Part shown: in pieces, positions 1 through 64,000 of the stretch
How the letters are laid out: each line of letters opens with the position of its first letter
How positions within the stretch are numbered: position 1 is the stretch's first letter
IMG/VR virus record: IMGVR_UViG_3300025093_000011
Coordinates: 49,199 to 113,198 of that record
Length of the DNA: 64,000 bases
Direction: 5' to 3' (one strand)
DNA from: a virus
The notes under the pieces: model-generated
Database searches by the model: none
Seen by the model: only the letters and a program-made list of their open reading frames with translations
Told to the model about the DNA's origin: nothing
Program-made: the position numbers and the translations under genes

Positions 1-1503
1 CCTGCAGAAAATGAAGCAGATGATTATTATCAAAATTTATTTCAAAGATTAAAAGATATAGATCAACAGAAGTCTGTTGAACCACAAACACTATATGATC
101 CTGTAACAGGACAACCAATGTCTCAGTCATCTAATCCTGCTTCAACATTTAGAGATCTTAGAACTCCTTATGATATACAACAGCAAGAACTAAGAGATGC
201 TGAAACTGCTGATTATGAAACTGTTACACAACCTTTTATGCAAGAAAACTTTCCCATAGTAACAGGTGTTGTTGATCAAATAGGAGATGGGGCAAAATTT
301 ATTGCAGATGAAGTTGAAGATGTTGTTGATAAACTTCAAAAGACATCTATACTTCCAGGATATATAACAAATGATGCAGAAGCATTATATAATTTTGGAT
401 CACATATAGTAAATAAAGACTATGAAGCTTTAATAAATAATAAATATGGTCAAAAACTTGCTTTAAAAATTCTTGATCAAAATGAGAATCCTAATAAATA
501 TATGGGTCTTAGATTTAAAACATTAACTGATGTAGAACAACAATGGTTAAGAAGAGGTCTTGAAAAAGTAGGAGCAATTGATACTCCTGATTTTAAATTA
601 GGTAACGTTGCAGAAGAAGTTGTAGAAGAAACTCCTGCACCTGAAACTTTTACTAGAAGAATAGGTGATGTAAAAGATTCTTATGCACCTGAATATAACT
701 TAATGGCTTATAGAAATCAATGGGATAATGGTGAAGGATTTGTATATAAAACAGCTCCTACTAAACAACATAGAAAAGATTCTGATGAATATGAAGGTGT
801 ATTAGGTGTAGCTCACTTCTTATTAGATGCTAGTGTTGATTCTGAATATCCGTATAGTCATAAAAATAACGCAGCTTTTATTGAAAATGCAATTGCTAAT
901 GATGATTGGATACCTGCTTTTGAACAACTTGAAGGTAATAGGGTTAGATTAAAATATAAAAAACCTGATGATATTCTTGAAACAGATATAGTAAACACAC
1001 CATTAAGACAATTAAATTTTTCAGATATTGATTTTAAAACAGATCAAACTCCTAAAGGTTTTAAATCTAGTGTACATGAAGTAACTACTAAAGATGGAGA
1101 TGGAACTCTTTTATTATTTAAAAACAAAGATGGCTATTCTAGATTTAGTGGAGGTTCTGTAGTATTTATATTTGAAGATAAGTATGGTAACGTTATTGTT
1201 AGAGATTTTGCTGGTTCATTAAATAGTATTCAAAAAGAAGGAAACTCAATTACTAAACAATATAATCTTAAACCTGGACAACTTACTATTGGTTATCATG
1301 ATGTAGGTTCATTTAGTGCTAAACCAAAAGCTAATAAGAATAATGTTCTTAAAGCTAAACAATGGGAAGGTTATAATGATGCAGGGTATACAGGAGGAGC
1401 ATTGCTTATTCCAGCACCTGATGATGTTGAGCTTCTTAACCGTGAGTCTTTTAGATTCTTTGATCCTAAATATACTAATACGGGTCCTGATAATAAACCT
1501 TAA
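1..1503 (+). CDS. Late-region protein, 5'-truncated by window edge
   Basis: The reading frame is open from base 1, so the start lies upstream of the window; the ATG at 118 is only an internal methionine. The visible 500 residues begin with an acidic, Gln-rich stretch, continue through a helical segment (about residues 85-190), and end in a beta-rich, Gly/aromatic-rich C-terminal third with segments such as GGSVVFIFEDKYGNVIVRDF and LTIGYHDVGSFSAKP. That last part looks like a compact globular domain, but I cannot assign it to a family. It heads the same-strand series of giant genes, with a 52-base gap to the next, so a virion or cargo role is inferred from position only. The stop is TAA. Confidence 0.8.
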   Translation, partial: PAENEADDYYQNLFQRLKDIDQQKSVEPQTLYDPVTGQPMSQSSNPASTFRDLRTPYDIQQQELRDAETADYETVTQPFMQENFPIVTGVVDQIGDGAKFIADEVEDVVDKLQKTSILPGYITNDAEALYNFGSHIVNKDYEALINNKYGQKLALKILDQNENPNKYMGLRFKTLTDVEQQWLRRGLEKVGAIDTPDFKLGNVAEEVVEETPAPETFTRRIGDVKDSYAPEYNLMAYRNQWDNGEGFVYKTAPTKQHRKDSDEYEGVLGVAHFLLDASVDSEYPYSHKNNAAFIENAIANDDWIPAFEQLEGNRVRLKYKKPDDILETDIVNTPLRQLNFSDIDFKTDQTPKGFKSSVHEVTTKDGDGTLLLFKNKDGYSRFSGGSVVFIFEDKYGNVIVRDFAGSLNSIQKEGNSITKQYNLKPGQLTIGYHDVGSFSAKPKANKNNVLKAKQWEGYNDAGYTGGALLIPAPDDVELLNRESFRFFDPKYTNTGPDNKP

Positions 1504-1555
1504 AGGTTTAAACAATAAATTAAAATTTAGTATATTATATATAACTATTTAAATT

Positions 1556-4500
1556 ATGGCACAGAAGAAAAAATATAGAATATATAAAGCTGGTGGTCAG
1601 CATGGTAGAATAATAAATCCAACTGCAAAATTCTTAATGAAAGCAGAAGCTGGAATGCAACAACCTACTCCAGCTGAAATGATCATGATGCAAGAACAGC
1701 AGATGGGTCAACAGCCTATGGGAGCACCTTCTCCTGAAGAAATGCAAATGATGCAACAAGCTCAAGGTCAACCACCTATGCAAGGAATGCCACCTCAACC
1801 ATCAGATGAAGAAAGAATGATGATGGAAGCACAGCAAGAAATGCAAGAACTGATAATGTCTGTAAAAGAAGCTTTAGAAGTTGGAACATCTGTAGAAGAA
1901 ATTATTGAAGCTTTACAAGAAGATGGTCATAGCTCTGATAAAATAAAATTTGCACTAGTAGAATCTGGAATTTCAGAAGAAGAAGCTAATGTATTAGTTT
2001 CTCCTGATGAAGTTAAAACTCCTGATGCTCCAGAATTAGATATGGAAATGAAGGAAGAAGATGTTGAGGTTGAAGAAGTTCCGGAAGAAACTGATAGAGC
2101 TTTTGTAAAAAGAAGAGTTAAAGAACTTAAGAAAGCAAAAGAAGGTTTAGAAGCAAATAAAGATACTGAAGATGGATTAGATGTAAAAAATACTTTTAGA
2201 TCTAATACTTTTGATATACCAGAAGGTGGTAGAAAAGATTTAGTTTCAGGTTTTTTATCTGGTATAAATGATAGTGTTCAGACTCATCAGTTTGAGCAAC
2301 AAGCTGAAAATGAATTGATGCAAGCAAAGACTGGTAGAGAAATGCGTCAAGAAATGAGAGCTAATAGACAAGCTCTAAGAGAAAGAAGAAGAGCAGGTAG
2401 ACAAGCTAGAAGATATGGATTAGATCCTTTCTTATTTGCTGAAGAAGGTACATTTCATGGAGAAAAAGGACCTCTTGGTTTAGGACTTAGAAGTTTTGAT
2501 ATAACTTGGAAGAATGCTACTCCTATGCCATATCATTTTTATGACGGTATTACAAATCCTTTTTTTAATGGTAGAGGTTATTATACTAACGTTGCTAAAA
2601 AAATAATAGCTCCTGGAGAAGAATTGATTCAATCAGAAATTCAAGCAGAAGGTGATTCTAAAAATGTTGATGAAGGAACTACATTTACTTGGGATGATGT
2701 TGAGAAAGGAAAGGCTCCTGCAAAATCAGAATCTAGTAATAAACAAACTCATACTAGAAGACAAACTAATACAACAAATTATTGGCAAAGACGTCAAAAT
2801 CCAGCAAGTGCTAGTATTTCCAGTGTAAGTAATCCTTCTAATGATGATTTAAATACTTTGGGTGCATTGTTTGCAATGCAAAAAGATATACCTGGAGGAG
2901 AAAAAGATATGCTTAAATTTATGGAGTTAGCTCAGACTAATCCTAAGTATATAAACAATGTAAAGAAAACAGTAAAAGGTTGGAATGCTGTTAATAAACA
3001 ACAGGTAACCAAAACTAAAATTACTCCAACTAAAGTAGATGAACCAGGTATGCCGGCATGGATGCAAATGGGTCTGTCTGTTGCAGGAGCTACAACACTA
3101 TATAAGACTGCGGAATGGGTCTTTAGATCTGTTAAAGCTGGTAAACCTGTAAAACCTTCTATTTTAAAATGGTTACAATCAAAAGGAGTTACACCTCCTA
3201 AACCTGGAACAACTCAATCTTTTAACTCATGGCTTGATTCAAATAAAAGTTCAATAAAAAGTAAAAGTAAGCCTGCTGCTAAACCTACTGCTAAACCTAA
3301 AGTTAAACCTACTACACCTAAACCTAAAGTTAAAGCTAAAGCACCTAGTAAGTGGAATAAGTTTTTAAAAGGTTCAAAAAAGGTTATGAAAGGAGCTGTT
3401 AAGGGTATGAAAGGGATTAATCCATTGATGAATTTAGATATGTTTATTCCCGATCCAGAGATAATGAATATGATTATGGGTCGGAGTAGTGGGAGGCCAT
3501 CAGCCCAAATAGGTGGATTTGTAGATTCAACTAATCCTGACTTATATAAATTTATATATGGAGGAGATGAAGCTTACTCAGGTATTCCACAAGGAGAAGA
3601 TATAAATGATCCTTACATACCTTTTATGAAACATGGTGGTCCACATAATGATCAAATTAGAGTTGTAAAAGAAACTCTCTCAGGTCGGAGTCCATCATAT
3701 TATCATGGTTGGGATCAAATGCCTTATGCACTTAATGAAGATGGAACTCTTGCTTTTAGTGCTGAAGATGTTGCTGCAGCTAACAAAGCTTATTTTGAAG
3801 AAGGGGATGAAAGTAGATTAGGAGATGCTGCATTAAAAGCTTATCCTCATATAGGACCTCATCAACAAAGTATGAATGTAGTTTATGCAGATGCAAATAA
3901 TCCAGAAGCAGCTTTTGCAGCTGGAGACAGGTTTGGAGATAAAGAGCTTACTACAATGTATATGTCACCTGCATCTGCAAGAAATCCTGTAGGTTCTTAT
4001 GATCAACAACTTCAAGCATGGTCAATGAGTCAACCAAGAACAAATGTTGTACCAGATCAAGTTTTATATGATAATAAAAGTTTAGATTATTTTCCAGGTG
4101 AAACCAAAGGAGAATACTATGGTAGAATGGGTGGTCCTGAAACAGTTCAATACATGATAGATAAGTATGATATGAATCCTGAAGAGATGTATAATACAAA
4201 TCCTCTACCTAGTAGATTTAAAGATCCTAGTGCTAACATAGATCCTAATACAGGTAAAAGAGGTCCTGAAAAATACTATGATTGGGATACTGGTACTTGG
4301 ATAGAACCTTATTTAGAACCTAGACCTGTTGAAGAATATCCTAATATAGAAAGTTATGCAACTGGTGGACAACTAGATACATATCAAGGAGATGAGGGTG
4401 GTAATCAAATACCAAGAATAAGTGATCAAGCATTAGATTATATTCTTGATTATGAAGCTGCACATGGAAGTCCTCATGGATTAGGATTATCTAACTATGG

Positions 4501-6523
4501 TATTCAAGATAAATACAGAACACAATATCCAAACATACTTCCTGCATCAGGAGATATAAGTAGAGATCAAGCTAGACAGTTTTTACTATCTGATCAATTT
4601 AGATATGGAGACATGCAACAGTTTCCTTTAGATGTTCAAAGAAGATTACTTGATTACAGTTTTAACACTGGTAGAAACTTTGAAGATCTTTTACTTTTAG
4701 ATGCAGGTCTTACAGATATGGCTACAGTAGATAGTTCTGATCCAGCTGACATAGCTAAATTAAAAGAACTTTATACTGAAAATCAAGCAGATATATTAGC
4801 TAAGATGGGAGAAGAAGGTTATGCATCTCATTTAGATAAAAGTAAACATGATGTTTATAAAAGTTTAAATACAAGAAGAGGTTATGGCAGTGATCCTTCT
4901 AGCTATACTTATAAAGATAGTCCTTATGCAAGAACGTGGAGTCCTAGAATTGACATGTGGCAAGACTTTAAATTAAATGAAAAAGGTGAAGTTGTAGATC
5001 AAAATACAAATGAAGTTGTTGTAGATAAAGATGGTAATCAAACTACTACAACTACTACAACTACTAAAAAAAGAATGAGACCACAAGTAAGAGGATATAG
5101 ATATAATCCTACAGGTGGTGCATTCTTTACACAAGGTAATCCCCGATTTGATAGATATAATGCTTTTGGTAGAATAAATCCAGCCTTTGGAAAAAGACCT
5201 TCAATATTTAATACTCATACATACATGACACCTTTAAATGACTTTGCTAGAAACTTACCACCAGAAGCTCTTGCAAGTTTAATGAAGTCTGGTAAAGCTG
5301 GAGTAATAAAACGAGGCATGTTTAGAGGAAGAGATCCGGAAACAGGTCTAAGACTTCCTAAAAGAGAAGCTTATATACAGTGGGGTGATGGTGTAAATAC
5401 ACCTGAGCAAACTATAAGAGATCCTAAAACTGGTGAGATTTTAAACCGTGCAGGACTTAGACAAACTATCAGAGGTATCAAAGATGGCAACTATGGTAGA
5501 AAGGCTACAAGAAAAATGATACGTGGTGAAAGAAAAGCTTTTAGAGATGCTAGAAAAGCAAGAAGAAGAGGGTTTGGTGATGATTATAATTATAATGAAG
5601 ATTATACTCCAGAAATGGAAGAAGCAGCTAATGCAGAATGGGTTGAAAAGATGAATGCAGATAGAGATCGAAGATTAAATCCTGATGCAGGAGGAGATCA
5701 AAATGCACCATACTATGATAAAAGAGGTGAAGATATGAATCCATTAAATAGATTTACAGAAGAAGAAGCAGGAGGTTATAGTAAAGATATGGGTTCTGAT
5801 AATATGAGATACGGTGGTTTCTTTAATCATGGTGGAACTCATCCTGATCAGCAACCTAATCCATATGGTAATACACCTATGGGACAGGGACTTAATACTA
5901 TGATGAATATGTTTGGTAATAACAATAACATGCAGACTCAACTTCAATCATCTGCAAACTTTCAAGCAAATCCTCAGTTTACTCCTCAAAATACAGGAGC
6001 TAGTCCTCAGACAGGTGGTTCTAATTTCTCTTATTCAGCTGCTGCACCTCCAATGATAGATGAAAATAATAATGGAATACCTGATACTATAGAAAGACCT
6101 AGTGATGAACAACCAATGATAGGTCCTCAAAATAAACCTAAAGAAACTAAAGGAGGAAAAGCAAGATTTGCTATAGATAATGCTTATGATATTAATCTTT
6201 CAGAAACTGCTAATATGGGTAAAGATCTTTCTTATGATGTTATAAAGTTTGCTAACACTCTTGGAAGTTCTTCGGGAGAGAAAGATAGATTCAATTTAGG
6301 TTTAGATGATTCTATAAATTATGGTGAAGATTTAGGATTAAAGAAAGTTAATACTCAAGGTAAAGATCAAGTATACCAAGATAACCGTGCAGATGTACAA
6401 TATGTTTCAGCAAAGTATGGAGGTGACGTAAGTAATATGTATGAGGAAGGTGAAGAATATGATTTAACTTTAGAAGAGCTTGCTGAAATTTTAGCAAATG
6501 GAGGTAATGTAGAATTTTTATAA
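1556..6523 (+). CDS. Large virion/cargo protein with muramidase-like domain
   Basis: This 1655-aa protein has a modular layout. Residues 30-95 are very rich in Met, Gln and Pro. An acidic coiled-coil-like part follows, then an Arg-rich helix (about 255-290), a Lys/Pro/Ala-rich linker (about 571-620), and a domain at about 950-1130 that resembles phage muramidases. In that domain E967 in ILDYEAAHG is the candidate catalytic acid, followed by LSNYGI and LDYSFNTGR (1033-1040), the pattern of GH108-type and lysozyme-like lysins. Short Gly-rich tags (KHGG, YQGDEGG, YGGFFNHGG, KYGG) recur between segments, and YQGDEGG is shared with the next protein. I infer a virion-associated protein that opens peptidoglycan during entry. 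It could also be a tail or internal cargo protein with no lytic activity. ATG start in AAATTATGGC, no Shine-Dalgarno. Confidence 0.85.
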   Translation: MAQKKKYRIYKAGGQHGRIINPTAKFLMKAEAGMQQPTPAEMIMMQEQQMGQQPMGAPSPEEMQMMQQAQGQPPMQGMPPQPSDEERMMMEAQQEMQELIMSVKEALEVGTSVEEIIEALQEDGHSSDKIKFALVESGISEEEANVLVSPDEVKTPDAPELDMEMKEEDVEVEEVPEETDRAFVKRRVKELKKAKEGLEANKDTEDGLDVKNTFRSNTFDIPEGGRKDLVSGFLSGINDSVQTHQFEQQAENELMQAKTGREMRQEMRANRQALRERRRAGRQARRYGLDPFLFAEEGTFHGEKGPLGLGLRSFDITWKNATPMPYHFYDGITNPFFNGRGYYTNVAKKIIAPGEELIQSEIQAEGDSKNVDEGTTFTWDDVEKGKAPAKSESSNKQTHTRRQTNTTNYWQRRQNPASASISSVSNPSNDDLNTLGALFAMQKDIPGGEKDMLKFMELAQTNPKYINNVKKTVKGWNAVNKQQVTKTKITPTKVDEPGMPAWMQMGLSVAGATTLYKTAEWVFRSVKAGKPVKPSILKWLQSKGVTPPKPGTTQSFNSWLDSNKSSIKSKSKPAAKPTAKPKVKPTTPKPKVKAKAPSKWNKFLKGSKKVMKGAVKGMKGINPLMNLDMFIPDPEIMNMIMGRSSGRPSAQIGGFVDSTNPDLYKFIYGGDEAYSGIPQGEDINDPYIPFMKHGGPHNDQIRVVKETLSGRSPSYYHGWDQMPYALNEDGTLAFSAEDVAAANKAYFEEGDESRLGDAALKAYPHIGPHQQSMNVVYADANNPEAAFAAGDRFGDKELTTMYMSPASARNPVGSYDQQLQAWSMSQPRTNVVPDQVLYDNKSLDYFPGETKGEYYGRMGGPETVQYMIDKYDMNPEEMYNTNPLPSRFKDPSANIDPNTGKRGPEKYYDWDTGTWIEPYLEPRPVEEYPNIESYATGGQLDTYQGDEGGNQIPRISDQALDYILDYEAAHGSPHGLGLSNYGIQDKYRTQYPNILPASGDISRDQARQFLLSDQFRYGDMQQFPLDVQRRLLDYSFNTGRNFEDLLLLDAGLTDMATVDSSDPADIAKLKELYTENQADILAKMGEEGYASHLDKSKHDVYKSLNTRRGYGSDPSSYTYKDSPYARTWSPRIDMWQDFKLNEKGEVVDQNTNEVVVDKDGNQTTTTTTTTKKRMRPQVRGYRYNPTGGAFFTQGNPRFDRYNAFGRINPAFGKRPSIFNTHTYMTPLNDFARNLPPEALASLMKSGKAGVIKRGMFRGRDPETGLRLPKREAYIQWGDGVNTPEQTIRDPKTGEILNRAGLRQTIRGIKDGNYGRKATRKMIRGERKAFRDARKARRRGFGDDYNYNEDYTPEMEEAANAEWVEKMNADRDRRLNPDAGGDQNAPYYDKRGEDMNPLNRFTEEEAGGYSKDMGSDNMRYGGFFNHGGTHPDQQPNPYGNTPMGQGLNTMMNMFGNNNNMQTQLQSSANFQANPQFTPQNTGASPQTGGSNFSYSAAAPPMIDENNNGIPDTIERPSDEQPMIGPQNKPKETKGGKARFAIDNAYDINLSETANMGKDLSYDVIKFANTLGSSSGEKDRFNLGLDDSINYGEDLGLKKVNTQGKDQVYQDNRADVQYVSAKYGGDVSNMYEEGEEYDLTLEELAEILANGGNVEFL

Positions 6524-6531
6524 TATTAAAT

Positions 6532-9000
6532 ATGCGAGTTAGAATAACAAAAGTACCAAGTAAGAATAAATTAGAAAAAGCTGCATATGGTGGTCAAACT
6601 GCCACAGGTGCTTTGAATGTAAATCCTACATCTTATTTTGGTGGTGGACGTGATAAAAGTAATTTATCTCAAGCAAGAACAGGAAAAACACTTACATCAA
6701 TTCCTAGAGATAAAGCTAATTTAGAAGCTGAAGGTGGAGAGACTGCATTTGGTCCTATATCAGGAGAAAGTATTCCAGATCATTATACTATAAAAGGTCC
6801 TAGACATAGTAATGGTGGAGTACCTTTAGATCTTCCGGATGATACATTTATCTTTAGTGACACTAAGTCAATGAAAATAACTGATCCAAGAATCTTAAAA
6901 ATGTTTGGGAAAAAAGCTAAGAAAGGAGGATACACTCCTGCTGAACTTGCTAAACCATATGACATAAATAAGTATAAGTCAATCTTAATGGATCCAGATT
7001 CTGATAGAAAAGAAAGAGAAACTGCTACATTAATGATCAAAAACTTTATTATAAAGCTTGGTGCTTTAGCTTTAGCTCAAGAATCTAAAAAAGGATTTCC
7101 CCAAGGTATTCCAGAAATGGCTAAACCTTACATGGAGTCAATAGGATTAAAAGAAGAAGATATATTACCACAGGAACAGGAAATGCAACCTGAACAAATG
7201 ATGGCTATGCAACAACAAGGTCCTCCTCCAGCTGCTCCTCCAGGTGCAATGGATCCTAACCAGATGGAAGAAGTATTGCAACAAGAACAGCAAATGATGC
7301 CACCTCAGATGGAACAGCCTATGCCTATGGCTAGATATGGTGGAACACCTATGGCTGCTTATGGTATGCAACTAGGAGGATATGATATGCCTTTTATCAT
7401 GGCTAATGGTGGTTATGCAGATATGTTACCATCTTATCAAGGAGACGAAGGTGGTAGTGAAGTAAGTAGTGAAGGTGGTATGTGTAGAGTTAAAATAGAT
7501 TTTGGTGGTAAACAAAATCCAGATGAAGGAGGAGGAACTGCAATAAGTGATTTTGATCAAGGAACTAGAGGTTATGTAACAATGCCTTGTTCTAAAGCTC
7601 GTGAACTTAAAGCTGCTCAGAAACAATACTATGAAGAAAAACAAAAGCTTCTTGATGCAGAGTTTGATGTAAAGAAAGGTATACTAGATCCAGCTACAGG
7701 AGATTATATTCCGTTTACTAGAAATCAAAGGAGAAGGGATCAAGCTAGAGTAACAGCAGGAGGAAAACAAACAGGTAATTATTTAGATCATGGATGGGGA
7801 GATCCTGCAGGTAACTTAGGTAATAGTTTTTCAGTAGATCAAGTAAATGCAATTGCTCCAGATTTTTATGATAGTTTAAAATCTCTAGCTACTTTACATA
7901 AAGAATATGTTCCAGATCAAAAAATTCCTGATCTAAGAGGAGAAAGTGAAATAGCTAATGATCCAGATGGTAATACTATAACATCTTTAGAAAATGCATT
8001 TGGTCCTAGACAATTTAGTCTTAACTATGAAATGGGAGAAATTGAAGATAATGAGTGTGTTTGTAAACATCCTCAAACAGGAGAAGTGTTACATACATGG
8101 CCAAAACCTGCAGATGGAGATTGTAGTTCAGAAGGACAACCTAAATGTGTTGTACAAGAAGATGAGAATGTAGAAATATTAGAAGATGAAATACAAGAAG
8201 AAGGAGAAACACCTCAGTATTCAGATGCAGCATTAAGAAATATGATTGCTCAAAAAACATATGATACTAGTGTTGATTATATGACTTCTCAAAGAATAGA
8301 TCCTAAAATGGGTAGACCTGCATTACAAGAGAGATATGATGCTGATATATTCTCAGCTCTTGCTAATCAAAACTTAGCAATAAATCAAGGTCCAGGTAGT
8401 GCATCACAAAAATTAATTCAAAGTTTATCAATGATGGATAAAGGTTTGAATGCAACTGGTGGTAGAAATAAAGCAACTACAGATTACAATATAAATGTAC
8501 TTAATACAGAAGGTGCTAGAAATAGGGCAAGGGAACAACAAGCAGCTGCTCAAAATGCACAACTGCAATTTAAAACAGATGCATATAATATAGGTCAAGG
8601 TGAAAAACAAAGAATTGCACAAAATGTAGTTAGACAAGCACAAGGTTTAGCATTAGCTGATGCAGAAAAAGAGTTAACACAAAAACTTATGTGGAATTAT
8701 CAAAATCCAAATTTCCCAATAGGTTATAAAAAAGGGGATCCAGGATTTATACCATCTTATAAAGTTAACCCTTATAAAACTAAAGGTGATCAAGATATAC
8801 TAAATGAATGTATGAGAACGTATGGTGCAGAAACTCAAGCATATAAAGATTGTGTAAAAATGAAAATGGATGCAAGAAATCCTAAGAATAAAAATAAAAC
8901 TACCAATACTAATACTACTACTGCTAATCAACAGCAGCCTCTTCTTAGAAATGGTGGTTATGTTTTAGCTAGTATGATGTATCCTTTTAATAACTATTAA
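6532..9000 (+). CDS. crAss-like virion/cargo protein, 822 aa
   Basis: The N-terminal 180 residues form a compact conserved-looking region with AEGGETAFGP, GPRHSNGGVPLDLPDD and FIFSDTKSMKI; I associate this arrangement with late proteins of crAss-like phages, but no function is known to me. It is followed by a Met/Gln/Pro-rich spacer (about 215-265), Gly-rich tags including SYQGDEGGSE, a Cys-containing middle (NECVCKHP, about 507-514) and a helical C-terminal third rich in Ala, Gln and Asn. It starts 8 bases after the previous stop. Shared spacer composition and the YQGDEGG tag suggest that this protein and the 1655-aa protein belong to the same virion assembly or ejection complex (inference). 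Confidence 0.85.
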   Translation: MRVRITKVPSKNKLEKAAYGGQTATGALNVNPTSYFGGGRDKSNLSQARTGKTLTSIPRDKANLEAEGGETAFGPISGESIPDHYTIKGPRHSNGGVPLDLPDDTFIFSDTKSMKITDPRILKMFGKKAKKGGYTPAELAKPYDINKYKSILMDPDSDRKERETATLMIKNFIIKLGALALAQESKKGFPQGIPEMAKPYMESIGLKEEDILPQEQEMQPEQMMAMQQQGPPPAAPPGAMDPNQMEEVLQQEQQMMPPQMEQPMPMARYGGTPMAAYGMQLGGYDMPFIMANGGYADMLPSYQGDEGGSEVSSEGGMCRVKIDFGGKQNPDEGGGTAISDFDQGTRGYVTMPCSKARELKAAQKQYYEEKQKLLDAEFDVKKGILDPATGDYIPFTRNQRRRDQARVTAGGKQTGNYLDHGWGDPAGNLGNSFSVDQVNAIAPDFYDSLKSLATLHKEYVPDQKIPDLRGESEIANDPDGNTITSLENAFGPRQFSLNYEMGEIEDNECVCKHPQTGEVLHTWPKPADGDCSSEGQPKCVVQEDENVEILEDEIQEEGETPQYSDAALRNMIAQKTYDTSVDYMTSQRIDPKMGRPALQERYDADIFSALANQNLAINQGPGSASQKLIQSLSMMDKGLNATGGRNKATTDYNINVLNTEGARNRAREQQAAAQNAQLQFKTDAYNIGQGEKQRIAQNVVRQAQGLALADAEKELTQKLMWNYQNPNFPIGYKKGDPGFIPSYKVNPYKTKGDQDILNECMRTYGAETQAYKDCVKMKMDARNPKNKNKTTNTNTTTANQQQPLLRNGGYVLASMMYPFNNY

Positions 9001-9065
9001 ACTTAAAAGGTTTAATAAACTTATAAAATGTTAATATATTTATAATTTAAAAAATATTTGATAAA

Positions 9066-12000
9066 ATGGCAAGATATCCACAAGGTGTAACCTCATTTGT
9101 TCCAAGTTATCAGGCTTATGAACCTGATTTTACTACTATGGGTAAAATGTTAAGCATTAGACAAAATCAGTATGACCAAAATTGGGATAGACTAAATCAG
9201 GTATACGGTTCATTATTATATGGAAATACTACACATGAGCAAAGTCAGAAAGTAAAAGATCAATTAAAAAATGAAATTGATTTCAACTTAAGAAGAGTTG
9301 CAGGATTAGATCTTTCTAGAGAACAAAATGTACAACAGGCATTACAAGTTTTTCAACCATTTTATGAAAATAAAAATTTAATGTATGATATGGCAGCTAC
9401 TAAAAATAGAGAGACTGCTATATCTAAAGGGATGGGTTATAAGAATGCAACTGATCCAAACTTAAAAGGTTTATGGTGGGCAGGAGGATTGCAAGCTATT
9501 GAAGAAAAAACTAAAGATTTTCAAGCAACTCCATATGATCAAATTAGAGAATCTGGATTTAATAATATATCATATACTCCATGGGTAGACATTAACGGTA
9601 GAGCTGAAGAAATAGCAAAAGACTTTGGTGATAGAGTTACTCCAAGCTTTAGTGCAGATGGTAAATGGGTTATTCATACTAAAAATGGTGAGCAACTAAC
9701 TGAACCCTTACAAGAGTTATTTAGACTTAGATTAGGAAGTGACCCTGCTGTACAAGAGTTATATTCTACAAAGGCTTATTTAAAAAGAAAAAACTTTATG
9801 AATGAGAGAGCTGGAGAATATGGAGGAGATCCTAAAGCAGCTGAGAAAGAATATCTTAAAGAACGTTATGATTTTTATAAACAAAGTGTAGAGAATAGAA
9901 ATAAATCTTTAAGAGAAAGAAAGTCTTATTATGATAATAATATTAACTTATTAAATCAAAGTATTAAGAATAATACTGCAACTGCAAATTCTGCAAGCAC
10001 TCTTAGAGATTTAGAATTAAACAGACAAGTTCTACAAAATTCTTTAGATGAATCTGATCATGCATTAAAAATGGTTCAGGATGGTCAAAATATATTATCA
10101 GGATCACAAGGTCAAAATACTCCTGATTATAAACAATTAGAAACTTTTGTTGATTCATTAGAAGCTAATCAACTTCTAGGAAATGATTTAGGATTGGCAG
10201 CAAGTACTTTTGCTAAAAGAAACTATGAACAAACTATAAAACAAAATCCTTATAAGGTTCAAGAAATAGCTTTTGCTAATAGTAAGGCATTGAAAAAAAT
10301 GCAGTTTGAGCATGATGAAAACCAAAGGAGGTTAAAAAATAATGATGCTTTAACACAAGCATATTATAAGAATTTGGTAGAGGTGCAAAAAACACATCAA
10401 TACTATATGGATGAAAATGGAGCTATGAGTGTTGTTCCAATAAAGGGAGTTAATGAACCTTATAGTGTACAAGATCCTAACACTACTCCTCCATCAACAG
10501 ATTTTCAAGAAGCTGCTGCTGATTATAATACTAAAAAGTTTAGAGATGCAAGTCAATCTGTAAATGAAGGTATAGGATTATTAGCACCTTTAGGTCTTAC
10601 TGAAGAACAACAAAAATCTATATTAGGTGATGGTTACACTTTTGAAACTTTTGATAAGTTACTACAAGAAACTCAAAAGAAAGGTGCTTCTAATGTTTGG
10701 GATATGAAAAGACCTAATGGTGAATCTGTTGGAGACATATCATTTTTATTAGCTGATAAGCTTGAAAGGATGAGAGTTGCAATCTTTGAAAATAAAGATT
10801 ATAATGATTTAATAAGTAACAGAGAAACACAACCACGTCTAGATGAATTTGAAATAAAGGTTCAAGAAAACTTTTTGGATTTGCAGAACATGAATTCCAA
10901 CTTAACTTGGATGAATAAAACTCATGCAGCAGTAGCAGAGCATGCATCTAAATCAACTAATCCTTCTGAACAAGCTTATGCATATGCCTATGATGATTTT
11001 GGAAATAAAGTAGGTGAAGAACAGTATATACAAAACTTAATAAATAGTAAAGCTATTAGTGCAGAAGCTATGGAAAAATTTAAAGATCTGGCACGAATGA
11101 GAGGCAGGCAAGATCTTATAGATGCTACATCTGAAATAGCTTGGGAGCAGGGACAGTATGGTATGTCTGTTGCAATGAAGTTTGGAAATCTTCTTGGAAT
11201 AGGTACTATAACAGAAGAGGGTCCTGTTCAATGGGGAAAAAATATATTAAGTGTAATTACAGAAAATTGGGATTACCCGTCATATGAAGATGTTATAGAA
11301 GCCGGTGATGAACTGTGGAAAAATAATAATATAATAGGTAAAGATAGACCTATCTATTACGGAACATCAGTAGGAGAGGGGGGAGCAGGAGCTGCATCAA
11401 GAACAACTTTTATGAATGTTATGCCTAATGGTACTAATTCATCTGTTTATAAATATACATATGGAGGAAATACTGTAAAGAGATCTATTTATGACAATGT
11501 AAATCAAATGGACTTAGGTGATTCATCAAGATTTTTAATATCTCTAAATGGTGTAGGAAGAAGTGCTGGTGATAAAGTAAATAAAGATGATGCTACTTCA
11601 GATAGAAATGCTGGAATGAGTGCTATTTCATTAATGCTAAACAATAGAGAAATGGCAAAATATGATGAGGATGCTTTAAGAGTTGGAGTATATGGAACTA
11701 TAGGCTATGAAGGTAATAAATCAGCATACACTTTTAAACCCGGTAAAGAATTTATTGATGCTTATACAACCAAAGTTGATTCAGAGGGTAATGTGACTCA
11801 AGCAGGTTTATGGAGTGCAGAGCAGGGTCAGGCAATACTTACAAATGGTGTTTCTATAATAGGTGATCAAGATATGTTTGATTCAGATGTTTATGATAAA
11901 TATTATGGTAGCAGCATTGGTACTCATTTAAATACACAACAAATGAACGATCCTACAAAACCTGCAACATTAACTTACACACATGCTCCAGGATATACAC

Positions 12001-12308
12001 AGACTTTTACAAAAGTTCCTGTTTCAGATTCTTATGAGGTATCTTATACAATGCCTGTTTTTGATATACAACAATATTTATTATCTGGAACAATGCCTTC
12101 AAGAACAACTTATAATACACAAGCTGGTCAAGGTTCTCTTGATCAACAGTTTGCACAATTTCCAAGTCAGATGAAACAGTTTCAACAGTTTAATAATCAA
12201 AATGCACAAGCAGTAAGAGGATTTAAAGATAATGGCTTTACAGATAAACAAATTATAGAACTCTGGAATAAGTCAGGTGGTAACTTTAGTGGTGTAAATA
12301 GATATTAA
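9066..12308 (+). CDS. Conserved crAss-like late protein, probable virion cargo
   Basis: A 1080-aa protein starting MARYPQGVTSFVPSYQAYEP. This opening plus the following helical DQNWDRLNQVYGSLLYGN segment is the kind of N-terminus I recognise from large late proteins of crAss-like phages. The first 620 residues are mainly charged helices likely to form coiled coils. The C-terminal third is Gly/Ser/Thr/Tyr-rich and more beta-like, ending in an Asn/Gln-rich tail. No enzymatic motif was seen. A 65-base AT-rich leader separates it from the gene upstream, while only 7 bases separate it from the next gene. A structural or ejected cargo role is inferred from position between the muramidase-like and RNA-polymerase-type genes. 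Confidence 0.85.
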   Translation: MARYPQGVTSFVPSYQAYEPDFTTMGKMLSIRQNQYDQNWDRLNQVYGSLLYGNTTHEQSQKVKDQLKNEIDFNLRRVAGLDLSREQNVQQALQVFQPFYENKNLMYDMAATKNRETAISKGMGYKNATDPNLKGLWWAGGLQAIEEKTKDFQATPYDQIRESGFNNISYTPWVDINGRAEEIAKDFGDRVTPSFSADGKWVIHTKNGEQLTEPLQELFRLRLGSDPAVQELYSTKAYLKRKNFMNERAGEYGGDPKAAEKEYLKERYDFYKQSVENRNKSLRERKSYYDNNINLLNQSIKNNTATANSASTLRDLELNRQVLQNSLDESDHALKMVQDGQNILSGSQGQNTPDYKQLETFVDSLEANQLLGNDLGLAASTFAKRNYEQTIKQNPYKVQEIAFANSKALKKMQFEHDENQRRLKNNDALTQAYYKNLVEVQKTHQYYMDENGAMSVVPIKGVNEPYSVQDPNTTPPSTDFQEAAADYNTKKFRDASQSVNEGIGLLAPLGLTEEQQKSILGDGYTFETFDKLLQETQKKGASNVWDMKRPNGESVGDISFLLADKLERMRVAIFENKDYNDLISNRETQPRLDEFEIKVQENFLDLQNMNSNLTWMNKTHAAVAEHASKSTNPSEQAYAYAYDDFGNKVGEEQYIQNLINSKAISAEAMEKFKDLARMRGRQDLIDATSEIAWEQGQYGMSVAMKFGNLLGIGTITEEGPVQWGKNILSVITENWDYPSYEDVIEAGDELWKNNNIIGKDRPIYYGTSVGEGGAGAASRTTFMNVMPNGTNSSVYKYTYGGNTVKRSIYDNVNQMDLGDSSRFLISLNGVGRSAGDKVNKDDATSDRNAGMSAISLMLNNREMAKYDEDALRVGVYGTIGYEGNKSAYTFKPGKEFIDAYTTKVDSEGNVTQAGLWSAEQGQAILTNGVSIIGDQDMFDSDVYDKYYGSSIGTHLNTQQMNDPTKPATLTYTHAPGYTQTFTKVPVSDSYEVSYTMPVFDIQQYLLSGTMPSRTTYNTQAGQGSLDQQFAQFPSQMKQFQQFNNQNAQAVRGFKDNGFTDKQIIELWNKSGGNFSGVNRY

Positions 12309-12315
12309 TTAAGAT

Positions 12316-15300
12316 ATGGCTGAAGAATTAGAAAATCAGAATATGCAAGATGTTGCTAATGAGCAAATGAATCAACAAATGATGTCTCAGCAAGATCAAG
12401 CAAATCAACAAGAGCAATCTGTTGAGCAAAAGGTATTTAATCTTGACAATACTCAAAACGAACCTGTAGATCCAAATGTAACATCAACACTTGGTGCAGC
12501 ACAATTAATGAATAATTTAAATACTTCATTTCCAGCTTTACCTGTAGATAATAAATTTGATATACCAGCTCCTCAAGTACAAGAAAATGTTGTAGGTCTT
12601 CCTGATCAACCTCCTGGACCTTATGCTGTTAAAACTCAAGGGGATGCTTTAGTACAGATGCTTCGTGATCAAAGTGAACGTACAAGTAGAACAGAAAACA
12701 AAGATTTTGGAATGTTCTATAATTATGACAATGGTCCTGATGGAAATGCTTTTTATAAAAGGTATGCTGCATTAGTTGGTACTTCTGATTCTTTGTTTGG
12801 AGGAAAAACTTTTGATAATAAAACATTTGATCAAATAGGGTTTTCTCCATTAAGAAATAATGAAGCTAACTTTAATGCACATACTACAGGATGGAATGAC
12901 TGGGGTAGAATGTATAGACATTCATTTCCTGTTTTATTTAAAAGAGGTTTTGTAGATGGACCTAAAAGTATGATAAAAGCATTTAGTGGAGATTTTAGAG
13001 GTGCTGATCTTGCTGATGCAAAAGAGTATGAAGAAGCCGCAGCTATAGGAATGTCAAGTAAAGATGGTGTTGGCCCATGGTTTAATAATACTGTAATGAA
13101 CTTTGGTTATACTGCAGGTATAATTTTGGAAGCCATAGCAGAAGAATTTGCTCTGAGTGCTATGACTCTTGGTTCTGGAGGACTAGGAGCTGGAGTACAA
13201 GCATCAAGAACTGCTCAACTTATAAAAGGTATTGGAAAAGGTCTTGGTAAATTTGGATCTGGTGGTAAAGCTGTGAAAGATTTATTAAAAGCAACTAGTA
13301 CCGTACCTGGTGCAAGAGGTTTATTTAATGGAGTTAAAAAAACTGGAAAGTTTTTCAACCCTTTAGAAAATACTACAAGTACTATATCTGCTTTATATAA
13401 AGGTTCTAATGGTGGAAAGTATGTAACAGGAATAGCAGCGATGTCAAAAACTGCAGGTGCTTTATATAGAGATATGAGAGCATTGAACATGGCTGTATCT
13501 GAGTCTAGATTAGAAGCAGGAATGGTTGAGAACAAAGTGTTTGATAAACTTTATAAAAAGCACTACAAAGATTTTGGAGTTAGACCTACTGCAAAACAGC
13601 AAGCTGATATGAGAGAGCAAGCTAAAGTAGCTTCTTTATCTACATTTAACTCTAATGCTCCTATAATATATTTAACTAATAGATTAACTTTTAGAAACGT
13701 GGTATCTCCTAAAGGAGGTTTAAGAAATTTTATAAAAAATACAAGAGAAGATATTTATAAAATTGGTGCTACTGCAGGTGAAAGAAATTTTGGAACTTTA
13801 GGTAAAGTTATTTATAACAATAGTAAAAAAGCTTTTGAGTTTGAAGCTAATAACTTAAAAGGTTTAGCTAAAAGTTGGTGGAAAAATCCAGGTTATAAAA
13901 CAGCTGCTAAAACATTAGGCTATTTTAAATCTAATTTCTCAGAAGGATTTCAAGAAAACTTTCAAGAAATAGTAGCACGGTCTACTGAAAAATATTACAC
14001 TGAGGCATTTGAAACAAATGTTGTTTCTTCAAGTTTGTATGCTAATGCAGTAAATGACATGACATTTAAAATACAAACAGGAAGTGTACCAACAAATGTT
14101 TATAGAGATGAAATTAAGAATGAACTTAGTGCTGAAGGATTTAAAACCTTTGCTTCAGGTTTTGCAATGGGTATGTTCTCAGCACCTTTAAATCAAGCAA
14201 TACCTTTTTTAAGTACTCAGTATAATAGAATATATCATAAAGATGAATATGTTAAATGGAAAAGAGATAAATTAAAAATTACTAAAGAGTTAGCTAAAGA
14301 CTTAAATAATATAAATACAGGAGATCTTTTAAATCAGAGATTAATGAATGTTGGCATGCAAGATATAATAGCTGACATTTATAAAAATGGTAGCAAAAAA
14401 GAAGCTCTTGATGCAGAATTAGAAGGTTTTGTTAAAACTGTTTCTGTAATGAGTAAGACAGGAACGTTTGGTGTCTTCATTGATAAGTTGGAAGAAATGA
14501 AAACTCAAACAGATGAAGAATTAATAGATGATGTTGGTTCATCTGATATTAAAGAAGCTCCAAAGTATAGAGAAAGAATTGATAGAACTATTGCTAGGTT
14601 AAAGTCTATTGATGAAAATCTTAAAACTGCTAGAGAAAAATTAGAAAATCCTGTAACAGATGAAATGATAGAAACTGCTGCTGATAATAAAGAGAAAGAA
14701 TCTCTTAAAACATTACAATCAGCTTGGAATAAATCTGTAACAAATTTTGTTTTCTTTAATGAAAGTTTTAAGGATACATTACAAAGAATGAATTCTATTC
14801 AAACCAACTATTTAAAAGGTGATCTTTTATCAGATGTTGATTATGCTGCTTCTAAAGTAATATTTGAACCAACCAAAAGAATTAAAGGTCAGATAAATAT
14901 TTTAAAATCAGAAATAGAAATAGAAGAAAATAAAGATGACACTAATAAAACAAAAGTAAGAGACCTTAAAAATCAAATTAAATATTTAGAGGAGTATGAA
15001 AAAGCTTACACTGAATTTAATAAGTTTTATAATAGAGGTCCACTTGTTGCAGCTGCAGTTAAGTCTTTAAAAGAATCTGGAGTAAAAGAACCTACTGAAG
15101 AGCAAATTGAAAAAGAAGTAAATAAGAAAGTAGGGAAGATAGATGATGAAAAGAAACAAGTTTTAATTTTAGGAAATCTTAAAAAAGCACATGATGAATA
15201 TATAAAATCTCTTGCAACAGATGCTGCTGTTCCAATGCTTCAAGAAAATTTAGATAAAGCTTTTAATGAACTTCTTGATTTCTATAAGCTTGGAGAAGAG

Positions 15301-18300
15301 TCATCAATGATGGCTAACTATATAAATATTCTACATGATCCAGGAGAGTTTTTAAAACTTGTAACTGAAACTCAAAAAGCTCAAGAAGAAGCTCAAGCTA
15401 AAATGGAAAGTCTTATAAAAAACTTAATTGATAAACAAGTAAAAAATGTAGAGCATAATCAATTATTAAATACTTTAGCAAGCCATGCTCCTCCACTATT
15501 TTTTGCAGAAGGTCAGTTTATTGACTTTTATAATAATGGTATTGAGCCAACTCATTTCTTAGGTATTGATGGTGAAAGATATGAAAAAGGATCTCCTGAA
15601 TATGGTTCAGGATTAGCTCTAGTTAAAAAACAATTAGAGCTTAACAAGATTAAATTATCAAATGTAGATACTGCAAAAAATATTGAGATGACTCCTGAGA
15701 TGAAAAAGTCTGTAGAAATGATCAAAGCAGTATTTGCTGATTCTATGGATATAATATCAAGCCAAGGAGTCTATAAGTTCCAAGGTGTTGACTTTGAAAG
15801 AGTTTCTAATATAGTTAATAGTATATATGGTGATTATGGTTATCAAGATATAAATAATAGATTATTTGGTGTAGAGTTTAATGAGAGTTTTAGTGATCCT
15901 GTATTTAATGAAAAATTACAAAGACAGGTAAATAGAGTAGATGAGTCTGGTAATGAAATATTTAACTTTAATGAAGCTACTATAAACTCTTACATAGATA
16001 AGCTTGCTGCAGCTAACTTACCTGGATTTAATACAGCAACAATAAATAATTTAAGATCAGAGCTTTTAAGTTTAGCAGAAGGTAATATTTTAAATTCAAA
16101 TCAAAAAGAAATTGATAAGCTTACTAAGCTGAAAGAAAATGAACAGTCTCAGTTTAGAAAAGAAAATTTAGATAGAGAGATTAAAAAATTGCAAGAAGAG
16201 TCTACTATAACTGAAGATTTAAATTTAGAACGTGTAAAACAAGTCATAACAGATATAATTCCAAGAATTACTTATGAGTCTGGTAGACAAAGAGGGGATA
16301 CTCTGGATGCTTTGGTTAGAGACTTTTTTGATGCTAGTATTACAGATTTTACTTATGACTCAACTAAAATTACTAAAGAAGCTTTTGAAACATTGTTTGG
16401 TGAAAACGGTTTTTTAACTAAATTAAAAGAAGCTGAGTCTAGAGGTGATATTTATGTATTCTCAAAAAATTTAACATTAGCAGATAATAATTTATCAGAT
16501 AAAGATGGTAATTTATTGCCACCTGCTGCAGGTTCTTTAGATTTAGTTATTGTAGATAAGAGTGGTAAAGTTTATATTGCTGATTTAAAAACGGGTTCAT
16601 TAAATAAATGGAATAGTTATCAGGTAGCATCACCGGGAACTAAACAACAATATAATTATAAAAAGTATTTCCAAAATAGTATGCAGCAAAGAGCATATGC
16701 AAATCTTCTTTACAATAAAAGTAACGGAATGATTGATGCTGAAACTTTAATACTTCCTGTACAAACTAAAGAAGATCCTGAAACTGGTAAAGTTACATTA
16801 GCTAGCAAACCTGAACAAGGTGACTTAGTAGCAATTCCTGAAATTCTTGAAGAGGAAATGTTTATTTATGCTGATAAAGATCTTAAATATATAGACGAAG
16901 ATAATAATCTTTACATGGTTCTTCAGATTGATAAGAAAATACCTAGAATAGATAAAGGTACTGATCAAAAAGAAATGAATGATGAAGAGGTTTTAAATGA
17001 TGCTATAAAAGAACTACAGTCTGAATTAGAAGAATTAAGAAAAGATGAAACTCCTTCACAAAAAAGAATTAATGAAGTAGAGTTAGAACTTAAGCAAACT
17101 AGAAGTATACTTGCAGAATCAAAATTAACACCTGAACAAAAAGCAAAAAGAGACGCTGATGCTGAACGTACTGCTTATAACAAAGCTGTAACTAAAAGAA
17201 AAAATAAAGCCTTTAAAGAAATAAAAGAAACTAAATTAATTATAAGTGATAGAAATTCTTCAGGTTACAAAACTACTTATACAGATAGTAATGGTGAAGT
17301 TTATATTTTAAATGAAATCATTCTTCCTCAAAAAGATAAAGAAACCGGAAAATATAAACCTATTACTGAAGCAGATAAACAACGTGCTTATAAAAAAATA
17401 CAAAGAAGAATATTAAATTTAGCTGACTTTGATAAGAGTGATTATAAAAGACAAGCTAAAGTAGACAATACTATTGATAATATTACAGGTAGAACTTTTC
17501 CATTCTTTGTTGGTAAAGATGCATTAGGAAATCCTTATGAACACAACCTTACAGTACTCAGTGTTTATGTAATGGATGATGGTAACTATAGAATAAGAGC
17601 TAAAAATAATGTTAACCAGAATGGTTATGATATGGTTGTTACACCTGACGGTGATGTTGTAAAACATTTTAGAGAAGGTAGATTTAGTCCATCTGAAAAT
17701 GAAATAATTTTTAGTGCTGATAGTTTTGCTAGACAAAAAACTGAAGCTGAAAAAGAAGAAGAAAAAGATTCTGTTACAGATAAGAGAGCTGACATAGAAA
17801 AAAGAAGAGAAATAAGTTTAATAGTAGTAGATCAGCTTTCAGAGGAAGAAGTTAAAGAATTAGATAAATACGATGAAATTGAAGCAGCAATGCCTATAGC
17901 TGGAGATTCTGAAACTGGTTATGAAGCTTACTATTACCCAAATATTAATGAAGAAGTTTATTCAACTGATGACCTTAGTGAAGAAGATAGTAAAGATATA
18001 AACAAAGTAAAAGCTTGGGTAAACGCTAAATATGATGCAGAATTAGCTGCTTTAGAAGCTAAAGGCAAACCTGTTGCTGAACCAGAATCTTATAAAAATG
18101 CTGTTGAAGAATACAAAAAAACAGATTTAGGAGGTGGTACAGAAGCACAAATAGCAAAAGATAATCTTATAAAAGAAGCTAAAACTAAAGAAGGAAAAGC
18201 TTTTGTAGAAGATCAAGTTGATAGATTAGAAAAAAATGATGATGGTACTATTACAGTTTATAGAGCTGGAACTATACAGGAGGGTAATATTCCTGTAACA

Positions 18301-19266
18301 ACAAGTAAACAAACTGCAGAACTTATAGCTGAAGAAAGAAAAGGACAAGGATTAAGTTCAGAAATTCAAGAGTTTAAGGTTATGCCGAGTGATGTTGCAG
18401 CAGTAGTTCCAGGAATAGAATCTGAACTTTTAATAAATATTAATACTGGTAATATTAATAGAATTTCAAATACCGCTAATAAACAAGAGAAAGCTTTAGA
18501 AGAACTTCTAAGTGAAAAAGAACAAATTCAAAATGAGCTTTCTAAAGTAGAAGCTGATTTAGCAAAAACTAAAAAAGATAAAAGTGAAGGAACTTTTCCT
18601 TTTGCAGATAGCATATATAACAAAGCTGTAAAAGACAAGACTACTAAAATTAAAAATTTAAAATATCAAATAGTAAAGCTTGATAAACAAATAGCTGCTT
18701 TAGATAAAAATAAAATAGATTCTACTGACTATGTTGCAAGTATTGAAAACATGCAAGATACTGGAGTCTATGATAATTTATTTGATACCTATCAGGCACT
18801 AGATAGAGATAAAGTAAACTTAAAACCATCTGAGTATAATATGTATAAATCTCAACTTGATGATTTAGCTACTTTAGCATTTAATCTAACAGAGTCTGAA
18901 AAAATTGATAGCTTTAAAAAGTATGATGTGGTAAATGTTCTTCAAGATAAAAATGGTAAACCTTATTTATCAAGTGGTGATCAGTTTAGAGTTGTTAATG
19001 CAAATGTAAAAGACAATACTATAACTGTTAAGAAAGCAGGTAAAGGAAATAATAAAACAAAAACTATAACTCTTGATGGTTATAAGAAAGCTATTCAAGT
19101 TTCTGATCCAGGAACTGGAGATAGAAGTTCATCTGAAATAGATAATAATAAAGAATCTAAAACAAAGTTTGAAGATTATATAGCAGATAAAGAAAATTTA
19201 GATAAATTAGATGGTCAGAATAATCAGCCTGAAGATTATAATGATGACAGTATTTTTAAATGTTAG
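12316..19266 (+). CDS. Giant virion protein with PD-(D/E)XK nuclease domain
   Basis: A 2316-aa protein. Residues 1-45 are Met/Gln/Glu-rich. Around 255-290 lies a hydrophobic Gly/Ala segment that could touch membrane. Long stretches (about 640-1000 and 1580-1660) look like coiled coil. A RecB/Cas4-type PD-(D/E)XK domain sits at about 1330-1465: helix RGDTLDALVRDFFDA, then GSLDLVIVD with D1409, YIADLKTG with D1423 and K1425, and a QxxxY motif at Q1457-Y1461. This set matches active members of the fold. It directly precedes the RNA-polymerase giant, 13 bases apart. I infer a virion-carried protein; the nuclease could act on host or superinfecting DNA or in genome processing. It ends in a Cys, as do two of the following proteins. 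Confidence 0.85.
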   Translation: MAEELENQNMQDVANEQMNQQMMSQQDQANQQEQSVEQKVFNLDNTQNEPVDPNVTSTLGAAQLMNNLNTSFPALPVDNKFDIPAPQVQENVVGLPDQPPGPYAVKTQGDALVQMLRDQSERTSRTENKDFGMFYNYDNGPDGNAFYKRYAALVGTSDSLFGGKTFDNKTFDQIGFSPLRNNEANFNAHTTGWNDWGRMYRHSFPVLFKRGFVDGPKSMIKAFSGDFRGADLADAKEYEEAAAIGMSSKDGVGPWFNNTVMNFGYTAGIILEAIAEEFALSAMTLGSGGLGAGVQASRTAQLIKGIGKGLGKFGSGGKAVKDLLKATSTVPGARGLFNGVKKTGKFFNPLENTTSTISALYKGSNGGKYVTGIAAMSKTAGALYRDMRALNMAVSESRLEAGMVENKVFDKLYKKHYKDFGVRPTAKQQADMREQAKVASLSTFNSNAPIIYLTNRLTFRNVVSPKGGLRNFIKNTREDIYKIGATAGERNFGTLGKVIYNNSKKAFEFEANNLKGLAKSWWKNPGYKTAAKTLGYFKSNFSEGFQENFQEIVARSTEKYYTEAFETNVVSSSLYANAVNDMTFKIQTGSVPTNVYRDEIKNELSAEGFKTFASGFAMGMFSAPLNQAIPFLSTQYNRIYHKDEYVKWKRDKLKITKELAKDLNNINTGDLLNQRLMNVGMQDIIADIYKNGSKKEALDAELEGFVKTVSVMSKTGTFGVFIDKLEEMKTQTDEELIDDVGSSDIKEAPKYRERIDRTIARLKSIDENLKTAREKLENPVTDEMIETAADNKEKESLKTLQSAWNKSVTNFVFFNESFKDTLQRMNSIQTNYLKGDLLSDVDYAASKVIFEPTKRIKGQINILKSEIEIEENKDDTNKTKVRDLKNQIKYLEEYEKAYTEFNKFYNRGPLVAAAVKSLKESGVKEPTEEQIEKEVNKKVGKIDDEKKQVLILGNLKKAHDEYIKSLATDAAVPMLQENLDKAFNELLDFYKLGEESSMMANYINILHDPGEFLKLVTETQKAQEEAQAKMESLIKNLIDKQVKNVEHNQLLNTLASHAPPLFFAEGQFIDFYNNGIEPTHFLGIDGERYEKGSPEYGSGLALVKKQLELNKIKLSNVDTAKNIEMTPEMKKSVEMIKAVFADSMDIISSQGVYKFQGVDFERVSNIVNSIYGDYGYQDINNRLFGVEFNESFSDPVFNEKLQRQVNRVDESGNEIFNFNEATINSYIDKLAAANLPGFNTATINNLRSELLSLAEGNILNSNQKEIDKLTKLKENEQSQFRKENLDREIKKLQEESTITEDLNLERVKQVITDIIPRITYESGRQRGDTLDALVRDFFDASITDFTYDSTKITKEAFETLFGENGFLTKLKEAESRGDIYVFSKNLTLADNNLSDKDGNLLPPAAGSLDLVIVDKSGKVYIADLKTGSLNKWNSYQVASPGTKQQYNYKKYFQNSMQQRAYANLLYNKSNGMIDAETLILPVQTKEDPETGKVTLASKPEQGDLVAIPEILEEEMFIYADKDLKYIDEDNNLYMVLQIDKKIPRIDKGTDQKEMNDEEVLNDAIKELQSELEELRKDETPSQKRINEVELELKQTRSILAESKLTPEQKAKRDADAERTAYNKAVTKRKNKAFKEIKETKLIISDRNSSGYKTTYTDSNGEVYILNEIILPQKDKETGKYKPITEADKQRAYKKIQRRILNLADFDKSDYKRQAKVDNTIDNITGRTFPFFVGKDALGNPYEHNLTVLSVYVMDDGNYRIRAKNNVNQNGYDMVVTPDGDVVKHFREGRFSPSENEIIFSADSFARQKTEAEKEEEKDSVTDKRADIEKRREISLIVVDQLSEEEVKELDKYDEIEAAMPIAGDSETGYEAYYYPNINEEVYSTDDLSEEDSKDINKVKAWVNAKYDAELAALEAKGKPVAEPESYKNAVEEYKKTDLGGGTEAQIAKDNLIKEAKTKEGKAFVEDQVDRLEKNDDGTITVYRAGTIQEGNIPVTTSKQTAELIAEERKGQGLSSEIQEFKVMPSDVAAVVPGIESELLININTGNINRISNTANKQEKALEELLSEKEQIQNELSKVEADLAKTKKDKSEGTFPFADSIYNKAVKDKTTKIKNLKYQIVKLDKQIAALDKNKIDSTDYVASIENMQDTGVYDNLFDTYQALDRDKVNLKPSEYNMYKSQLDDLATLAFNLTESEKIDSFKKYDVVNVLQDKNGKPYLSSGDQFRVVNANVKDNTITVKKAGKGNNKTKTITLDGYKKAIQVSDPGTGDRSSSEIDNNKESKTKFEDYIADKENLDKLDGQNNQPEDYNDDSIFKC

Positions 19267-19279
19267 TAAATAAAAGGTA

Positions 19280-22200
19280 ATGATAAAGTGTACACTTGGA
19301 CAACCACAATTTGATTGGCTTTACGGTTCTACTAAAGCTGCAATAAAAGCTGAATTAGATAATGGTAAGTCTTTTAATGTTAGTTCATATATGGATTTCT
19401 TATATGAAAGAATTAAAAAGGCTGAAGATGCTGATAGAGCTGCTCAATTTTTAGCAGTTACTCCTGATATATTAGACCTTGTTATATCTAGAAATTATGC
19501 AGATAATATTGATAATATAACTGGAGTAGAGCAGTTAACTAAGTTAAGAGCTAAGTTCTCTAATCCTGAAAGTAACATTGATAATGTAATTGAATTTTTT
19601 GAAAAAGATAATAAAGTTAATTTAGAAATAAATAAACAAAATAAAATCAATACTAAAGGAGCTACAGTAAATAAAGTTGATACTAAATATAAATCAGGTG
19701 GTCCAAGACTTTTAGCTAATACAATTTTATCTGCAACTTTTCCTGAGTATAAATCTGAAGGAGGAAAGTTTGATCCAGAAACTATTAATCCTGAAAGAAA
19801 TCTTATAAATAAAACATTAAGTAAGATAGCTGAGTCAATTGATTTACAAAGTTCTCTTTTGCAGTTTCCTGAATATCAAGGTAAGAAGATTGCACTTAGA
19901 GCAGTTAACATGTCTAGTTTTACTTATGGTGGTACAGCAGAAGGTAGAACTAACTTTAGTAAATTAGATTCTACTACACAAGATGAGATCATGAGATCTA
20001 GAAAATTATCTAGTGCTGCTATAGCTAAATCTGATGTGACTCAAGTTAACAAAAGAGCTTTAATTGTAGTCATTGATGCAGAGACTGGTAAACCTTTGTC
20101 ATTTAATTTTAATGGAGATATTGTTGATTCTAAAGATATAAATGGAAAATATGTTTTTCAGTTTATGAGAGACATACAAAAAGTTGGAAATACTTATACT
20201 GTAAAAGATATTTATGGTATAGAAGATAGAGTTGATACATCAAACGTTGACCAAAAAGACCTTGAAGATGCTTATAAGTTAAAACAAAAAGCTTTAAGAG
20301 GTGATGGTGTAGTTCTAAACTTTTTAGGAATGACAGAAGGTGTAGATTCACAACTTACTAAAAAAGAGTTTAGTCTTAAAGAGCTTATGGATCAAGGACA
20401 GATAAAGGAAAAAGACTTAAGTACTTTAAAAGTTTTACCTAAAGATTCTTTTGGTTTTAAAGCTGGATCAACTGTTATAAAAATTAACGGTACTTATTAT
20501 AAGTTAAAAGGAAATAGAGTAACACCTGTAGTAGATCAAATTATAGATGTGCTCTTTTCTAAAAAGGTTGGAAGAAAACAGAAGATTGAATTCTATTCTC
20601 AGTTTATTCCGGAAAATAATAAACATAGATTAACTTATACAGCAAGGAGACATGTTATAACACCACTGAAAAACGGTAGAATAGCAATACAAATATTTGA
20701 TAAAGTTGCTAAAACAGAAGAAGGTTGGCCGACTGTTGATGGTAAAACAGAAGGTTTAACACATACTTTCTTTATTGCTGAAAACGGAGATGTAATTGAT
20801 AAAACTCCTATGGGTGAAGTTGTAGTTACTAATCCTGAATCAGTAGAAGAACTAAAAAATATATTTAGAGATGCATTAAATAATGCTTATGCTCCACCAA
20901 AAGGAGGTGCTAGTTTTATGCATTATGATACAGATCTTATAGAGAGACCTAATGACTTTTTAGAATATAGAGATGGAAAATTCCCATCTAGAAACTATAT
21001 AGATTTTTTAATGTCTCAACCTTCTATAGTAGAAATACAAGCTTCACAAAAAGGTTTCTTTAATAAGCAAATACTATTTGAAGAATCAAATAAAGAAGTT
21101 AAAAAGGAAGATCCTAATGCAGATCTTATGGGTCCTAAAAGAACTTTAAGTGCAGAAGAATTAGCATTGATTGACCTTTCTGAAAATTTAGAAAAGTATA
21201 GAAAACTTTTACCAAAACAAACTACAGAAAACTATGCTGTTCTTTCATATATTTTAGATCAAGTAACTGGAAATAGATATAGTGAACAACTTGCTAGAGA
21301 TGTATTTGATCTTTATAATGGGCCTTTACAAAATACTTTTACTAGTGCACAAGTAAAAGAATTTAATAGAAAGTTAAATAGTTTATTCCCACCTATTACA
21401 CCTGAGCAAAATAAAAAAGATATTGAAGATAATCAGGATGATATAAGTGGTCAAACATCTTTAGATCTTGATTTAGATAGATCTGGAAACTTAACTTCAG
21501 ATACTATTTCAAAAGAAGATTTAAAGAATGCAAATGACTTTTGGAAGAATAGTAAATTAGGTAAAAAGTTAAGTAAATATATTGAGCTTAACCGTGCTGC
21601 AAATATTGCAAACTCTGATGCATATGCAAAGTTCATTATTGATGGAGCACAATTATTAAATCCAGATGTCTTAGGTAGAATAGACATAAATAAAGCTAAG
21701 GGAACTTTAGTAGATGTGTATCATGAAGCTTTTCATGGATTTACACAGCTGTTTTTATCTAAACAAGAAAAGATTGATTTATATAATGCTGTTTTAAATT
21801 ATAAAGATAAGTCTGGAAGAAAGCCTTATGAAAATATGAGTGAGTTAGAAATTGAAGAATTTCTTGCAGAAGACTTCAGAACTTACATGAAAGGTAACTA
21901 TAAAAGAAAAAGCACTTTAATAAATAGAATTTTTAGAAGAATCTTAAATATTTTAAAAGCTATATTTGGTGTAAAAAGTAAACCAGTTGTATCTAGCTTA
22001 AAGGTTGATGCAATGGCTATACCTGCTGTAAATGAACTTTATACAAAACTTAATTTTTCTGAAAAGTATCCTGGCTTTTTAAATAAGTATAAAGCTAGTA
22101 TAGATAATGTTATGTTTTATCAACTAGACCGTGGTGTTACTGCTGTTGATAAATTAAAGAATGAAAAATATAGAAGAACTGTATTATCTAAACAAGATTC

Positions 22201-25200
22201 TGACTTTATGTCTAGTAATATAGATTCTATCATATCAGAAGAAATTGATAAGTTTTACGATGTTAAAGTTGGTAAGTCAACAAATTCAGAATTAATTGCT
22301 AAATATAAAGGAGCTAATATATCTGCTTTATTAAAACCAGGAAATAGAGCACAGATTTATAAAGAAGTTTTAAAAAGATTAAAAGACACTTTAGCTGAGT
22401 TGACTGATAAACATTCTACTAGTGAAAACACTATAAGTAAAATAGAAGATTTTGAAGGAATAGAAACTGCTGCCGTTGCAACCTTAGTAGTAAATGAAGA
22501 CGACTCTACTAAAGATCCTAATAAATATTTTTTCTTAAGTTCTCAAATTGATTCATTTGATAATCTAACTCCTAATATGAAAAGAGGAGATAGAATTAAA
22601 GGTGAAACTTGGCAAGGTGTTAAAATAGTAGGTGATTACTATGTGCATAATACTATTAAAGATGGTAGCAATAGAAAAGCAGAAATAATTGTAATATCTG
22701 AATTAGAAGATGCTGAAATTCAATTTGATAATTATATAAAAGCTGGTGCAAAAAAATATGAGAGAGTAGATGTTAAAGAAGCTACAGAGCCTGAATTAAC
22801 AATTGAAGATGAGAATGTTTTAAATAACATGCGTCTTTTAGAAACCTCAATAAAAAACTTTGGTGATCCTTTCTATGAATCAAAAGGTGGTAAACCCACA
22901 GGTCTTATTAAATATCATTTACAAAATTCAGATTTTGAATTTGGTAAAGTTAAGTATGTTGTTGAGGAAGAAGTAAATGAAAAAGGAGATGAATTAGGAG
23001 AATCAGACTCACCAGTATCTGAAGGTCTTGAAAGTATGGATCCTGAATATTATGATAATAAAAAGTCATTATATGATTTAGCAGATAGTGAAGTTATTTA
23101 TCTACTAAAAGGATTATTTAAAGTTGATTCTAATGGAAAGCCTATAAAGAATTCTTTAGGATTTAATGAAAGAGAAGACTTTAGAAGTACTTGGAACTTG
23201 GTTTCTAAAAGTATTGGAGGTATTCAAGATAGACAAAAAGCATTTGATATTTTAAAAGAAGAAGCAGAATTATTTCCTGCTTTAAAACAATTAGTTGATT
23301 ATAAACTGCCAGGCCCAGAAGGTATTAAGAATACTTATGCATTTGATATTAGCTCATCTTTTTGGCATACATTTGCTAGACCATCTGCAAAGTTTTGGCA
23401 AGTATCAGTTATAGAGGGTGAACCTGTACTACAAGAATCTTCTCCAGCAGCAGCTAAAGTATTAACTAATTTTAAAAGTTACTTTAAAAGCTTTCCTAAT
23501 CCTTATGTTAAAGATCAAACTTTAAACTTAGAGAAGCTTGTTAAGTCTTTTAGCAATAACAATGGAGAGATTAACTCTAAAGATTTTAAAAGTTTTTTAA
23601 ATGCTTTAGGTATTATTCTTGACAATACTAAAAAAATTAATACTGCAATAGATAACTCTGATGTTCAAATAAATAAATTATTTGATTTAGTTAAAGACAT
23701 AGAAACTATTTCGCAAAAAGAAACTTTAAGTAAGAATGAAAAAATACTAGTAAGTAGATTTACACAAGATCCTATTACTACATTACAAACTTTAGAATGG
23801 AGTAAATTTATGTATTTACTTCCTAGTTTTAAAACAGTTCAGATATTAGCACCAGTATCAACTATTAATTTATTTGCTAATTTGCAGTCTAAGTATGGAT
23901 TTGATTCTCCTGTAGAAAATATAATTCTTCCTGATGGCAATAAAGCTTTTGCTGTTACAAATCATAGTTCAGTTAGTTCTATGGTAGATGGTATAAATAA
24001 TTTAGATGAATTAGATAATGCTTGGGCAGATACTAATTCACATATGTCTTTTCTAGATCCTTCTAAAAACTTCTTTACAAATAGGTCAAAACTAATAGCA
24101 TCTATTTTTGATCCAGTTACCGGTAAAAAAATTAAAGGTAGAGAATTAAACTTTTTAGCTTTTGCAGGTTTAGAAGTGGTTGATGAAATGGTTGCTCAGG
24201 GAATTAATACTCCAGATCTAGTTCCTATAGATAAATTTTACTTAGCATATAATACAATGATGCAAAAAGGAATTGGTGAGTTTATTAGACATGCTGAGAA
24301 AAGAATGGCTTTTGGTATAGCACCAAATGAAAAAAGTCAAGTGATTTTAGATAATGGTTTAAAGTCCGGGACAGATGGTCTATGGATTTCTAAAGATTTA
24401 TTTCAAAATGAATTAGAAGTTAGTGAAGGTGAGTTAATGGCTATTGAAGGTTACTTACTAGATTATATAGGTGTTGAGTTTGATAGAATTAGTTTCTTTA
24501 AAAAGAATCCAGAAGTATTGAAAAATACAATAGGATTTAATAGAGATGTAAGAGGTACTAAAGCTGGTTTAACTTTTGGTTTAACAGATGATCTTTTAAC
24601 TAAAGATATTAAAAAGACTTTAACTGGATTAGCTGAAACTTTAGATGAGAATGAAGACATTGTTGAATACATAAAAGCAGATTCTAAACTTTATGATGAA
24701 ATTTCAAAAAGCATCACAAATTATTTTAATCAAGTAGCAGAAGAAACTTATAAAAACTATGTAAGTAAAATAAAATCTATACCTCAAGACATGGTTTCAG
24801 TAAAAGCTTTTGTCTATAATGATTACATTAATAAGTTTGAAATGTTTAATCTAATACATGGTGATGCTGTTCAGTTTAATCATAGTAAAGAACAAGCTAC
24901 TAAACGTGCACCAGGTTCTACATCTAATGGAGATAGCTTTGTTTATGATGAGTATGCACAAGACTTTATTAATCAGGTGTTTCAGGGAGAAAATGTTAAC
25001 ACATATGCTAAAGAGCTTAGTAAAGAACTAGATGATGAAACTATACAAGACTTTAACTTTGATGGTACTCTTAATACAGGAGTTATAAAAGACCCTAAAA
25101 GAAAGACTGTATATATGGATGAACTAGTTGAGGGTTGGACAGAAGCTTATGAAAAAGCAGGACTGACTCCACAGGAAATAAAATACAGACTTGAAAAAGA

Positions 25201-28200
25201 TCGTGATCCATATGAAGGAATTGAAGAAGCTGATGGAGCTGCATTTGCAACGTTAGATGCATACAGGATGCTTAAAAAATTAGGAGGTCCAAATGAATGG
25301 ACTAGTGAACAAGAAAACTTATATCAGCAAGTAATTAAAGGTGAAGATACTGATCCATTAAAAGTAAAGGAAGCATTTCCGGTTTATAAACTGCATTATT
25401 ATGGTCCCTTAATGAACAGTGAAATTAATACAACTCTTATGTATAAATTTGCTGTTGCACCTATCATACCTACAATTGCTAAATCAGATACAGAATTGTA
25501 TAAATTGCAGAAGTACATGATTGAAAATAATTTTCAAATGATTACAATGAGTACTGGTTCAAAAGTATCTACTTTAACAATGAATGGTGAATTTGATGAT
25601 ATATATCTACCTTCTGATAATGATTATTTTAAAGATAAATATATTAATCCAAATGCTAAATTAGCAAATAATAAGATTCATATTAGATATTTAAAAAATG
25701 TTACTAAGGTAGCATCTAAATTAAAAAAGACTATAACTAAACCAACTCAAGAAAGAATAATGACCATTAGTGGTTTATTCAAAGAAGGTGAAATTAATGA
25801 TAAACATAGAGAATTTTATAATGAATATAAGAATGCTGTTGATGCTTTAACAGATGCCTATGAACAAGAATTTTTAGATGAGATTGGTTATGAATTTAAA
25901 GATGGTAAATATGTCGGTAAGCTAGATAACTTAATAAGAGTTATAAGAGATGAGCTTGAATTAAAAGATGTACCTGTACAATTACGAGCTGCACTAGATG
26001 TAGATCTTAATGAACAACTTAGTAAAGATTTTTCATTACATCCTGAAGCAGGGTTAGTTGAAAAAATTGTAATTAATAGAATAGCAAAAGCACTTGTAAG
26101 ACAAAAAGTAAAAGGAGAAAAAGACATACAAGTTCCAAGTACTTTTTATAATGGACTATGGAGTTCTGAATATGAACAGGATCCAAAGATTATTAATGAT
26201 CCTAAAGAAATAAAAAAGTTTTTAGGTAGTAATAATTTACCTAGTTATAGAAGAGGTGATATATTAAAAGGTAAAAACGGTAAGATATTAAAAGATAAAG
26301 ATGGATATCCTCTAAGAGAAAAAACAAAGTTAGCTAAAATTGCTGTTTCTATTAACCATGGTGATTTTATTAATTTATTAAACCTTGAATACAAAGGTAA
26401 AAAGATTGGAACAAGACAAAACTTAAATAAACTTATAAAAGATGATAAGTTTTTAGAAGAGCATGGTGATAAAGTTAGAATAACAGGACCTAGGATTCCT
26501 GTAGATGATTTGAATCTAAAGGATGGTTTTGAAGTGTGGCACTTTTTAGATGCTTCTTCTGCTAATACTGTAGTAGTTCCTACAGAAATTGTTGCAAAAG
26601 AAGGTTCTGACTTTGATGTTGATGCATTATTTTTATCTTTCCCTACTATAAATAAAGATGGATCTTTTCCAATTAAAGTTGACTTTAAGAAAGAGTATGC
26701 AAAACTAAAGGCAGAAAATAAAAGTACTAAAGCATTAATTGAAAACCAAATAGGTTATGCTCAAAATGAATTAATTAGAACTGAGCTAAATATATTAACA
26801 TTAGCAGACAACTATGCAAATCTTACAAAACCAAATGCAACTTATCTAATATCTGATGAAGCTGAAGGTTTTTATAAAGAGTATGCTCAAGAGTTTGATC
26901 CTTTAGCTAATAAGAATACTACAGAAAGATATGTTAGTCCTACAACAGTAACTAATATTAATTATGATGTTAATAAGTTTGCTCAGTTATTAGGAGGTGC
27001 TAAACCTTTAGGGATGCTTGCTAAGAAAAAGAAACAACATGTTCTATATAAATATGCAGGTATGGCAATGCCTGGACAAATTCTTATTGATGATGATGTT
27101 TCATATAATTATGTACCTAACTTTAAGTTTGAATATCAAAAAACATCTGATGGTAGAATATCTTTTTCTCACGAGAATTCTGTAACAAATCAAGATATTT
27201 CAACTACATTTTCTCATAGCTTTCAAGGAGTTCTTGATAGAGGAAATAACCCATTCCCTGCATATGTGAACTTTACAAAAGATTCACTTCCTGTATTTAA
27301 TAGAATGTTAGAATCAGGAATAGATAAAAGCATTGCTTTAGCACTTATAAACCAACCAATAATTAAAAGGTTTCTTAATGATTTAAATGAAACTAAAGGT
27401 ATAGTGGCTGTATTAAATGGTCAGCAAAGCACTAAAGGTGAAGTTTTAGAAAACATTTTATTAGGTCTTTCAGATAATTTAAGAGCTATTGTATATAATG
27501 CAGTGGATGTTGCTAATGAAAACAGACTTGATAAAATATTAGATAGCAATGAGGTATCTGCACTAGATGGTAAGTTTTCTGTAAAATATCTTGATGGTTA
27601 CACTGAACAAACCGAATGGAAAACTTATAAAACTCTAAAGGGTTTAAAAACTTTCATTAAGAAAAATTCAGATAATAGTTATGAACTTGTTATTAATGAA
27701 AGTAAACTAGGAAATAAAACTAGAGTTTATCAAGAAAAAGGTTTAAGATTTTTTGCTTGGTCACCTAATGAGTTGGCAGATGTTTTATGGAAAGATTCAT
27801 ATGGTAGTAATGCTCCTACTGTAGAAGAGTTACAAAATAATATTTCTAAACTTGAACCAATTGCTTCTCAAAAATATTTGATGGATCAAGCTGCTTTATT
27901 ACTTTACTTTTTACAAATTCAAAACTTGTCTTCAGATTTTGAACAGTTTGAAATTGACTTTAATCCAGATACTAGTATTTTAGATACTATGGCTTCATTA
28001 GATATTTATGAAAGAAATTTAAATAGATTACTGAAGGATCCTTTTAGTAAATTAGATACAGCTGGTGCTAATAGATTAATGAAAGAGTCAGTTTTATCTT
28101 CAATGAATAAGTATGAGATTTATAAAGATATAGTAATTCCTTTATTTCCATTAAGATTAAATTCTAGAATAAACTTCTTCTTAGTAAATTCTCTTTTGGA

Positions 28201-30868
28201 TAAAAAATTTAAGAAAAGAGTTACTGATGTATATGGTACAAGAAAAGAAGATGTAGATAGATTTATTTCAAACTTTAATAATGCTATAGTAGATTACATT
28301 TATCAAAATACAATGTCAGGAATGCCTGATACTGTAGGATTACCTCAAACTATTCCTAATGAAAATCCTTATAACCTACCTGTTGAGTCTGCAGAATTAA
28401 GTTATGAAAAACCTGTTGAATTTACAGATAGTAAAATTAAAGTAGACTTTAAAAAGATTGATGCAATTTTTAAAACTAAAAGATATCTATCAAATAATAA
28501 AAGCAGTACATCTTTTGCTGAATTAGGTTTGGATACATTTAAACAGAATGAAGATCCTTTTACAAATAAAGATTCTTTTGTAAAATATTTAATTGAGAAA
28601 GAATCTTTGTATAATCAATATGATGTAAAGGATTTTAAAAATAAAACTGAATATGAACAATTTATTTCTAAAAGAGCTTTATTAAATAACTTTAATCATA
28701 AATACATAATGGGTAGAACTAAGTATTCTTATACTCAAGATGTTGTAAAGATGATACAGTCTAATAAATTACTTATGGAAAGATATCCTGTATTAAAACA
28801 ATTGAATAGTTCATTCTTTATGAAAGGTGTTGGATATAATCTATTAGAATTAAGAGATAAAGGTATAATTGATTCAAGTACTTCAAACTTATACAGCAAA
28901 CAGTTAACTCAACTTGGAGATGTGACAGTTAAGAAAGTAAAAGATAAAGCTAAAAATAAAGAGATTAGTGATATATTTAAAAACTTTTTCTTAATAACCC
29001 TATATCAGCATGGTATTGGAAGAGGTATTATAAACTTTCCACAGATACAGAATCCAGAAACTTTTATGGAAATTATGAGTAATACTACTAATTCTTTCTT
29101 AAATAAGACTCTTGAATCTAAAGGTAGTGGTGAGATTTTCAACTTTATTACCAATAGACTTTTAGCTCCTAATGTTTATAAGAACTATGTTCAAAGTGCT
29201 AATGCATTTAATGGTACAAATATAGAAACTGACTCAATTCCTACAGAGGATTCTCAGTTACAAAAGTTAGAAGAAGATATTACACTCATAGAGTTTGGTA
29301 TTTCTATAGGGGCTGCTACTGAAGCTGAGTTAAATGCAGCTAGGGAAAGACTTAATAAGTATTTGGATCAAAATAAACCTAAACGTCCTAATAACTTAAA
29401 TGTTAAAAAAGGTAGTGGAGTTAAAATTATATCTGAACCTTATGGAGTGGCAGTTATTGAAACAAATCCAACAAAAACATTACAGTCTAAGTTTTTAGAT
29501 CTTATTAAACCTCAAATAAAAGCTCAAGCTATAAAAGAGAATAAAGGTAGAAATGCTAACTTGATGTTCCAATTTGGATTAAGATGGGCTAGAGTAGAAC
29601 TTTCTGCTCAACCTTTAGAAATTAATTCTCCATCATATGATTCTAATGCTAGAAAGAAAGAGATTGCAGCACTAGAAAAATCTAATAAAGATAAAACTGA
29701 TAAGTTTGTGTATGCATATCATCAACTAGATCAGAATGGAACTCTATTACCGGAACTATCAGAACTACAACCTATAATAGATGATATACAAAAATCTTTA
29801 GGAATAGATATGTCTAATTATGATGCAATGATTGGTAACATATATTTACCAGGACAAGCTGTAGCTACACATAAAGATGTTACTGAAAGTAAATCTGCAG
29901 AAAATTATCCTGTAATAGTATATACACTTGGTGCAGGAAATGCAATAAACATTTATGAAAATGTTAAAGATCCAGGTAAAGCATCATTCGCATCTGATAA
30001 AAAAGTTACTATACCAACTAAAGCAGGTACTATATATACATTTGGTTTAGAAGGAAAAGGTAGATTTGAATTAGCACATGATACACCAAGAGCTATACAG
30101 AAAGGTGAAGCATTAGAACCTATCACTCTTCCTGATGGTAAAGTAGTAAAAGATTATACTATTACACTTACTTTTAGAAGAGCAGCTGATTTAGATCCAG
30201 GAATGCCTAAGACACCTAAATCATTAATATCTACTCCAACTGAAGAAGTTGAAGAAGTAGATATACAACCTATTGATATATCATCTAATAGTAGAGGTCT
30301 TGGAGGTGCTCTTACTAACCCTACAGAATTATCTAAATCAAAAGGTAATATTGCTATGTCATATCCTGTTGAAGTTAGAGGTAAAAAATATCAAGATGCT
30401 GAGGCAGCATACCAAGCTTTAAAAGATAAAAAAGAGAGTACTACTAAACCTTCTAAAGATAAAAGTAGTAACTTTGCATTGATGACAGAAATATTAACTA
30501 ATAAACTAGATACTTATCCAAATCTATTTTCAGAGATTCAAAACAGAGGAGGTCTAGCATTTCTTAATGTATCAGTTCATCAACCTACTAATAAGAACAC
30601 TGTATGGGAAAGTGGAGGTCAGAATTGGTTTATAGAATCTTTGGCTGAAGCCTTTGTTGCAACTCAAGCAACATATAACTTGCAATCTATACAAGGTAGT
30701 TTATTTATTGATCCTTCAATATCTAATTATTATAATAGCTTAAGTAAGAAAGAAAAAGAAGATCTTGAATTAAGATATGGAAATGAACAGTTTGCTCAAG
30801 CTCAATGGGATAGTGCTCCTGCAAGTTTCACAATGGAACAATTTATTGAAATATTAAAATGTAAGTAA
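19280..30868 (+). CDS. Giant polyprotein: crAss-like virion RNA polymerase with zincin, AlkB-like and NADAR-like domains
   Basis: At 3862 aa this is the largest gene in the window. Residues D2444, D2446 and D2448 in GSDFDVDALFL match the catalytic DFDGD-type motif of RNA polymerase double-psi beta-barrels. An upstream GPRIPVDD segment and the VVVPTEIVAKEG strand fit the beta-prime-like barrel. Known crAss-like virion polymerases carry this motif in very large late proteins. Other domains: HEAFH zincin motif at H815-H819 with candidate third ligand E859/E860; AlkB-like dioxygenase at about 3500-3640 with H3531, D3533, H3600 and R3633-R3634; a C-terminal NADAR-like region (about 3680-3845). It starts MIKC and ends LKCK. 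I infer it is packaged, injected and transcribes early genes, possibly after proteolytic cleavage. The second barrel could not be placed by eye. Confidence 0.85.
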   Translation: MIKCTLGQPQFDWLYGSTKAAIKAELDNGKSFNVSSYMDFLYERIKKAEDADRAAQFLAVTPDILDLVISRNYADNIDNITGVEQLTKLRAKFSNPESNIDNVIEFFEKDNKVNLEINKQNKINTKGATVNKVDTKYKSGGPRLLANTILSATFPEYKSEGGKFDPETINPERNLINKTLSKIAESIDLQSSLLQFPEYQGKKIALRAVNMSSFTYGGTAEGRTNFSKLDSTTQDEIMRSRKLSSAAIAKSDVTQVNKRALIVVIDAETGKPLSFNFNGDIVDSKDINGKYVFQFMRDIQKVGNTYTVKDIYGIEDRVDTSNVDQKDLEDAYKLKQKALRGDGVVLNFLGMTEGVDSQLTKKEFSLKELMDQGQIKEKDLSTLKVLPKDSFGFKAGSTVIKINGTYYKLKGNRVTPVVDQIIDVLFSKKVGRKQKIEFYSQFIPENNKHRLTYTARRHVITPLKNGRIAIQIFDKVAKTEEGWPTVDGKTEGLTHTFFIAENGDVIDKTPMGEVVVTNPESVEELKNIFRDALNNAYAPPKGGASFMHYDTDLIERPNDFLEYRDGKFPSRNYIDFLMSQPSIVEIQASQKGFFNKQILFEESNKEVKKEDPNADLMGPKRTLSAEELALIDLSENLEKYRKLLPKQTTENYAVLSYILDQVTGNRYSEQLARDVFDLYNGPLQNTFTSAQVKEFNRKLNSLFPPITPEQNKKDIEDNQDDISGQTSLDLDLDRSGNLTSDTISKEDLKNANDFWKNSKLGKKLSKYIELNRAANIANSDAYAKFIIDGAQLLNPDVLGRIDINKAKGTLVDVYHEAFHGFTQLFLSKQEKIDLYNAVLNYKDKSGRKPYENMSELEIEEFLAEDFRTYMKGNYKRKSTLINRIFRRILNILKAIFGVKSKPVVSSLKVDAMAIPAVNELYTKLNFSEKYPGFLNKYKASIDNVMFYQLDRGVTAVDKLKNEKYRRTVLSKQDSDFMSSNIDSIISEEIDKFYDVKVGKSTNSELIAKYKGANISALLKPGNRAQIYKEVLKRLKDTLAELTDKHSTSENTISKIEDFEGIETAAVATLVVNEDDSTKDPNKYFFLSSQIDSFDNLTPNMKRGDRIKGETWQGVKIVGDYYVHNTIKDGSNRKAEIIVISELEDAEIQFDNYIKAGAKKYERVDVKEATEPELTIEDENVLNNMRLLETSIKNFGDPFYESKGGKPTGLIKYHLQNSDFEFGKVKYVVEEEVNEKGDELGESDSPVSEGLESMDPEYYDNKKSLYDLADSEVIYLLKGLFKVDSNGKPIKNSLGFNEREDFRSTWNLVSKSIGGIQDRQKAFDILKEEAELFPALKQLVDYKLPGPEGIKNTYAFDISSSFWHTFARPSAKFWQVSVIEGEPVLQESSPAAAKVLTNFKSYFKSFPNPYVKDQTLNLEKLVKSFSNNNGEINSKDFKSFLNALGIILDNTKKINTAIDNSDVQINKLFDLVKDIETISQKETLSKNEKILVSRFTQDPITTLQTLEWSKFMYLLPSFKTVQILAPVSTINLFANLQSKYGFDSPVENIILPDGNKAFAVTNHSSVSSMVDGINNLDELDNAWADTNSHMSFLDPSKNFFTNRSKLIASIFDPVTGKKIKGRELNFLAFAGLEVVDEMVAQGINTPDLVPIDKFYLAYNTMMQKGIGEFIRHAEKRMAFGIAPNEKSQVILDNGLKSGTDGLWISKDLFQNELEVSEGELMAIEGYLLDYIGVEFDRISFFKKNPEVLKNTIGFNRDVRGTKAGLTFGLTDDLLTKDIKKTLTGLAETLDENEDIVEYIKADSKLYDEISKSITNYFNQVAEETYKNYVSKIKSIPQDMVSVKAFVYNDYINKFEMFNLIHGDAVQFNHSKEQATKRAPGSTSNGDSFVYDEYAQDFINQVFQGENVNTYAKELSKELDDETIQDFNFDGTLNTGVIKDPKRKTVYMDELVEGWTEAYEKAGLTPQEIKYRLEKDRDPYEGIEEADGAAFATLDAYRMLKKLGGPNEWTSEQENLYQQVIKGEDTDPLKVKEAFPVYKLHYYGPLMNSEINTTLMYKFAVAPIIPTIAKSDTELYKLQKYMIENNFQMITMSTGSKVSTLTMNGEFDDIYLPSDNDYFKDKYINPNAKLANNKIHIRYLKNVTKVASKLKKTITKPTQERIMTISGLFKEGEINDKHREFYNEYKNAVDALTDAYEQEFLDEIGYEFKDGKYVGKLDNLIRVIRDELELKDVPVQLRAALDVDLNEQLSKDFSLHPEAGLVEKIVINRIAKALVRQKVKGEKDIQVPSTFYNGLWSSEYEQDPKIINDPKEIKKFLGSNNLPSYRRGDILKGKNGKILKDKDGYPLREKTKLAKIAVSINHGDFINLLNLEYKGKKIGTRQNLNKLIKDDKFLEEHGDKVRITGPRIPVDDLNLKDGFEVWHFLDASSANTVVVPTEIVAKEGSDFDVDALFLSFPTINKDGSFPIKVDFKKEYAKLKAENKSTKALIENQIGYAQNELIRTELNILTLADNYANLTKPNATYLISDEAEGFYKEYAQEFDPLANKNTTERYVSPTTVTNINYDVNKFAQLLGGAKPLGMLAKKKKQHVLYKYAGMAMPGQILIDDDVSYNYVPNFKFEYQKTSDGRISFSHENSVTNQDISTTFSHSFQGVLDRGNNPFPAYVNFTKDSLPVFNRMLESGIDKSIALALINQPIIKRFLNDLNETKGIVAVLNGQQSTKGEVLENILLGLSDNLRAIVYNAVDVANENRLDKILDSNEVSALDGKFSVKYLDGYTEQTEWKTYKTLKGLKTFIKKNSDNSYELVINESKLGNKTRVYQEKGLRFFAWSPNELADVLWKDSYGSNAPTVEELQNNISKLEPIASQKYLMDQAALLLYFLQIQNLSSDFEQFEIDFNPDTSILDTMASLDIYERNLNRLLKDPFSKLDTAGANRLMKESVLSSMNKYEIYKDIVIPLFPLRLNSRINFFLVNSLLDKKFKKRVTDVYGTRKEDVDRFISNFNNAIVDYIYQNTMSGMPDTVGLPQTIPNENPYNLPVESAELSYEKPVEFTDSKIKVDFKKIDAIFKTKRYLSNNKSSTSFAELGLDTFKQNEDPFTNKDSFVKYLIEKESLYNQYDVKDFKNKTEYEQFISKRALLNNFNHKYIMGRTKYSYTQDVVKMIQSNKLLMERYPVLKQLNSSFFMKGVGYNLLELRDKGIIDSSTSNLYSKQLTQLGDVTVKKVKDKAKNKEISDIFKNFFLITLYQHGIGRGIINFPQIQNPETFMEIMSNTTNSFLNKTLESKGSGEIFNFITNRLLAPNVYKNYVQSANAFNGTNIETDSIPTEDSQLQKLEEDITLIEFGISIGAATEAELNAARERLNKYLDQNKPKRPNNLNVKKGSGVKIISEPYGVAVIETNPTKTLQSKFLDLIKPQIKAQAIKENKGRNANLMFQFGLRWARVELSAQPLEINSPSYDSNARKKEIAALEKSNKDKTDKFVYAYHQLDQNGTLLPELSELQPIIDDIQKSLGIDMSNYDAMIGNIYLPGQAVATHKDVTESKSAENYPVIVYTLGAGNAINIYENVKDPGKASFASDKKVTIPTKAGTIYTFGLEGKGRFELAHDTPRAIQKGEALEPITLPDGKVVKDYTITLTFRRAADLDPGMPKTPKSLISTPTEEVEEVDIQPIDISSNSRGLGGALTNPTELSKSKGNIAMSYPVEVRGKKYQDAEAAYQALKDKKESTTKPSKDKSSNFALMTEILTNKLDTYPNLFSEIQNRGGLAFLNVSVHQPTNKNTVWESGGQNWFIESLAEAFVATQATYNLQSIQGSLFIDPSISNYYNSLSKKEKEDLELRYGNEQFAQAQWDSAPASFTMEQFIEILKCK

Positions 30869-31740
30869 TGGCTTGTATAAATAAATCAAATAAAACATAT
30901 CAAAATATAGAGAAACGTTATGGTGTATTCTTAGCTGAAGTCTATACAAGAAGTCATCCTAAGAATCTTTCTATGAAAGCTAATGATGATTTTTATATTC
31001 CTTCATTAAGTGAGGTATCTAAAATTGTTAAAGCTGAAGGTATTGATACTATAGAAAACTTTGATGCAAATATGAAACAAAATCCTTATATGACTGAAGA
31101 GTTTATAAGGGATTCATTAAAAGGAGTTATTAGAAAGCATAGAGGTGAATACTATGTAATTAAAGGTATAGATGTAGGACCTTTGCAAACAGCAATCTCT
31201 ATAAAAGAAATCTTTGAAAAAAATTATAGAGTAATGAATACTCTACAATCAAAGTATCCTCAAATAATATCTTTAAGACAAGGACGTAAGCCAAGAAGTT
31301 TTAAAGTTATTATAACTCCTCAGCAAAAACCTGAAGAGGTTGAAGAAAGAACTATAGAACCTAGCTTAAGAGCATATGCTAGATTAGTAGAGCTTAATGA
31401 TGGAGCACAACCCAAGATGTTTCAGAGTGGTCCGCATAGATGGCAAAGAGTCGGAAATAATCTATATACTCTTATAGATGAAGACACTGGAGCTGTGTTT
31501 ATGCCAAATGTTAATTTAGTAACAGGGATGCAAGAAGTTGAATCAAATACAACTCCTGTAAATCCTGAATATAAAAAGTATGTACTAAACCAAGTTAAAC
31601 CACTTAATACATCAGCTATGCAAGTATACTTAGCTGAAAGGGGTTATAATATGAATTTAATTATAAAAAACTTAGAATCTGCAGAAACTCAAGAAGAACT
31701 TCTTAGAGTATATAAAGATTTTGTTAAAACTGTATGTTGA
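30868..31740 (+). CDS. Unknown late protein coupled to the polymerase gene
   Basis: A 290-aa protein whose ATG overlaps the stop of the polymerase giant by one base (TAATG), a typical stop-restart arrangement that implies translational coupling. It is basic in its first half, with a short central region FQSGPHRWQRVGNNLYTL that looks like a small beta domain. No known domain is recognised. It opens with MACINKSNKTYQN, similar to the start of the following protein (MATCPNKNSKEW), and ends in KTVC. Position between the RNA polymerase giant and another large late protein suggests it belongs to the same virion cargo set; in relatives these may be fused or separate (inference). Confidence 0.8.
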   Translation: MACINKSNKTYQNIEKRYGVFLAEVYTRSHPKNLSMKANDDFYIPSLSEVSKIVKAEGIDTIENFDANMKQNPYMTEEFIRDSLKGVIRKHRGEYYVIKGIDVGPLQTAISIKEIFEKNYRVMNTLQSKYPQIISLRQGRKPRSFKVIITPQQKPEEVEERTIEPSLRAYARLVELNDGAQPKMFQSGPHRWQRVGNNLYTLIDEDTGAVFMPNVNLVTGMQEVESNTTPVNPEYKKYVLNQVKPLNTSAMQVYLAERGYNMNLIIKNLESAETQEELLRVYKDFVKTVC

Positions 31741-31741
31741 T

Positions 31742-34700
31742 ATGGCAACTTGTCCTAATAAAAATAGTAAAGAATGGAAAGAGATTCTTTCAGAAGCACA
31801 AAACAATGAACAAATTGCAATGGATCTTTGGATTAAAAAAGGATTCAATCAGCAAGAGGATTTAAACGAAGATGCTAAAGAGGGAGATCTAACTAATGAG
31901 GAAATAGAAGCACTGCAAGAGCTTGATCCTATGCAAAGATTAGCTCAAAAGACTAAAGTATATCTTCAAAAAAGAATTAATATTCTTTCAAATCAGAAAG
32001 TTAAAGACGTAGATAGAAAAACAAATAGGCTCAAAGAACTTTTACAAAACATGAAAGCTGTAGAGGAAGTTGAGTCAATAAATCTATTTATCGAAGAAGC
32101 ATATAAAATGTCTCAACAGTTAAAGCAAAGAACAAAACAATTTTTGATTGATGTAAAGAAAGAGGATGTTGATAGAAAAGAACTTATAGAAGCTTTAACT
32201 AATATAAACGAGTATGCAAACAGTTATAATATATTAGATGAGATATCTAGTGAAGATCTTTTTGATTTCTTTCAGTTAGACGAAGACGCTGAACAAAAAA
32301 TGTTTGAAGAAGATGAAGAAGGGAATGTGAAATTAAGTATGAAAGAAAAACTAGAAAGAGCAGTAACTACTAGAAATATCATACGACAAAGAATGCTGGA
32401 TGAAGGCATACCTTTATTAGCAGAGTTTTTATTAGATGCAAGATCAAAATACAGTGCTGAAGGTTTAGAAAAAGAAATTGCAGCAAAACGAGCAGAGATT
32501 GAAAAAATAAAGAATGATGTAACTAATGAAAAAAGAAGAGATAGACTTATTCAAAAAGTAGAAAGACAAATAGATCTTTTAAGCACGAAGGCTCAAGATA
32601 AAGATGGTATGATTAAGATACTAAAAGAAGCTGCTATAGAAGAAGGAGTCTTAGACTTTTTAGTAGGGCCATTAATTAGTTCACCTGATAGTGCTGTTGC
32701 ATTATTTGCTAAAGCAATTAAAGATCAGTTAGAGTTTGCTAGATTAAAAGATATTAATATTAAAAGAGAATTGACTGACGAATATTTAGAATACAGAAGT
32801 CAAGCTCCGGGATCAACTGACAATCCTCAAAAATTTAATGAAGGTTTATATACTGTAGTAGAAGTACCTGTATATGAAACGGTGCAATCAAAAAAGAATC
32901 CTAACTATTATTATAAGACGGTTAAGAAAGATGAGGCTGGTAATATAGTATATAAGAAAGAGGTACACTTTGTTGAAAGAATAGATAGAAAGAAATTTAA
33001 AGCTGCACAAGCCCAATGGTGGGCTGAAAACCCTAAGCCGCATGCAGATAAAATACCTGAGCAATTAACATCATCAGAAAAACAAGATGTTAGAAATTGG
33101 GAAAATAAAAAGAAGCAATGGTATAAAGAAAACATGACAGAGAAATCTGCAGAAGCTATTAAAGCTATTGATGATAAGATGAAGAATGAAAGAGATGCAG
33201 AAATCATTAGTAAAAAACAATACGCAAACTGGTTTAACAATGAAAGGTTTAAAGAGATACAAGAACCTTCTTCAAAGTATATAAGTGAGAAGTGGTTAGC
33301 AATGTATAACAAAGATGGTAAGCCTAAGAATGCAATGGGAGAATATCACAAAGCACTTACCGATACTTACTACGGTGCTCAAGAGTTATTACCTGAATCA
33401 CAACGAACAGGTTCTAGAATACCATCTATTCCTAAGAAAGATTTAGAAAGGTTATTAGATGAAGGAATTAGTAATCTAGTAAAGACTAACATTAAAGAAA
33501 CTATTTCTATACAAGCTTATGATACAGAATACGGTGGCAACATTGCAACTTTGGGAGGGGAAGCTGTGAAGTTCTTACCTATATTCTTTACACAAAATAT
33601 TGATGAATCAGATATAAGCTATGATTTATTAAGTTCTGTTTTATTATTTAGTCAAATGGCAAATAAGTATGACGCACTGAATGAAGTTAATGGTGAGATA
33701 TCTTTAATGAAACAAGTTATATCTAAAAGAGCTAATCCGAAATTTGATGAGGTATCTGGTAAGAAACAATTTGATGTAGTGGCTAAGAGATTTGGCCTTG
33801 AAGAATTTATTGTTAAGAGTGGAGAAAGTTTTACTAAAAAACATTTAGATGCATTTATTGATATGATTGTATATGGAGAGATGCAAAAGAAAGAAGTTCT
33901 CTTGGGTTTACAGTTTGATAAAATAACTAACACAATAACCGGATTTTCTGCACTAACATCTATTGCAGCTGATTTACTTAAAGGTGTGGCTAATAACTTA
34001 CAAGGTAATATACAATTAATTATAGAAGCATCGGGAGCAGAATTCTTTAGTGCTGCTGACTTAGCAAAATCTAAAGTTCAGTTCATGGAGAATGTTGCGG
34101 GAACATTAGGAGACTTTGGTAAACCTAGTCCTACAAGTTGGATGGGTAGACTTAATGAGTTATATGACCCTATACAAGGAGACTTTACTGATAAGTATGG
34201 AAGAATTGTTTCTGCAAGTGTAGCAAATAAACTATTTAGAACTAATACATTATTCTTTAATCAGTACTTTGGGGAATATGAAATACAAGTTTCAGGAATG
34301 CTAGCATTAATGAATGCTACAGAAGTTAGAGATAAGGAGAATGGTACTAATATAACTATGTATGAAGCACATAAGAAATATGGTCCTGATTCAGGTGATT
34401 TAAATGGGAAAGTTGAGTGGATTACTCAGGATAAAGATGGGAATAATGTTTATGAGGATTTTAATGAAAAGCATAGGAGATCTTTTCAAGATAGAGTTCA
34501 TGCATTAAGTAAAAAAATGCATGGTATATACAATACCTTTGATAAAGGTACTGCACAAAAGCAATCTTTGGGCCGTCTAGCTTTGATGTATAGAAAGCAT
34601 ATGTATCCTGGATTTAAAAGAAGATGGAAACAGTATTCTTGGGATGAGGAACTTGGTTCAGGGACTGAGGGTCACTATAGAACCTTTTGGAATACTTTTG

Positions 34701-35203
34701 TTAGAGATTTAAGAACTTATAAATTAAATGTTGCAAAAGAATGGAGTACATATACTCCTATGCAAAAAGCAAATATCAGAAGAACTCTTTCTGAGATAGG
34801 TGTGTTCTTAACAATTGTAGGTTTGATAGGTATTCTTTCAGCTATGGCTTCTGATGATGGAGAGGATAAAGAAAAGTATAAAGACAATTATCTTTATAAC
34901 TTTCTTCTGTATGAAATGGTTAGGATGAGATCAGAGACAGCTCAGTATATTTCTCCTAAAGATATGTGGAGAACTATAAAATCACCTTCTGCAGCTTTAA
35001 GTACCTTAAGTAGATTCATAAGATTTACAAATCAGATACTACCTTGGAATATTACAGAAGAGTATAAAAGAAAGTCAGGTATTTGGGAGAAAGGAGATAA
35101 CAAAGCATGGGCATACTTTATTAAATTAATTGGTCTTCCTGGTTATAATATTAAACCACAAGATGCAGTTAAAGTTTATGAGAACTTATCTAGAGCAATT
35201 TAA
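31742..35203 (+). CDS. Large late protein with C-terminal membrane segment, probable virion cargo
   Basis: I take the ATG at 31742, one base past the upstream stop, giving 1153 aa that begin MATCPNKNSKEWKEI; an in-frame TTG at 31721 would add seven residues inside the previous gene and is less likely. Residues up to about 330 are acidic/basic helices with coiled-coil character. A Lys/Trp-rich stretch follows at about 390-520. The C-terminal part is mixed helical, with one convincing hydrophobic segment near residues 1020-1042 (GVFLTIVGLIGILSAMA). No catalytic motif was recognised. As the last large gene of the late block it probably travels with the polymerase, and the membrane segment would suit a protein that contacts the inner membrane during ejection (inference). 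Confidence 0.8.
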   Translation: MATCPNKNSKEWKEILSEAQNNEQIAMDLWIKKGFNQQEDLNEDAKEGDLTNEEIEALQELDPMQRLAQKTKVYLQKRINILSNQKVKDVDRKTNRLKELLQNMKAVEEVESINLFIEEAYKMSQQLKQRTKQFLIDVKKEDVDRKELIEALTNINEYANSYNILDEISSEDLFDFFQLDEDAEQKMFEEDEEGNVKLSMKEKLERAVTTRNIIRQRMLDEGIPLLAEFLLDARSKYSAEGLEKEIAAKRAEIEKIKNDVTNEKRRDRLIQKVERQIDLLSTKAQDKDGMIKILKEAAIEEGVLDFLVGPLISSPDSAVALFAKAIKDQLEFARLKDINIKRELTDEYLEYRSQAPGSTDNPQKFNEGLYTVVEVPVYETVQSKKNPNYYYKTVKKDEAGNIVYKKEVHFVERIDRKKFKAAQAQWWAENPKPHADKIPEQLTSSEKQDVRNWENKKKQWYKENMTEKSAEAIKAIDDKMKNERDAEIISKKQYANWFNNERFKEIQEPSSKYISEKWLAMYNKDGKPKNAMGEYHKALTDTYYGAQELLPESQRTGSRIPSIPKKDLERLLDEGISNLVKTNIKETISIQAYDTEYGGNIATLGGEAVKFLPIFFTQNIDESDISYDLLSSVLLFSQMANKYDALNEVNGEISLMKQVISKRANPKFDEVSGKKQFDVVAKRFGLEEFIVKSGESFTKKHLDAFIDMIVYGEMQKKEVLLGLQFDKITNTITGFSALTSIAADLLKGVANNLQGNIQLIIEASGAEFFSAADLAKSKVQFMENVAGTLGDFGKPSPTSWMGRLNELYDPIQGDFTDKYGRIVSASVANKLFRTNTLFFNQYFGEYEIQVSGMLALMNATEVRDKENGTNITMYEAHKKYGPDSGDLNGKVEWITQDKDGNNVYEDFNEKHRRSFQDRVHALSKKMHGIYNTFDKGTAQKQSLGRLALMYRKHMYPGFKRRWKQYSWDEELGSGTEGHYRTFWNTFVRDLRTYKLNVAKEWSTYTPMQKANIRRTLSEIGVFLTIVGLIGILSAMASDDGEDKEKYKDNYLYNFLLYEMVRMRSETAQYISPKDMWRTIKSPSAALSTLSRFIRFTNQILPWNITEEYKRKSGIWEKGDNKAWAYFIKLIGLPGYNIKPQDAVKVYENLSRAI

Positions 35204-35204
35204 G

Positions 35205-35354
35205 ATGGTTCTAGAATTTTCTATATATTGGCCCCATGATAGATGTATGTTGGGATGGGAACATATAGGTTCAACAGATGAAGAACCTATAAACTCCTAT
35301 ATCTTACACTTAACTATCCTGACACTGAGCCTTCATCTGCCGGATAATTCATAG
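35205..35354 (+). CDS. Small protein at the end of the late block
   Basis: A 49-aa frame whose ATG lies one base after the stop of the large gene (TAAGATGG), so it is positioned for re-initiation. The product MVLEFSIYWPHDRCMLGWEH begins with a beta-like, Trp-rich stretch, followed by the acidic STDEEPIN and a hydrophobic tail (ILHLTILTLSLHL). It overlaps the 3' end of the convergent gene by 41 bases. The spacing and non-random composition support it, but it is short and I know no family function. A 9-bp inverted repeat (35264-35291) lies within it. Confidence 0.55.
   Translation: MVLEFSIYWPHDRCMLGWEHIGSTDEEPINSYILHLTILTLSLHLPDNS
35264..35291. repeat. Perfect 9-bp inverted repeat at the convergence zone
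   Basis: TATAGGTTC at 35264-35272 is repeated inverted as GAACCTATA at 35283-35291 with a 10-base loop. It lies inside the 49-aa frame at the meeting point of the late (+) and early (-) blocks. There is no T-run on either side, so it is not a standard intrinsic terminator. It may be an RNA-stability or attenuation element, or chance within a coding sequence. Confidence 0.4.
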
Positions 35355-35526
35355 TAGCAAATCTTTTAAATTTATTTAAATTTCTTTTATTTAAACCTTC
35401 AAGATCTTCTACATCTACTTTATAAATTTTAAATGTTTTACTTTCATCTTCAGTAACTAGTGCATACTTATGATCTGAAGATACATATTTTACATAAACA
35501 GTTTTGTTATTATGTTTTAGTTTCAT
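35314..35526 (-). CDS. Small unknown protein, 70 aa
   Basis: I choose the ATG at 35526 (MKLKHNNKTVYVKYV), because the frame extending to 35556 would overlap the upstream small gene by 47 bases, while this start overlaps it by only 17 bases in the arrangement ATGAAACTAAAACATAA. The product is a small basic, beta-like protein (YVKYVSSDHKYALVTEDES) with a helical Lys/Asn-rich C-terminus. It is the last gene of the leftward block and runs convergently into the late-gene end. Function unknown. Confidence 0.6.
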   Translation of the reverse strand: MKLKHNNKTVYVKYVSSDHKYALVTEDESKTFKIYKVDVEDLEGLNKRNLNKFKRFATMNYPADEGSVSG

Positions 35527-35689
35527 TCTTGATTTTTTTAGGATTAGATAACTCATCTCTCATATCAGAGAGGATTTTGTTGAACATCATTTTCTCATTA
35601 CTATTCAGCTTTTCATACCATGATGCAAAATCTCCGGACTTAATTTTAAGATATTCTTTGTGTAAATCATATAAGCTTCTACTTTTCAT
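35510..35689 (-). CDS. Small helical protein, 59 aa
   Basis: Start ATG at 35689, product MKSRSLYDLHKEYLKIKSGD and onward, with a Lys-rich tail. It is charged, helical and free of Cys, with a typical phage small-protein composition. Its stop overlaps the start of the next small gene, which supports both. A strong terminator-like hairpin lies immediately upstream (35704-35729), so this pair is either transcribed by read-through or from a local promoter. Function unknown. Confidence 0.6.
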   Translation of the reverse strand: MKSRSLYDLHKEYLKIKSGDFASWYEKLNSNEKMMFNKILSDMRDELSNPKKIKNETKT

Positions 35690-35703
35690 AATATAAATAT
35701 ATG

Positions 35704-35729
35704 AAAAAAGGAGGACTTACATCCTCCTT
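35704..35729 (-). terminator. Intrinsic terminator, leftward
   Basis: On the - strand: stem AAGGAGGA, loop tgtaag, stem TCCTCCTT, followed by a T-run. The 8-bp perfect stem with the U-tract only on the leftward side indicates termination of - strand transcription. It lies between the DUF932-like gene and the 59-aa gene. Confidence 0.75.
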
Positions 35730-35792
35730 CTCCCCTAATTAATCAAATAAATAATATGAGACACTATAAATATAGTAAAATTTTCTTTAAAT

Positions 35793-35819
35793 AAAAAGGA
35801 GACATTACATCTCCCTTTT
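35793..35819 (-). terminator. Intrinsic terminator downstream of DUF932-like gene
   Basis: On the - strand: AAAGGGAGA, loop tgtaatg, TCTCCTTTTTAT. It lies 18 bases past the stop of the DUF932-like gene and about 64 bases before the second hairpin, so the two act as a tandem pair with a short AT-rich spacer that could hold a promoter for the two small genes. Confidence 0.7.
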
Positions 35820-35836
35820 ATTTTTTGAACTTTAAA

Positions 35837-36982
35837 CTAAAATAGATCAGGTAAGTCACCCTCTTCCACTTCAGTATCTTCATCAGAACTCTCAGTATTA
35901 GATACACTAAAGTCTAAATCAAAATCAGCATCTTCTGTAATATCCGTTACAGATTCTTCAGCTATTTGCTTATCTACGATTACTTGACCTTTAATTAATT
36001 CATCTAACTCTTTGAGTTCTTCATCTTCTTGATGCTCTGGACATGAATTCATATCATCAGAGCCCAGGGGTGGGCTTGATGGTTCATCACATACTTCTGC
36101 CACTGCAGCTTCATCTTCTGCTATCTGCTCTTCAATTGTAAGTTCAGGAGTAGTTTCAACTTCTGTAGATTCGGTAACAGTTGTTTCCTCTTCAGCCTCA
36201 ACCTCTGCAATCATATCTTCTAGATCTACTTGATTAGGATCTACTTCAGGCTCTACCTCTTCTGCTTTATCAAATTTAAAAGCATCAGATATAAACCAAT
36301 GAAGAACTCTTTGATCCTCCATCCAAGTTTTAGGATGTGACTGTTGTAAAGCTAGAGTAACATGATTATAAAATGCCCATAAGCTATCAGGATTTCCATA
36401 CTTAAAACTAGGTCTAGACATTTGTTGTCTGATGATGCTAGCTTGTTCAGTAGTTAGAATCTCATGTTCAGCAAACAGGATACCAAGTAACTGAGCTTGT
36501 TGTCTTTTACTAATATGAATTTCCTTCATACTTTCTTTATCTTTAACAAGCTGCTTATAATACATATTAGCATCTTTGATTTGCTCTTTAATGGTCTCTT
36601 CAGTTTCTGTATCTGCAGTACCTGTGTGTTTACGGGCCCAAGAACCCATGTCTCCACAAACCATACTACTACCAGTTTGATTTATGTAAGCTCCAATACC
36701 ACACTTAAACCTCATCTGTTTGTTATAACTGTTAGACCAGGCAAACATCATGGACAACTCAGGGTCATCCATAAACGTTAATCTATATACTCCTTGTGCT
36801 ATATTTCCATTTCCTGTACATCTATAATGCTCTTGATTAACTTTAAATCCGGCATTCTCTAGACATTCAATTGATAGATCTACAACTGACTTATGACTGA
36901 TTACAGTATAAGTACTTGTCTGATTTGGTAAAGCAACATCAAACAGATGCTGCTTTGTACATTCTTTAATTTTTGTTGGCAT
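35837..36982 (-). CDS. DUF932-like phage protein with acidic tail
   Basis: A 381-aa protein. The N-terminal 240 residues contain segments I associate with DUF932/phage-plasmid-like proteins: PNQTSTYTVISHKSVVDL, a beta strand run up to MMFAWSNSYNKQMRFKCGIG, then MVCGDMGSWARKHTG and helices through MKEIHISKRQQAQLLGILF. The C-terminal 135 residues are strongly acidic and low complexity and finish with GDLPDLF, which resembles the acidic, Phe-ending tail of single-stranded DNA-binding proteins. It lies 2 bases after the DNA polymerase gene in the same operon. A role in DNA replication or anti-host defence is plausible but unproven; the DUF932 call is by pattern memory only. Confidence 0.75.
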   Translation of the reverse strand: MPTKIKECTKQHLFDVALPNQTSTYTVISHKSVVDLSIECLENAGFKVNQEHYRCTGNGNIAQGVYRLTFMDDPELSMMFAWSNSYNKQMRFKCGIGAYINQTGSSMVCGDMGSWARKHTGTADTETEETIKEQIKDANMYYKQLVKDKESMKEIHISKRQQAQLLGILFAEHEILTTEQASIIRQQMSRPSFKYGNPDSLWAFYNHVTLALQQSHPKTWMEDQRVLHWFISDAFKFDKAEEVEPEVDPNQVDLEDMIAEVEAEEETTVTESTEVETTPELTIEEQIAEDEAAVAEVCDEPSSPPLGSDDMNSCPEHQEDEELKELDELIKGQVIVDKQIAEESVTDITEDADFDLDFSVSNTESSDEDTEVEEGDLPDLF

Positions 36983-36984
36983 AA

Positions 36985-38967
36985 TTAAAATAATTGTAAT
37001 TGTGTTTTAACAGGTTGCAAGAGCTCTATCTCCCGCATAACCTTTTTAAGATAAAAATCATAATTTATATCATATTCTTCAAATGGCTTTTCTATGTGAT
37101 TAATAAACACAGTTTGTAACCATTTACCTGCTTCTACTTGTACAGATCTTCCATCAACATTGTTAACTTTCATAATTTTAGAACCTGTGTTTGAGATGTA
37201 GTATCTGACAGTTCCTTGAAGTTTATCAATTTTATGTTCACCATTGATAACATATTCTTCATTGAACTCCCAATTACCTCTCTTCTTAACTCCTCCACAA
37301 AAATCAAATATATTTTTGTTAGACTTAAGAGATTCTTCAGGGTCTATGTTTTTAATTAAGTAATCATATATTGCTTTCTTAACACATAAGAAACTCTTGT
37401 TTTTATGTAAAGGAAGATCTTCAAATACAAAACGTCCCTTGGACTTAACACCTGCAAAATAATACTTATCATTAAGTATCTTATACAAATAGTTAGGATT
37501 TGACTTTCTTAAATCTTCAAATACATCTTTGTGAACTTCTTTATATTCATTTATAGCAATATAGTTGTTGACATCTGCCAGTAGAACTTTCTGGTATGTA
37601 TCATGTTCAAGTTGCAAGTTTGTAATCTTTTCCCATTCTTTACAAATTTCCATATACTTATCTACATAGTTCCGTGGTATTCTTGTTTCAAGACCATCAG
37701 TATTATGCATCAAAGGAACAGCATTTGGGATACCTTCACATATCATTTCATGTAACATCATTAGACTCAATTGTCCATTGATAGTTATCTTCATTGTAAG
37801 TTCAGGGTCATATAGAAAACTATTTGCATCATTACTTAAACCATAAGTACTATTTAATACAATCTTATAAACATAATTTCTAGGGTCAGATTTAGGAATC
37901 TTTTTTCTTTCTTTGAAAAACCATTCATACTGATCAGTGAACTCTTCTTTAGGAAGATGTAATGGTGCCCACTTGTTTTTAATAGCTAGATTAGGATAAA
38001 AACTTGTAACATCTGAAGACATTATAACATGATTATCATCAGAAACATATACTTCTTTTCTAGCTCCGTGTACACCACCGAGACCAAAATGAGTTGTTAT
38101 ATTCTTATATCTAACTTTATATTTGAAATTACCTTTTAGATCATTTGCATCTAGTACCAGGTCATTAAACTTATTAACTAATCTTTGAAATGTAGCTGTC
38201 TTAAAATTAATATAAGGCAGAATTAAATCTTTAACTATAAGTTCATTACGATATGTTCTCAATTGCTTGAGGTCATATTTCTTTATACCTGTTTTCTCAC
38301 TAAGGAAAAGTGAAAACAGTTCTTTAGCTATTCTTGGTTCAGATGCACTATATAAATCTATATTATATTCTTCTGTCAATGCTCTCCTAAGTTCTATCTG
38401 TTTTTTACTTTTAAACATGATAGCTTTAGTTGACTTGACATCATTAATACAATAAGTTATTATGTCATCTACCTGCTCTTTAGTTTTAATTTCAGTACTG
38501 TGATGGATAGGCATATCTTGTATGTTCTTCCAATCCATAGTATACTGAATCCACTTAAGACTAGACCTCTTAGCTGCATTATCCCAATGATTTAGTTTAA
38601 ATACATCTACTTGTCTGATCTGTAAGTGCCAAGGTGCAAATTCAGAGAATTCTCCTTCATTCTGCCTTTGAATTATACTTTGAGCTTTTCCATATAAAAA
38701 TAAAGCTATTTCCTCCCCTGGCATTTCCAGGAGTTGTTCTTTATTTCTTAATACATGTTCTGTAATTTGAGCATCAAAAGACAAACCATTAAAAGATACA
38801 TGCCATTCATTCAATAAAATATTCTTTTCTAGAAATGTAATAAATTCTAGAATATCATTTCTTGAATTATGAATAACAAATATCTCACGGTCATCACTTT
38901 TGATATCTTCAAATACTCCTATGAAACAATTGAGTAAAGTTTCATAGTCCATAACATAATGACTCAT
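36985..38967 (-). CDS. DNA polymerase, family B, with 3'-5' exonuclease
   Basis: At 660 aa this has all the expected motifs of a compact family B replicative polymerase. Exonuclease: Exo I D7/E9 in MDYET, Exo II N60-F64-D65 in FNGLSFD, Exo III Y172-D176 in YCINDV. Polymerase: motif A SSDVTSFYPN with D319, motif B KIVLNSTYG with K368 and Y375, motif C MHNTDG with D424. The first Asp of the usual DTD in motif C is Asn here, but the second, metal-binding Asp is kept. A GLGGVHG loop (about 295-301) precedes motif A, as in other phage PolB enzymes. It copies the phage genome. It sits with primase, helicase and nucleases in the same leftward module. Confidence 0.95.
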   Translation of the reverse strand: MSHYVMDYETLLNCFIGVFEDIKSDDREIFVIHNSRNDILEFITFLEKNILLNEWHVSFNGLSFDAQITEHVLRNKEQLLEMPGEEIALFLYGKAQSIIQRQNEGEFSEFAPWHLQIRQVDVFKLNHWDNAAKRSSLKWIQYTMDWKNIQDMPIHHSTEIKTKEQVDDIITYCINDVKSTKAIMFKSKKQIELRRALTEEYNIDLYSASEPRIAKELFSLFLSEKTGIKKYDLKQLRTYRNELIVKDLILPYINFKTATFQRLVNKFNDLVLDANDLKGNFKYKVRYKNITTHFGLGGVHGARKEVYVSDDNHVIMSSDVTSFYPNLAIKNKWAPLHLPKEEFTDQYEWFFKERKKIPKSDPRNYVYKIVLNSTYGLSNDANSFLYDPELTMKITINGQLSLMMLHEMICEGIPNAVPLMHNTDGLETRIPRNYVDKYMEICKEWEKITNLQLEHDTYQKVLLADVNNYIAINEYKEVHKDVFEDLRKSNPNYLYKILNDKYYFAGVKSKGRFVFEDLPLHKNKSFLCVKKAIYDYLIKNIDPEESLKSNKNIFDFCGGVKKRGNWEFNEEYVINGEHKIDKLQGTVRYYISNTGSKIMKVNNVDGRSVQVEAGKWLQTVFINHIEKPFEEYDINYDFYLKKVMREIELLQPVKTQLQLF

Positions 38968-38973
38968 ATTTTA

Positions 38974-39312
38974 TTATTTATAAAGTTGTAGTTCTCTTAA
39001 CCTACGTTTTACGGGAATCTTTAAATGTGAATCTACAAAAGACTGCTTACTTAACCATTCTAAGTATTGTTCATCTTTACAGTTTCTTATTAAAGAACCT
39101 TTATGTTTTCCAAAAGGAAATCTTCTAACTTTAAATGTACGAGTTTCTTTTACAGTAGAATATCTGAATCTATATTTTTTATTATTAAAATTTAGTTCAA
39201 TATTCTTTTCTGCACTCTCTTTAATTTTAGATGCAGGTATATTAAGAACTTCTCCCGCTAACTTCATTGATTCAAAGTTTTGCCGGGAGTAGACATCATA
39301 TACAGCTATCAT
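38974..39312 (-). CDS. NUMOD1-like HTH plus DUF3820-like protein
   Basis: A 112-aa, basic protein. Residues 1-50 (IAVYDVYSRQNFESMKLAGE, then an Ile/Ala/Ser helix) resemble the NUMOD1 DNA-binding module found with homing endonucleases. Residues 66-100 contain FPFGKHKGSLI and DEQYLEWLSKQSF, the signature of DUF3820, a small domain often found next to or fused to exonucleases. It overlaps the next gene upstream by 4 bases and lies 6 bases before the polymerase gene. Probably a DNA-binding accessory of replication or repair; both domain calls are from pattern recognition. Confidence 0.75.
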   Translation of the reverse strand: MIAVYDVYSRQNFESMKLAGEVLNIPASKIKESAEKNIELNFNNKKYRFRYSTVKETRTFKVRRFPFGKHKGSLIRNCKDEQYLEWLSKQSFVDSHLKIPVKRRLRELQLYK

Positions 39313-39695
39313 ACTTTTTCAACAACTGCAGCTACTGAGGGTTTATCTTTTTTACTTTCTAAAAAACTTTTAAGACTAAACTTTTTAGCATTCACAGCAA
39401 AGATGTTTACAATTTCTTTTATAGAGTCTGCATCTTCAATGTAGTACTCTTGAAAAGTTTCAATTGATGTTCTTTGTTGTTTAGCTCCTCTATTACCGCT
39501 GATAGCTTTTCCATACTCATCTAGTTTAGGTAACATATGTAATGCAGTTTTAACTGTCTTACCTATAATTACAAAAACTTTTGATGTTGGATCAAATATA
39601 CATTCTACATATGGACAATCATTACTGATAGGTACCATTTTAAAAGTTTGTGTTTCTTGCCAGGTTGATTTAACCAGGATCATTGAATTTTCCAT
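39309..39695 (-). CDS. Conserved-looking unknown protein in replication operon
   Basis: I take the ATG at 39695 (MENSMILVKSTWQETQTFKM), giving 128 aa; the frame extends to a TTG at 39722 that is less convincing. The middle part (PYVECIFDPTSKVFVIIGK) is beta-strand-like, followed by a basic helix with MLPKLDEYGKAISGNRG, and the C-terminus is helical and Lys-rich. No family recognised. Its stop overlaps the ATG of the NUMOD1/DUF3820-like gene, so the two are co-expressed. Confidence 0.75.
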   Translation of the reverse strand: MENSMILVKSTWQETQTFKMVPISNDCPYVECIFDPTSKVFVIIGKTVKTALHMLPKLDEYGKAISGNRGAKQQRTSIETFQEYYIEDADSIKEIVNIFAVNAKKFSLKSFLESKKDKPSVAAVVEKV

Positions 39696-39778
39696 GTTGA
39701 TTTTTTTTATAAAATTAATCAATAATTTTGATATTATCTAAATTAGCTACCTCCATTACTAACTTTTCTTTCTCAAGG

Positions 39779-40282
39779 TCAGGTTTGGCTACAGAGTTCA
39801 CCTACAGATTCTATCATTTTTACGTCTACATTTAAACAGTTTGCATAGTCTTCAAAGTACTTTTCTGGATACAAATAACTTTTCATATATACATAGTTAC
39901 CTGTATGAGGATTAAAGAAGCTCATGATATCTCCTTTTACTTTTGTACTAATCATACTATACTTACCATCTAAAAACAATTGCCAATCATATTCTAAATC
40001 AGAAAAATCAAACACAAAAATTCTATTTGATTTGTCAACCATTATACAATCATGTAACCGGTTATGTTTGAGTAATATATTCTTCTCAAACTTTTTATAC
40101 TCAACATCTTCTCTTGGATGATATAAACATACTAGCTTCATATCATTAGGAGAAACTGAATCATTCCAAGCAAGATAAGTCTCACTTGGAATAACACTTG
40201 TACCTCTTTTAATTCCAAGGAGTGGGTACAAGAACACCTTAGATTTTTGAAAATATTTCTTATATACTGATTTTATTCCCAT
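39779..40282 (-). CDS. Unknown protein, 167 aa
   Basis: The N-terminus is basic (GIKSVYKKYFQKSKVFLYPL), followed by beta-like segments: LVCLYHPREDVEYKKFEK, RIFVFDFSDLEYDWQLFLDG, then KYSMISTKVKGDIMSFF. Aromatic residues are abundant. I have a sense of similar proteins in other Bacteroidota phages but cannot name a function. It lies 4 bases after the PD-(D/E)XK exonuclease gene, so it is probably transcribed with it. Confidence 0.75.
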   Translation of the reverse strand: MGIKSVYKKYFQKSKVFLYPLLGIKRGTSVIPSETYLAWNDSVSPNDMKLVCLYHPREDVEYKKFEKNILLKHNRLHDCIMVDKSNRIFVFDFSDLEYDWQLFLDGKYSMISTKVKGDIMSFFNPHTGNYVYMKSYLYPEKYFEDYANCLNVDVKMIESVGELCSQT

Positions 40283-40286
40283 GTTT

Positions 40287-41321
40287 TTATAATTTAATAG
40301 TTCCTGTTGCTAATTCATAAGGCAGATCATAATTTTTATTTACATAATGAAAATCTAATACCGGTAGTACTAAATTTCTAAAGTCAACCAACCATTCTTT
40401 CATAGTTTTAGCACTTACTTGAAATGGATATACTTGATTATATTTGTCTATTACAACAAAAGTAAAGTTAATTGTCCACTCCAACTTATCTTTTCTATTG
40501 TTTATATACTTATAAAACGCAAGTTGATAGTAAATAGATGCTTGGATCCAATATTTATAGTAGTCTACTGAATCAGGAAATTCTACTAGTGGTTTACCCG
40601 TAGTCTTTAAATCATTAATAAATAAATTCTTAGTGTCTTCATCTATAACAACGTTATCTAAGATACCTTTAAATCCAAAGGGTGCATCATTAAAGAATAA
40701 ATTTTCATCAGATATCAATCCTATTTCATTATAAACAGTTATATGAGTATCCTCTTCACTTTTATTAAATCCTAACAAAGTTTTTACATTATCATTTGCA
40801 TTTAGAGCATTAACACTTTCCTGACAATAGTCTATTGTTTCATTATCTACTAAAGTTTTACCTTTAGCCTTCTTTAAGAAATCAAAATATTTAACATTAT
40901 CATCTGTTAGAATTTTCTTTAACCTTGCTTCATCAGTTTTAAGCTTTTGGTGCAAGTTTATCTTTTCTAATAAATCTAATATTTCTTTTTCAAAAAGTCG
41001 TAATGATAATGATTCATCTGCAAGCTCTGTATAGATTTTAAAAATCTCATCTACAATCATTCTATTATTACCTGAAGGTAATTTGCTAGGAATTGTTATA
41101 AATTCCTTATCAAAGTCTTCAGGATTCAAAAGCAAGCAGTGAATGACCCTACCTTTTACAAGGTGAGGGTCAACACTATCTTCTCTTTCATTTAAAATAT
41201 AATGAGAATAAAACATTCTTGGTGAGAACAAGAGTTTATTTATTCCACTGTAACTAAAATAAAATTTATTTTTATAAAATTGTTCTAATTCACTAGAACC
41301 AGTCAAAGTCTGTGTCTGCAT
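40287..41321 (-). CDS. PD-(D/E)XK exonuclease, RecE/RecB type
   Basis: A 344-aa protein with the layout of phage PD-(D/E)XK exonucleases: YFSYSGINKLLFSPRMFYSH at the N-terminus, VKGRVIHCLLLNP (helix with the motif I His), GFKGILDNVVIDEDTKNLF with the motif II Asp, INDLKTTGK with the motif III D-x-K, and WIQASIYYQLAFYKY carrying the QxxxY-type motif. This family resects or trims double-stranded DNA for recombination or repair. Its start overlaps the end of the upstream 495-aa gene by 29 bases. With the Sak4-like ATPase it could form a recombination pair (inference). Confidence 0.88.
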   Translation of the reverse strand: MQTQTLTGSSELEQFYKNKFYFSYSGINKLLFSPRMFYSHYILNEREDSVDPHLVKGRVIHCLLLNPEDFDKEFITIPSKLPSGNNRMIVDEIFKIYTELADESLSLRLFEKEILDLLEKINLHQKLKTDEARLKKILTDDNVKYFDFLKKAKGKTLVDNETIDYCQESVNALNANDNVKTLLGFNKSEEDTHITVYNEIGLISDENLFFNDAPFGFKGILDNVVIDEDTKNLFINDLKTTGKPLVEFPDSVDYYKYWIQASIYYQLAFYKYINNRKDKLEWTINFTFVVIDKYNQVYPFQVSAKTMKEWLVDFRNLVLPVLDFHYVNKNYDLPYELATGTIKL

Positions 41322-42780
41322 TTTTAGTTTGTGTTTTTGAATTATTAGGTTGTGATCCTGTTTCTACCAGGGACCTTTCTGGTTCAGAAACTACTTCTTC
41401 TTCAGTAATTTCTTCTTCTGTGTCTTCATTAGACTCTACTACAGGTACTACTTCTTCTATAGCTTCAATAGATGCTTTTTCTTCAACATTTGCTGAATCC
41501 GGATCACCAGTCTCATGATCTGAATTTTCTGAAATAGTTGGGTCTTCTTCAGGAATTCTTTCAACATCACTTCTTTCATAAGAATACTGTGTATCCTTTG
41601 TCCAATAGAAACCTGTGTTTGCTGCAGTCTCAGTACTAAGTGTGTAAGTCTTAGGTTTAATGAACTCACTATACCCACCCCTATTAAAAAACTCAACATT
41701 TTCTTCCATTATGATTTCTAAAGCTTCCTTACTTAATGCATCATGATTTATTAAACCTCTAATCAGTGTATCCACATGTTGATTGTAATAATTATCCTTA
41801 CCCAAATAACTTTTAAGAGACTTAAAGTTTACATGATTTTTAGATCTACAATATTGTATATGATGGTTATGATGATAATATAAAAGTTCTAACCACAGGA
41901 TGCTTTCTTTATAATTACAATTAGCCATAATTTCCATAGCAAGAACATGATTTTCATTATCAGAACTCATAAACATATTTCTTAAATTCTGATAGGTATC
42001 CTTATCAATAGTTGTAGAGTCTTCACCATTAACTACCTCAAGCAAACCATTCTGATCAATTATTGTTTTATCACCTATGTTTTCAAGAAATTCAAGGTTA
42101 TGATCACTTATAACAAAGCAGTGTTGACTATTTCTTTGTACATTATGTTGAGGATTAGCATTAGTTAAAAGATGATCTTTCCAAGCTTGTTCTTTGAGCT
42201 TTAAAAATTCACTAGGATTATGAGTATTACCTTTACTATATAATCTTGAAGCACTCCAGTCACATAATATATAAAAGTTTTCACCATTCTCTTCTACATA
42301 TGCTTCTAAGACTTTATTAAAAGCTTTAACTTCTTTTTGACAATAATAACCACCGTGTTCCTCCCACTGATCTTTCATATAGTCTATACATGCTGCATAT
42401 ACCTTATATGGTATTTTATAATACCATTCAGCTTTTACTAATTTATCATTAGCAGCAGAACTTCCCACAACAACAGTTGCTTTATCTATTTCAGTAGTTG
42501 TTCTAATTTTATACTTTACAGATAAGTCTTTAAGTTTTACTCTAGGGACAGTACATCCCTTCATAAAATAAATTCTATCTTTCATTTGAGGAACATATGT
42601 TTTTGCCTCAAGGTCTACAAGATTTCTAGGTGTATCAAAACCCTCTTCATCTTTTTGTACAACATTAATAAGATATTGATTTTCACTTTCATAGTTTAAC
42701 TCAGTAAACTCTACGTTATTATACTCATCTCTTCTGGCATTCCAGGTCAGTTTTAAAAAAGGTATTTTCTTTGTTTTCAT
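41293..42780 (-). CDS. Unknown protein with acidic, aromatic-ended tail
   Basis: A 495-aa protein. Residues 1-390 look globular, mixed alpha/beta, with His/Tyr-rich segments (LELLYYHHNHHIQYC). Residues 400-495 are low complexity and acidic (Glu/Asp/Ser/Thr), ending in TDFDWF, similar in character to the C-terminal tail by which single-stranded DNA-binding proteins recruit partners. It begins after a terminator hairpin (42796-42820) and overlaps the exonuclease gene downstream. A role in DNA replication is suggested by context and tail, but no domain is recognised. Confidence 0.75.
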   Translation of the reverse strand: MKTKKIPFLKLTWNARRDEYNNVEFTELNYESENQYLINVVQKDEEGFDTPRNLVDLEAKTYVPQMKDRIYFMKGCTVPRVKLKDLSVKYKIRTTTEIDKATVVVGSSAANDKLVKAEWYYKIPYKVYAACIDYMKDQWEEHGGYYCQKEVKAFNKVLEAYVEENGENFYILCDWSASRLYSKGNTHNPSEFLKLKEQAWKDHLLTNANPQHNVQRNSQHCFVISDHNLEFLENIGDKTIIDQNGLLEVVNGEDSTTIDKDTYQNLRNMFMSSDNENHVLAMEIMANCNYKESILWLELLYYHHNHHIQYCRSKNHVNFKSLKSYLGKDNYYNQHVDTLIRGLINHDALSKEALEIIMEENVEFFNRGGYSEFIKPKTYTLSTETAANTGFYWTKDTQYSYERSDVERIPEEDPTISENSDHETGDPDSANVEEKASIEAIEEVVPVVESNEDTEEEITEEEVVSEPERSLVETGSQPNNSKTQTKNADTDFDWF

Positions 42781-42795
42781 TTTTAATAGTTGGTT

Positions 42796-42820
42796 AAAAA
42801 GGGAGACTTGAGCCTCCCTT
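42796..42820 (-). terminator. Intrinsic terminator, leftward
   Basis: On the - strand: AAGGGAG, 8-base loop, CTCCCTT followed by TTT. It sits between the MoxR ATPase gene (stop at 42878) and the start of the 495-aa gene at 42780, dividing the replication block into two units. Confidence 0.72.
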
Positions 42821-42877
42821 ATCTGTTGATTAAAATTGTTTAATAATTAGTAAAAAAGGAAGCTGTCTAACTGTGAT

Positions 42878-44050
42878 TTACTTCACAGCCATTGCCACCA
42901 CCTTTTGATTTAACATTAGTTTTGAGAACTTAGCTTTATTACCATTTATGATTTCCTTAACCATATAGTATCTCAAATCATCAGTAAAGGCTTTACTATC
43001 TGTAGTTAATTGAACAAGTCTGTCAATCATCTTTTGAGGTATAGAACCTTTGCTAGCTTTAATTAAAGAATAGTTAATAATTCTAGTTGTAATTATACTA
43101 GATATATCAGCTCTGAATTCATCTCCTGTTCCAATACAAGAGTTTAAGCTTCCACTTACATATTCCCAATTATCATTTTCTAGAATTTGCTGAGGACTAA
43201 TAATCTTATCAAGTTGATTATTAATAAACATAGTAAACATGCTACTAAATTCATCTCCTACAGATCCTTCACCAATCATTTGAATTAGAGGTAATTGCTC
43301 TTCAAACTTTTCAATAGAACTGATAGAGTTAAAGAATGTAGTTACACTTCTAGGATTAACATCCTTACTAACTAGTTCAGGATGCATTAATAAGAAGTTA
43401 ATACATCTACCATCAATCTTTACAGTCTCAGCCCACTTAGCCCATACATCTGCATCAAACTTTACTGCAGTAGAAATAAATCTAGTTCTCTGAGCTGTAT
43501 CTAATGCTGTAACATTATAGTCACCATTGTCTGGATTAGTAGTAAGAAGTACATGCCAGTTCTTTGGAAGACTCCAAGAAATATACTCTTGTCTGTCAAT
43601 CAATTCCATAGTAGCTTGCATGAATCTATGGTCAGCTCTAGTATAATCATCTAATACTAAGAACCCACCTTCACCTTTACCTTGAATCCACTCAGGTGCA
43701 GCATGAGACATTCTCTTGTCTACAACTTTGTAACCTTTCTTCATAGCAACATCTACTTGAGCTTCATTTATCCAAGTAGTTTTACCATCTTTATTTTGAA
43801 TTTGGAATTCTTTAACAGGAAAACCAACAAGATCACCTAACTCCTCTATCTGTGATAAGTTAATCTTAACTACATCCATCTCAAGTTCTTCTCCTAATTG
43901 CATAATAGCAGAAGTTTTACCAAGACCAGCATCACCTTCAATATTTACAGCAACAGGAACTTTTCCTTCTGCTTGAATGTGCTGATTGTTTTTTACCATG
44001 TGCTTTAAAAAGTCTTTTAATTCATTAACGTTTAATTGTGTCTCACTCAT
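42878..44050 (-). CDS. MoxR-type AAA+ ATPase
   Basis: A 390-aa protein with Walker A GDAGLGKT (39-46), Walker B FLVLDD (130-135), and a sensor region WHVLLTTNPDNGDYNVTALD followed by RTRFIS as arginine-finger candidate. Early NLSQIEELGDLVGFP is typical of the MoxR branch, in which the ATPase works with a VWA-domain partner to remodel proteins or insert cofactors. The VWA partner is encoded 10 bases upstream. In a phage this pair may remodel a replication or host complex; the target is unknown. A terminator follows about 60 bases downstream. Confidence 0.9.
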   Translation of the reverse strand: MSETQLNVNELKDFLKHMVKNNQHIQAEGKVPVAVNIEGDAGLGKTSAIMQLGEELEMDVVKINLSQIEELGDLVGFPVKEFQIQNKDGKTTWINEAQVDVAMKKGYKVVDKRMSHAAPEWIQGKGEGGFLVLDDYTRADHRFMQATMELIDRQEYISWSLPKNWHVLLTTNPDNGDYNVTALDTAQRTRFISTAVKFDADVWAKWAETVKIDGRCINFLLMHPELVSKDVNPRSVTTFFNSISSIEKFEEQLPLIQMIGEGSVGDEFSSMFTMFINNQLDKIISPQQILENDNWEYVSGSLNSCIGTGDEFRADISSIITTRIINYSLIKASKGSIPQKMIDRLVQLTTDSKAFTDDLRYYMVKEIINGNKAKFSKLMLNQKVVAMAVK

Positions 44051-44060
44051 CTTTTTTAAT

Positions 44061-45272
44061 TTAAAGTTCTAATTTAATTTGTTTACCAGGCAAGCTTTCA
44101 TTATAACTGGATCTCTCCGATAATACCCAAAGTACTTGCTTCTTTGGTTTAATGTCTGTAAATGCTTCACCATCAGTGAAATATATAAGACTTGTATATT
44201 TATTATGCTCATTGTAATATTCAAGAACAGGGTTAAATTCAGTTCCACCTCTACCGGAAACTTCTAACTCAAATTTCCCATCATATTCTTTTATAGACTG
44301 TATTCTAGTATCACACTGTATAATTGTAATACTCACTCCACACTTATATAAATGATATATTTCATTCATAAACTCCTTTAACTCTTCATCTTCTACTGAA
44401 GCTGATGTATCAATTGCTAATAACATCTGTTGCCTCATCTTTATCTTAAGTCCGGGATTATCAGAAAATCTTCTATTCTCTTTTCTCCTCAACTTTCTAG
44501 TAAAGATCTTTGTACTTATACCTGTGAATCTTTTAATATATGCTTTCCAATTAAACTTAGGTGGAATAATCTCTTCTAGTTTAATTAAACCCTCAATCTC
44601 ACCTGGTATATAACCTCTCTTCTTAATTGTCTGTTCCTTAGCTTCAGTAAGAACTCTTTGAATTTGTTTTTCAATAAGTTTCTTTTCAGCTTCAGGCATG
44701 TCTTCAAACTCACCCCATGCATGATCAGGGATTTCTACATCACCTTTTTCATCTAGAGTAACTGTCATCTGACCTTGTTCCATACCATCAAGAACTTTAT
44801 CCATGTTCTTATCTCCACAAGTACCATTACACTTCTTATCTTCTTGAGCTTGTTTAAGCTGATCATAATAATATCTAGAACCAGCTCTCCTATCTAGATC
44901 AAGATCATCATAATCATCTATATCTATACCACCTTCAGGCAGCCAATCTTTAGATATATACTGATTAATCTCCATATCCATTGCAATATTAGCCAACTTC
45001 TTGTCTTCAAATAATTCAAAGGCAGTCAGGTGATTAAATGCAATATGAAGTAATTCATGTTTAAGAAGACCCAGTTTCTTGATATCTTCTAAACCTTGCC
45101 AAAATGTTTCATTAATAATCAACTGAAAATTAATTCCATTTTTACAAACTCCTGCAGTAGGAATTTTATCTTTTGTCCATACTTTATTTAACATAAGTAG
45201 AAAGAAACCATAGTATGGTTCCCTCAGCATCAGATCTTTTGATATTCTGCTTAACGAATCTTGTTTATTCAT
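44061..45272 (-). CDS. VWA-like protein with N-terminal zincin-type domain
   Basis: 403 aa. The N-terminal half carries HELLH (H72, E73, H76) and NIAMDMEINQ (about 95-104), the HExxH-plus-helix pattern of predicted metallopeptidase domains fused to VWA domains (DUF2201 type). The C-terminal half is a VWA domain with a MIDAS motif DTSAS (D288, S290, S292), a conserved GRGGTEFNPVLEYY segment and IYFTDGEA. It is the expected partner of the adjacent MoxR ATPase. Whether the zincin is active, and on what, cannot be told. It overlaps the upstream 126-aa gene by 8 bases. Confidence 0.9.
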   Translation of the reverse strand: MNKQDSLSRISKDLMLREPYYGFFLLMLNKVWTKDKIPTAGVCKNGINFQLIINETFWQGLEDIKKLGLLKHELLHIAFNHLTAFELFEDKKLANIAMDMEINQYISKDWLPEGGIDIDDYDDLDLDRRAGSRYYYDQLKQAQEDKKCNGTCGDKNMDKVLDGMEQGQMTVTLDEKGDVEIPDHAWGEFEDMPEAEKKLIEKQIQRVLTEAKEQTIKKRGYIPGEIEGLIKLEEIIPPKFNWKAYIKRFTGISTKIFTRKLRRKENRRFSDNPGLKIKMRQQMLLAIDTSASVEDEELKEFMNEIYHLYKCGVSITIIQCDTRIQSIKEYDGKFELEVSGRGGTEFNPVLEYYNEHNKYTSLIYFTDGEAFTDIKPKKQVLWVLSERSSYNESLPGKQIKLEL

Positions 45273-45645
45273 ACACTATTTTAAATTTTACTTCTTGACC
45301 TATAGTTTTAAATATTCTTTTTAAGTCTTTCATATGCTCCTCTATTAATAGCTCCTTCATATAAGGTTTATTATCATGTATACACAGATGCCAATTATGA
45401 GTTGCTATTAAACTGTTTTTAAGAGATACTCCTACTCTGATTTTTTCACATAATAATTCACTAGAAGCTTTAAAATTTTCTTGCCACTCTCCTAGAGCAG
45501 GTGCTGCATACATATACAAATAGAATATTTCTTCTTCAATCTTATTTACATCATAAGATTCCAAAATCTTGAAACCCATATACATATTATCCTTATCTGA
45601 AGAGTTTAACATATTGTAAATCTTCACCAACTTTTCTTTATCCAT
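45265..45645 (-). CDS. Unknown helical protein in the MoxR-VWA operon
   Basis: 126 aa, mostly helical, opening MDKEKLVKIYNMLNSSDKDN, with repeat-like helical pairs (MGFKILESYDVNKIEEEIFY). No motif recognised. It is translated just ahead of, and overlapping, the VWA gene, so it may be an accessory subunit of that complex (inference from position). Confidence 0.75.
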   Translation of the reverse strand: MDKEKLVKIYNMLNSSDKDNMYMGFKILESYDVNKIEEEIFYLYMYAAPALGEWQENFKASSELLCEKIRVGVSLKNSLIATHNWHLCIHDNKPYMKELLIEEHMKDLKRIFKTIGQEVKFKIVYE

Positions 45646-45648
45646 AAT

Positions 45649-46110
45649 TTATTTTTGTTTATAGAATCTACCTAAGATATTAGCATTTAAGAATTCATCT
45701 TTTTCTAAAACTTCATTGATAAACTGTAGCTTAGTTTCTTGATATGTAAGTTCTGTTTTAGAGTAACATATCTTTAGAATATTTCGATGTACTACTATTC
45801 CTTTTTTATGAGCATCTTTTAACACTTTGTTACTACTAAAGTATTTTTGATAATCAAGTTTAGTGACTATCTCATACTTTTTAGTTCTTTTATCTGTTAT
45901 AGCAGCTAGAGCTTTCTTACCAAACTTTTTCTTTCTTTTAGAATAAAAGTTTTTCTTGCCAATATATTTAACATGCTTACCATCTATAATAGCTTGCATT
46001 TCATATACAAACCCCACAGCATCTTCAGGTATCATTTCTTCTAGAAACTCTTTACCTTTGTATAACCACGGATGTTTCATTGAATTCTTAATTCTAGTTC
46101 TTAAATGCAT
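45649..46110 (-). CDS. SegE-like GIY-YIG endonuclease
   Basis: 153 aa. GFVYEMQ (33-39) and KYIGKKNFYSKRKKK (48-62) form the GIY-YIG core, with Y36, Y49-I50-G51 and an Arg-rich helix. Then YQKYFSSNKVLKD, and TYQETKLQFINEVL with candidate catalytic E125. This order matches the SegE-like GIY-YIG family of T4-related phages. Such nucleases cut DNA, either as mobile homing enzymes or as recombination/host-degradation enzymes. It overlaps the primase gene by 10 bases, so it is a fixed operon member rather than an obvious recent insertion. Confidence 0.85.
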   Translation of the reverse strand: MHLRTRIKNSMKHPWLYKGKEFLEEMIPEDAVGFVYEMQAIIDGKHVKYIGKKNFYSKRKKKFGKKALAAITDKRTKKYEIVTKLDYQKYFSSNKVLKDAHKKGIVVHRNILKICYSKTELTYQETKLQFINEVLEKDEFLNANILGRFYKQK

Positions 46111-47090
46111 AACTCTTTTAATAAAGGTAATAAAGTTTCTCTAGTTTTAGTAAGACCATGTGCTTTTATAGAGTCAGATAAATCTTTCTCCATATTTAAA
46201 ATTACATAATCAAAACCGTATTTCTCTTTATACTTTTTCATAGATGTGATACCTGCTTCATCATTGTCAAATAAAACAAATACTTTTTCATACTTTGATA
46301 TTATACCTTTAAGCATGCTCTCTGGTATTAAAGTATTCTCACTGTCAGGAGCAATTGATTCTGCATCACTTAACTTAAGCCTGTTAAAGGCCATTAAGTC
46401 TTTTAATGAAGATGTAATCACAAGATATTTCTTATCATATTTTAATTGTTCAGATCCTTGTATATAATTTTTAATCTTTATAAACTTCTTTTTAGAAACT
46501 TTAGGTTGATAAATTTTATATATAGAGCCATCATTTTTAAAATATCCGTATATACTGAAACCTTTAATAGTTATTGACTTTTCAATAATACCTTCTTCAT
46601 TCTTCTTTTCCATCTTATAATACTCCAAAGGAGCTACATTATATTTCTCAAGAAGTCTAGAACCAATATTAAACTTAGTCCAATACTTCTGATCAATTGT
46701 AGTCCAATGTCTAATCTCATAATCAGTAACTTTATACTTACTATAAGACTTATATTGTATTATAGGATTATGACCATTATTTAAGATATGCTCATTATAA
46801 TCAGCCATCAACTTTATTACTGCTTCTCCACGAGATTTTAAGTCAAAAACTATTTTTACAAGTTCTAAAGAATCTCCATATAATCCCGAAGAGAAATCTT
46901 TAAACTTATATATACCTTTATTTACGTCAAAATAAATAAACATTGAAGGAGTTTTCTCTCTTGTGTTTATTATAGATCTTATCTTTACATCTTGACCATC
47001 AAGGTTCTCAGATAGTCCTAAATAATGTTCAAAAGGCCAACCTGCAGGTATATCATTTAAATCAGAAATTAAGTTTTTTGTTGAAATCAT
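46101..47090 (-). CDS. DNA primase, DnaG-like with Toprim domain
   Basis: 329 aa. The N-terminus has the primase pattern EKTPSMFIYFDVNKGIYKFK and GLYGDSLELVKIV but lacks the Cys/His zinc ligands of DnaG. The Toprim fold is visible: VITSSLKDLMAF (224-235), VFVLFDNDEAG with D275/D277 (270-280), and EKDLSDSIKAHG (301-312). The usual motif-1 Glu is Ser (SSLKD), a feature I believe occurs in a subfamily of phage primases. It would make primers for the family B polymerase together with the DnaB-like helicase. It is the first gene after a terminator (47108-47141). Confidence 0.88.
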   Translation of the reverse strand: MISTKNLISDLNDIPAGWPFEHYLGLSENLDGQDVKIRSIINTREKTPSMFIYFDVNKGIYKFKDFSSGLYGDSLELVKIVFDLKSRGEAVIKLMADYNEHILNNGHNPIIQYKSYSKYKVTDYEIRHWTTIDQKYWTKFNIGSRLLEKYNVAPLEYYKMEKKNEEGIIEKSITIKGFSIYGYFKNDGSIYKIYQPKVSKKKFIKIKNYIQGSEQLKYDKKYLVITSSLKDLMAFNRLKLSDAESIAPDSENTLIPESMLKGIISKYEKVFVLFDNDEAGITSMKKYKEKYGFDYVILNMEKDLSDSIKAHGLTKTRETLLPLLKELCI

Positions 47091-47107
47091 AATGTTTAAT
47101 TTAAAAT

Positions 47108-47141
47108 AAAAAAGGGGAAGACTTATTTTATGCTTCCCCTT
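47108..47141 (-). terminator. Intrinsic terminator, leftward
   Basis: On the - strand: AAGGGGAAG, 12-base loop, CTTCCCCTT then TTT. The 9-bp perfect GC-rich stem lies 9 bases past the stop of the putative ssDNA-binding gene and ends that transcription unit. Confidence 0.8.
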
Positions 47142-47149
47142 GTAACCAA

Positions 47150-47833
47150 TTAATCTAAATTAAAATCAGAAGAAGTCTTCATAGGGATTGATAAGTCATC
47201 ATCACTTTCAAAAGAATTTACAGGTTTATTTTCAATTTTTCTGAGATGTTTTTCTTCATTATATTTTATAATGTTCTCTTCACTCTTGTTAAAACCATAT
47301 TTTTTATTTTCAACTTTAGCAAACCAACAGTCATATGCTATATAACCTGATTTGTTTTCATATTCTTTACCTGCAACGCAAGTATGTATATATTTATCTT
47401 GATAAGGTGCATCATCATTGAAAGCTTTTATAAAGTCTTCAATTGTTTCATGCTTCTTATCTTGAGCTTGGAACCAATCAGAAATCTCAAGAGCATCAGA
47501 CATGTTCTTTAAGAACATCATAATAGCATTATCTCTATTAATTTTAATACCTGATTTAGTTTCACCATCAGCAAATGCATACTGACTTGCTTTTACTCTA
47601 CCTATTTGACCTTTAAATCTACCTTTAGATTCATCATTTCTGTCAATCATAAAACCTTCAAAATCATCAATAGGTTCTGTTTCCATTTCTAACATAATAT
47701 AATATGCATTATCAATAAACTTGAAAGGTTCCAATCTCATACTGTTCATTTTCAGTTTATGATTACCTGGAGCAATTGTCTTAGGCATTGATGATCCACT
47801 ACTTGTTGTCAAATTTGTTGTACTTAAAGCCAT
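47150..47833 (-). CDS. Putative single-stranded DNA-binding protein
   Basis: 227 aa. The N-terminal 190 residues have the look of an OB-fold DNA-binding protein: KTIAPGNHKLKMNSMRLEPF, YYIMLEMETEPIDDFEGF, GQIGRVKASQYAF, then KYIHTCVAGKEYENKSGY and CWFAKVE. The C-terminus is an acidic tail (SDDDLSIPMKTSSDFNLD). Position between primase and Sak4-like ATPase fits. I am not certain of the family; it could be another replication accessory protein. Start MALSTTNLT after an A-rich leader. Confidence 0.7.
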   Translation of the reverse strand: MALSTTNLTTSSGSSMPKTIAPGNHKLKMNSMRLEPFKFIDNAYYIMLEMETEPIDDFEGFMIDRNDESKGRFKGQIGRVKASQYAFADGETKSGIKINRDNAIMMFLKNMSDALEISDWFQAQDKKHETIEDFIKAFNDDAPYQDKYIHTCVAGKEYENKSGYIAYDCWFAKVENKKYGFNKSEENIIKYNEEKHLRKIENKPVNSFESDDDLSIPMKTSSDFNLD

Positions 47834-47863
47834 TTTTTTTACTTTTTTTAATTAATAATTGAT

Positions 47864-48589
47864 TTATTTATATATTTTATTCCAGTGAGTTTTTATCTCA
47901 CCTTTTTCATTCATTTCAGAAATTACTATTTCTTCATTTCTTAGGTGTTCAGGTCTAGCCCCGCAGGTAACAGCATCATTATTCTTGAAACTAAGAATAG
48001 TTTTGTTACCTTTTCTATACATATATCCTATAGCATCTGCATTAGCACAGATAAGAGATTTTATCTTACCAGTTAAGTCAATATTAGCAGACATAACCAT
48101 CTCTCCTGTATCATCAACTACCTTATCTTTTATGTGTCCAGATAAAATAATATGGGGTGCTAATGTATCAATAAAATCTAAAACTTGAAAAAATGCTTGC
48201 CTAATATACAAATATCCTGCACCATTTGGTAAAGTTATTACATCATTTCCTTGATAATTTTTCCCCATAGATGTCTGTTTGTATAATTTTACAGCTAATG
48301 GTTTAACCATTTCTTCTAATGCTGTTACAGTATCTATAGTTACACAATTATAAGGTTTTCCTTGTTCTTTGATTTCTTTTCCTGCATTTAATAAATCTTG
48401 AAGATTATCAACTTTTATTTTCAATGCTTCCACATACTCTGAACCATTTTCTAAATCTATAATAAGATTATTATCTAGTCCTGCATATGCAGTTGTCTTA
48501 CCTGTCTTAGGCTTACTGTAAATAATTAATCTCTTAGGATTAACTCTTTCAGCTTTTACTTTTTTTGTTGGTAAAGTGATTGTATTCAT
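47864..48589 (-). CDS. Sak4-like RecA-fold ATPase (AAA_24)
   Basis: 241 aa. Walker A SKPKTGKTT at 25-33; LIIDLENGSEYV; Walker B-like VTIDTVTALEEM; HIILSGHIKDKVVDDTG; C-terminal ICANADAIGYMYRKGN. This order is that of Sak4-type phage single-strand annealing/recombination ATPases, which act with ssDNA-binding protein. The neighbouring putative ssDNA-binding gene, 30 bases downstream, fits. It overlaps the next gene upstream by 4 bases. Confidence 0.85.
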   Translation of the reverse strand: MNTITLPTKKVKAERVNPKRLIIYSKPKTGKTTAYAGLDNNLIIDLENGSEYVEALKIKVDNLQDLLNAGKEIKEQGKPYNCVTIDTVTALEEMVKPLAVKLYKQTSMGKNYQGNDVITLPNGAGYLYIRQAFFQVLDFIDTLAPHIILSGHIKDKVVDDTGEMVMSANIDLTGKIKSLICANADAIGYMYRKGNKTILSFKNNDAVTCGARPEHLRNEEIVISEMNEKGEIKTHWNKIYK

Positions 48590-49161
48590 ATTTTCTTTTC
48601 TATTTTTTCTAATGCTGATGCTATTCTATCCAAAGTATTTAACCACTCTGGAAAGTTCTTCATCTCTTCTTCAGGTTTAACTTCTTCTTCTTTTTTCTTC
48701 AATCCTACATTAAGATATTCTTCAGCAAAATTTGGAAAATCAGCAGGTTTAGTTTCTACTTGTGGATTCTTTAGTTGTTCTTGATATTCATTATATGGTA
48801 CTTCTTTACCATCCGGTTTAACTGCAACTAAATTCTCTAATCCAACAAGATAAACTCCATACTCTCTTCCATCTTTTGTTCTTTTCTCTTCAAAAGGATA
48901 TTCTTCTTTATAAAACGGATTATGTTTTAATTTATACAAGGTGTGTGTAGGATCTTCTGACTTACCTTTAAAGTCACTAAACTCTGTATAGATATCTACA
49001 TCTCTTTCAAATTCACTTGGAAAGATTTGTAATCTAAGCTCTTCACCTGGAGGAGCCCATGCAGATTTAGCAACAAAGAAAGGGTCAATTATTCCTAACT
49101 TTTGAAATGTAGGCAAGTGAGTTGCCATAAGAATCTTTTGATTCTCTTGTCTTTCTGTCAT
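48586..49161 (-). CDS. Unknown protein in the Sak4/helicase operon
   Basis: 191 aa, opening MTERQENQKILMATHLPTFQ, with FVAKSAWAPPGEELRLQIFP and a mixed beta middle; the C-terminal 60 residues are a charged helix (KKKEEEVKPEEEMKNFPEWL) likely to form coiled coil. No family recognised. It overlaps the genes on both sides by 4 bases each, so it is tightly coupled to helicase and Sak4-like ATPase expression, which suggests a replication accessory role. Confidence 0.75.
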   Translation of the reverse strand: MTERQENQKILMATHLPTFQKLGIIDPFFVAKSAWAPPGEELRLQIFPSEFERDVDIYTEFSDFKGKSEDPTHTLYKLKHNPFYKEEYPFEEKRTKDGREYGVYLVGLENLVAVKPDGKEVPYNEYQEQLKNPQVETKPADFPNFAEEYLNVGLKKKEEEVKPEEEMKNFPEWLNTLDRIASALEKIEKKI

Positions 49162-50171
49162 ACTCTAATTTTTGAATTTTGATTCATACTGTTACTAGGT
49201 GTATTCAATTCTACTATTCTTATAGTATCTCTATCTAACTTAAAGAAACTCATTCTAGTATCTCCATTTCTACATTTTAAGAAATGAAATACAAGAGTAT
49301 CTGGGTCAGTGATTTGAAACTTTTCCGGGCCATAAAATCTAATCTTTTTAGCAGCAGGTTTATTAATACCTAATACTATATCAGCATGTTGTAATAATGC
49401 ATCTGCACCAAACAAATCAGAATCAAGTACATAGTTTCCATATGTACCTTCTACAGCTCTTTTAGGGTCATCAATATTTCTATTTAATTGACTTAATACA
49501 ATAAATGATAAAGGATAACTCCTCTTCATATATGTTAAAGCCTCACCTAAATTATATAACATTTCAAATCTATCCTTCTCATGTTTAGCTCTTTTAAATA
49601 AAGCTGAGTGATCTACTGTTACTAGTAGTTTTGGATACACTTTTTTGTCATTTATAATTTTAAAATTTTGGTCAAAGTGATAATGTATACTTGCACAAAA
49701 TTCATCTACAGTACATGGTCTATATATACTATGTACTTTGTTATTAGCACTTAAATTACTAACATATTGTTTACATTTTTCATAGACAGCTTCATCAAGT
49801 GGTGTATACTTACTATGTAATACACCATAGTCTTGCTGAGTTACTTGAGAAAATGCTCTCATACCAAGTGTCTTTTCAGGCATTTCAAATTGAAATTGCA
49901 ATACTTGAAAATCCTGGTCTTGATTTAGAGCCATAACTTCTGTAACTAATTGCTCCATAAACAAAGTCTTACCTACACCGGGTCTAGCTCCAACTACAGT
50001 TAGAGTATTCCACTCTAAACCATTTAGTGTAGCATCATTAAACTTTGGCCATGCTGTTTTTAAACTCTTGACTCTACCATCCATTCTAGCTCTCATTTCC
50101 ATAAGAGCTTTTTCATAAGCACGAACTTTACTAATAGCCTTTAAAGGCTTTGCATTATTAAACTGTTCCAA
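49158..50171 (-). CDS. dnaB: DnaB-like replicative helicase
   Basis: 337 aa comprising essentially the RecA-like C-terminal domain of DnaB. Walker A GARPGVGKT (61-69), FQFEMPEKTLGMRAFSQ (H1a-like), Walker B region LLVTVDHSALFKRA, FIVLSQLNRNIDD (H3), and a late KCRNGDTRMSFF beta-hairpin. The start is a TTG two bases past the upstream stop; the first in-frame ATG would remove part of the linker helix, so TTG or a coupled start is likely. It would unwind the phage genome ahead of the family B polymerase. Confidence 0.9.
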   Translation of the reverse strand: MEQFNNAKPLKAISKVRAYEKALMEMRARMDGRVKSLKTAWPKFNDATLNGLEWNTLTVVGARPGVGKTLFMEQLVTEVMALNQDQDFQVLQFQFEMPEKTLGMRAFSQVTQQDYGVLHSKYTPLDEAVYEKCKQYVSNLSANNKVHSIYRPCTVDEFCASIHYHFDQNFKIINDKKVYPKLLVTVDHSALFKRAKHEKDRFEMLYNLGEALTYMKRSYPLSFIVLSQLNRNIDDPKRAVEGTYGNYVLDSDLFGADALLQHADIVLGINKPAAKKIRFYGPEKFQITDPDTLVFHFLKCRNGDTRMSFFKLDRDTIRIVELNTPSNSMNQNSKIRV

Positions 50172-50173
50172 AC

Positions 50174-50764
50174 TTAAACTATTTTTTCTCTAAAGATTTC
50201 TTCTACAGTATCTTCTCCATTAAGATATTGTTCACAAAAGTTTGCAAGATCAGATTCAAAAGTTTTATCTGAGTTGTTTTGTTTTCTAATAAAATACTGT
50301 GATGTTCTCATATATTCATAGTTTTTAAGTTGGTATTCTTCTACATAGAGTTTTGTAGCACTCATAATAGTATCCCAACTATAATCATAATTTTCAAAAA
50401 ACCATCTAAATGCAGTTTCTAAATTCTTAGCATTAGTTCTTGCATATTTACCACTACCAAGTTTCTTAGCAGGAAATACTTCATTATACATTTTAATACG
50501 TAATGTAAAGTTATCTCCAAGTAAATCTTTAGATGTTTTCTTTTTACTTTTTCTAAAGAAAGAGTTTAATTCTTCTAATAAGATAATGCTCTTTCCTGTT
50601 AATTCCAAATCATTCTTTATCCAATCATTTGCTTTTAATTTCTGAATTTCTAAGCTAGCACTAACAAGCTTATTTACAGAAATTTTATTTTGTATACAGT
50701 GTAAAACGTAAAGTGAATTAGGGGTTAGACTTTCTTTAATAAGTCTATTAAATATCTCATTCAT
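50174..50764 (-). CDS. Possible helicase loader or replication initiator
   Basis: 196 aa, basic and helical. The first 75 residues (LIKESLTPNSLYVLHCIQNK onward) look like a winged-helix DNA-binding region. The C-terminal part has AFRWFFENYDYSWDTIMSAT and YMRTSQYFIRKQNN, a pattern I associate with phage replication proteins encoded beside DnaB-like helicases. Two bases separate it from the helicase gene. The call is mainly contextual. Confidence 0.65.
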   Translation of the reverse strand: MNEIFNRLIKESLTPNSLYVLHCIQNKISVNKLVSASLEIQKLKANDWIKNDLELTGKSIILLEELNSFFRKSKKKTSKDLLGDNFTLRIKMYNEVFPAKKLGSGKYARTNAKNLETAFRWFFENYDYSWDTIMSATKLYVEEYQLKNYEYMRTSQYFIRKQNNSDKTFESDLANFCEQYLNGEDTVEEIFREKIV

Positions 50765-50765
50765 T

Positions 50766-51479
50766 TTACCAAGTTAATGATAAATTATTATTTTCCAATA
50801 AAATTTTATTAGTTTTATTAAAGACATCATTACAATCCCACTTTTGACCTTTATTATATACAGCACTTGCTGGATGATTAACCATAAATTTATAGCTAGT
50901 ATCATTAACACACTCAGCCCAATCTTGGGCTTGCTTACCCATGTATATATAGATAAGTCCTGGATTATGCCAAGTTAACCAATCAAATACATATGCTAAG
51001 AAAGGTTTCCATATAGGAATATGTTGTCCTACTTTACCTACAGTAGTTGTAAGTGCAGTATTCAGTAATAATATTCCTTGATTAGACCATCTCTTAAGAT
51101 CTGGATCATGTGACTGACCAACACCATCATATACAGTTCTGTTAACTTCATCTAATATGAACTTCAAACTTGGTTGTTGCTTCATTGTATTACTACAACT
51201 AAATGCAATACCATCTGCTACTCCTAATTTAGGGTATGGATCTTGTCCTACTATAACAACTTTTAATTCATCATATGGACATTCTTCAAATGCTCTAAAT
51301 AATTGTCTAAGTGTAGGAGTAAATCTTTGATTATCTTTTGAATTCTTAATTAAATGTTTAATTATATTTTCAAAATCACTGCTAAATATAAAAGATTTAA
51401 GTATTCTAGACCAACCTGATGACTCTAGATTTTTAAATATTTTTTGTTTAATTTCATTAATATCAATTGTTTTAGTCAT
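50766..51479 (-). CDS. ung: Uracil-DNA glycosylase, family 1
   Basis: I choose the ATG at 51479 (MTKTIDINEIKQKIF, 237 aa); the longer frame would read through the upstream gene's promoter. Motifs: VGQDPYP (77-83) with catalytic-water Asp D80, GVADGIAFSCS, LLLNTALTT (137-145), and NHPASA at 201-206, a variant of the usual HPSPLS loop that retains His202. It removes uracil from DNA in base-excision repair, and in phages may protect against deamination damage. Last gene of the helicase operon. Confidence 0.93.
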   Translation of the reverse strand: MTKTIDINEIKQKIFKNLESSGWSRILKSFIFSSDFENIIKHLIKNSKDNQRFTPTLRQLFRAFEECPYDELKVVIVGQDPYPKLGVADGIAFSCSNTMKQQPSLKFILDEVNRTVYDGVGQSHDPDLKRWSNQGILLLNTALTTTVGKVGQHIPIWKPFLAYVFDWLTWHNPGLIYIYMGKQAQDWAECVNDTSYKFMVNHPASAVYNKGQKWDCNDVFNKTNKILLENNNLSLTW

Positions 51480-51495
51480 TTTTTTCTTAAGTTTG
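51467..51495 (+). promoter_or_regulatory. Bacteroidota-type promoter for the lone + strand gene
   Basis: TAAGTTTG at 51488-51495 matches the TAnnTTTG -7 box of Bacteroidota primary sigma-factor promoters, with TTG at 51467-51469, 18 bases upstream, as the -33 element. The ATG of the + strand gene follows 15 bases later, implying a very short leader. Confidence 0.55.
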
Positions 51496-51510
51496 TAAAA
51501 ATTAATAATT

Positions 51511-51855
51511 ATGAATAAAGAAGATTTAAAAAACAAAGTTATTAAAGATGATGCTTTAATTGACATTCAAGTTAATAAAACTTATTACATGATGTGCAAA
51601 GCTTCTTTATTTACTTTATTTAAAAATATTCATTCTCAATCTACAGAAAATGCTGAAGAGTTCATCAAAGAAGTTACTTCTAAAGGTTATGAAAACCTTG
51701 ATGAAACACAAAGAATATTCTATACTTTAACATTATTAGTAGGTGAAATAGAAAAGCAAGCTTTTAATAATAATCTTTTTGTAGATAAAAAAGATAATGA
51801 AAAAATTAAAGAAACTTTAGAAGAAGATTCTAAGGACAAATCTAGTGAAGATTAA
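51511..51855 (+). CDS. Lone + strand small protein within the - strand module
   Basis: 114 aa, ATG in AATAATTATG. The product is helical and charged: MNKEDLKNKVIKDDALIDIQ, then TYYMMCKASLFTLFKNIHSQ, ending in an acidic Lys/Glu tail (EEDSKDKSSED). No - strand gene covers this interval, and it has its own promoter-like sequence. It is divergent from ung (31-base spacer) and its end overlaps the convergent neighbour by 14 bases. Sharing the orientation of the late genes, it may be a late or separately regulated product. Function unknown. Confidence 0.8.
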   Translation: MNKEDLKNKVIKDDALIDIQVNKTYYMMCKASLFTLFKNIHSQSTENAEEFIKEVTSKGYENLDETQRIFYTLTLLVGEIEKQAFNNNLFVDKKDNEKIKETLEEDSKDKSSED

Positions 51856-52204
51856 GTCCATAGAATTCTCCTATTTCTATACAAGTTTGAATAACACTAC
51901 TTAATTCTGTTTTTGAACAATCAGCAAATGATTTAACATTATTATTTATAACCAATCCTGATTTACCTTTTACCAATGTTTTCATGTCATCAAAGCTATA
52001 ACCTATGTCATTAGCTAACTCACGAATACATTTATGTATTTTTGCAATTTGTGCATTACTACCTTTTTCTTCAGAGATAGACATAAATACTTCTACCTCT
52101 TGACCATCACCAAGTTGTTCTAAAAAAACTTTATATGCTGTTTTAGTTTTTTCATCTGGACATACTAATTTACCATCAGTATATACCAGCTTATGAGTAA
52201 ACAT
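51842..52204 (-). CDS. Unknown protein, possibly recombination-related
   Basis: 120 aa from the ATG at 52204, two bases after the upstream stop. The middle (NAQIAKIHKCIRELANDIGY) is a helix found in phage proteins that I loosely link to NinB-type recombination factors, followed by KSFADCSKTELSSVIQTCIE. The assignment is weak. It converges with the lone + strand gene. Confidence 0.65.
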   Translation of the reverse strand: MFTHKLVYTDGKLVCPDEKTKTAYKVFLEQLGDGQEVEVFMSISEEKGSNAQIAKIHKCIRELANDIGYSFDDMKTLVKGKSGLVINNNVKSFADCSKTELSSVIQTCIEIGEFYGLNLH

Positions 52205-52206
52205 AC

Positions 52207-52458
52207 TCAAGACTTCCAGGATTTTGCTAAAGATGCTAAACTTTCAATAGATTCAGCATCTTTTATTTTAGCATGAGGCCATTCATGGTTCATAACATAC
52301 CAAGTGCCATCTTCTACTTCATCATCAGCAATTGATGTCAAAGACAGTCCTTCTATTATATCTACAACATAGTAGTAATAGTCATAACCATTACCACTTT
52401 CTTCATCCTTAACTATAATTTTCTTAAAGCCAAGGTCAATTAATTCTTGTTCTGTCAT
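52207..52458 (-). CDS. Small unknown protein, 83 aa
   Basis: MTEQELIDLGFKKIIVKDEE, then YDYYYYVVDIIEGLSLTSI and a Trp-containing beta segment (WYVMNHEWPH). Its shape, an N-terminal helix then beta strands, is common among small early proteins of Bacteroidota phages. Overlaps the upstream gene by 4 bases. No function known. Confidence 0.7.
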   Translation of the reverse strand: MTEQELIDLGFKKIIVKDEESGNGYDYYYYVVDIIEGLSLTSIADDEVEDGTWYVMNHEWPHAKIKDAESIESLASLAKSWKS

Positions 52459-52862
52459 GCTACTTTAACTTTATAATCTTTAAAAATATCTGCATTAAGT
52501 ATTTTATGCTCATAGTCTTTAACAACATTATCATAAGCTTCATTTTCAGGATGGTATTCACCAAATCTTTTAATTCTTTCTTTTCTAAATGTGTTAATTG
52601 CTAAAGCAGCCACAAAAGTATTCTCTTTATCTATAGATTCAAAGAGTTTTATCATACTTTCTATTTGTTCTTTTTTAACTATACCTAAATAATTTAATAG
52701 TTGGAGTTCTGCAAAGAACATAAAAGGTTTATAAGTACCTTTCTTTACTCCATTTTTATACATCCACCATAAATAATGCATGTTACCTGCATTTCCGTTT
52801 TCACATATACTATGGTGTTCATCAATAATTTTAGTTACTAAATTCTTTATTTTCCTCTCCAT
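52455..52862 (-). CDS. Unknown helical protein, 135 aa
   Basis: Basic and helical, with HHSICENGNAGNMHYLWWMY and a Lys-rich C-terminus. No family recognised. It overlaps both neighbours (4 and 16 bases), as expected in a compact early operon. Confidence 0.7.
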   Translation of the reverse strand: MERKIKNLVTKIIDEHHSICENGNAGNMHYLWWMYKNGVKKGTYKPFMFFAELQLLNYLGIVKKEQIESMIKLFESIDKENTFVAALAINTFRKERIKRFGEYHPENEAYDNVVKDYEHKILNADIFKDYKVKVA

Positions 52863-53044
52863 TCTTTTAATAGTGTTCTAACTCTTTTTCCGAGTTCATA
52901 ATCATTAGGTGTATCTTCAGCCATGTTCTCCATCTCTTTTATAACTGCAATAGCTCTAATCTTTGCAGTTTGTCTTGCTCTAGTGTTCTCATAAACAGAG
53001 TCTTTAACTTGTCTGTGTCCATTCAAGTCTACTTTTTTTGCCAT
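52847..53044 (-). CDS. Small basic protein, 65 aa
   Basis: I choose the ATG at 53044 (MAKKVDLNGHRQVKDSVYEN) because it follows an A-rich leader and avoids the overlapping small membrane-protein frame; the open frame extends to 53155 with a second possible ATG. The product is strongly basic (RARQTAKIRAIAVIKEMENM) with a helical centre and may bind nucleic acid. Overlaps the next gene by 16 bases. Confidence 0.65.
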   Translation of the reverse strand: MAKKVDLNGHRQVKDSVYENTRARQTAKIRAIAVIKEMENMAEDTPNDYELGKRVRTLLKEWRGK

Positions 53045-53126
53045 CTTTCTAATATTTTTTAAGTTTAATATTCTTGTATACAAATTTAAATTAAAATTAT
53101 CCCAATAAGTTACTATATTTTCTTTT

Positions 53127-53234
53127 TTACTTTTTTTCATCTTTGGATCTATCATTGTGGTTTAAATCAAAAACAATAATCCATGCTAATGGAATTAGTA
53201 TTAAAAATGCTACCGATAATATAATTACTGCCAC
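53127..53234 (-). CDS. Predicted 35-aa single-pass membrane protein
   Basis: A short frame starting with GTG one base after the stop of the lipoprotein gene. It encodes one long hydrophobic helix (VIILSVAFLILIPLAWIIVF) followed by a charged tail (DLNHNDRSKDEKK). The coupled position and clean helix-plus-charged-tail layout support it; the GTG start and small size leave doubt. Confidence 0.45.
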   Translation of the reverse strand: MAVIILSVAFLILIPLAWIIVFDLNHNDRSKDEKK

Positions 53235-53235
53235 T

Positions 53236-53628
53236 TTAATCTGTTCTATATCTGTTATACAATTCTTGTAAAATTCTAGAGCCTCCTGGTTGAAACTCTA
53301 TTTCACCTAAAATAGATGAAAATAGTTGATTTTCTTCTGTAACCTCATCTAACTCCTTTTGACAAAGTTCTAAATTAACTTCAGCTAACATAGTTCTTCT
53401 TTGAAGTTTTCCTAATTCTGTATTTGTGTCACCAATACAAGGAAAGGCAAAATGATGTTTAATTTCATCAATTTGAAGACCACTATCTGCTGTAATAACA
53501 TACTGATATCCATTTATTGTATCTTTATAAATAAATGTTTTTTTACTTACAGAATCAGAAGTTGATTCTTTACATCCTATCAACACTAATAAGATAACTA
53601 AAAATTTTAAAAGTTTAAACTTATTCAT
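53236..53628 (-). CDS. Putative lipoprotein with coiled coil
   Basis: 130 aa. Signal sequence MNKFKLLKFLVILLVLIGCK has a lipobox L-I-G-C with the lipidated Cys at 19. The mature part has a beta segment (KTFIYKDTINGYQYVITAD) and a helix likely to coil (LGKLQRRTMLAEVNLELCQK). It lies between two small membrane-protein genes. Possible roles are superinfection exclusion or a lysis/spanin-type function; neither is shown by sequence. Confidence 0.75.
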   Translation of the reverse strand: MNKFKLLKFLVILLVLIGCKESTSDSVSKKTFIYKDTINGYQYVITADSGLQIDEIKHHFAFPCIGDTNTELGKLQRRTMLAEVNLELCQKELDEVTEENQLFSSILGEIEFQPGGSRILQELYNRYRTD

Positions 53629-53636
53629 AACATTTT

Positions 53637-53825
53637 TTATTTTTCTGAATTTTTATAATCTAAAATGAATCCTATTAATACAATCAAATTCATACCAACT
53701 GATGCTAATATTTCATGTACATCTTCATAAATATTAGTTGATAGATGCACATGTCCTATTATCCAAAATGGAATAGCCAAGTTCTGACTGACCCATATTA
53801 AAGTGAATTTAATAAAATTTTTCAT
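53637..53825 (-). CDS. Small membrane protein, 62 aa
   Basis: Two hydrophobic helices (FTLIWVSQNLAIPFWIIG and ASVGMNLIVLIGFILD) separated by a short polar loop, ending in DYKNSEK. Eight bases before the lipoprotein gene, one base after the radical-SAM gene. Likely inner-membrane; function unknown. Confidence 0.65.
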   Translation of the reverse strand: MKNFIKFTLIWVSQNLAIPFWIIGHVHLSTNIYEDVHEILASVGMNLIVLIGFILDYKNSEK

Positions 53826-53826
53826 T

Positions 53827-54669
53827 TTAAAATATATATCTAATTGTATCTAAATCAAAGTACTGTGAGTAAAGTTCTTTAAACTCTTCAAGTAACCTTG
53901 TTTTGTGTTTAAGAGGATATCTCATTACACCTGATTTATTTTTAATCTCATAGCTCAGACTCATTAATTCTTTAGCTTGCCTGGAAGATCTTTTCATCTG
54001 ATTAGCATGATTAGTTAATGCAATTACCTCACATTTATTTTCTCCTGCTATATCTTTAACCATCTTAAACAACTCTCTGTAGTCTTCTTTCCATTTTTTA
54101 TAGAAAATAAGAGGACTATAATTAACGTGCACTTCCCACCCAAGGTTCTTAAGTCTATTAATCTCAGGTATTCTATCTGCAACCTTCTGCATCTTAGGTT
54201 CTAATACATCTGCAAATCTTTGTGGCATTAGACTAACTCTTACCCTTGGCTTTTTGTTAAACTTTTTAACATCAAGTTTCAACAAACTAGGATACTTAGT
54301 TGCCATAGTGCTATTAAGCTGCGGATGATTATCATATCTCTTAAGATAATCTATCAAAGGTTCAGGTAAATGTTTTTGCATTAGTACTAAATCACTATTA
54401 CATGCAATATCTACCATAGTATATATAGGATCCTGTTGATCAGGGACTTTGGTAAAACCTTTCTCCCATTCTACAACAGAATTAAATATATCATCTACAT
54501 TCTCATTAACAAAAACTCTCTTACCATTGTACCTAGACATATAACAATAGGTATCTACACAACCACCAAAACATCCATAGATAAGATTTGGTGCTATGCA
54601 GTTAGCACTATTGTTATTGTCTTTTGTAACTAAGGTCTTTGTTTTCTGAACTTTAATTACCCCACTCAT
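53827..54669 (-). CDS. Radical SAM protein related to spore photoproduct lyase
   Basis: 280 aa. Candidate iron-sulfur cysteines C33, C37 and C42 in GCFGGCVDTYCYMSRYN give the spacing CX3CX4C, wider than the CX3CX2C of classical spore photoproduct lyase. Downstream segments VRVSLMPQRFADVLEPKMQK, RIPEINRLKNLGWEVHVNYS and PLIFYKKW match the core strands of that family. Members repair DNA lesions or act on nucleotides using S-adenosylmethionine. In a phage it may repair or modify DNA. The substrate is not deducible. Confidence 0.75.
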   Translation of the reverse strand: MSGVIKVQKTKTLVTKDNNNSANCIAPNLIYGCFGGCVDTYCYMSRYNGKRVFVNENVDDIFNSVVEWEKGFTKVPDQQDPIYTMVDIACNSDLVLMQKHLPEPLIDYLKRYDNHPQLNSTMATKYPSLLKLDVKKFNKKPRVRVSLMPQRFADVLEPKMQKVADRIPEINRLKNLGWEVHVNYSPLIFYKKWKEDYRELFKMVKDIAGENKCEVIALTNHANQMKRSSRQAKELMSLSYEIKNKSGVMRYPLKHKTRLLEEFKELYSQYFDLDTIRYIF

Positions 54670-54680
54670 TATTTACATAA

Positions 54681-54938
54681 TTAAAAGGGGGCACCCGGAC
54701 TCCACTCTGCTGGACTGTTGGAACCCTTCTCATCTTTTTTAATTCTCTTGTTCTTCTCTGCCTTCCATGCATGAGGGTTATCCGTTTTCTTAAGTTTCTC
54801 AATCTCAAACTCATATAATCTCCAATTATAAATTTCTAATTCTTTCATTCTTGCAACATCTGCTATAGTCATTTCTGTAGGTATTTCACCATCATTATGT
54901 CTACGGATGTCCATAAATATTTCTTTCATTCTACCCAT
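54681..54938 (-). CDS. Unknown small protein, 85 aa
   Basis: MGRMKEIFMDIRRHNDGEIP, then a charged helix; the C-terminus is Lys/Pro-rich and ends SPGAPF. No domain recognised. Overlaps the next gene upstream by 8 bases. Confidence 0.7.
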   Translation of the reverse strand: MGRMKEIFMDIRRHNDGEIPTEMTIADVARMKELEIYNWRLYEFEIEKLKKTDNPHAWKAEKNKRIKKDEKGSNSPAEWSPGAPF

Positions 54939-55224
54939 TGTCCCAATCTTTTAGTTTAATGTGAACTTCATGTCTGTAATCTATTGAACCTTCTATTCTC
55001 TTACATGCATGATGAGAAACAGTTTCAAATAGTTTTTCTCCTTCTTCATCTTTTAATAAGTCAAGGACATCCCAATGAAATACATCATCAGTAATATAAT
55101 CAAGGACCATAAATCTTGCTCCTTTTCTAGCACCTTCTTTCATTTGCTCATAGCATTTGTCAGCTGCATCTCTAAGTCTTCTTTCTCTAAGTTCTTTTCT
55201 AATGTTTAATCTTGGATATGCCAT
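54931..55224 (-). CDS. Unknown small protein, 97 aa
   Basis: Arg-rich helical start (NIRKELRERRLRDAADKCYE) followed by VLDYITDDVFHWDVLDLL and a His-rich segment (SHHACKRIEGSIDYRHEVHI). No family recognised. It follows the DnaA-like gene after 5 bases. Confidence 0.7.
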   Translation of the reverse strand: MAYPRLNIRKELRERRLRDAADKCYEQMKEGARKGARFMVLDYITDDVFHWDVLDLLKDEEGEKLFETVSHHACKRIEGSIDYRHEVHIKLKDWDNG

Positions 55225-55229
55225 AATAA

Positions 55230-55727
55230 TTATAAATCAAATTCAACATTGATAGGTTTACTTACTACTTTAGTTTCATTTAAACCTATTCCTATTAATG
55301 CCTTCAAAGCTTCATCAGTGTCACTTATGTTAAATTTATTCTTAAATAATTCTATCTTATTTAAGGTTGACAAATTTAAATAAATTTGTTTAAGCTTGTA
55401 AGGTCTTTTCTTTTTAAGTTCTACTGGGAACTTAAATGGATACTTATGTGCCAGGTGTAGTGTGTTAATCTCAAAAGTCCAATCATCTTCTTTTTCTAAA
55501 CTTAAGATGACTCTCTTCTTTGCATAACAAACACTTGACCTTTCTATGTTTACTAATTCTGAAATAAATTCTTCAGTAAAACCAAACTTATAATACAATA
55601 CAGAGATTAAATAATTTCTCTGGTCAATATGAAATCTTGTTTTAGTTTTCTTCTCTAGTGTTGGAAGAAGCCTCTTGATGTCATTCATGATATCAGAAGC
55701 TGTATACTTTCTATTAAATTTTTTCAT
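55230..55727 (-). CDS. DnaA domain-IV-like DNA-binding protein
   Basis: 165 aa, basic. Residues about 32-76 (RFHIDQRNYLISVLYYKFGF, then ISELVNIERSSVCYAKKRVI) follow the pattern of the DnaA C-terminal helix-turn-helix, where RDHSTV-x-HA contacts the DnaA box; here the equivalent is IERSSVCYAK. There is no AAA+ part. The C-terminal half is Lys-rich with LKQIYLNLSTLNKIELFKNK. It could recognise an origin or act as a regulator. The relation is by motif only. Confidence 0.6.
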   Translation of the reverse strand: MKKFNRKYTASDIMNDIKRLLPTLEKKTKTRFHIDQRNYLISVLYYKFGFTEEFISELVNIERSSVCYAKKRVILSLEKEDDWTFEINTLHLAHKYPFKFPVELKKKRPYKLKQIYLNLSTLNKIELFKNKFNISDTDEALKALIGIGLNETKVVSKPINVEFDL

Positions 55728-55906
55728 ATAAAAAACGGAAACAGGAATCCTTTTATTTCAGAAACAAAAGGTCCTATAATTAATGTTTTAATAAAACTAT
55801 GATTTTGACTGTAGTTATACCAAAAGTATAACATAAATCCTTGTGATAAAAATAAATATAAGTATACCAACACTACAACTAAAGTTTTAAAGTTGTAATT
55901 GTTCAT
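55724..55906 (-). CDS. Small membrane protein, 60 aa
   Basis: Two hydrophobic segments (TLVVVLVYLYLFLSQGFMLY and LIIGPFVSEIKGFLFPFFI) with many aromatic residues. Its stop overlaps the start of the DnaA-like gene by 4 bases (ATGA type). Function unknown. Confidence 0.6.
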   Translation of the reverse strand: MNNYNFKTLVVVLVYLYLFLSQGFMLYFWYNYSQNHSFIKTLIIGPFVSEIKGFLFPFFI

Positions 55907-55910
55907 TTAG

Positions 55911-56195
55911 TTAATTTAATTTAGATAGATCTGCAGAATCTGTATTAATAAAATATTCTTCTCTATTTTCAATTTCAATATCAAATGGAAAAATTATAAA
56001 TCTTTCTGCATCATATGATTCATAGGGCATAGACTTTGAAGATAGTTCAACTTCTTTTAATAAAACCCCATACTTACCAGCCTGAAAACCTAATCTTACT
56101 ATACTTCTAACAGTATATACAACACCAGCTTCTATCCATTCCTCTTCAGGAATTTCAGGTGGTTTATTTTCATCATCAATACAAATTGCTTTCAT
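55911..56195 (-). CDS. Small beta-rich unknown protein, 94 aa
   Basis: MKAICIDDENKPPEIPEEEW, EAGVVYTVRSIVRL, AGKYGVLLKEVEL, then YESYDAERFIIFP. This pattern, a short SH3-like beta barrel, is common in Bacteroidota phages and genomic islands, but I know no function. It overlaps the ClpS-like gene by 20 bases. Confidence 0.75.
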   Translation of the reverse strand: MKAICIDDENKPPEIPEEEWIEAGVVYTVRSIVRLGFQAGKYGVLLKEVELSSKSMPYESYDAERFIIFPFDIEIENREEYFINTDSADLSKLN

Positions 56196-56436
56196 TCTCT
56201 AATTGTTCTATAGAAGCTTCAATATTTAATTCAGAAAATGTACTTACAATGTCATACATATCATCAAAGCTCCCTGATTTTATATCAACTTTACCAGTTG
56301 TATCTGCTATTATAGCACATTGCTCTGCTTGTATAGGAGTATGGTTACATAATCTAACTAAGCAGGACATTATATATTGAAACGAATGATTATCATCATT
56401 ATATAAAGTAACTTTATGTGTTTTCTCTATTGCCAT
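56176..56436 (-). CDS. ClpS-like protease adaptor
   Basis: 86 aa that align without gaps over the ClpS core: HKVTLYNDDNHSFQYIMSCL, then CNHTPIQAEQCAIIADTTGK. The conserved N-D-D of the substrate pocket is N13-D14-D15. ClpS hands proteins with destabilising N-terminal residues to ClpAP/ClpCP. The pocket His of E. coli ClpS (H66), 30 residues past NDD, is D45 here, so classical N-degron recognition may be changed. Close resemblance to Bacteroidota ClpS suggests capture from a host. It could redirect or block host Clp proteolysis (inference). A terminator separates it from the helicase gene downstream. Confidence 0.85.
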   Translation of the reverse strand: MAIEKTHKVTLYNDDNHSFQYIMSCLVRLCNHTPIQAEQCAIIADTTGKVDIKSGSFDDMYDIVSTFSELNIEASIEQLENESNLY

Positions 56437-56452
56437 TATAATATAATATACT

Positions 56453-56483
56453 AAAAAAGGCTGAGAAAATGAAGACTCAGCCT
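56453..56483 (-). terminator. Intrinsic terminator overlapping the helicase stop
   Basis: On the - strand: AGGCTGAG, 10-base loop, CTCAGCCT then TTTTT. The left arm includes the stop codon of the SF2 helicase gene. The strong 8-bp stem and U-tract mark the end of that transcription unit. Confidence 0.8.
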
Positions 56484-57586
56484 AGGTTTATGTTATAGTT
56501 TGACCACACTATTTTGGAATCATCAAAAGTATTTAAGGCCTCTTTGACCCACTTTTCATCAACAGTTCCTGTATAGCATAGTATATGAATTATTGCTTTC
56601 TCATCAGGATTTAATCTCAATAGTCTACCAATTCTTTGGGCAGACTTTCTTTCATTACCATATGCATGCATAATAATACCTTGTCTTAATTCTGGTATGT
56701 TTACACCTTCATTTAACTGCAATACGGCTGATAGTTTTTTAATTAAACCTGACTTGAACATTTCTAGATTAGATTCTGATTCATCATTACCACTGTGATA
56801 ACTATGACTGACTAATCTATCTGCTTGATCTTTTGTATTAGCAAACACAATACATTTATCATTGATTGCTTCCAAAAGTTTCTTGGTGTATTTCTCTTTA
56901 CTAGGATACTCCATCATGGCTTTCATTCTCATAACTCTCATCATATGAGAACCTTTTCCAGTAGAAGTATCTATTCTTGTACCCCAATAGTTATAGTTAT
57001 TAAGTTCACTAGTTCTAAATGATTTATTTTTAGTCTGAACTAAATAATTTGATTTAGTTCCTAAACTTAACTCATGAACTATAATTTGATAATCATTAAG
57101 AATATTATTTTCTACTGCATTATCAGTAACAAACTCATAAACTATAGGACAGAATTCATTCACAAGTTGACCCTTCTCAAACTTTGTACTTTTAGGTTTA
57201 GTACCTGTTAATCCAAGTATTTTACCGTTATAGTTATCTAAAAAGGCTCTGTGTGAGTTTAATAGGCTATGACATTCATCTAGATAGATTATATCATAAT
57301 CTTTAGGATTCTGCTTTACAAGGCTCCTATATGTTGTAAAGGTTACATTGTTTAATAAGTTTTCTTTATCAAACTTTTTAGCTTCAGCTCTCCAGGAGTC
57401 AAATAATACAATCTTTGGAGCTACTACAAGTACATTAAGTAGTGGTGAATAGTTATATTCTAAATGTTTTAAAGCAACAAGTGTTTTACCTACACCGGTT
57501 GCTAAACCTATACCACATCTTTCTTTACCTTGAGTAGCTTTTAAAGCTTCTTCTTGGACACTGTCCCTGTTAACTACTGCTTCCAT
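56477..57586 (-). CDS. SF2 helicase, DECH-box
   Basis: 369 aa. Motif I ATGVGKT (29-35), motif II DECH (103-106), motif III LTGT (126-129), IVFANTKDQADRLV in the second RecA domain, LNEGVNIPELRQGI (motif V) and motif VI QRIGRLLR (317-324). The compact RecG/UvsW/SNF2-like superfamily 2 layout suggests a DNA helicase or translocase in recombination-dependent replication or repair, as crAss-like phages usually encode. It overlaps the 76-aa gene upstream by 17 bases and ends in a terminator. Confidence 0.9.
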   Translation of the reverse strand: MEAVVNRDSVQEEALKATQGKERCGIGLATGVGKTLVALKHLEYNYSPLLNVLVVAPKIVLFDSWRAEAKKFDKENLLNNVTFTTYRSLVKQNPKDYDIIYLDECHSLLNSHRAFLDNYNGKILGLTGTKPKSTKFEKGQLVNEFCPIVYEFVTDNAVENNILNDYQIIVHELSLGTKSNYLVQTKNKSFRTSELNNYNYWGTRIDTSTGKGSHMMRVMRMKAMMEYPSKEKYTKKLLEAINDKCIVFANTKDQADRLVSHSYHSGNDESESNLEMFKSGLIKKLSAVLQLNEGVNIPELRQGIIMHAYGNERKSAQRIGRLLRLNPDEKAIIHILCYTGTVDEKWVKEALNTFDDSKIVWSNYNINLG

Positions 57587-57800
57587 TTTCTAAAGTTTTT
57601 AAGTAGTTAAATACTCTATACCATATAGCAGCACCGGTAACTTTAACTAATTCATTAGAAGTTACAAGTGAAGCTTGTATAGCTGCATCCCATTCTTTTT
57701 TTGTACCTGCATTTTCATTATTATTATGCAGTTTAATCAATCTTGTTGCTGCTGCAATGATTGTAGATTCATCTATTTCAGTAGTTTTTTGTTCTAACAT
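57570..57800 (-). CDS. Small unknown protein, 76 aa
   Basis: Helical: MLEQKTTEIDESTIIAAATR, WDAAIQASLVTSNELVK, VFNYLKTLENGSSS. No domain recognised. Coupled by overlap to the SF2 helicase gene, so it may act with it. Confidence 0.7.
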   Translation of the reverse strand: MLEQKTTEIDESTIIAAATRLIKLHNNNENAGTKKEWDAAIQASLVTSNELVKVTGAAIWYRVFNYLKTLENGSSS

Positions 57801-57804
57801 AGTG

Positions 57805-58209
57805 TTATTTTAAATAGTTTAACTTTCTTGATTCTTCTGGATGACTATGTATCCAATTATGACAATTCCTACAAACAGGAATCCAAGTACTTTGAATTAA
57901 ATAATATACATCTCTGTTGCTTCCAGCATAAGTGTGATGTATATCAGTTGCTTTCTTTGTACAATCAACTCTATTGATTTTACATAAAGGGTTCTCATTA
58001 AGATATCTTCTTCTTAATTTAAGATATTCAGCATCTTTCTTTTTTCTTTTAGAAGACACATGAGGGATAGACACGTTTGGTTTCTGTGACTTATTACTAC
58101 TGCTTTTGTGGCAACTCCAGCAATATTTGCAATATCTATTACCCTCATGGTTCTTCCATATGACAGTCATCTTTTGACAACCGTCACAGGTTTTAAGTTT
58201 TGGCTTCAT
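57805..58209 (-). CDS. HNH endonuclease with N-terminal zinc finger
   Basis: 134 aa from the ATG at 58209; a GTG at 58221 would add four residues. N-terminal CxxC (C8, C11) and CKYCWSC form a zinc finger. The HNH core is TDIHHTYAG (H91-H92) and WIPVCRNCHNWIHSHPEE with Cys pairs C76/C83 and C113/C116. Such small zinc-bound HNH enzymes nick or cut DNA and in phages take part in recombination, packaging or host-DNA attack. No intron or inserted-gene context is visible, so a homing role is not indicated. Confidence 0.85.
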   Translation of the reverse strand: MKPKLKTCDGCQKMTVIWKNHEGNRYCKYCWSCHKSSSNKSQKPNVSIPHVSSKRKKKDAEYLKLRRRYLNENPLCKINRVDCTKKATDIHHTYAGSNRDVYYLIQSTWIPVCRNCHNWIHSHPEESRKLNYLK

Positions 58210-58384
58210 CTTTTGGTACACCTTTATTTACATAATGCTCAAGTAACTCAAGCTTTTCATATGTGGATCTAGGTCTATTGTTTTTATACCAATAGTTTTC
58301 TGTTCTAACTGTTCTCCAATCTTCTAGATCAAAATTTTTAGTTAAATCAAAAAACTTTTGGTCAATATATGATAATTCACTCAT
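58193..58384 (-). CDS. Small unknown protein, 63 aa
   Basis: MSELSYIDQKFFDLTKNFDL, DWRTVRTENYWYKNN, then a helical C-terminus. Overlaps the HNH gene by 17 bases and the next gene by 4. No family recognised. Confidence 0.65.
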   Translation of the reverse strand: MSELSYIDQKFFDLTKNFDLEDWRTVRTENYWYKNNRPRSTYEKLELLEHYVNKGVPKDEAKT

Positions 58385-58872
58385 TTCTTTAAACTTGGTA
58401 ACTTAGGTGGTGCTTCTTTTAAACTTGAAAAGTTTTGTGGAAGAATACCCTCATTCATAAAGATACGAATAATTTGTTTTTTATCAATATTTAAATCTTT
58501 AAAATTTAAAGTGTTCTTAAATTTAGGATCTGTATCAGTACTATTCAACATGAATTTTGTAAATTCCGTATCAGGGAACCATTTATTAAATATGTTATTA
58601 GTTACTGCTATAAGTCTCTCTTGTTTAAACAGATTTAAAACTTTTTGAGCTCTGTAATGAACATTAGATATTCTTTTCTTTTTCTTACTACACATAGCAT
58701 TAAGCTCTTGTTTACTTATACCTTTAAGACCATATAAAGCTCTCTTATAACGAGCATTTTGATATGGAGAATAAGTATCTACTTCATACTTTGTATATAA
58801 ATTGTTTCTATATATTTGATAGCCTTCTAAACTACCAGAATATTCAAATTTACTAGTCGGTTTCTTTTTCAT
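58381..58872 (-). CDS. Basic unknown protein, probable nucleic-acid binder
   Basis: 163 aa from the ATG at 58872 (MKKKPTSKFEYSGSLEGYQI); the frame runs further to a GTG at 58950 but that part overlaps a terminator hairpin. Very Lys/Arg-rich: YQNARYKRALYGLKGISKQE, CSKKKKRISNVHYRAQKVLN. I associate this stretch with proteins of other Bacteroidota phages but know no function. Nucleic-acid binding is inferred from charge. Confidence 0.7.
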   Translation of the reverse strand: MKKKPTSKFEYSGSLEGYQIYRNNLYTKYEVDTYSPYQNARYKRALYGLKGISKQELNAMCSKKKKRISNVHYRAQKVLNLFKQERLIAVTNNIFNKWFPDTEFTKFMLNSTDTDPKFKNTLNFKDLNIDKKQIIRIFMNEGILPQNFSSLKEAPPKLPSLKK

Positions 58873-58902
58873 TCTTTCAATTTTTAAATAATTATTATCA
58901 AA

Positions 58903-58939
58903 ATAAAAATAATGGGAGATATCTCTACCTCCCACTATT
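58903..58939 (-). terminator. Intrinsic terminator, leftward
   Basis: On the - strand: AATAGTGGGAG, 10-base loop, CTCCCATTATT then TTT. The 11-bp stem (one G-U pair) lies 29 bases past the stop of the 160-aa gene and before the ATG of the 163-aa gene. Confidence 0.7.
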
Positions 58940-58967
58940 CTTTTATACACACATAAAGTGTTTTAGA

Positions 58968-59450
58968 TTATCCTATTTGGAAATCTGATTCTTCTGACAT
59001 TGCAGCAGCTTTTTGAGCTTCATATGCAGCTCTAAGTTCAGCTTTATTATCATGCTGAACAAGAGTATCCACTTTACTACCTGTAGGATCCCATACTGTT
59101 TTACGATAAATAGGTGCTCCACCTACTGTTAAAACAATACCTGTGTCTCCTGCTTTCTTTATATCATTTGCAGGATCTTTAGTATTAAAAGGCTCCATTG
59201 ATTCTAAGACTTGAATCTTACCTTCAACAGCTTTTCCTTCATACCAGTTTAACCCTTGTAAAGTTTCAATTGTACCTTGAAGTAAAGTAGAAACTGTTTT
59301 AAACACTGCAAATCCACCATCATCAACAGAAATTTTTTGTTGTTTTAGTATAATATTGCCATACTCTGGATTCTTTGCACTTACATTAATAATTGCTTTA
59401 GTTTCTTTATTAGCAACTACTCTTACTGGGAATTCATTGTTAGTTTCCAT
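58968..59450 (-). CDS. Conserved-looking early protein, possible ssDNA binder
   Basis: 160 aa. Beta-rich: FPVRVVANKETKAIINVSAK, GGFAVFKTVSTLLQGTIETL, GKIQVLESMEPFN, AGDTGIVLTVGGAPIYR, then a helix and the acidic end EESDFQIG. The pattern is consistent with an OB-type fold and the protein is abundant-looking: its own promoter-like leader and terminator surround it as a single-gene unit. ssDNA binding is a guess from fold impression and acidic tail. Confidence 0.65.
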   Translation of the reverse strand: METNNEFPVRVVANKETKAIINVSAKNPEYGNIILKQQKISVDDGGFAVFKTVSTLLQGTIETLQGLNWYEGKAVEGKIQVLESMEPFNTKDPANDIKKAGDTGIVLTVGGAPIYRKTVWDPTGSKVDTLVQHDNKAELRAAYEAQKAAAMSEESDFQIG

Positions 59451-59487
59451 GATTAATTAAATTTTAAATAATAAATAAATAGATTTT

Positions 59488-59519
59488 TGAGCACTAAATA
59501 CTGTATCTACAATTGCTCA
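59488..59519. promoter_or_regulatory. Inverted repeat upstream of the 160-aa gene
   Basis: TGAGCA (59488-59493) and TGCTCA (59514-59519) with inner GTATC/ATAC-type complementarity, 38 bases before the ATG at 59450, in an AT-rich leader that also has a near-match to the TAnnTTTG box (TAAGTTTA on the - strand). It could be an operator or a leader hairpin. Confidence 0.4.
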
Positions 59520-59552
59520 GATGTAGATAAGTAAACTTAATTTATAAGTTAT

Positions 59553-59804
59553 TTACAAGTTATTTTTTATTCTTTTGATATCTTCTGCAGATATTTCAAT
59601 AGGGTCATCAAAATCTAATGATGGAAATTCTTTCTCATCATCTGATTTTGTTTTTCTTGACTTTAATGCAGAACCGCTGAATGGGTTTACTATATGATCT
59701 CCACAATCATGAGCTATTAAATATTGTATATCTTCATCAGTGAGGTCTAAGAATTCCTCTATTGATAAATATACAACCTTTCCGGTGGGTAATTGATAGT
59801 TCAT
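59553..59804 (-). CDS. Small unknown protein, 83 aa
   Basis: Start MNYQLPTGKVVYLSIEEFLD (ATG at 59804; another ATG lies 6 bases upstream). Acidic, with NPFSGSALKSRKTKSDDEKE and a final PIEISAEDIKRIKNNL. A pattern I associate with Bacteroidota phages; no function known. It lies between two AT-rich spacers and probably has its own promoter after the terminator at 59884-59910. Confidence 0.7.
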   Translation of the reverse strand: MNYQLPTGKVVYLSIEEFLDLTDEDIQYLIAHDCGDHIVNPFSGSALKSRKTKSDDEKEFPSLDFDDPIEISAEDIKRIKNNL

Positions 59805-59883
59805 AATCATGTGTTAATAAAAATACGTTATAAATTTTAAATAGTTGGACTATAAATTATTTTTATTTACATTATATAGCTAA

Positions 59884-59910
59884 TAAAGGGAAGTTTTTAT
59901 ACTCCCCTTT
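59884..59910 (-). terminator. Probable intrinsic terminator, leftward
   Basis: On the - strand: AAAGGGGAGT, 6-base loop, ACTTCCCTTT, then ATT. The 10-bp stem has one G-U pair; the U-tract is short. It lies about 50 bases past the stop of the 153-aa gene. Confidence 0.6.
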
Positions 59911-59960
59911 ATTATTCTGCTGGAAAAAATACATCCGACTAGAATATATTTTCTTTAATA

Positions 59961-60422
59961 CTAAAACTTATCTGTAATCTTTTTAATCTTTTCTATTTCA
60001 TAATTACCAGTTGTTTCAATTTCATCTGCTCTAATAGAATCTGAGTAAGCTTTATTAGATCCATAGACTACTCTATAATTAGAATAACCATGCCAACCTA
60101 AGAAAGAAGTTATCTTACAATAAACATAACCTTTAGCATCTAAAAGACCATCTTTAATTAAATCTTGCTCATGCTGAGCAACATTATAAAGATGATCCTT
60201 ATGTACTTTACAAATAGTACCATATGGTAATACATCAGGTAGACCGTTACCATACATTATTTTAAATAGATTACTTGCACCTTGTGTATTATCTAATACC
60301 ATATAAGATAATAGATTTGCTAAATCTGTAGCTTGTTTACCTTTTAAAGACAAGCTATTTTTTATAATTTTGTGGACATCATCCTCTGTGACATCCACAC
60401 TAACTGTTTTCTTAATCTGCAT
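59961..60422 (-). CDS. Unknown protein, 153 aa
   Basis: ATG at 60422 (MQIKKTVSVDVTEDDVHKII), overlapping the upstream stop by 11 bases. N-terminal helix-rich part, then YGTICKVHKDHLYNVA, YVYCKITSFLGWHGYSNYRV, a beta barrel-like region. No family recognised. Confidence 0.7.
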   Translation of the reverse strand: MQIKKTVSVDVTEDDVHKIIKNSLSLKGKQATDLANLLSYMVLDNTQGASNLFKIMYGNGLPDVLPYGTICKVHKDHLYNVAQHEQDLIKDGLLDAKGYVYCKITSFLGWHGYSNYRVVYGSNKAYSDSIRADEIETTGNYEIEKIKKITDKF

Positions 60423-60753
60423 CTCTAAAAAATTGTTTAAGCATATTATCTCTATCTCTATCAAGACTGTTTTTAATCATTAAGATTGCAAACTCTTGAG
60501 ATACAAAACATACCTCATTAGTATGTTTGCATTTATCTACAACTTCTTTTAATGTAGGTATAGGTAAACCGTCATGTTTACTTAATGCAGAAATTATATA
60601 TAAACGAAGTTCTTCAACTCTTTCATTAGATATTCCTAATGCTTGATGTAATAATTCTGCATATTCATCTATAATTAATAACTGAATCTTCTCATAATCT
60701 CGAAGTTCAATCTTTTTTTCTTTTCTAAATAATTTTCTAAAAAATTTCTTCAT
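60412..60753 (-). CDS. Unknown helical protein, 113 aa
   Basis: Basic start MKKFFRKLFRKEKKIELRDY, then helices (ELLHQALGISNERVEELRLY) and a Cys/His pair. The Phe/Arg-rich N-terminus is amphipathic and could contact membrane or nucleic acid. Function unknown. Confidence 0.7.
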   Translation of the reverse strand: MKKFFRKLFRKEKKIELRDYEKIQLLIIDEYAELLHQALGISNERVEELRLYIISALSKHDGLPIPTLKEVVDKCKHTNEVCFVSQEFAILMIKNSLDRDRDNMLKQFFRDAD

Positions 60754-61030
60754 GATATGTAATTAATATGTAAAACATCGTAGCTATTACAGCTATCATA
60801 GTGTACCTTGCACAATTAAATTCAAACTTCATACCCAAATATAGATTTTCACTGACATCTATTTCATGCTGTAATTTTTGAAGTTGTTCTTGAGCTTCTT
60901 CCTCACTCACATCTAATAAATTGTTTAAGGATTTTTCAGAAATAATGCTCATCCTATATTTCAGATGAGCAATATGTCTTTCTAGTTTTCTAAGCTTCTT
61001 CTTCACAAGAAGTAGTATTGCTGTCTCCAT
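60737..61030 (-). CDS. Coiled-coil protein with C-terminal membrane anchor
   Basis: 97 aa from the ATG at 61030 (METAILLLVKKKLRKLERHI); the open frame reaches a GTG at 61054. A long charged helix (EEEAQEQLQKLQHEIDVSEN) is followed by one C-terminal transmembrane segment (YTMIAVIATMFYILITY). Tail-anchored topology is likely. It overlaps the small lipoprotein gene upstream. Spanin-like or membrane-tethering roles are possible but unproven. Confidence 0.6.
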   Translation of the reverse strand: METAILLLVKKKLRKLERHIAHLKYRMSIISEKSLNNLLDVSEEEAQEQLQKLQHEIDVSENLYLGMKFEFNCARYTMIAVIATMFYILITYHEEIF

Positions 61031-61151
61031 ATGCATCACAGTGAACAGATGCACATGAAGAAAAGATTAAAGCAAAGCTTACTACAATAGTAAACCATGC
61101 TAGAACATGGATAACTCCACGTCTATTTAAGTTAATAAATATTGACTTCAT
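60990..61151 (-). CDS. Small putative lipoprotein, 53 aa
   Basis: ATG at 61151. A basic start (MKSIFINLNRRGVIHVLAWF), a hydrophobic core (TIVVSFALIF) and a lipobox-like S-S-C with Cys 33, then ASVHCDAYGDSNTTSCEEEA. The SCxxVHCDAYG-like end resembles small Bacteroidota lipoproteins as I remember them. It fills an otherwise empty stretch, which supports it; the overlap with the next gene is about 41 bases. Function unknown. Confidence 0.6.
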   Translation of the reverse strand: MKSIFINLNRRGVIHVLAWFTIVVSFALIFSSCASVHCDAYGDSNTTSCEEEA

Positions 61152-61163
61152 AATTTGTAGTTT

Positions 61164-61382
61164 TTATAATTCAACAATGAAATCACCAATAGTTCCCATC
61201 AAAGTTTCATGATGTAAACGTACTAGCTCTCTCTTAATTTCAGTAAGTTTCTCCATAGTAAATGTATCAATTCTATAAATCTCTTTAACTTGATTCATAT
61301 CAATACGTTCATTATACATAGTTAAATGTAAATCAATTATGGATTCAATCATAGGTGTTCCAATCATAGTAATTCCAGTCAT
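61164..61382 (-). CDS. Small helical protein, 72 aa
   Basis: Two ATGs are possible: 61436 (MKEQNSELLNTILIKNLTMT, 90 aa) or 61382 (MTGITMIGTPMIESIIDLHL, 72 aa). I prefer the latter because it leaves the 45-aa gene upstream free of overlap. Helical, moderately acidic C-terminus. No family recognised. Confidence 0.55.
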   Translation of the reverse strand: MTGITMIGTPMIESIIDLHLTMYNERIDMNQVKEIYRIDTFTMEKLTEIKRELVRLHHETLMGTIGDFIVEL

Positions 61383-61392
61383 AGTTAAGTTT

Positions 61393-61530
61393 TTAATAAG
61401 TATTGTATTTAATAATTCTGAGTTCTGTTCCTTCATCTGCTCTTTTCATAGCAACATCTCTATTTGCGGTGAAGAACTCTTTACCACCACGTAAATAAAT
61501 GTAATAAGTTGATTCTGTATCCCAGTTCAT
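61393..61530 (-). CDS. Small protein, 45 aa
   Basis: ATG at 61530, product MNWDTESTYYIYLRGGKEFF, then TANRDVAMKRADEGTELRII. It has the strand-strand-helix-strand rhythm of a small globular domain and fills the gap between two genes. Function unknown. Confidence 0.55.
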   Translation of the reverse strand: MNWDTESTYYIYLRGGKEFFTANRDVAMKRADEGTELRIIKYNTY

Positions 61531-61556
61531 TGGTATAAATTTTAAAAGTTTAATAA

Positions 61557-62171
61557 TTAAAAAGGTAAGTCATCAGTTACTGATACAAGTATCTTCTCTA
61601 TCTCTAATGAATTCTTGTTAAGTTCATTACCAAGAAATTCAGGAGACATAAGATATGTACCAGTAGTTTCATCAAAGTTAGTAAAAACATCATTAATATT
61701 TTTCTTTGTCAAAGATTTAATCCTTGCATTGATAAAAGAAAAGATAGGATTTACTGCTTTTATAATCTCTATATGCTCTTGTGCAGTCTTAAAGTTCAAT
61801 AAACCTTGACTAACACAACGCATTTGAAAATATCTTTGATGACAACTAGCACTGTAATGTAATTCATAGTCATTACCTAATACATTTATAACATGACCAT
61901 TTAACTGAATCATTTTATTACCTAACATTTTTAGTAAGTACTGTGTACCAGGCATATGTTTATGTAAGTCAAACGTGTATTTAAAAGGTATTTCAATAGC
62001 ACCATGGTAACTATGTGTATCAATTTCACATGTTTCACTAATATGCATATCAAAATAACTATTAAATATAGTTATTGAATTCTTGTTACCTGCAGTACAT
62101 ATTTCAGTAGAGGTGGCATGACCTTTACGGAGCTCACCTCTTCTTTTTCTATTAATAAGTTTATAATTCAT
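61557..62171 (-). CDS. Unknown protein with SSB-like C-terminal tail
   Basis: 204 aa. Basic N-terminus (MNYKLINRKRRGELRKGHAT), beta-rich middle with several His (HISETCEIDTHSYHGAIEIP), then helices. It ends VTDDLPF, close to the DDDIPF tail with which bacterial ssDNA-binding protein recruits partners. No fold recognised. If the tail is functional it would dock onto host or phage repair proteins. Confidence 0.7.
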   Translation of the reverse strand: MNYKLINRKRRGELRKGHATSTEICTAGNKNSITIFNSYFDMHISETCEIDTHSYHGAIEIPFKYTFDLHKHMPGTQYLLKMLGNKMIQLNGHVINVLGNDYELHYSASCHQRYFQMRCVSQGLLNFKTAQEHIEIIKAVNPIFSFINARIKSLTKKNINDVFTNFDETTGTYLMSPEFLGNELNKNSLEIEKILVSVTDDLPF

Positions 62172-62172
62172 A

Positions 62173-62541
62173 TTATTTTATTTCATAATTTACGATAACA
62201 TAATCATCAGGAATAGATTCATTGTACTCAAACTCTAAAGTCTGAATCCAATTTAATATCTCTCCCTTATAGCAATGGTCATAGATATAAAGTCTTTCTG
62301 ATTTAGATAGACCGTGTATCTCTTCAGCTTTATCAAAGTATTTAAATGATAAAGTTTCTGTAGCTCCCTCTATACCATCTTCATTAGCATCTAATATTGT
62401 TAAACCAATATCATCAAATACTTCTGCTGATGCATTTGGGTGAAGAACATATAGTTCTCTGCCTTCATTGTCCTGATTCATAGGGACAACAACTCCTGCA
62501 CTAAGCAGGAGATTGAATATAATCATAGTAATAGTTTCCAT
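62173..62541 (-). CDS. Unknown acidic protein, 122 aa
   Basis: A hydrophobic N-terminus (METITMIIFNLLLSAGVVVP) may be a signal or membrane segment; the rest is acidic with ILDANEDGIEGATETLSF and a final DDYVIVNYEIK. No family recognised. One base separates it from the next gene. Confidence 0.65.
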   Translation of the reverse strand: METITMIIFNLLLSAGVVVPMNQDNEGRELYVLHPNASAEVFDDIGLTILDANEDGIEGATETLSFKYFDKAEEIHGLSKSERLYIYDHCYKGEILNWIQTLEFEYNESIPDDYVIVNYEIK

Positions 62542-62543
62542 AT

Positions 62544-62963
62544 CTAAAAAGGGTTTTTAAATTTATCATCTTTTCTTAAGTAAAGAACTCTCTTGTCTCC
62601 GTGTGTAGATATAGTAAAACCTGTTGTAACTCTACGAGTTTCTGAGTTTCCATAATCATCAACTTGTTCTACAAAATAAGATGCCTCACCTGTAACATAG
62701 AAATAACCTACATCTTCAATGTTAAAGTCTATTACACTGAATTCTTTTAAACAAGAAGGATGATACCCAACACATAAAGTTTTGGTTTTCCACATTTCTA
62801 CTACAGATAACTGAGACATATCATTAAATGGTAGTCTTCTCTTGTCATATAGAACAACACAATCAACGCTATCAAGCACCTTTAAGAATCTTTTTTCATT
62901 GTCCTTTTCAATATTGATTTTCTTTTTACTTGCAAAATCATAGCAAAGTTTAATTTTACTCAT
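62544..62963 (-). CDS. Unknown protein, 139 aa
   Basis: ATG at 62963 (MSKIKLCYDFASKKKINIEK); an open extension to 63011 runs into a terminator hairpin and is rejected. Mixed alpha/beta with VDCVVLYDKRRLPFNDMSQL and GYFYVTGEASYFVEQVDDYG. It follows a leader with four tandem AAAT repeats. No function recognised. Confidence 0.7.
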   Translation of the reverse strand: MSKIKLCYDFASKKKINIEKDNEKRFLKVLDSVDCVVLYDKRRLPFNDMSQLSVVEMWKTKTLCVGYHPSCLKEFSVIDFNIEDVGYFYVTGEASYFVEQVDDYGNSETRRVTTGFTISTHGDKRVLYLRKDDKFKNPF

Positions 62964-63347
62964 GGTGTGTGTATTAAATAAATAAATAAATAAGAATAAA
63001 AAGGAGGACAAACGGGATGAAGAAAATTTGCAATTTTAAAGTGTCTGCCCTCCTATAATACTTTTAAGGATTAAAGTATAAAACCTTTCTTGTTTAAAGC
63101 ACAAGAACAACTTACTAGTTAAATGTTTGGCTAAATGCTTGGTGCATCATTCTGCATTTAATTAAGGACAATATCTCACCAGTGTCCACCAATACAACGG
63201 TGGGTCCCCCTCCATAGTCAAACAAACTATATGTCCTAATACTAAAATAGTGCACTATCTTTATGTATTACTCTTTATAATTCTCCGTCAGGGGGCCCTG
63301 TTTCTTAAAAGTTTCCTCTTATCTTCTAAAACATATTCATCTCCTTT
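62964..63347. other. Gene-free structured region, possible ncRNA or origin
   Basis: 384 bases without a credible gene. From low to high coordinate it holds: an AT-rich leader with tandem AAAT; a terminator-like stem (see separate entry) enclosing AAAATT-tgc-AATTTT; stems at 63058-63064/63073-63079, 63087-63093/63101-63107 and 63132-63138/63154-63160; two competing stems, GGACA/TGTCC (63166-63170/63183-63187) and CCACC/GGTGG (63186-63190/63199-63203); a 12-bp palindrome ATAGTGCACTAT (63247-63258); and CAGGGGGCCCTG (63289-63300). Such density of inverted repeats in an AT-rich, gene-packed genome suggests a functional RNA, a long regulated 3' region, or a replication origin. No tRNA or known riboswitch was recognised. 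Confidence 0.5.
62997..63054 (-). terminator. Terminator-like hairpin closing the structured region
   Basis: On the - strand: AGGAGGGCAGACA pairs with TGTCCTCC followed by TTTTT; the CTGC-side bulge interrupts the stem. The loop contains a second perfect stem (63023-63028 with 63032-63037). It would end a leftward transcript covering the gene-free region. Confidence 0.6.
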
Positions 63348-63671
63348 TTATAAGTTAAGATAAGTAGTTTTAGAAAGAATGTTTGGATCTTTCTTTACAA
63401 TATTAAACCAAGATTTCCCATCATACTCACCAAAGGTTATCTCTTCATCTTCATGTAAATCAACTTTAGCTAATCTATAACCTCCTTCTTCAGCATATTT
63501 CTTAAAGAGTTTTTCCGTATACATATCTTCTGTATACTCCAAATCTTTAAGTAATATCTCATACCGCATCTCTTGTTTTACAATTGCTCTCTTGAGTTCA
63601 TCAAGAGTATTGCATACCTTAAAGAATTCTGTTCCATAACTGTGTTTATCAGCTGTGTATACTGTTTTCAT
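63348..63671 (-). CDS. Unknown protein, 107 aa
   Basis: MKTVYTADKHSYGTEFFKVC, then a charged helix (TLDELKRAIVKQEMRYEILL) and a beta-like end (DGKSWFNIVKKDPN). No family recognised. It overlaps the membrane protein upstream by 4 bases; the structured gene-free region follows it. Confidence 0.7.
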   Translation of the reverse strand: MKTVYTADKHSYGTEFFKVCNTLDELKRAIVKQEMRYEILLKDLEYTEDMYTEKLFKKYAEEGGYRLAKVDLHEDEEITFGEYDGKSWFNIVKKDPNILSKTTYLNL

Positions 63672-63883
63672 AATAAATCAAGTTTATCTCTGCATTGAAC
63701 ATATCCCATAAAGCTTAGTGCAGAGCAAGTTAAACAAAGTAATCCAAGAGCTATGCTTCCATCTACCGAAACAGTTTCTCCTATGAATAAATCTAGGAAA
63801 AACATTAACGTAAAAAATGTAAAAAACATAGTAAATAAAGCACATATGTACTTAAACACTGTGTATCTAATTTTTGATCTCAT
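63668..63883 (-). CDS. Small membrane protein, 71 aa
   Basis: Two hydrophobic segments (ICALFTMFFTFFTLMFFLDL and ALGLLCLTCSALSFMGY) joined by a short polar loop with the basic ends outside them (MRSKIRY, CRDKLDLL). Likely inner-membrane. Function unknown. Confidence 0.65.
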   Translation of the reverse strand: MRSKIRYTVFKYICALFTMFFTFFTLMFFLDLFIGETVSVDGSIALGLLCLTCSALSFMGYVQCRDKLDLL

Positions 63884-63895
63884 AATAAATAAGTT

Positions 63896-64000
63896 TTAAG
63901 TGTGTAAATATTTCTGTATAAATAAAATTATAGGTATAAATAACAGACCAATGATACAACCAAGTGCTGTACCATTAGCTAAACCTAAGTTACCTGCTAT
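63896..64000 (-). CDS. 3' end of a small membrane-protein gene, cut by window edge
   Basis: The frame is open to the window edge and ends in TAA at 63896. The 34 visible residues (AGNLGLANGTALGCIIGLLF, then IPIILFIQKYLHT) form one hydrophobic helix with a basic end, typical of a small membrane protein. The start lies beyond the window. Confidence 0.5.
   Translation of the reverse strand: MAGNLGLANGTALGCIIGLLFIPIILFIQKYLHT

Follow-up and report, generated by a model that had tools for sequence, protein, structure and literature searches.

A crAss-like RNA polymerase chain carrying predicted zincin-like, AlkB-like and NADAR-like domains in a phage of the Crassvirales

The stretch of DNA analysed here (the window, 64,000 nucleotides) spans 49199-113198 of a virus record that is 113,198 bases long (IMG/VR IMGVR_UViG_3300025093_000011). 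It contains a co-oriented block of giant genes, among them a gene for an RNA polymerase chain of 3862 amino acids, while past 35.3 kb the genes lie on the minus strand and include replication proteins. The features of the block are listed below in window coordinates, with residue numbers referring to the 3862-aa chain and the basis of each assignment in brackets.

12316-19266, plus strand: 2316-aa ORF directly upstream of the polymerase, putative cargo protein (position in the virion gene block)
19280-30868, plus strand: 3862-aa ORF, polyvalent crAss-like RNA polymerase chain (ORF call, domain architecture)
21566-22150, plus strand: predicted zincin-like metallopeptidase, residues about 763-957, with H815-E816-A-F-H819 (HExxH motif)
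25067-27595, plus strand: core of a two-barrel RNA polymerase, residues about 1930-2772 (phi14:2 gp66 matched in tblastn and BLASTP; profile; AlphaFold2; Foldseek)
25388-25390, plus strand: K2037, invariant Lys, equivalent to gp66 K1012 (A3 alignment, mapped to gp66)
26603-26623, plus strand: GSDFDVD metal-binding loop with D2444, D2446 and D2448 (aligned with gp66 GSDFDID, 1359-1365)
29537-30181, plus strand: predicted AlkB-like 2OG/Fe(II) dioxygenase, residues about 3420-3634, with H3531, D3533, H3600 and R3633 (Pfam, Foldseek)
30263-30664, plus strand: predicted NADAR-like domain, residues about 3662-3795, with H3767 (hhalign)
30868-31740, plus strand: 290-aa ORF separating the polymerase gene from the gp49/gp65 homologue, without a family match (ORF call, family searches)
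31721-35203, plus strand: 1160-aa ORF, homologue of crAss001 gp49 and phi14:2 gp65, virion proteins associated with the RNA polymerase (phmmer, E=2.2e-53 and 7.6e-36)

The initial annotation had drawn attention to a DFDVD motif in the 3862-aa chain, and translation of the ORF bears this out: the frame across 26540-26660 reads HFLDASSANTVVVPTEIVAKEGSDFDVDALFLSFPTINKD, the sequence around D2444, D2446 and D2448 in the frame of ORF 19280-30868 is PTEIVAKEGSDFDVDALFLSFP, and DFDVD itself occupies nucleotides 26609-26623 (residues 2444-2448). Taken alone, the three-Asp pattern is a weak clue, since it occurs at near-chance frequency: bare DxDxD is present at two sites in the chain (residues 729 and 2444), and shuffling the chain yields a mean of 1.35 DxDxD and 0.07 DFDxD. 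The weight of the identification therefore rests on homology. A chance match within an unrelated giant protein would be in keeping with the roughly 1.4 DxDxD sites expected for a chain of such composition, as well as with a phmmer search of the PDB in which the lone sequence found no RNAP, but the profile, profile-profile, fold and synteny tests described below are concordant and already refute this reading, which we regard as having practically no remaining probability.

Single-sequence searches of PHROGs and Pfam likewise did not detect the polymerase, and profiles were therefore required; blastn against phages gave no match, and a first viral contig scan with the window protein returned an identical contig only. 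With residues 1901-3100 as the query, tblastn against 50,697 phage records matched 24 records; those whose lineage was looked up are Crassvirales, and among the matches are cr108_1 (E=8e-14) and, at E=4e-9, g066 of phi14:2, which is its catalytic RNA polymerase subunit. BLASTP pairs gp66 1361-1365 with D2444-D2448. A scan of 2.9 million viral contigs, based on an alignment of five sequences and on a pattern that itself demanded I or V at motif position 4, identified 351 stretches coding for a relative. An alignment of the window sequence with 48 IMG/VR relatives and without phi14:2 (A3, n=49) has the loop residues G, S, D, F, D and D invariant across all 49 sequences, and the same is true of K2037, K2056, K2095, Q2157, R2405, I2406 and P2407. 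In gp66, K2056 and K2095 correspond to K1027 and K1065, Q2157 to Q1116, R2405-I2406-P2407 to R1322-I1323-P1324 and the loop to G1359-D1365, the single non-invariant loop position being Ile1364 in gp66. We regard the three lysines as candidate basic residues of barrel two.

Compared with the PDB, the A3 profile had one significant match, 6VR4 (phi14:2 gp66; E=1.2e-76), and hhalign against gp66 gave a probability of 100 and E=2.8e-44. A match to 6VR4 obtained with another alignment, A1, was set aside as circular because A1 includes phi14:2, and the search was redone with A3. AlphaFold2 run on A3 for residues 1930-2800 produced a model with a pLDDT of 81.9 and a pTM of 0.83; when this core model was compared with 350,542 PDB chains by Foldseek, 6VR4 was the only match below E=0.001 (E=2.3e-27, TM 0.65 by query length); all others lay above E=0.01, the next ones (E about 0.01-0.1) being mostly large subunits of cellular RNAPs and those listed almost entirely cellular RNAP subunits. 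A two-barrel RNAP fold of the predicted core is thus supported, on the basis of the Foldseek match to 6VR4 rather than of traced strands. The region around DFDVD is a crAss-like virion RNA polymerase and adds a member to a family already known. The initial annotation had placed GSDFDVDALFL at the metal-binding loop of these enzymes, and had proposed a profile search against crAss-like RNAPs and a fold prediction compared with gp66 as checks; the alignment with gp66 GSDFDID, the invariant Gly, Ser and Asp residues, the profile and the predicted fold all agree with this placement.

Two points of detail required revision. The characterised enzyme had been thought to carry a DFDGD-type loop in which Gly is replaced by Val in the window, and this was mistaken, as the crAss-like enzymes examined carry Ile or Val: phi14:2 gp66 reads GSDFDIDKM (1361-1365 for the DFDID part) rather than DFDGD, cr4_1 and Rudgehvirus also have Ile at motif position 4, and crAss001 gp50 and cr55_1 read GSDFDVDKL and GADFDVDKM, respectively. 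Given DFDVD in the last two and DFDID in gp66, Val is, by sequence comparison, a normal residue of the family. Position 4 is Ile in 64 and Val in 16 of the 80 loci fetched, a set that is unable to show that Gly is absent elsewhere because the scan pattern required I or V. DFDGD belongs to other two-barrel RNAPs, for example gp96 of phage P23-45 (PMC10770324). The chain had also been described as far longer than gp66, which is correct (3862 versus 2180 aa), but its length is not exceptional: the RNAP chains of cr55_1, cr4_1 and Rudgehvirus measure 4551, 4491 and 4098 aa, and complete RNAP ORFs in the environmental loci range from about 2.2 to 4.6 kaa. Chains of 4.1-4.6 kaa are common in the Crassvirales, whose transcription block has been described as several large multidomain proteins (Yutin et al., PMC7886860).

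Some RNAP genes of the order have unusual structures of their own. That of cr4_1 (L006 8524-21999) contains 38 in-frame TAG codons, TAG being presumably recoded, and that of cr108_1 is interrupted by a group I intron (L004 16445-16763; Rfam RF00028, 80 bits), which splits the catalytic motif exactly between GSD and FDID; in the deposited cr108_1 annotation the RNAP gene is broken into two proteins.

The gene order around the polymerase is that of crAss001 gp50-gp49 and phi14:2 gp66-gp65, with the 290-aa ORF intervening here. For the 2316-aa ORF at 12316-19266 there is a weak PDDEXK_1 hint (E=0.097), and no relative was detected in the compared stretches of phi14:2, crAss001 and Lbo-JY46. To the left of the window, the record encodes a terminase (TerL, phrog_6681, E=2e-58) and a portal (phrog_6547, E=1.5e-91), both with many crAss-like matches, the best phages for TerL being cr55_1 and cr1_1 over about 90% of its length; an MCP was not identified. 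Judged from its crAss-like TerL and portal, the window phage belongs to the Crassvirales. The portal (L121 14561-17302) has its nearest match in the portal of Lbo-JY46 (PP438436.1; 34% identity, E=1e-107), a cyanophage in culture that infects Leptolyngbya boryana. Lbo-JY46 encodes a gp65/gp49-like protein of 2751 aa, and the RNAP core was not found in it; a cyanobacterial host range is possible for part of the lineage. The minus-strand replication block of the window further contains a uracil-DNA glycosylase gene (50766-51566) and a spore-photoproduct-lyase-like gene (53827-54669; PF20903, E=1e-18), together a combination of UV and base repair that is unusual among phages.

In crAss001, gp47, gp49 and gp50 have been found in virions (PMC10172136), and the annotation of phi14:2 gp65-gp67 is based on virion mass spectrometry. 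Since the gp49/gp65 homologues are virion proteins in both phages, the window chain is probably carried in the virus particle, and by the same analogy we infer that the packaged polymerase would transcribe early genes. That the polymerase is instead a non-virion enzyme, synthesised in the cell to transcribe middle or late genes rather than injected, is a conceivable reading insofar as the virion location is drawn from relatives and the virion and non-virion two-barrel RNAPs of some phages are distinct enzymes (PMC10770324). However, the gene lies in the virion block near the gp49/gp65 homologue, and searches of the record for another RNAP core found none, which makes this reading very improbable.

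The suggestion that several other activities are fused to the polymerase is supported by the zincin-like, AlkB-like and NADAR-like domains in the same chain, their activities being predicted. The zincin-like domain has no Pfam match and owes its name to the HExxH motif, which aligns with YHESFH of cr108_1; a domain of this kind precedes the RNAP core in 76 of the 108 RNAP ORFs examined. The AlkB-like domain matches Pfam PF13532 (E=6e-6, 22.7-26.9 bits, below the curated cut-off of 31.2), and its AlphaFold2 model (pLDDT 81) has as top Foldseek match in the PDB the E. coli AlkB bound to methylated DNA (E=6e-9). Its predicted iron ligands H3531, D3533 and H3600 (HxD...H) are invariant in 20 of 20 AlkB copies, and R3633 is present in 19 of 19. 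The RxNxTFR motif reads TxTxTFR here, so that only the last Arg of R/N/R is retained; with the motif partly lost, the domain is therefore named "AlkB-like". Both replaced positions, which we take to be Arg204 and Asn206 of E. coli AlkB, are occupied by Thr, and this may alter co-substrate or substrate handling.

The NADAR-like domain of the window has no Pfam PF08719 match, and the best E among relatives of the domain is 0.07. Aligned with nine NADAR domains from the RNAP chains of relatives, it reaches an hhalign probability of 93 (E=2.7e-7), against 0.3 in a control comparison with AlkB; two of the nine reference NADARs were scanned directly, and both pass Pfam (L012, 52.5 bits, and L109, 55.6 bits; cut-off 35.1). 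H3767 is at the position of the catalytic His of phage NADARs (PMC11125620) and is invariant in the seven closest members. Conserved Glu/His positions are lost in the NADAR-like domains of some relatives, and the domain may be inactive in places. The two forms share a slot in the chain, with the order RNAP, window-type NADAR-like, X, AlkB in L097 and RNAP, NADAR, X, AlkB in L109. For the C-terminal region there was no phage tblastn match and no relative among genome contigs.

A scan with the AlkB-like domain alone retrieved 26 contigs, several of them near-duplicates, and in 25 of these the domain and the RNAP core are in one ORF, the remaining contig being a truncated fragment. When loci were retrieved through the RNAP alone, 4 of 80 had the AlkB-like domain: L029, L030, L043 and L010, the last being the window phage itself. 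The fusion of RNAP and AlkB is therefore real, but not universal. In another relative (L015), the RNAP chain at 13898-18316 contains a separate AlkB of 66 bits, above the Pfam cut-off of 31.2, and an ART-PolyVal-like domain below the cut-off (E=3e-4), and NADAR is present in the RNAP chain of other relatives. On an RNAP tree of 109 rows (FastTree), the presence of AlkB and of NADAR-type domains changes at least 13 times each, although some tails end at a locus boundary, which can inflate these counts; on this evidence, both modules appear to have been gained and lost repeatedly. The tails of RNAP chains also contain two more recurring domains without a Pfam family, one set in L096, L102, L109, L112 and L120 and the other in L011, L036, L064, L066, L099 and L101; one of the domains starts with TNHSGGAxGAD and the other contains LSREWSGD...GKLDGATLLYAGK. 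The labels SLOG and DUF4326, given to them by eye, found no Pfam support, the only hit being cpYpsA at E=0.047.

Comparison with known systems places the novelty in the architecture. The window chain shares with phi14:2 gp66 (6VR4) a homologous core of about 690-790 aligned residues, the GSDFD[I/V]D loop, the conserved Lys, Gln and Arg-Ile-Pro positions and a gp65 homologue encoded downstream, but core identity is about 17-26%, the chains measure 2180 aa in phi14:2 and 3862 aa in the window, and the loop reads DFDID in the former and DFDVD in the latter. In phi14:2 a zincin-like HExxH (HEIMHDF) is found in gp65, whereas the window has its zincin, AlkB-like and NADAR-like domains in the polymerase chain itself. 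In crAss001, the gp50 loop is identical (DFDVD) and the gp49 homologue is adjacent; the zincin, however, is in another cargo protein, gp47, and gp50 had no match to the AlkB-like or NADAR-like profile.

The closest parallel in design is the N4-like virion RNAP, likewise a giant chain of polymerase, zincin and conflict-type domains, which is injected (PMC5512222), as the window chain would be. In N4-like phages a zincin is almost always fused to the virion RNAP, and ART and other effectors are sometimes fused to it as well (PMC5512222). The N4 polymerase is T7-like with an unrelated palm fold, unlike the two-barrel polymerase of the window, and AlkB and NADAR have zero occurrences in the survey of N4-like and polyvalent proteins (Iyer et al., 2017; PMC5512222). 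The window chain combines several unrelated domains, including an MPTase and conflict-type enzymes, as polyvalent proteins do, and the N4-like polyvalent design seems to have been reached convergently by the crAss-like polymerase with its two-barrel fold. In Thermus phage P23-45, the giant virion protein gp96 also combines a two-barrel RNAP with a metallopeptidase domain; in contrast to the window chain it is fused to the tail tape measure, and the available portion of its description mentions neither AlkB nor NADAR (PMC10770324). RNA-virus replicase polyproteins similarly join a polymerase to AlkB or NADAR/Macro modules (PMC9503650; Foldseek BFVD matches), but these belong to eukaryotic viruses and their polymerases are RNA-dependent and unrelated, so that the resemblance is convergent only. 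Searches of an open-access library brought up no account of a crAss-like RNAP with AlkB or NADAR in the same chain. What is new is the fused architecture; the polymerase family was already known.

The computed homology and fold of the polymerase, the order of the domains, the conserved metal ligands and the recurrence of the fusion are best explained overall by a crAss-like RNAP chain with appended zincin, AlkB-like and NADAR-like domains that is packaged, ejected and acts early, a reading to which we assign a probability of about 0.8. The chain would be packed in the capsid together with the gp49/gp65 homologue and ejected along with the DNA; the polymerase would then transcribe early genes, and the attached enzymes would work during the first minutes, with the incoming nucleic acid or signals of the host as their targets. 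We infer catalysis, together with a role in counter-defence or repair, for the appended domains: (i) the AlkB-like domain could remove alkyl or methyl groups from bases by oxidation, (ii) the NADAR-like domain could remove ADP-ribose from guanine or destroy ADP-ribose signals, and (iii) the zincin might have proteins of the host, or the chain itself, as its substrate.

Alternatively, these domains could have ceased to be enzymes and have a structural or packaging function, as segments filling the cargo zone of the capsid or guiding ejection. The replacement of the AlkB R204 and N206 positions and the NADAR-like copies in L061, L067, L076 and L082, which differ at otherwise conserved positions, would fit such a role, as would the C-terminal 1400 aa of the N4 vRNAP, described as needed for encapsidation (PMC5512222). 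Yet none of the 20 AlkB copies deviates at the H-x-D...H iron ligands, R3633 is kept in 19 of 19, and the domains are swapped for others of related function, including NADAR and AlkB of Pfam level, which is unexpected of spacers; we therefore consider purely structural segments unlikely.

A role in repair of alkylation or other nucleic-acid damage, or of RNA, instead of counter-defence is the main alternative. Direct repair is known AlkB chemistry, a link between NADAR and the repair of RNA has been drawn (PMC9503650), and the same phage carries the uracil-DNA glycosylase and spore-photoproduct-lyase-like genes in its replication block. Repair genes, however, are normally expressed in the cell and do not need fusion to an early-acting polymerase, and one relative adds the ART-PolyVal-like domain, a conflict domain; we thus take repair seriously, but place it well short of an even chance. 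Early protection of nucleic acid or signals is favoured, since NADAR enzymes reverse guanine ADP-ribosylation (PMC11125620), phage NADARs have been proposed to counter ADP-ribose-based defence (PMC9503650) and phage AlkB has been proposed to reset methyl marks (PMC7824862).

Extending this early-protection reading, the virion RNAP of environmental crAss-like phages could be a chassis for interchangeable injected enzymes (AlkB-like demethylase, NADAR, ADP-ribosyltransferase and the unnamed domains), which would neutralise nucleic-acid-directed defences such as guanine ADP-ribosylation and base modification before the first transcript, as a convergent DNA-phage counterpart of RNA-virus replicase polyproteins. 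We offer this tentatively, at slightly less than even odds.

In an abundant phage order, the virion enzyme of greatest complexity thus appears to enter the cell together with the genome and to bring along modules that edit nucleic acids and process ADP-ribose. Relatives exchange such modules, and a role of the modules in counter-defence or early repair is directly testable. The architecture extends the idea of polyvalent proteins to two-barrel RNA polymerases, and parallels the RNA-virus polyproteins that carry AlkB or NADAR.

Follow-up and report, generated by a model that had tools for sequence, protein, structure and literature searches.

The open reading frame at positions 56176-56436 on the minus strand of the DNA analyzed here encodes a ClpS core, the N-recognin fold. 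In bacteria, ClpS selects short-lived proteins according to their first amino acid and uses its N-terminal extension to pass them to the protease. This DNA (the window, 64,000 nucleotides) covers bases 49199-113198 of a virus record that is 113198 bases long. The protein belongs to the ClpS fold family but lacks the N-terminal extension expected of a delivery adaptor and is changed at the ClpA-contact positions. The explanation that we tentatively favor is that it serves as an N-degron decoy or blocker, which might grip N-degron proteins or the Clp N-domain without handing anything over. New here is the existence of more than 100 distinct ClpS sequences in a crAss-like phage group, in which the gene is almost always present and always in the same place.

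Identity and architecture of the phage protein

The predicted protein matches the Pfam ClpS profile (PF02617) with an E value of 2e-11 and 44 bits, compared to a cut-off of 23, and it scores below the NCBIfam ClpS equivalog cut-offs. A preliminary description of this DNA had reported a gap-free alignment to the ClpS core. This holds for the first three quarters of the protein, where residues 4-65 align with profile positions 3-64 across 62 ungapped positions, but not beyond, where E. coli ClpS has about six additional residues (model residues 1-79 correspond to chain residues 23-106). An AlphaFold2 model built with 32 relatives in the alignment has a mean pLDDT of 90.6 and presents its elements in the E-H-H-E-H-E order of ClpS. 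The top 38 Foldseek matches in the PDB are all ClpS, and several of these structures have bound N-degron peptides. With VIA, M. smegmatis ClpS matches at Z 14.8 (76 residues at an rmsd of 1.1), and the ClpS-like domain of yeast Ubr1 (Z 9.7) and ribosomal L7/L12 (Z 9.6) score lower. Because the model is of this quality and the leading structural matches are exclusively ClpS, the homology is not due to chance, and the original assignment of this 86-residue product as a phage ClpS homolog is confirmed.

Two residues of the amino-group site, Asn and Asp (N34 and D35 in E. coli), are retained as N13 and D14 and are followed by D15. The third, His (H66 in E. coli), is missing, and the ungapped offset of 21 to the E. 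coli protein places D45 in its column. On these points the preliminary description had read the sequence correctly. An independent contig (L002) that encodes an 86% identical protein also has Asp, and D45 is therefore not a sequencing error. Comparison of these two genes gives a dS of 0.67 and a dN of 0.07 (dN/dS of about 0.11), which indicates that clpS is under purifying selection. The disordered N-terminal extension that in a delivery adaptor enters the ClpA pore is missing, since only 12 residues precede the ND motif and the open frame holds no ATG, GTG, or TTG codon further upstream. Furthermore, the residues aligned with the E. coli ClpA contacts E79, E82, and K84 are D58, Y61, and I63, such that charge is kept at the first position only.

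Table 1. The clpS-like gene, its notable codons, and its neighbors (window coordinates)
Feature	Position	Strand	Evidence or remark
clpS-like gene, 86 aa	56176..56436	-	Pfam ClpS 2e-11; AlphaFold2 pLDDT 90.6; Foldseek/VIA ClpS matches, Z 13-15; dN/dS ~0.11 vs L002
D45 codon GAT (E. coli H66 column)	56302..56304	-	Sequence, translation, column statistics
N13-D14 codons	56395..56400	-	No variation among 101 phage and 73 Bacteroidota sequences
H17 codon (E. coli T38 column)	56386..56388	-	His likewise in human UBR1 and Leptospira ClpS1
Short N-terminus, 12 residues ahead of ND, with phage-conserved KTHK motif	56401..56436	-	Host ClpS has an N-terminal extension here
C-terminal tail ENESNLY, residues 80-86	56179..56199	-	Not in the Bacteroidota ClpS examined; pLDDT <50 at residues 83-86
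SNF2-type helicase, gene immediately upstream of clpS	56477..57586	-	phrog_16, 4.5e-41
94-aa ORF downstream of clpS, 20 nt overlap	55911..56195	-	No family match; in 102 of 106 clpS loci

The same architecture is seen in nearly all of the phage family. The median distance from the start codon to ND is 12 residues in the phage proteins versus 28 in those of Bacteroidota, and in 132 of 167 phage records even the most upstream ATG that could serve as a start stands precisely 12 residues ahead of ND. Most members also have a seven-residue C-terminal tail, ending for example in ESNLY or ESHMH. Four relatives (L247, L248, L250, and L251) keep an extension of 24-28 residues and have host-like ends with no tail. 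The extension-bearing relatives that were tested branch apart from the main clade, which has 92 members, on a tree with a midpoint root and long branches for several of these rows. This placement suggests that phage clpS is a captured host gene that later lost its extension.

The binding pocket has fared differently from the parts that serve delivery. In the phage proteins, variability is lower at the pocket columns than elsewhere in the core (mean entropy of 0.85 versus 1.49 bits), with N13 and D14 present in all 101 sequences and A41 in 99. The columns corresponding to E79, E82, and K84 are mostly variable or hydrophobic. The delivery parts are thus consistently changed in this family, and the pocket is not. 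Bacteroidota ClpS proteins likewise show little conservation of this contact triad, and so its absence from the phage proteins says little about docking. By these comparisons, the lost extension is a more telling change than the pocket Asp.

It is natural to look first to the host Clp machinery as the target of a phage ClpS, and in this the preliminary description was right. In E. coli, the ClpS extension passes into the ClpA channel, and delivery of N-degron substrates is inhibited if it is kept from doing so (PMC9663308). When the extension is truncated, ClpS itself is no longer degraded (PMC12974527). The missing extension, a feature that had gone unmentioned in the preliminary description, favors an inhibitor or decoy over an adaptor. 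Very short extensions, as Hou et al. are said to have found in 2008, do not support delivery in E. coli. Taken together, the conserved pocket, the lost extension, and the changed contact positions point to a decoy or blocker as the most likely role.

It is somewhat unlikely that the protein is instead an active adaptor, which would supply the host Clp protease with N-degron proteins or other substrates despite the missing extension and so add targets chosen by the phage. The absence of the extension and the changes at positions matching the E. coli ClpA contacts argue against this role. However, the need for an extension is known from E. coli ClpA, and the ClpA or ClpC of Bacteroidota may differ in this respect, which weakens the case for a blocker and leaves room for an adaptor. 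The conserved pocket could equally serve delivery, and the Bacteroidota genomes that have related ClpS proteins also have Clp N-domain ATPases and L/F-transferase. Moreover, an adaptor role has been suggested for the ClpS proteins of jumbo phages (PMC7824862), and that of Vibrio phage 2.275 also has no extension, so the architecture recurs.

Aspartate at the pocket-His column

The preliminary description had regarded the change from His to Asp as the key functional event, which in its strongest form would mean that Asp kills N-degron binding and that a pure Clp blocker remains. The distribution of Asp does not support this view. Of 101 distinct phage sequences, 64 have His in the H66 column, 34 have Asp, two have Asn, and one has Lys. 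A second set, drawn by the presence of the neighboring SNF2 gene, yields 54 His, 23 Asp, and one Glu. At least 13 state changes among His, Asp, and Asn are required at this column on a tree of the SNF2 gene. The Asp lineage represented by the window has two members and is nested in a well-supported group of ten, the other eight of which have His. This nesting makes it unlikely that Asp was acquired from a Ferruginibacter-like donor.

Cellular proteins also exhibit this residue. Most Bacteroidota ClpS proteins carry His, and Asp is found in Ferruginibacter and other Chitinophagaceae. In three such genomes, the Asp-type protein is the sole ClpS. It is the only ClpS of Ferruginibacter paludis, where its gene lies directly upstream of aat, which codes for L/F-transferase, the enzyme that makes N-degrons. 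The same arrangement occurs in genome G097, and clpS and aat are near each other on the same strand in genomes G002 and G003. The Asp-type clpS and aat neighbors span positions 5438-6606 of L389 and 4634-5651 of L390, from F. paludis and a second Bacteroidota genome. The preliminary description had named close host ClpS proteins with Asp and normal function as evidence that would refute its proposal. ClpS proteins with Asp do exist in Chitinophagaceae, and their gene context suggests normal function.

More distant proteins extend this pattern. Leptospira ClpS1 has Asp62 at the pocket-His position (PMC12493166), and D233, H236, and D264 of human UBR1 align with D14, H17, and D45, although this match is weak (E 0.9). 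The class of ClpS-like N-domains to which that of UBR1 belongs reads type 2 N-degrons (PMC4447728). On the basis of these alignments, the pocket His does not seem to be strictly defining for ClpS. Because Asp is recurrent in phages and is present in cellular ClpS, Leptospira ClpS1, and UBR1, it is by itself no sign of lost N-degron binding, and the idea that it is unique or disabling was rejected.

The proposal that Asp kills binding is the least supported of the four readings considered, and we regard it as quite improbable. There is a structural rationale for it, as ClpS structures show the pocket His in contact with the alpha-amino group (PMC12493166). In addition, the ClpS proteins of phages GAP32 and Atu_ph07 have Lys and Glu at this column, so the contact can drift in phages. 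Nevertheless, Asp occurs in the sole ClpS of Ferruginibacter beside aat and in UBR1, and most of the phage relatives keep His, which means that the function of the family cannot depend on losing it.

His17 accompanies Asp in 27 of 34 sequences and His in 16 of 64 (raw counts), which recalls the pair found in UBR1 and Leptospira. A coupled change of H17 and D45 is not significant once relatedness is allowed for (five independent pairs, median p 0.5), and this potential coupling is offered as a lead only.

clpS as a core gene in one crAss-like group

The virus record can be assigned to the crAss-like phages because of its terminase and replication genes. Its TerL and portal proteins match PHROG families, and the best tblastn matches of TerL are crAss-like genomes such as cr55_1, at 25% identity. 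PHROG and profile searches of the record also reveal PolA, primase, an AAA ATPase, a DnaB-like helicase, and an SNF2 helicase, which is the replication gene set described for crAss-like phages (PMC7886860). A megablast search with window positions 40000-64000 found no match among deposited genomes, and by these sequence comparisons the phage is crAss-like and distant from deposited genomes. Giant ORFs of up to 3862 aa are present, and simple searches for the RNA polymerase DxDxD motif, a mark of the giant transcription proteins of crAss-like phages, returned no match.

Several other genes of the window deserve mention. The ORF at 50766-51566 carries the GQDPYP motif that is typical of uracil-DNA glycosylases, and its PHROGs match is solely to a family of unknown function. 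The product of 53827-54669 (minus strand) resembles spore photoproduct lyase (PF20903, 1.2e-18). Its presumed iron-sulfur Cys motif, CFGGCVDTYC (Cx3Cx4C), is common to 10 of 45 phage relatives, and the rest of the 45 have the usual Cx3Cx2C form (e.g., CLYNCSYC). At 42878-44050 and 44061-45272 (minus strand), an AAA ATPase (phrog_1297) adjoins a VWA-like or metallopeptidase-like protein (DUF2201), and this pair resembles a MoxR-VWA chaperone pair.

The surroundings of clpS are nearly constant. Of 106 distinct clpS loci, 100 have the SNF2 gene and 102 have the 94-aa ORF. When 80 loci were drawn by SNF2, a choice that does not presuppose the presence of clpS, the gene was found within 45 nt downstream of SNF2 in 78, and it is therefore a core gene in this crAss-like group. 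It is not a general crAss gene, as no clpS is annotated within 3-4 kb of SNF2 in FpV4, phi14:2, DAC15, or cr106_1. Searches by tblastn with the window protein and a Flavobacterium ClpS located ClpS of this type in only three deposited phage records. Three huge phages of 635-642 kb (L029, L030, and L031; LR756504, LR756502, and LR745206) encode a ClpS of Bacteroidota type that retains the pocket His and has an N-terminal extension like that of host proteins. No phage-encoded Clp ATPase or L/F-transferase was found in the 113 kb record, which is possibly incomplete, and a PADLOC search gave no match to an anti-defense family.

This constancy can also be taken to mean that the ClpS fold has been repurposed for a new phage or host partner that is unrelated to Clp, perhaps in the replication module. 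Such a role is unlikely in our estimation. Its contacts would be formed by the KTHK motif, the A24/C25 face, and the C-terminal tail, and it would account for the phage-specific conservation of H7, K8, Y21, A24, and C25, which are variable in host ClpS. The tail itself and the fixed position of the gene between SNF2 and the conserved 94-aa ORF are likewise consistent with this possibility. However, the core of the N-degron pocket is still invariant, and synteny by itself is no proof of a physical partner. Given its conserved adjacency, the 94-aa ORF is a candidate partner of the clpS product.

A proposed decoy or blocker in relation to known ClpS systems

If the phage protein is indeed a decoy or blocker, then its history and action might be as follows. 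A ClpS core would have come from a Bacteroidota ClpS and become established among the core genes of the crAss-like group. This core would probably still recognize proteins by the N-terminal residue, given that its pocket is conserved and that the replacement of His by Asp at the amino-group contact resembles that in several other ClpS-type domains. Having lost the extension that ClpA pulls on to release cargo, and with the E. coli-type ClpA docking positions changed, it could occupy N-degron substrates or the N-domain of the Clp ATPase without delivery. Phage proteins or selected host proteins might thereby be shielded from ClpS-ClpAP/ClpCP turnover. Here we infer N-degron binding, the partner, and the direction of the effect. 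The fold, the conserved pocket, the status as a core gene, and the low dN/dS are compatible with this mechanism, as is the E. coli precedent for inhibition when entry of the extension is blocked; the poorly conserved contact triad of Bacteroidota ClpS weakens the argument from the changed contact positions.

Should this mechanism prove correct, the decoy would be a viral anti-N-degron protein derived from the host's own adaptor. In its boldest form, a core without its extension would capture N-degron proteins or the Clp N-domain and thereby shut down the N-degron pathway of the infected host, and its gene would be a fixed part of the core gene set in a widespread crAss-like group. This form is possible, if somewhat doubtful. 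The family makes possible a clear test of whether a phage uses ClpS for delivery or for stopping delivery. Likewise, when the jumbo-phage forms are included, the residue at the amino-group contact can be His, Asp, Asn, Glu, or Lys, a natural series for examining how ClpS-type domains read N-termini.

Phage ClpS proteins were already known from jumbo phages (Iyer 2021). The statement in the preliminary description that no characterized phage ClpS was known needs to be amended, given that PA5oct, Phosso, GAP32, and other jumbo phages have annotated clpS genes (PMC7824862, PMC6102473). It holds in the sense that our literature search found these proteins described by annotation only, with no biochemistry, and it turned up no publication about ClpS from crAss-like phages. 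For the jumbo-phage proteins, which have also been reported elsewhere (PMC6102473), a role in presenting targets to host ClpAP has been suggested (PMC7824862). Those of PA5oct, Phosso, Atu_ph07, GAP32, and Vibrio phage 2.275 are phage-encoded like the window protein, but they are of Proteobacteria-type sequence and mostly have longer N-termini. Their pocket-His column includes Asp together with a short N-terminus in Vibrio phage 2.275 (L262), Glu in Atu_ph07 (L261), and Lys in GAP32 (L264).

Leptospira interrogans ClpS1 offers a partial parallel to a decoy or blocker. This protein binds ClpA (Kd of 0.44 uM) and reduces the ATPase activity of that enzyme, and it also inhibits the degradation of ssrA substrates (PMC12493166). 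Like the phage protein, it has Asp (Asp62) in place of His and also has His34 in the specificity pocket, which resemble D45 and H17, respectively. Unlike the phage protein, it is cellular and keeps a 22-residue N-domain (PMC12493166), and so it is no direct model for a core that has no extension. The ClpS-like N-domain of UBR1/Ubr1 is part of a eukaryotic ubiquitin ligase and is distant in sequence.

The nearest cellular relatives of the window protein are Bacteroidota ClpS proteins, with 35-50% identity in the best segment. Representatives from Flavobacterium and Ferruginibacter have the ND, QAEQCA, and GK...(K)xG motifs in common with the phage core, and they already differ from E. coli ClpS at M40 (Phe) and M62 (Ala). 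The differences lie at the two ends, where the Bacteroidota proteins have their longer lead (median of about 28 residues) ahead of ND and finish near LSAEI, whereas the phage proteins have 12 residues and the seven-residue tail.
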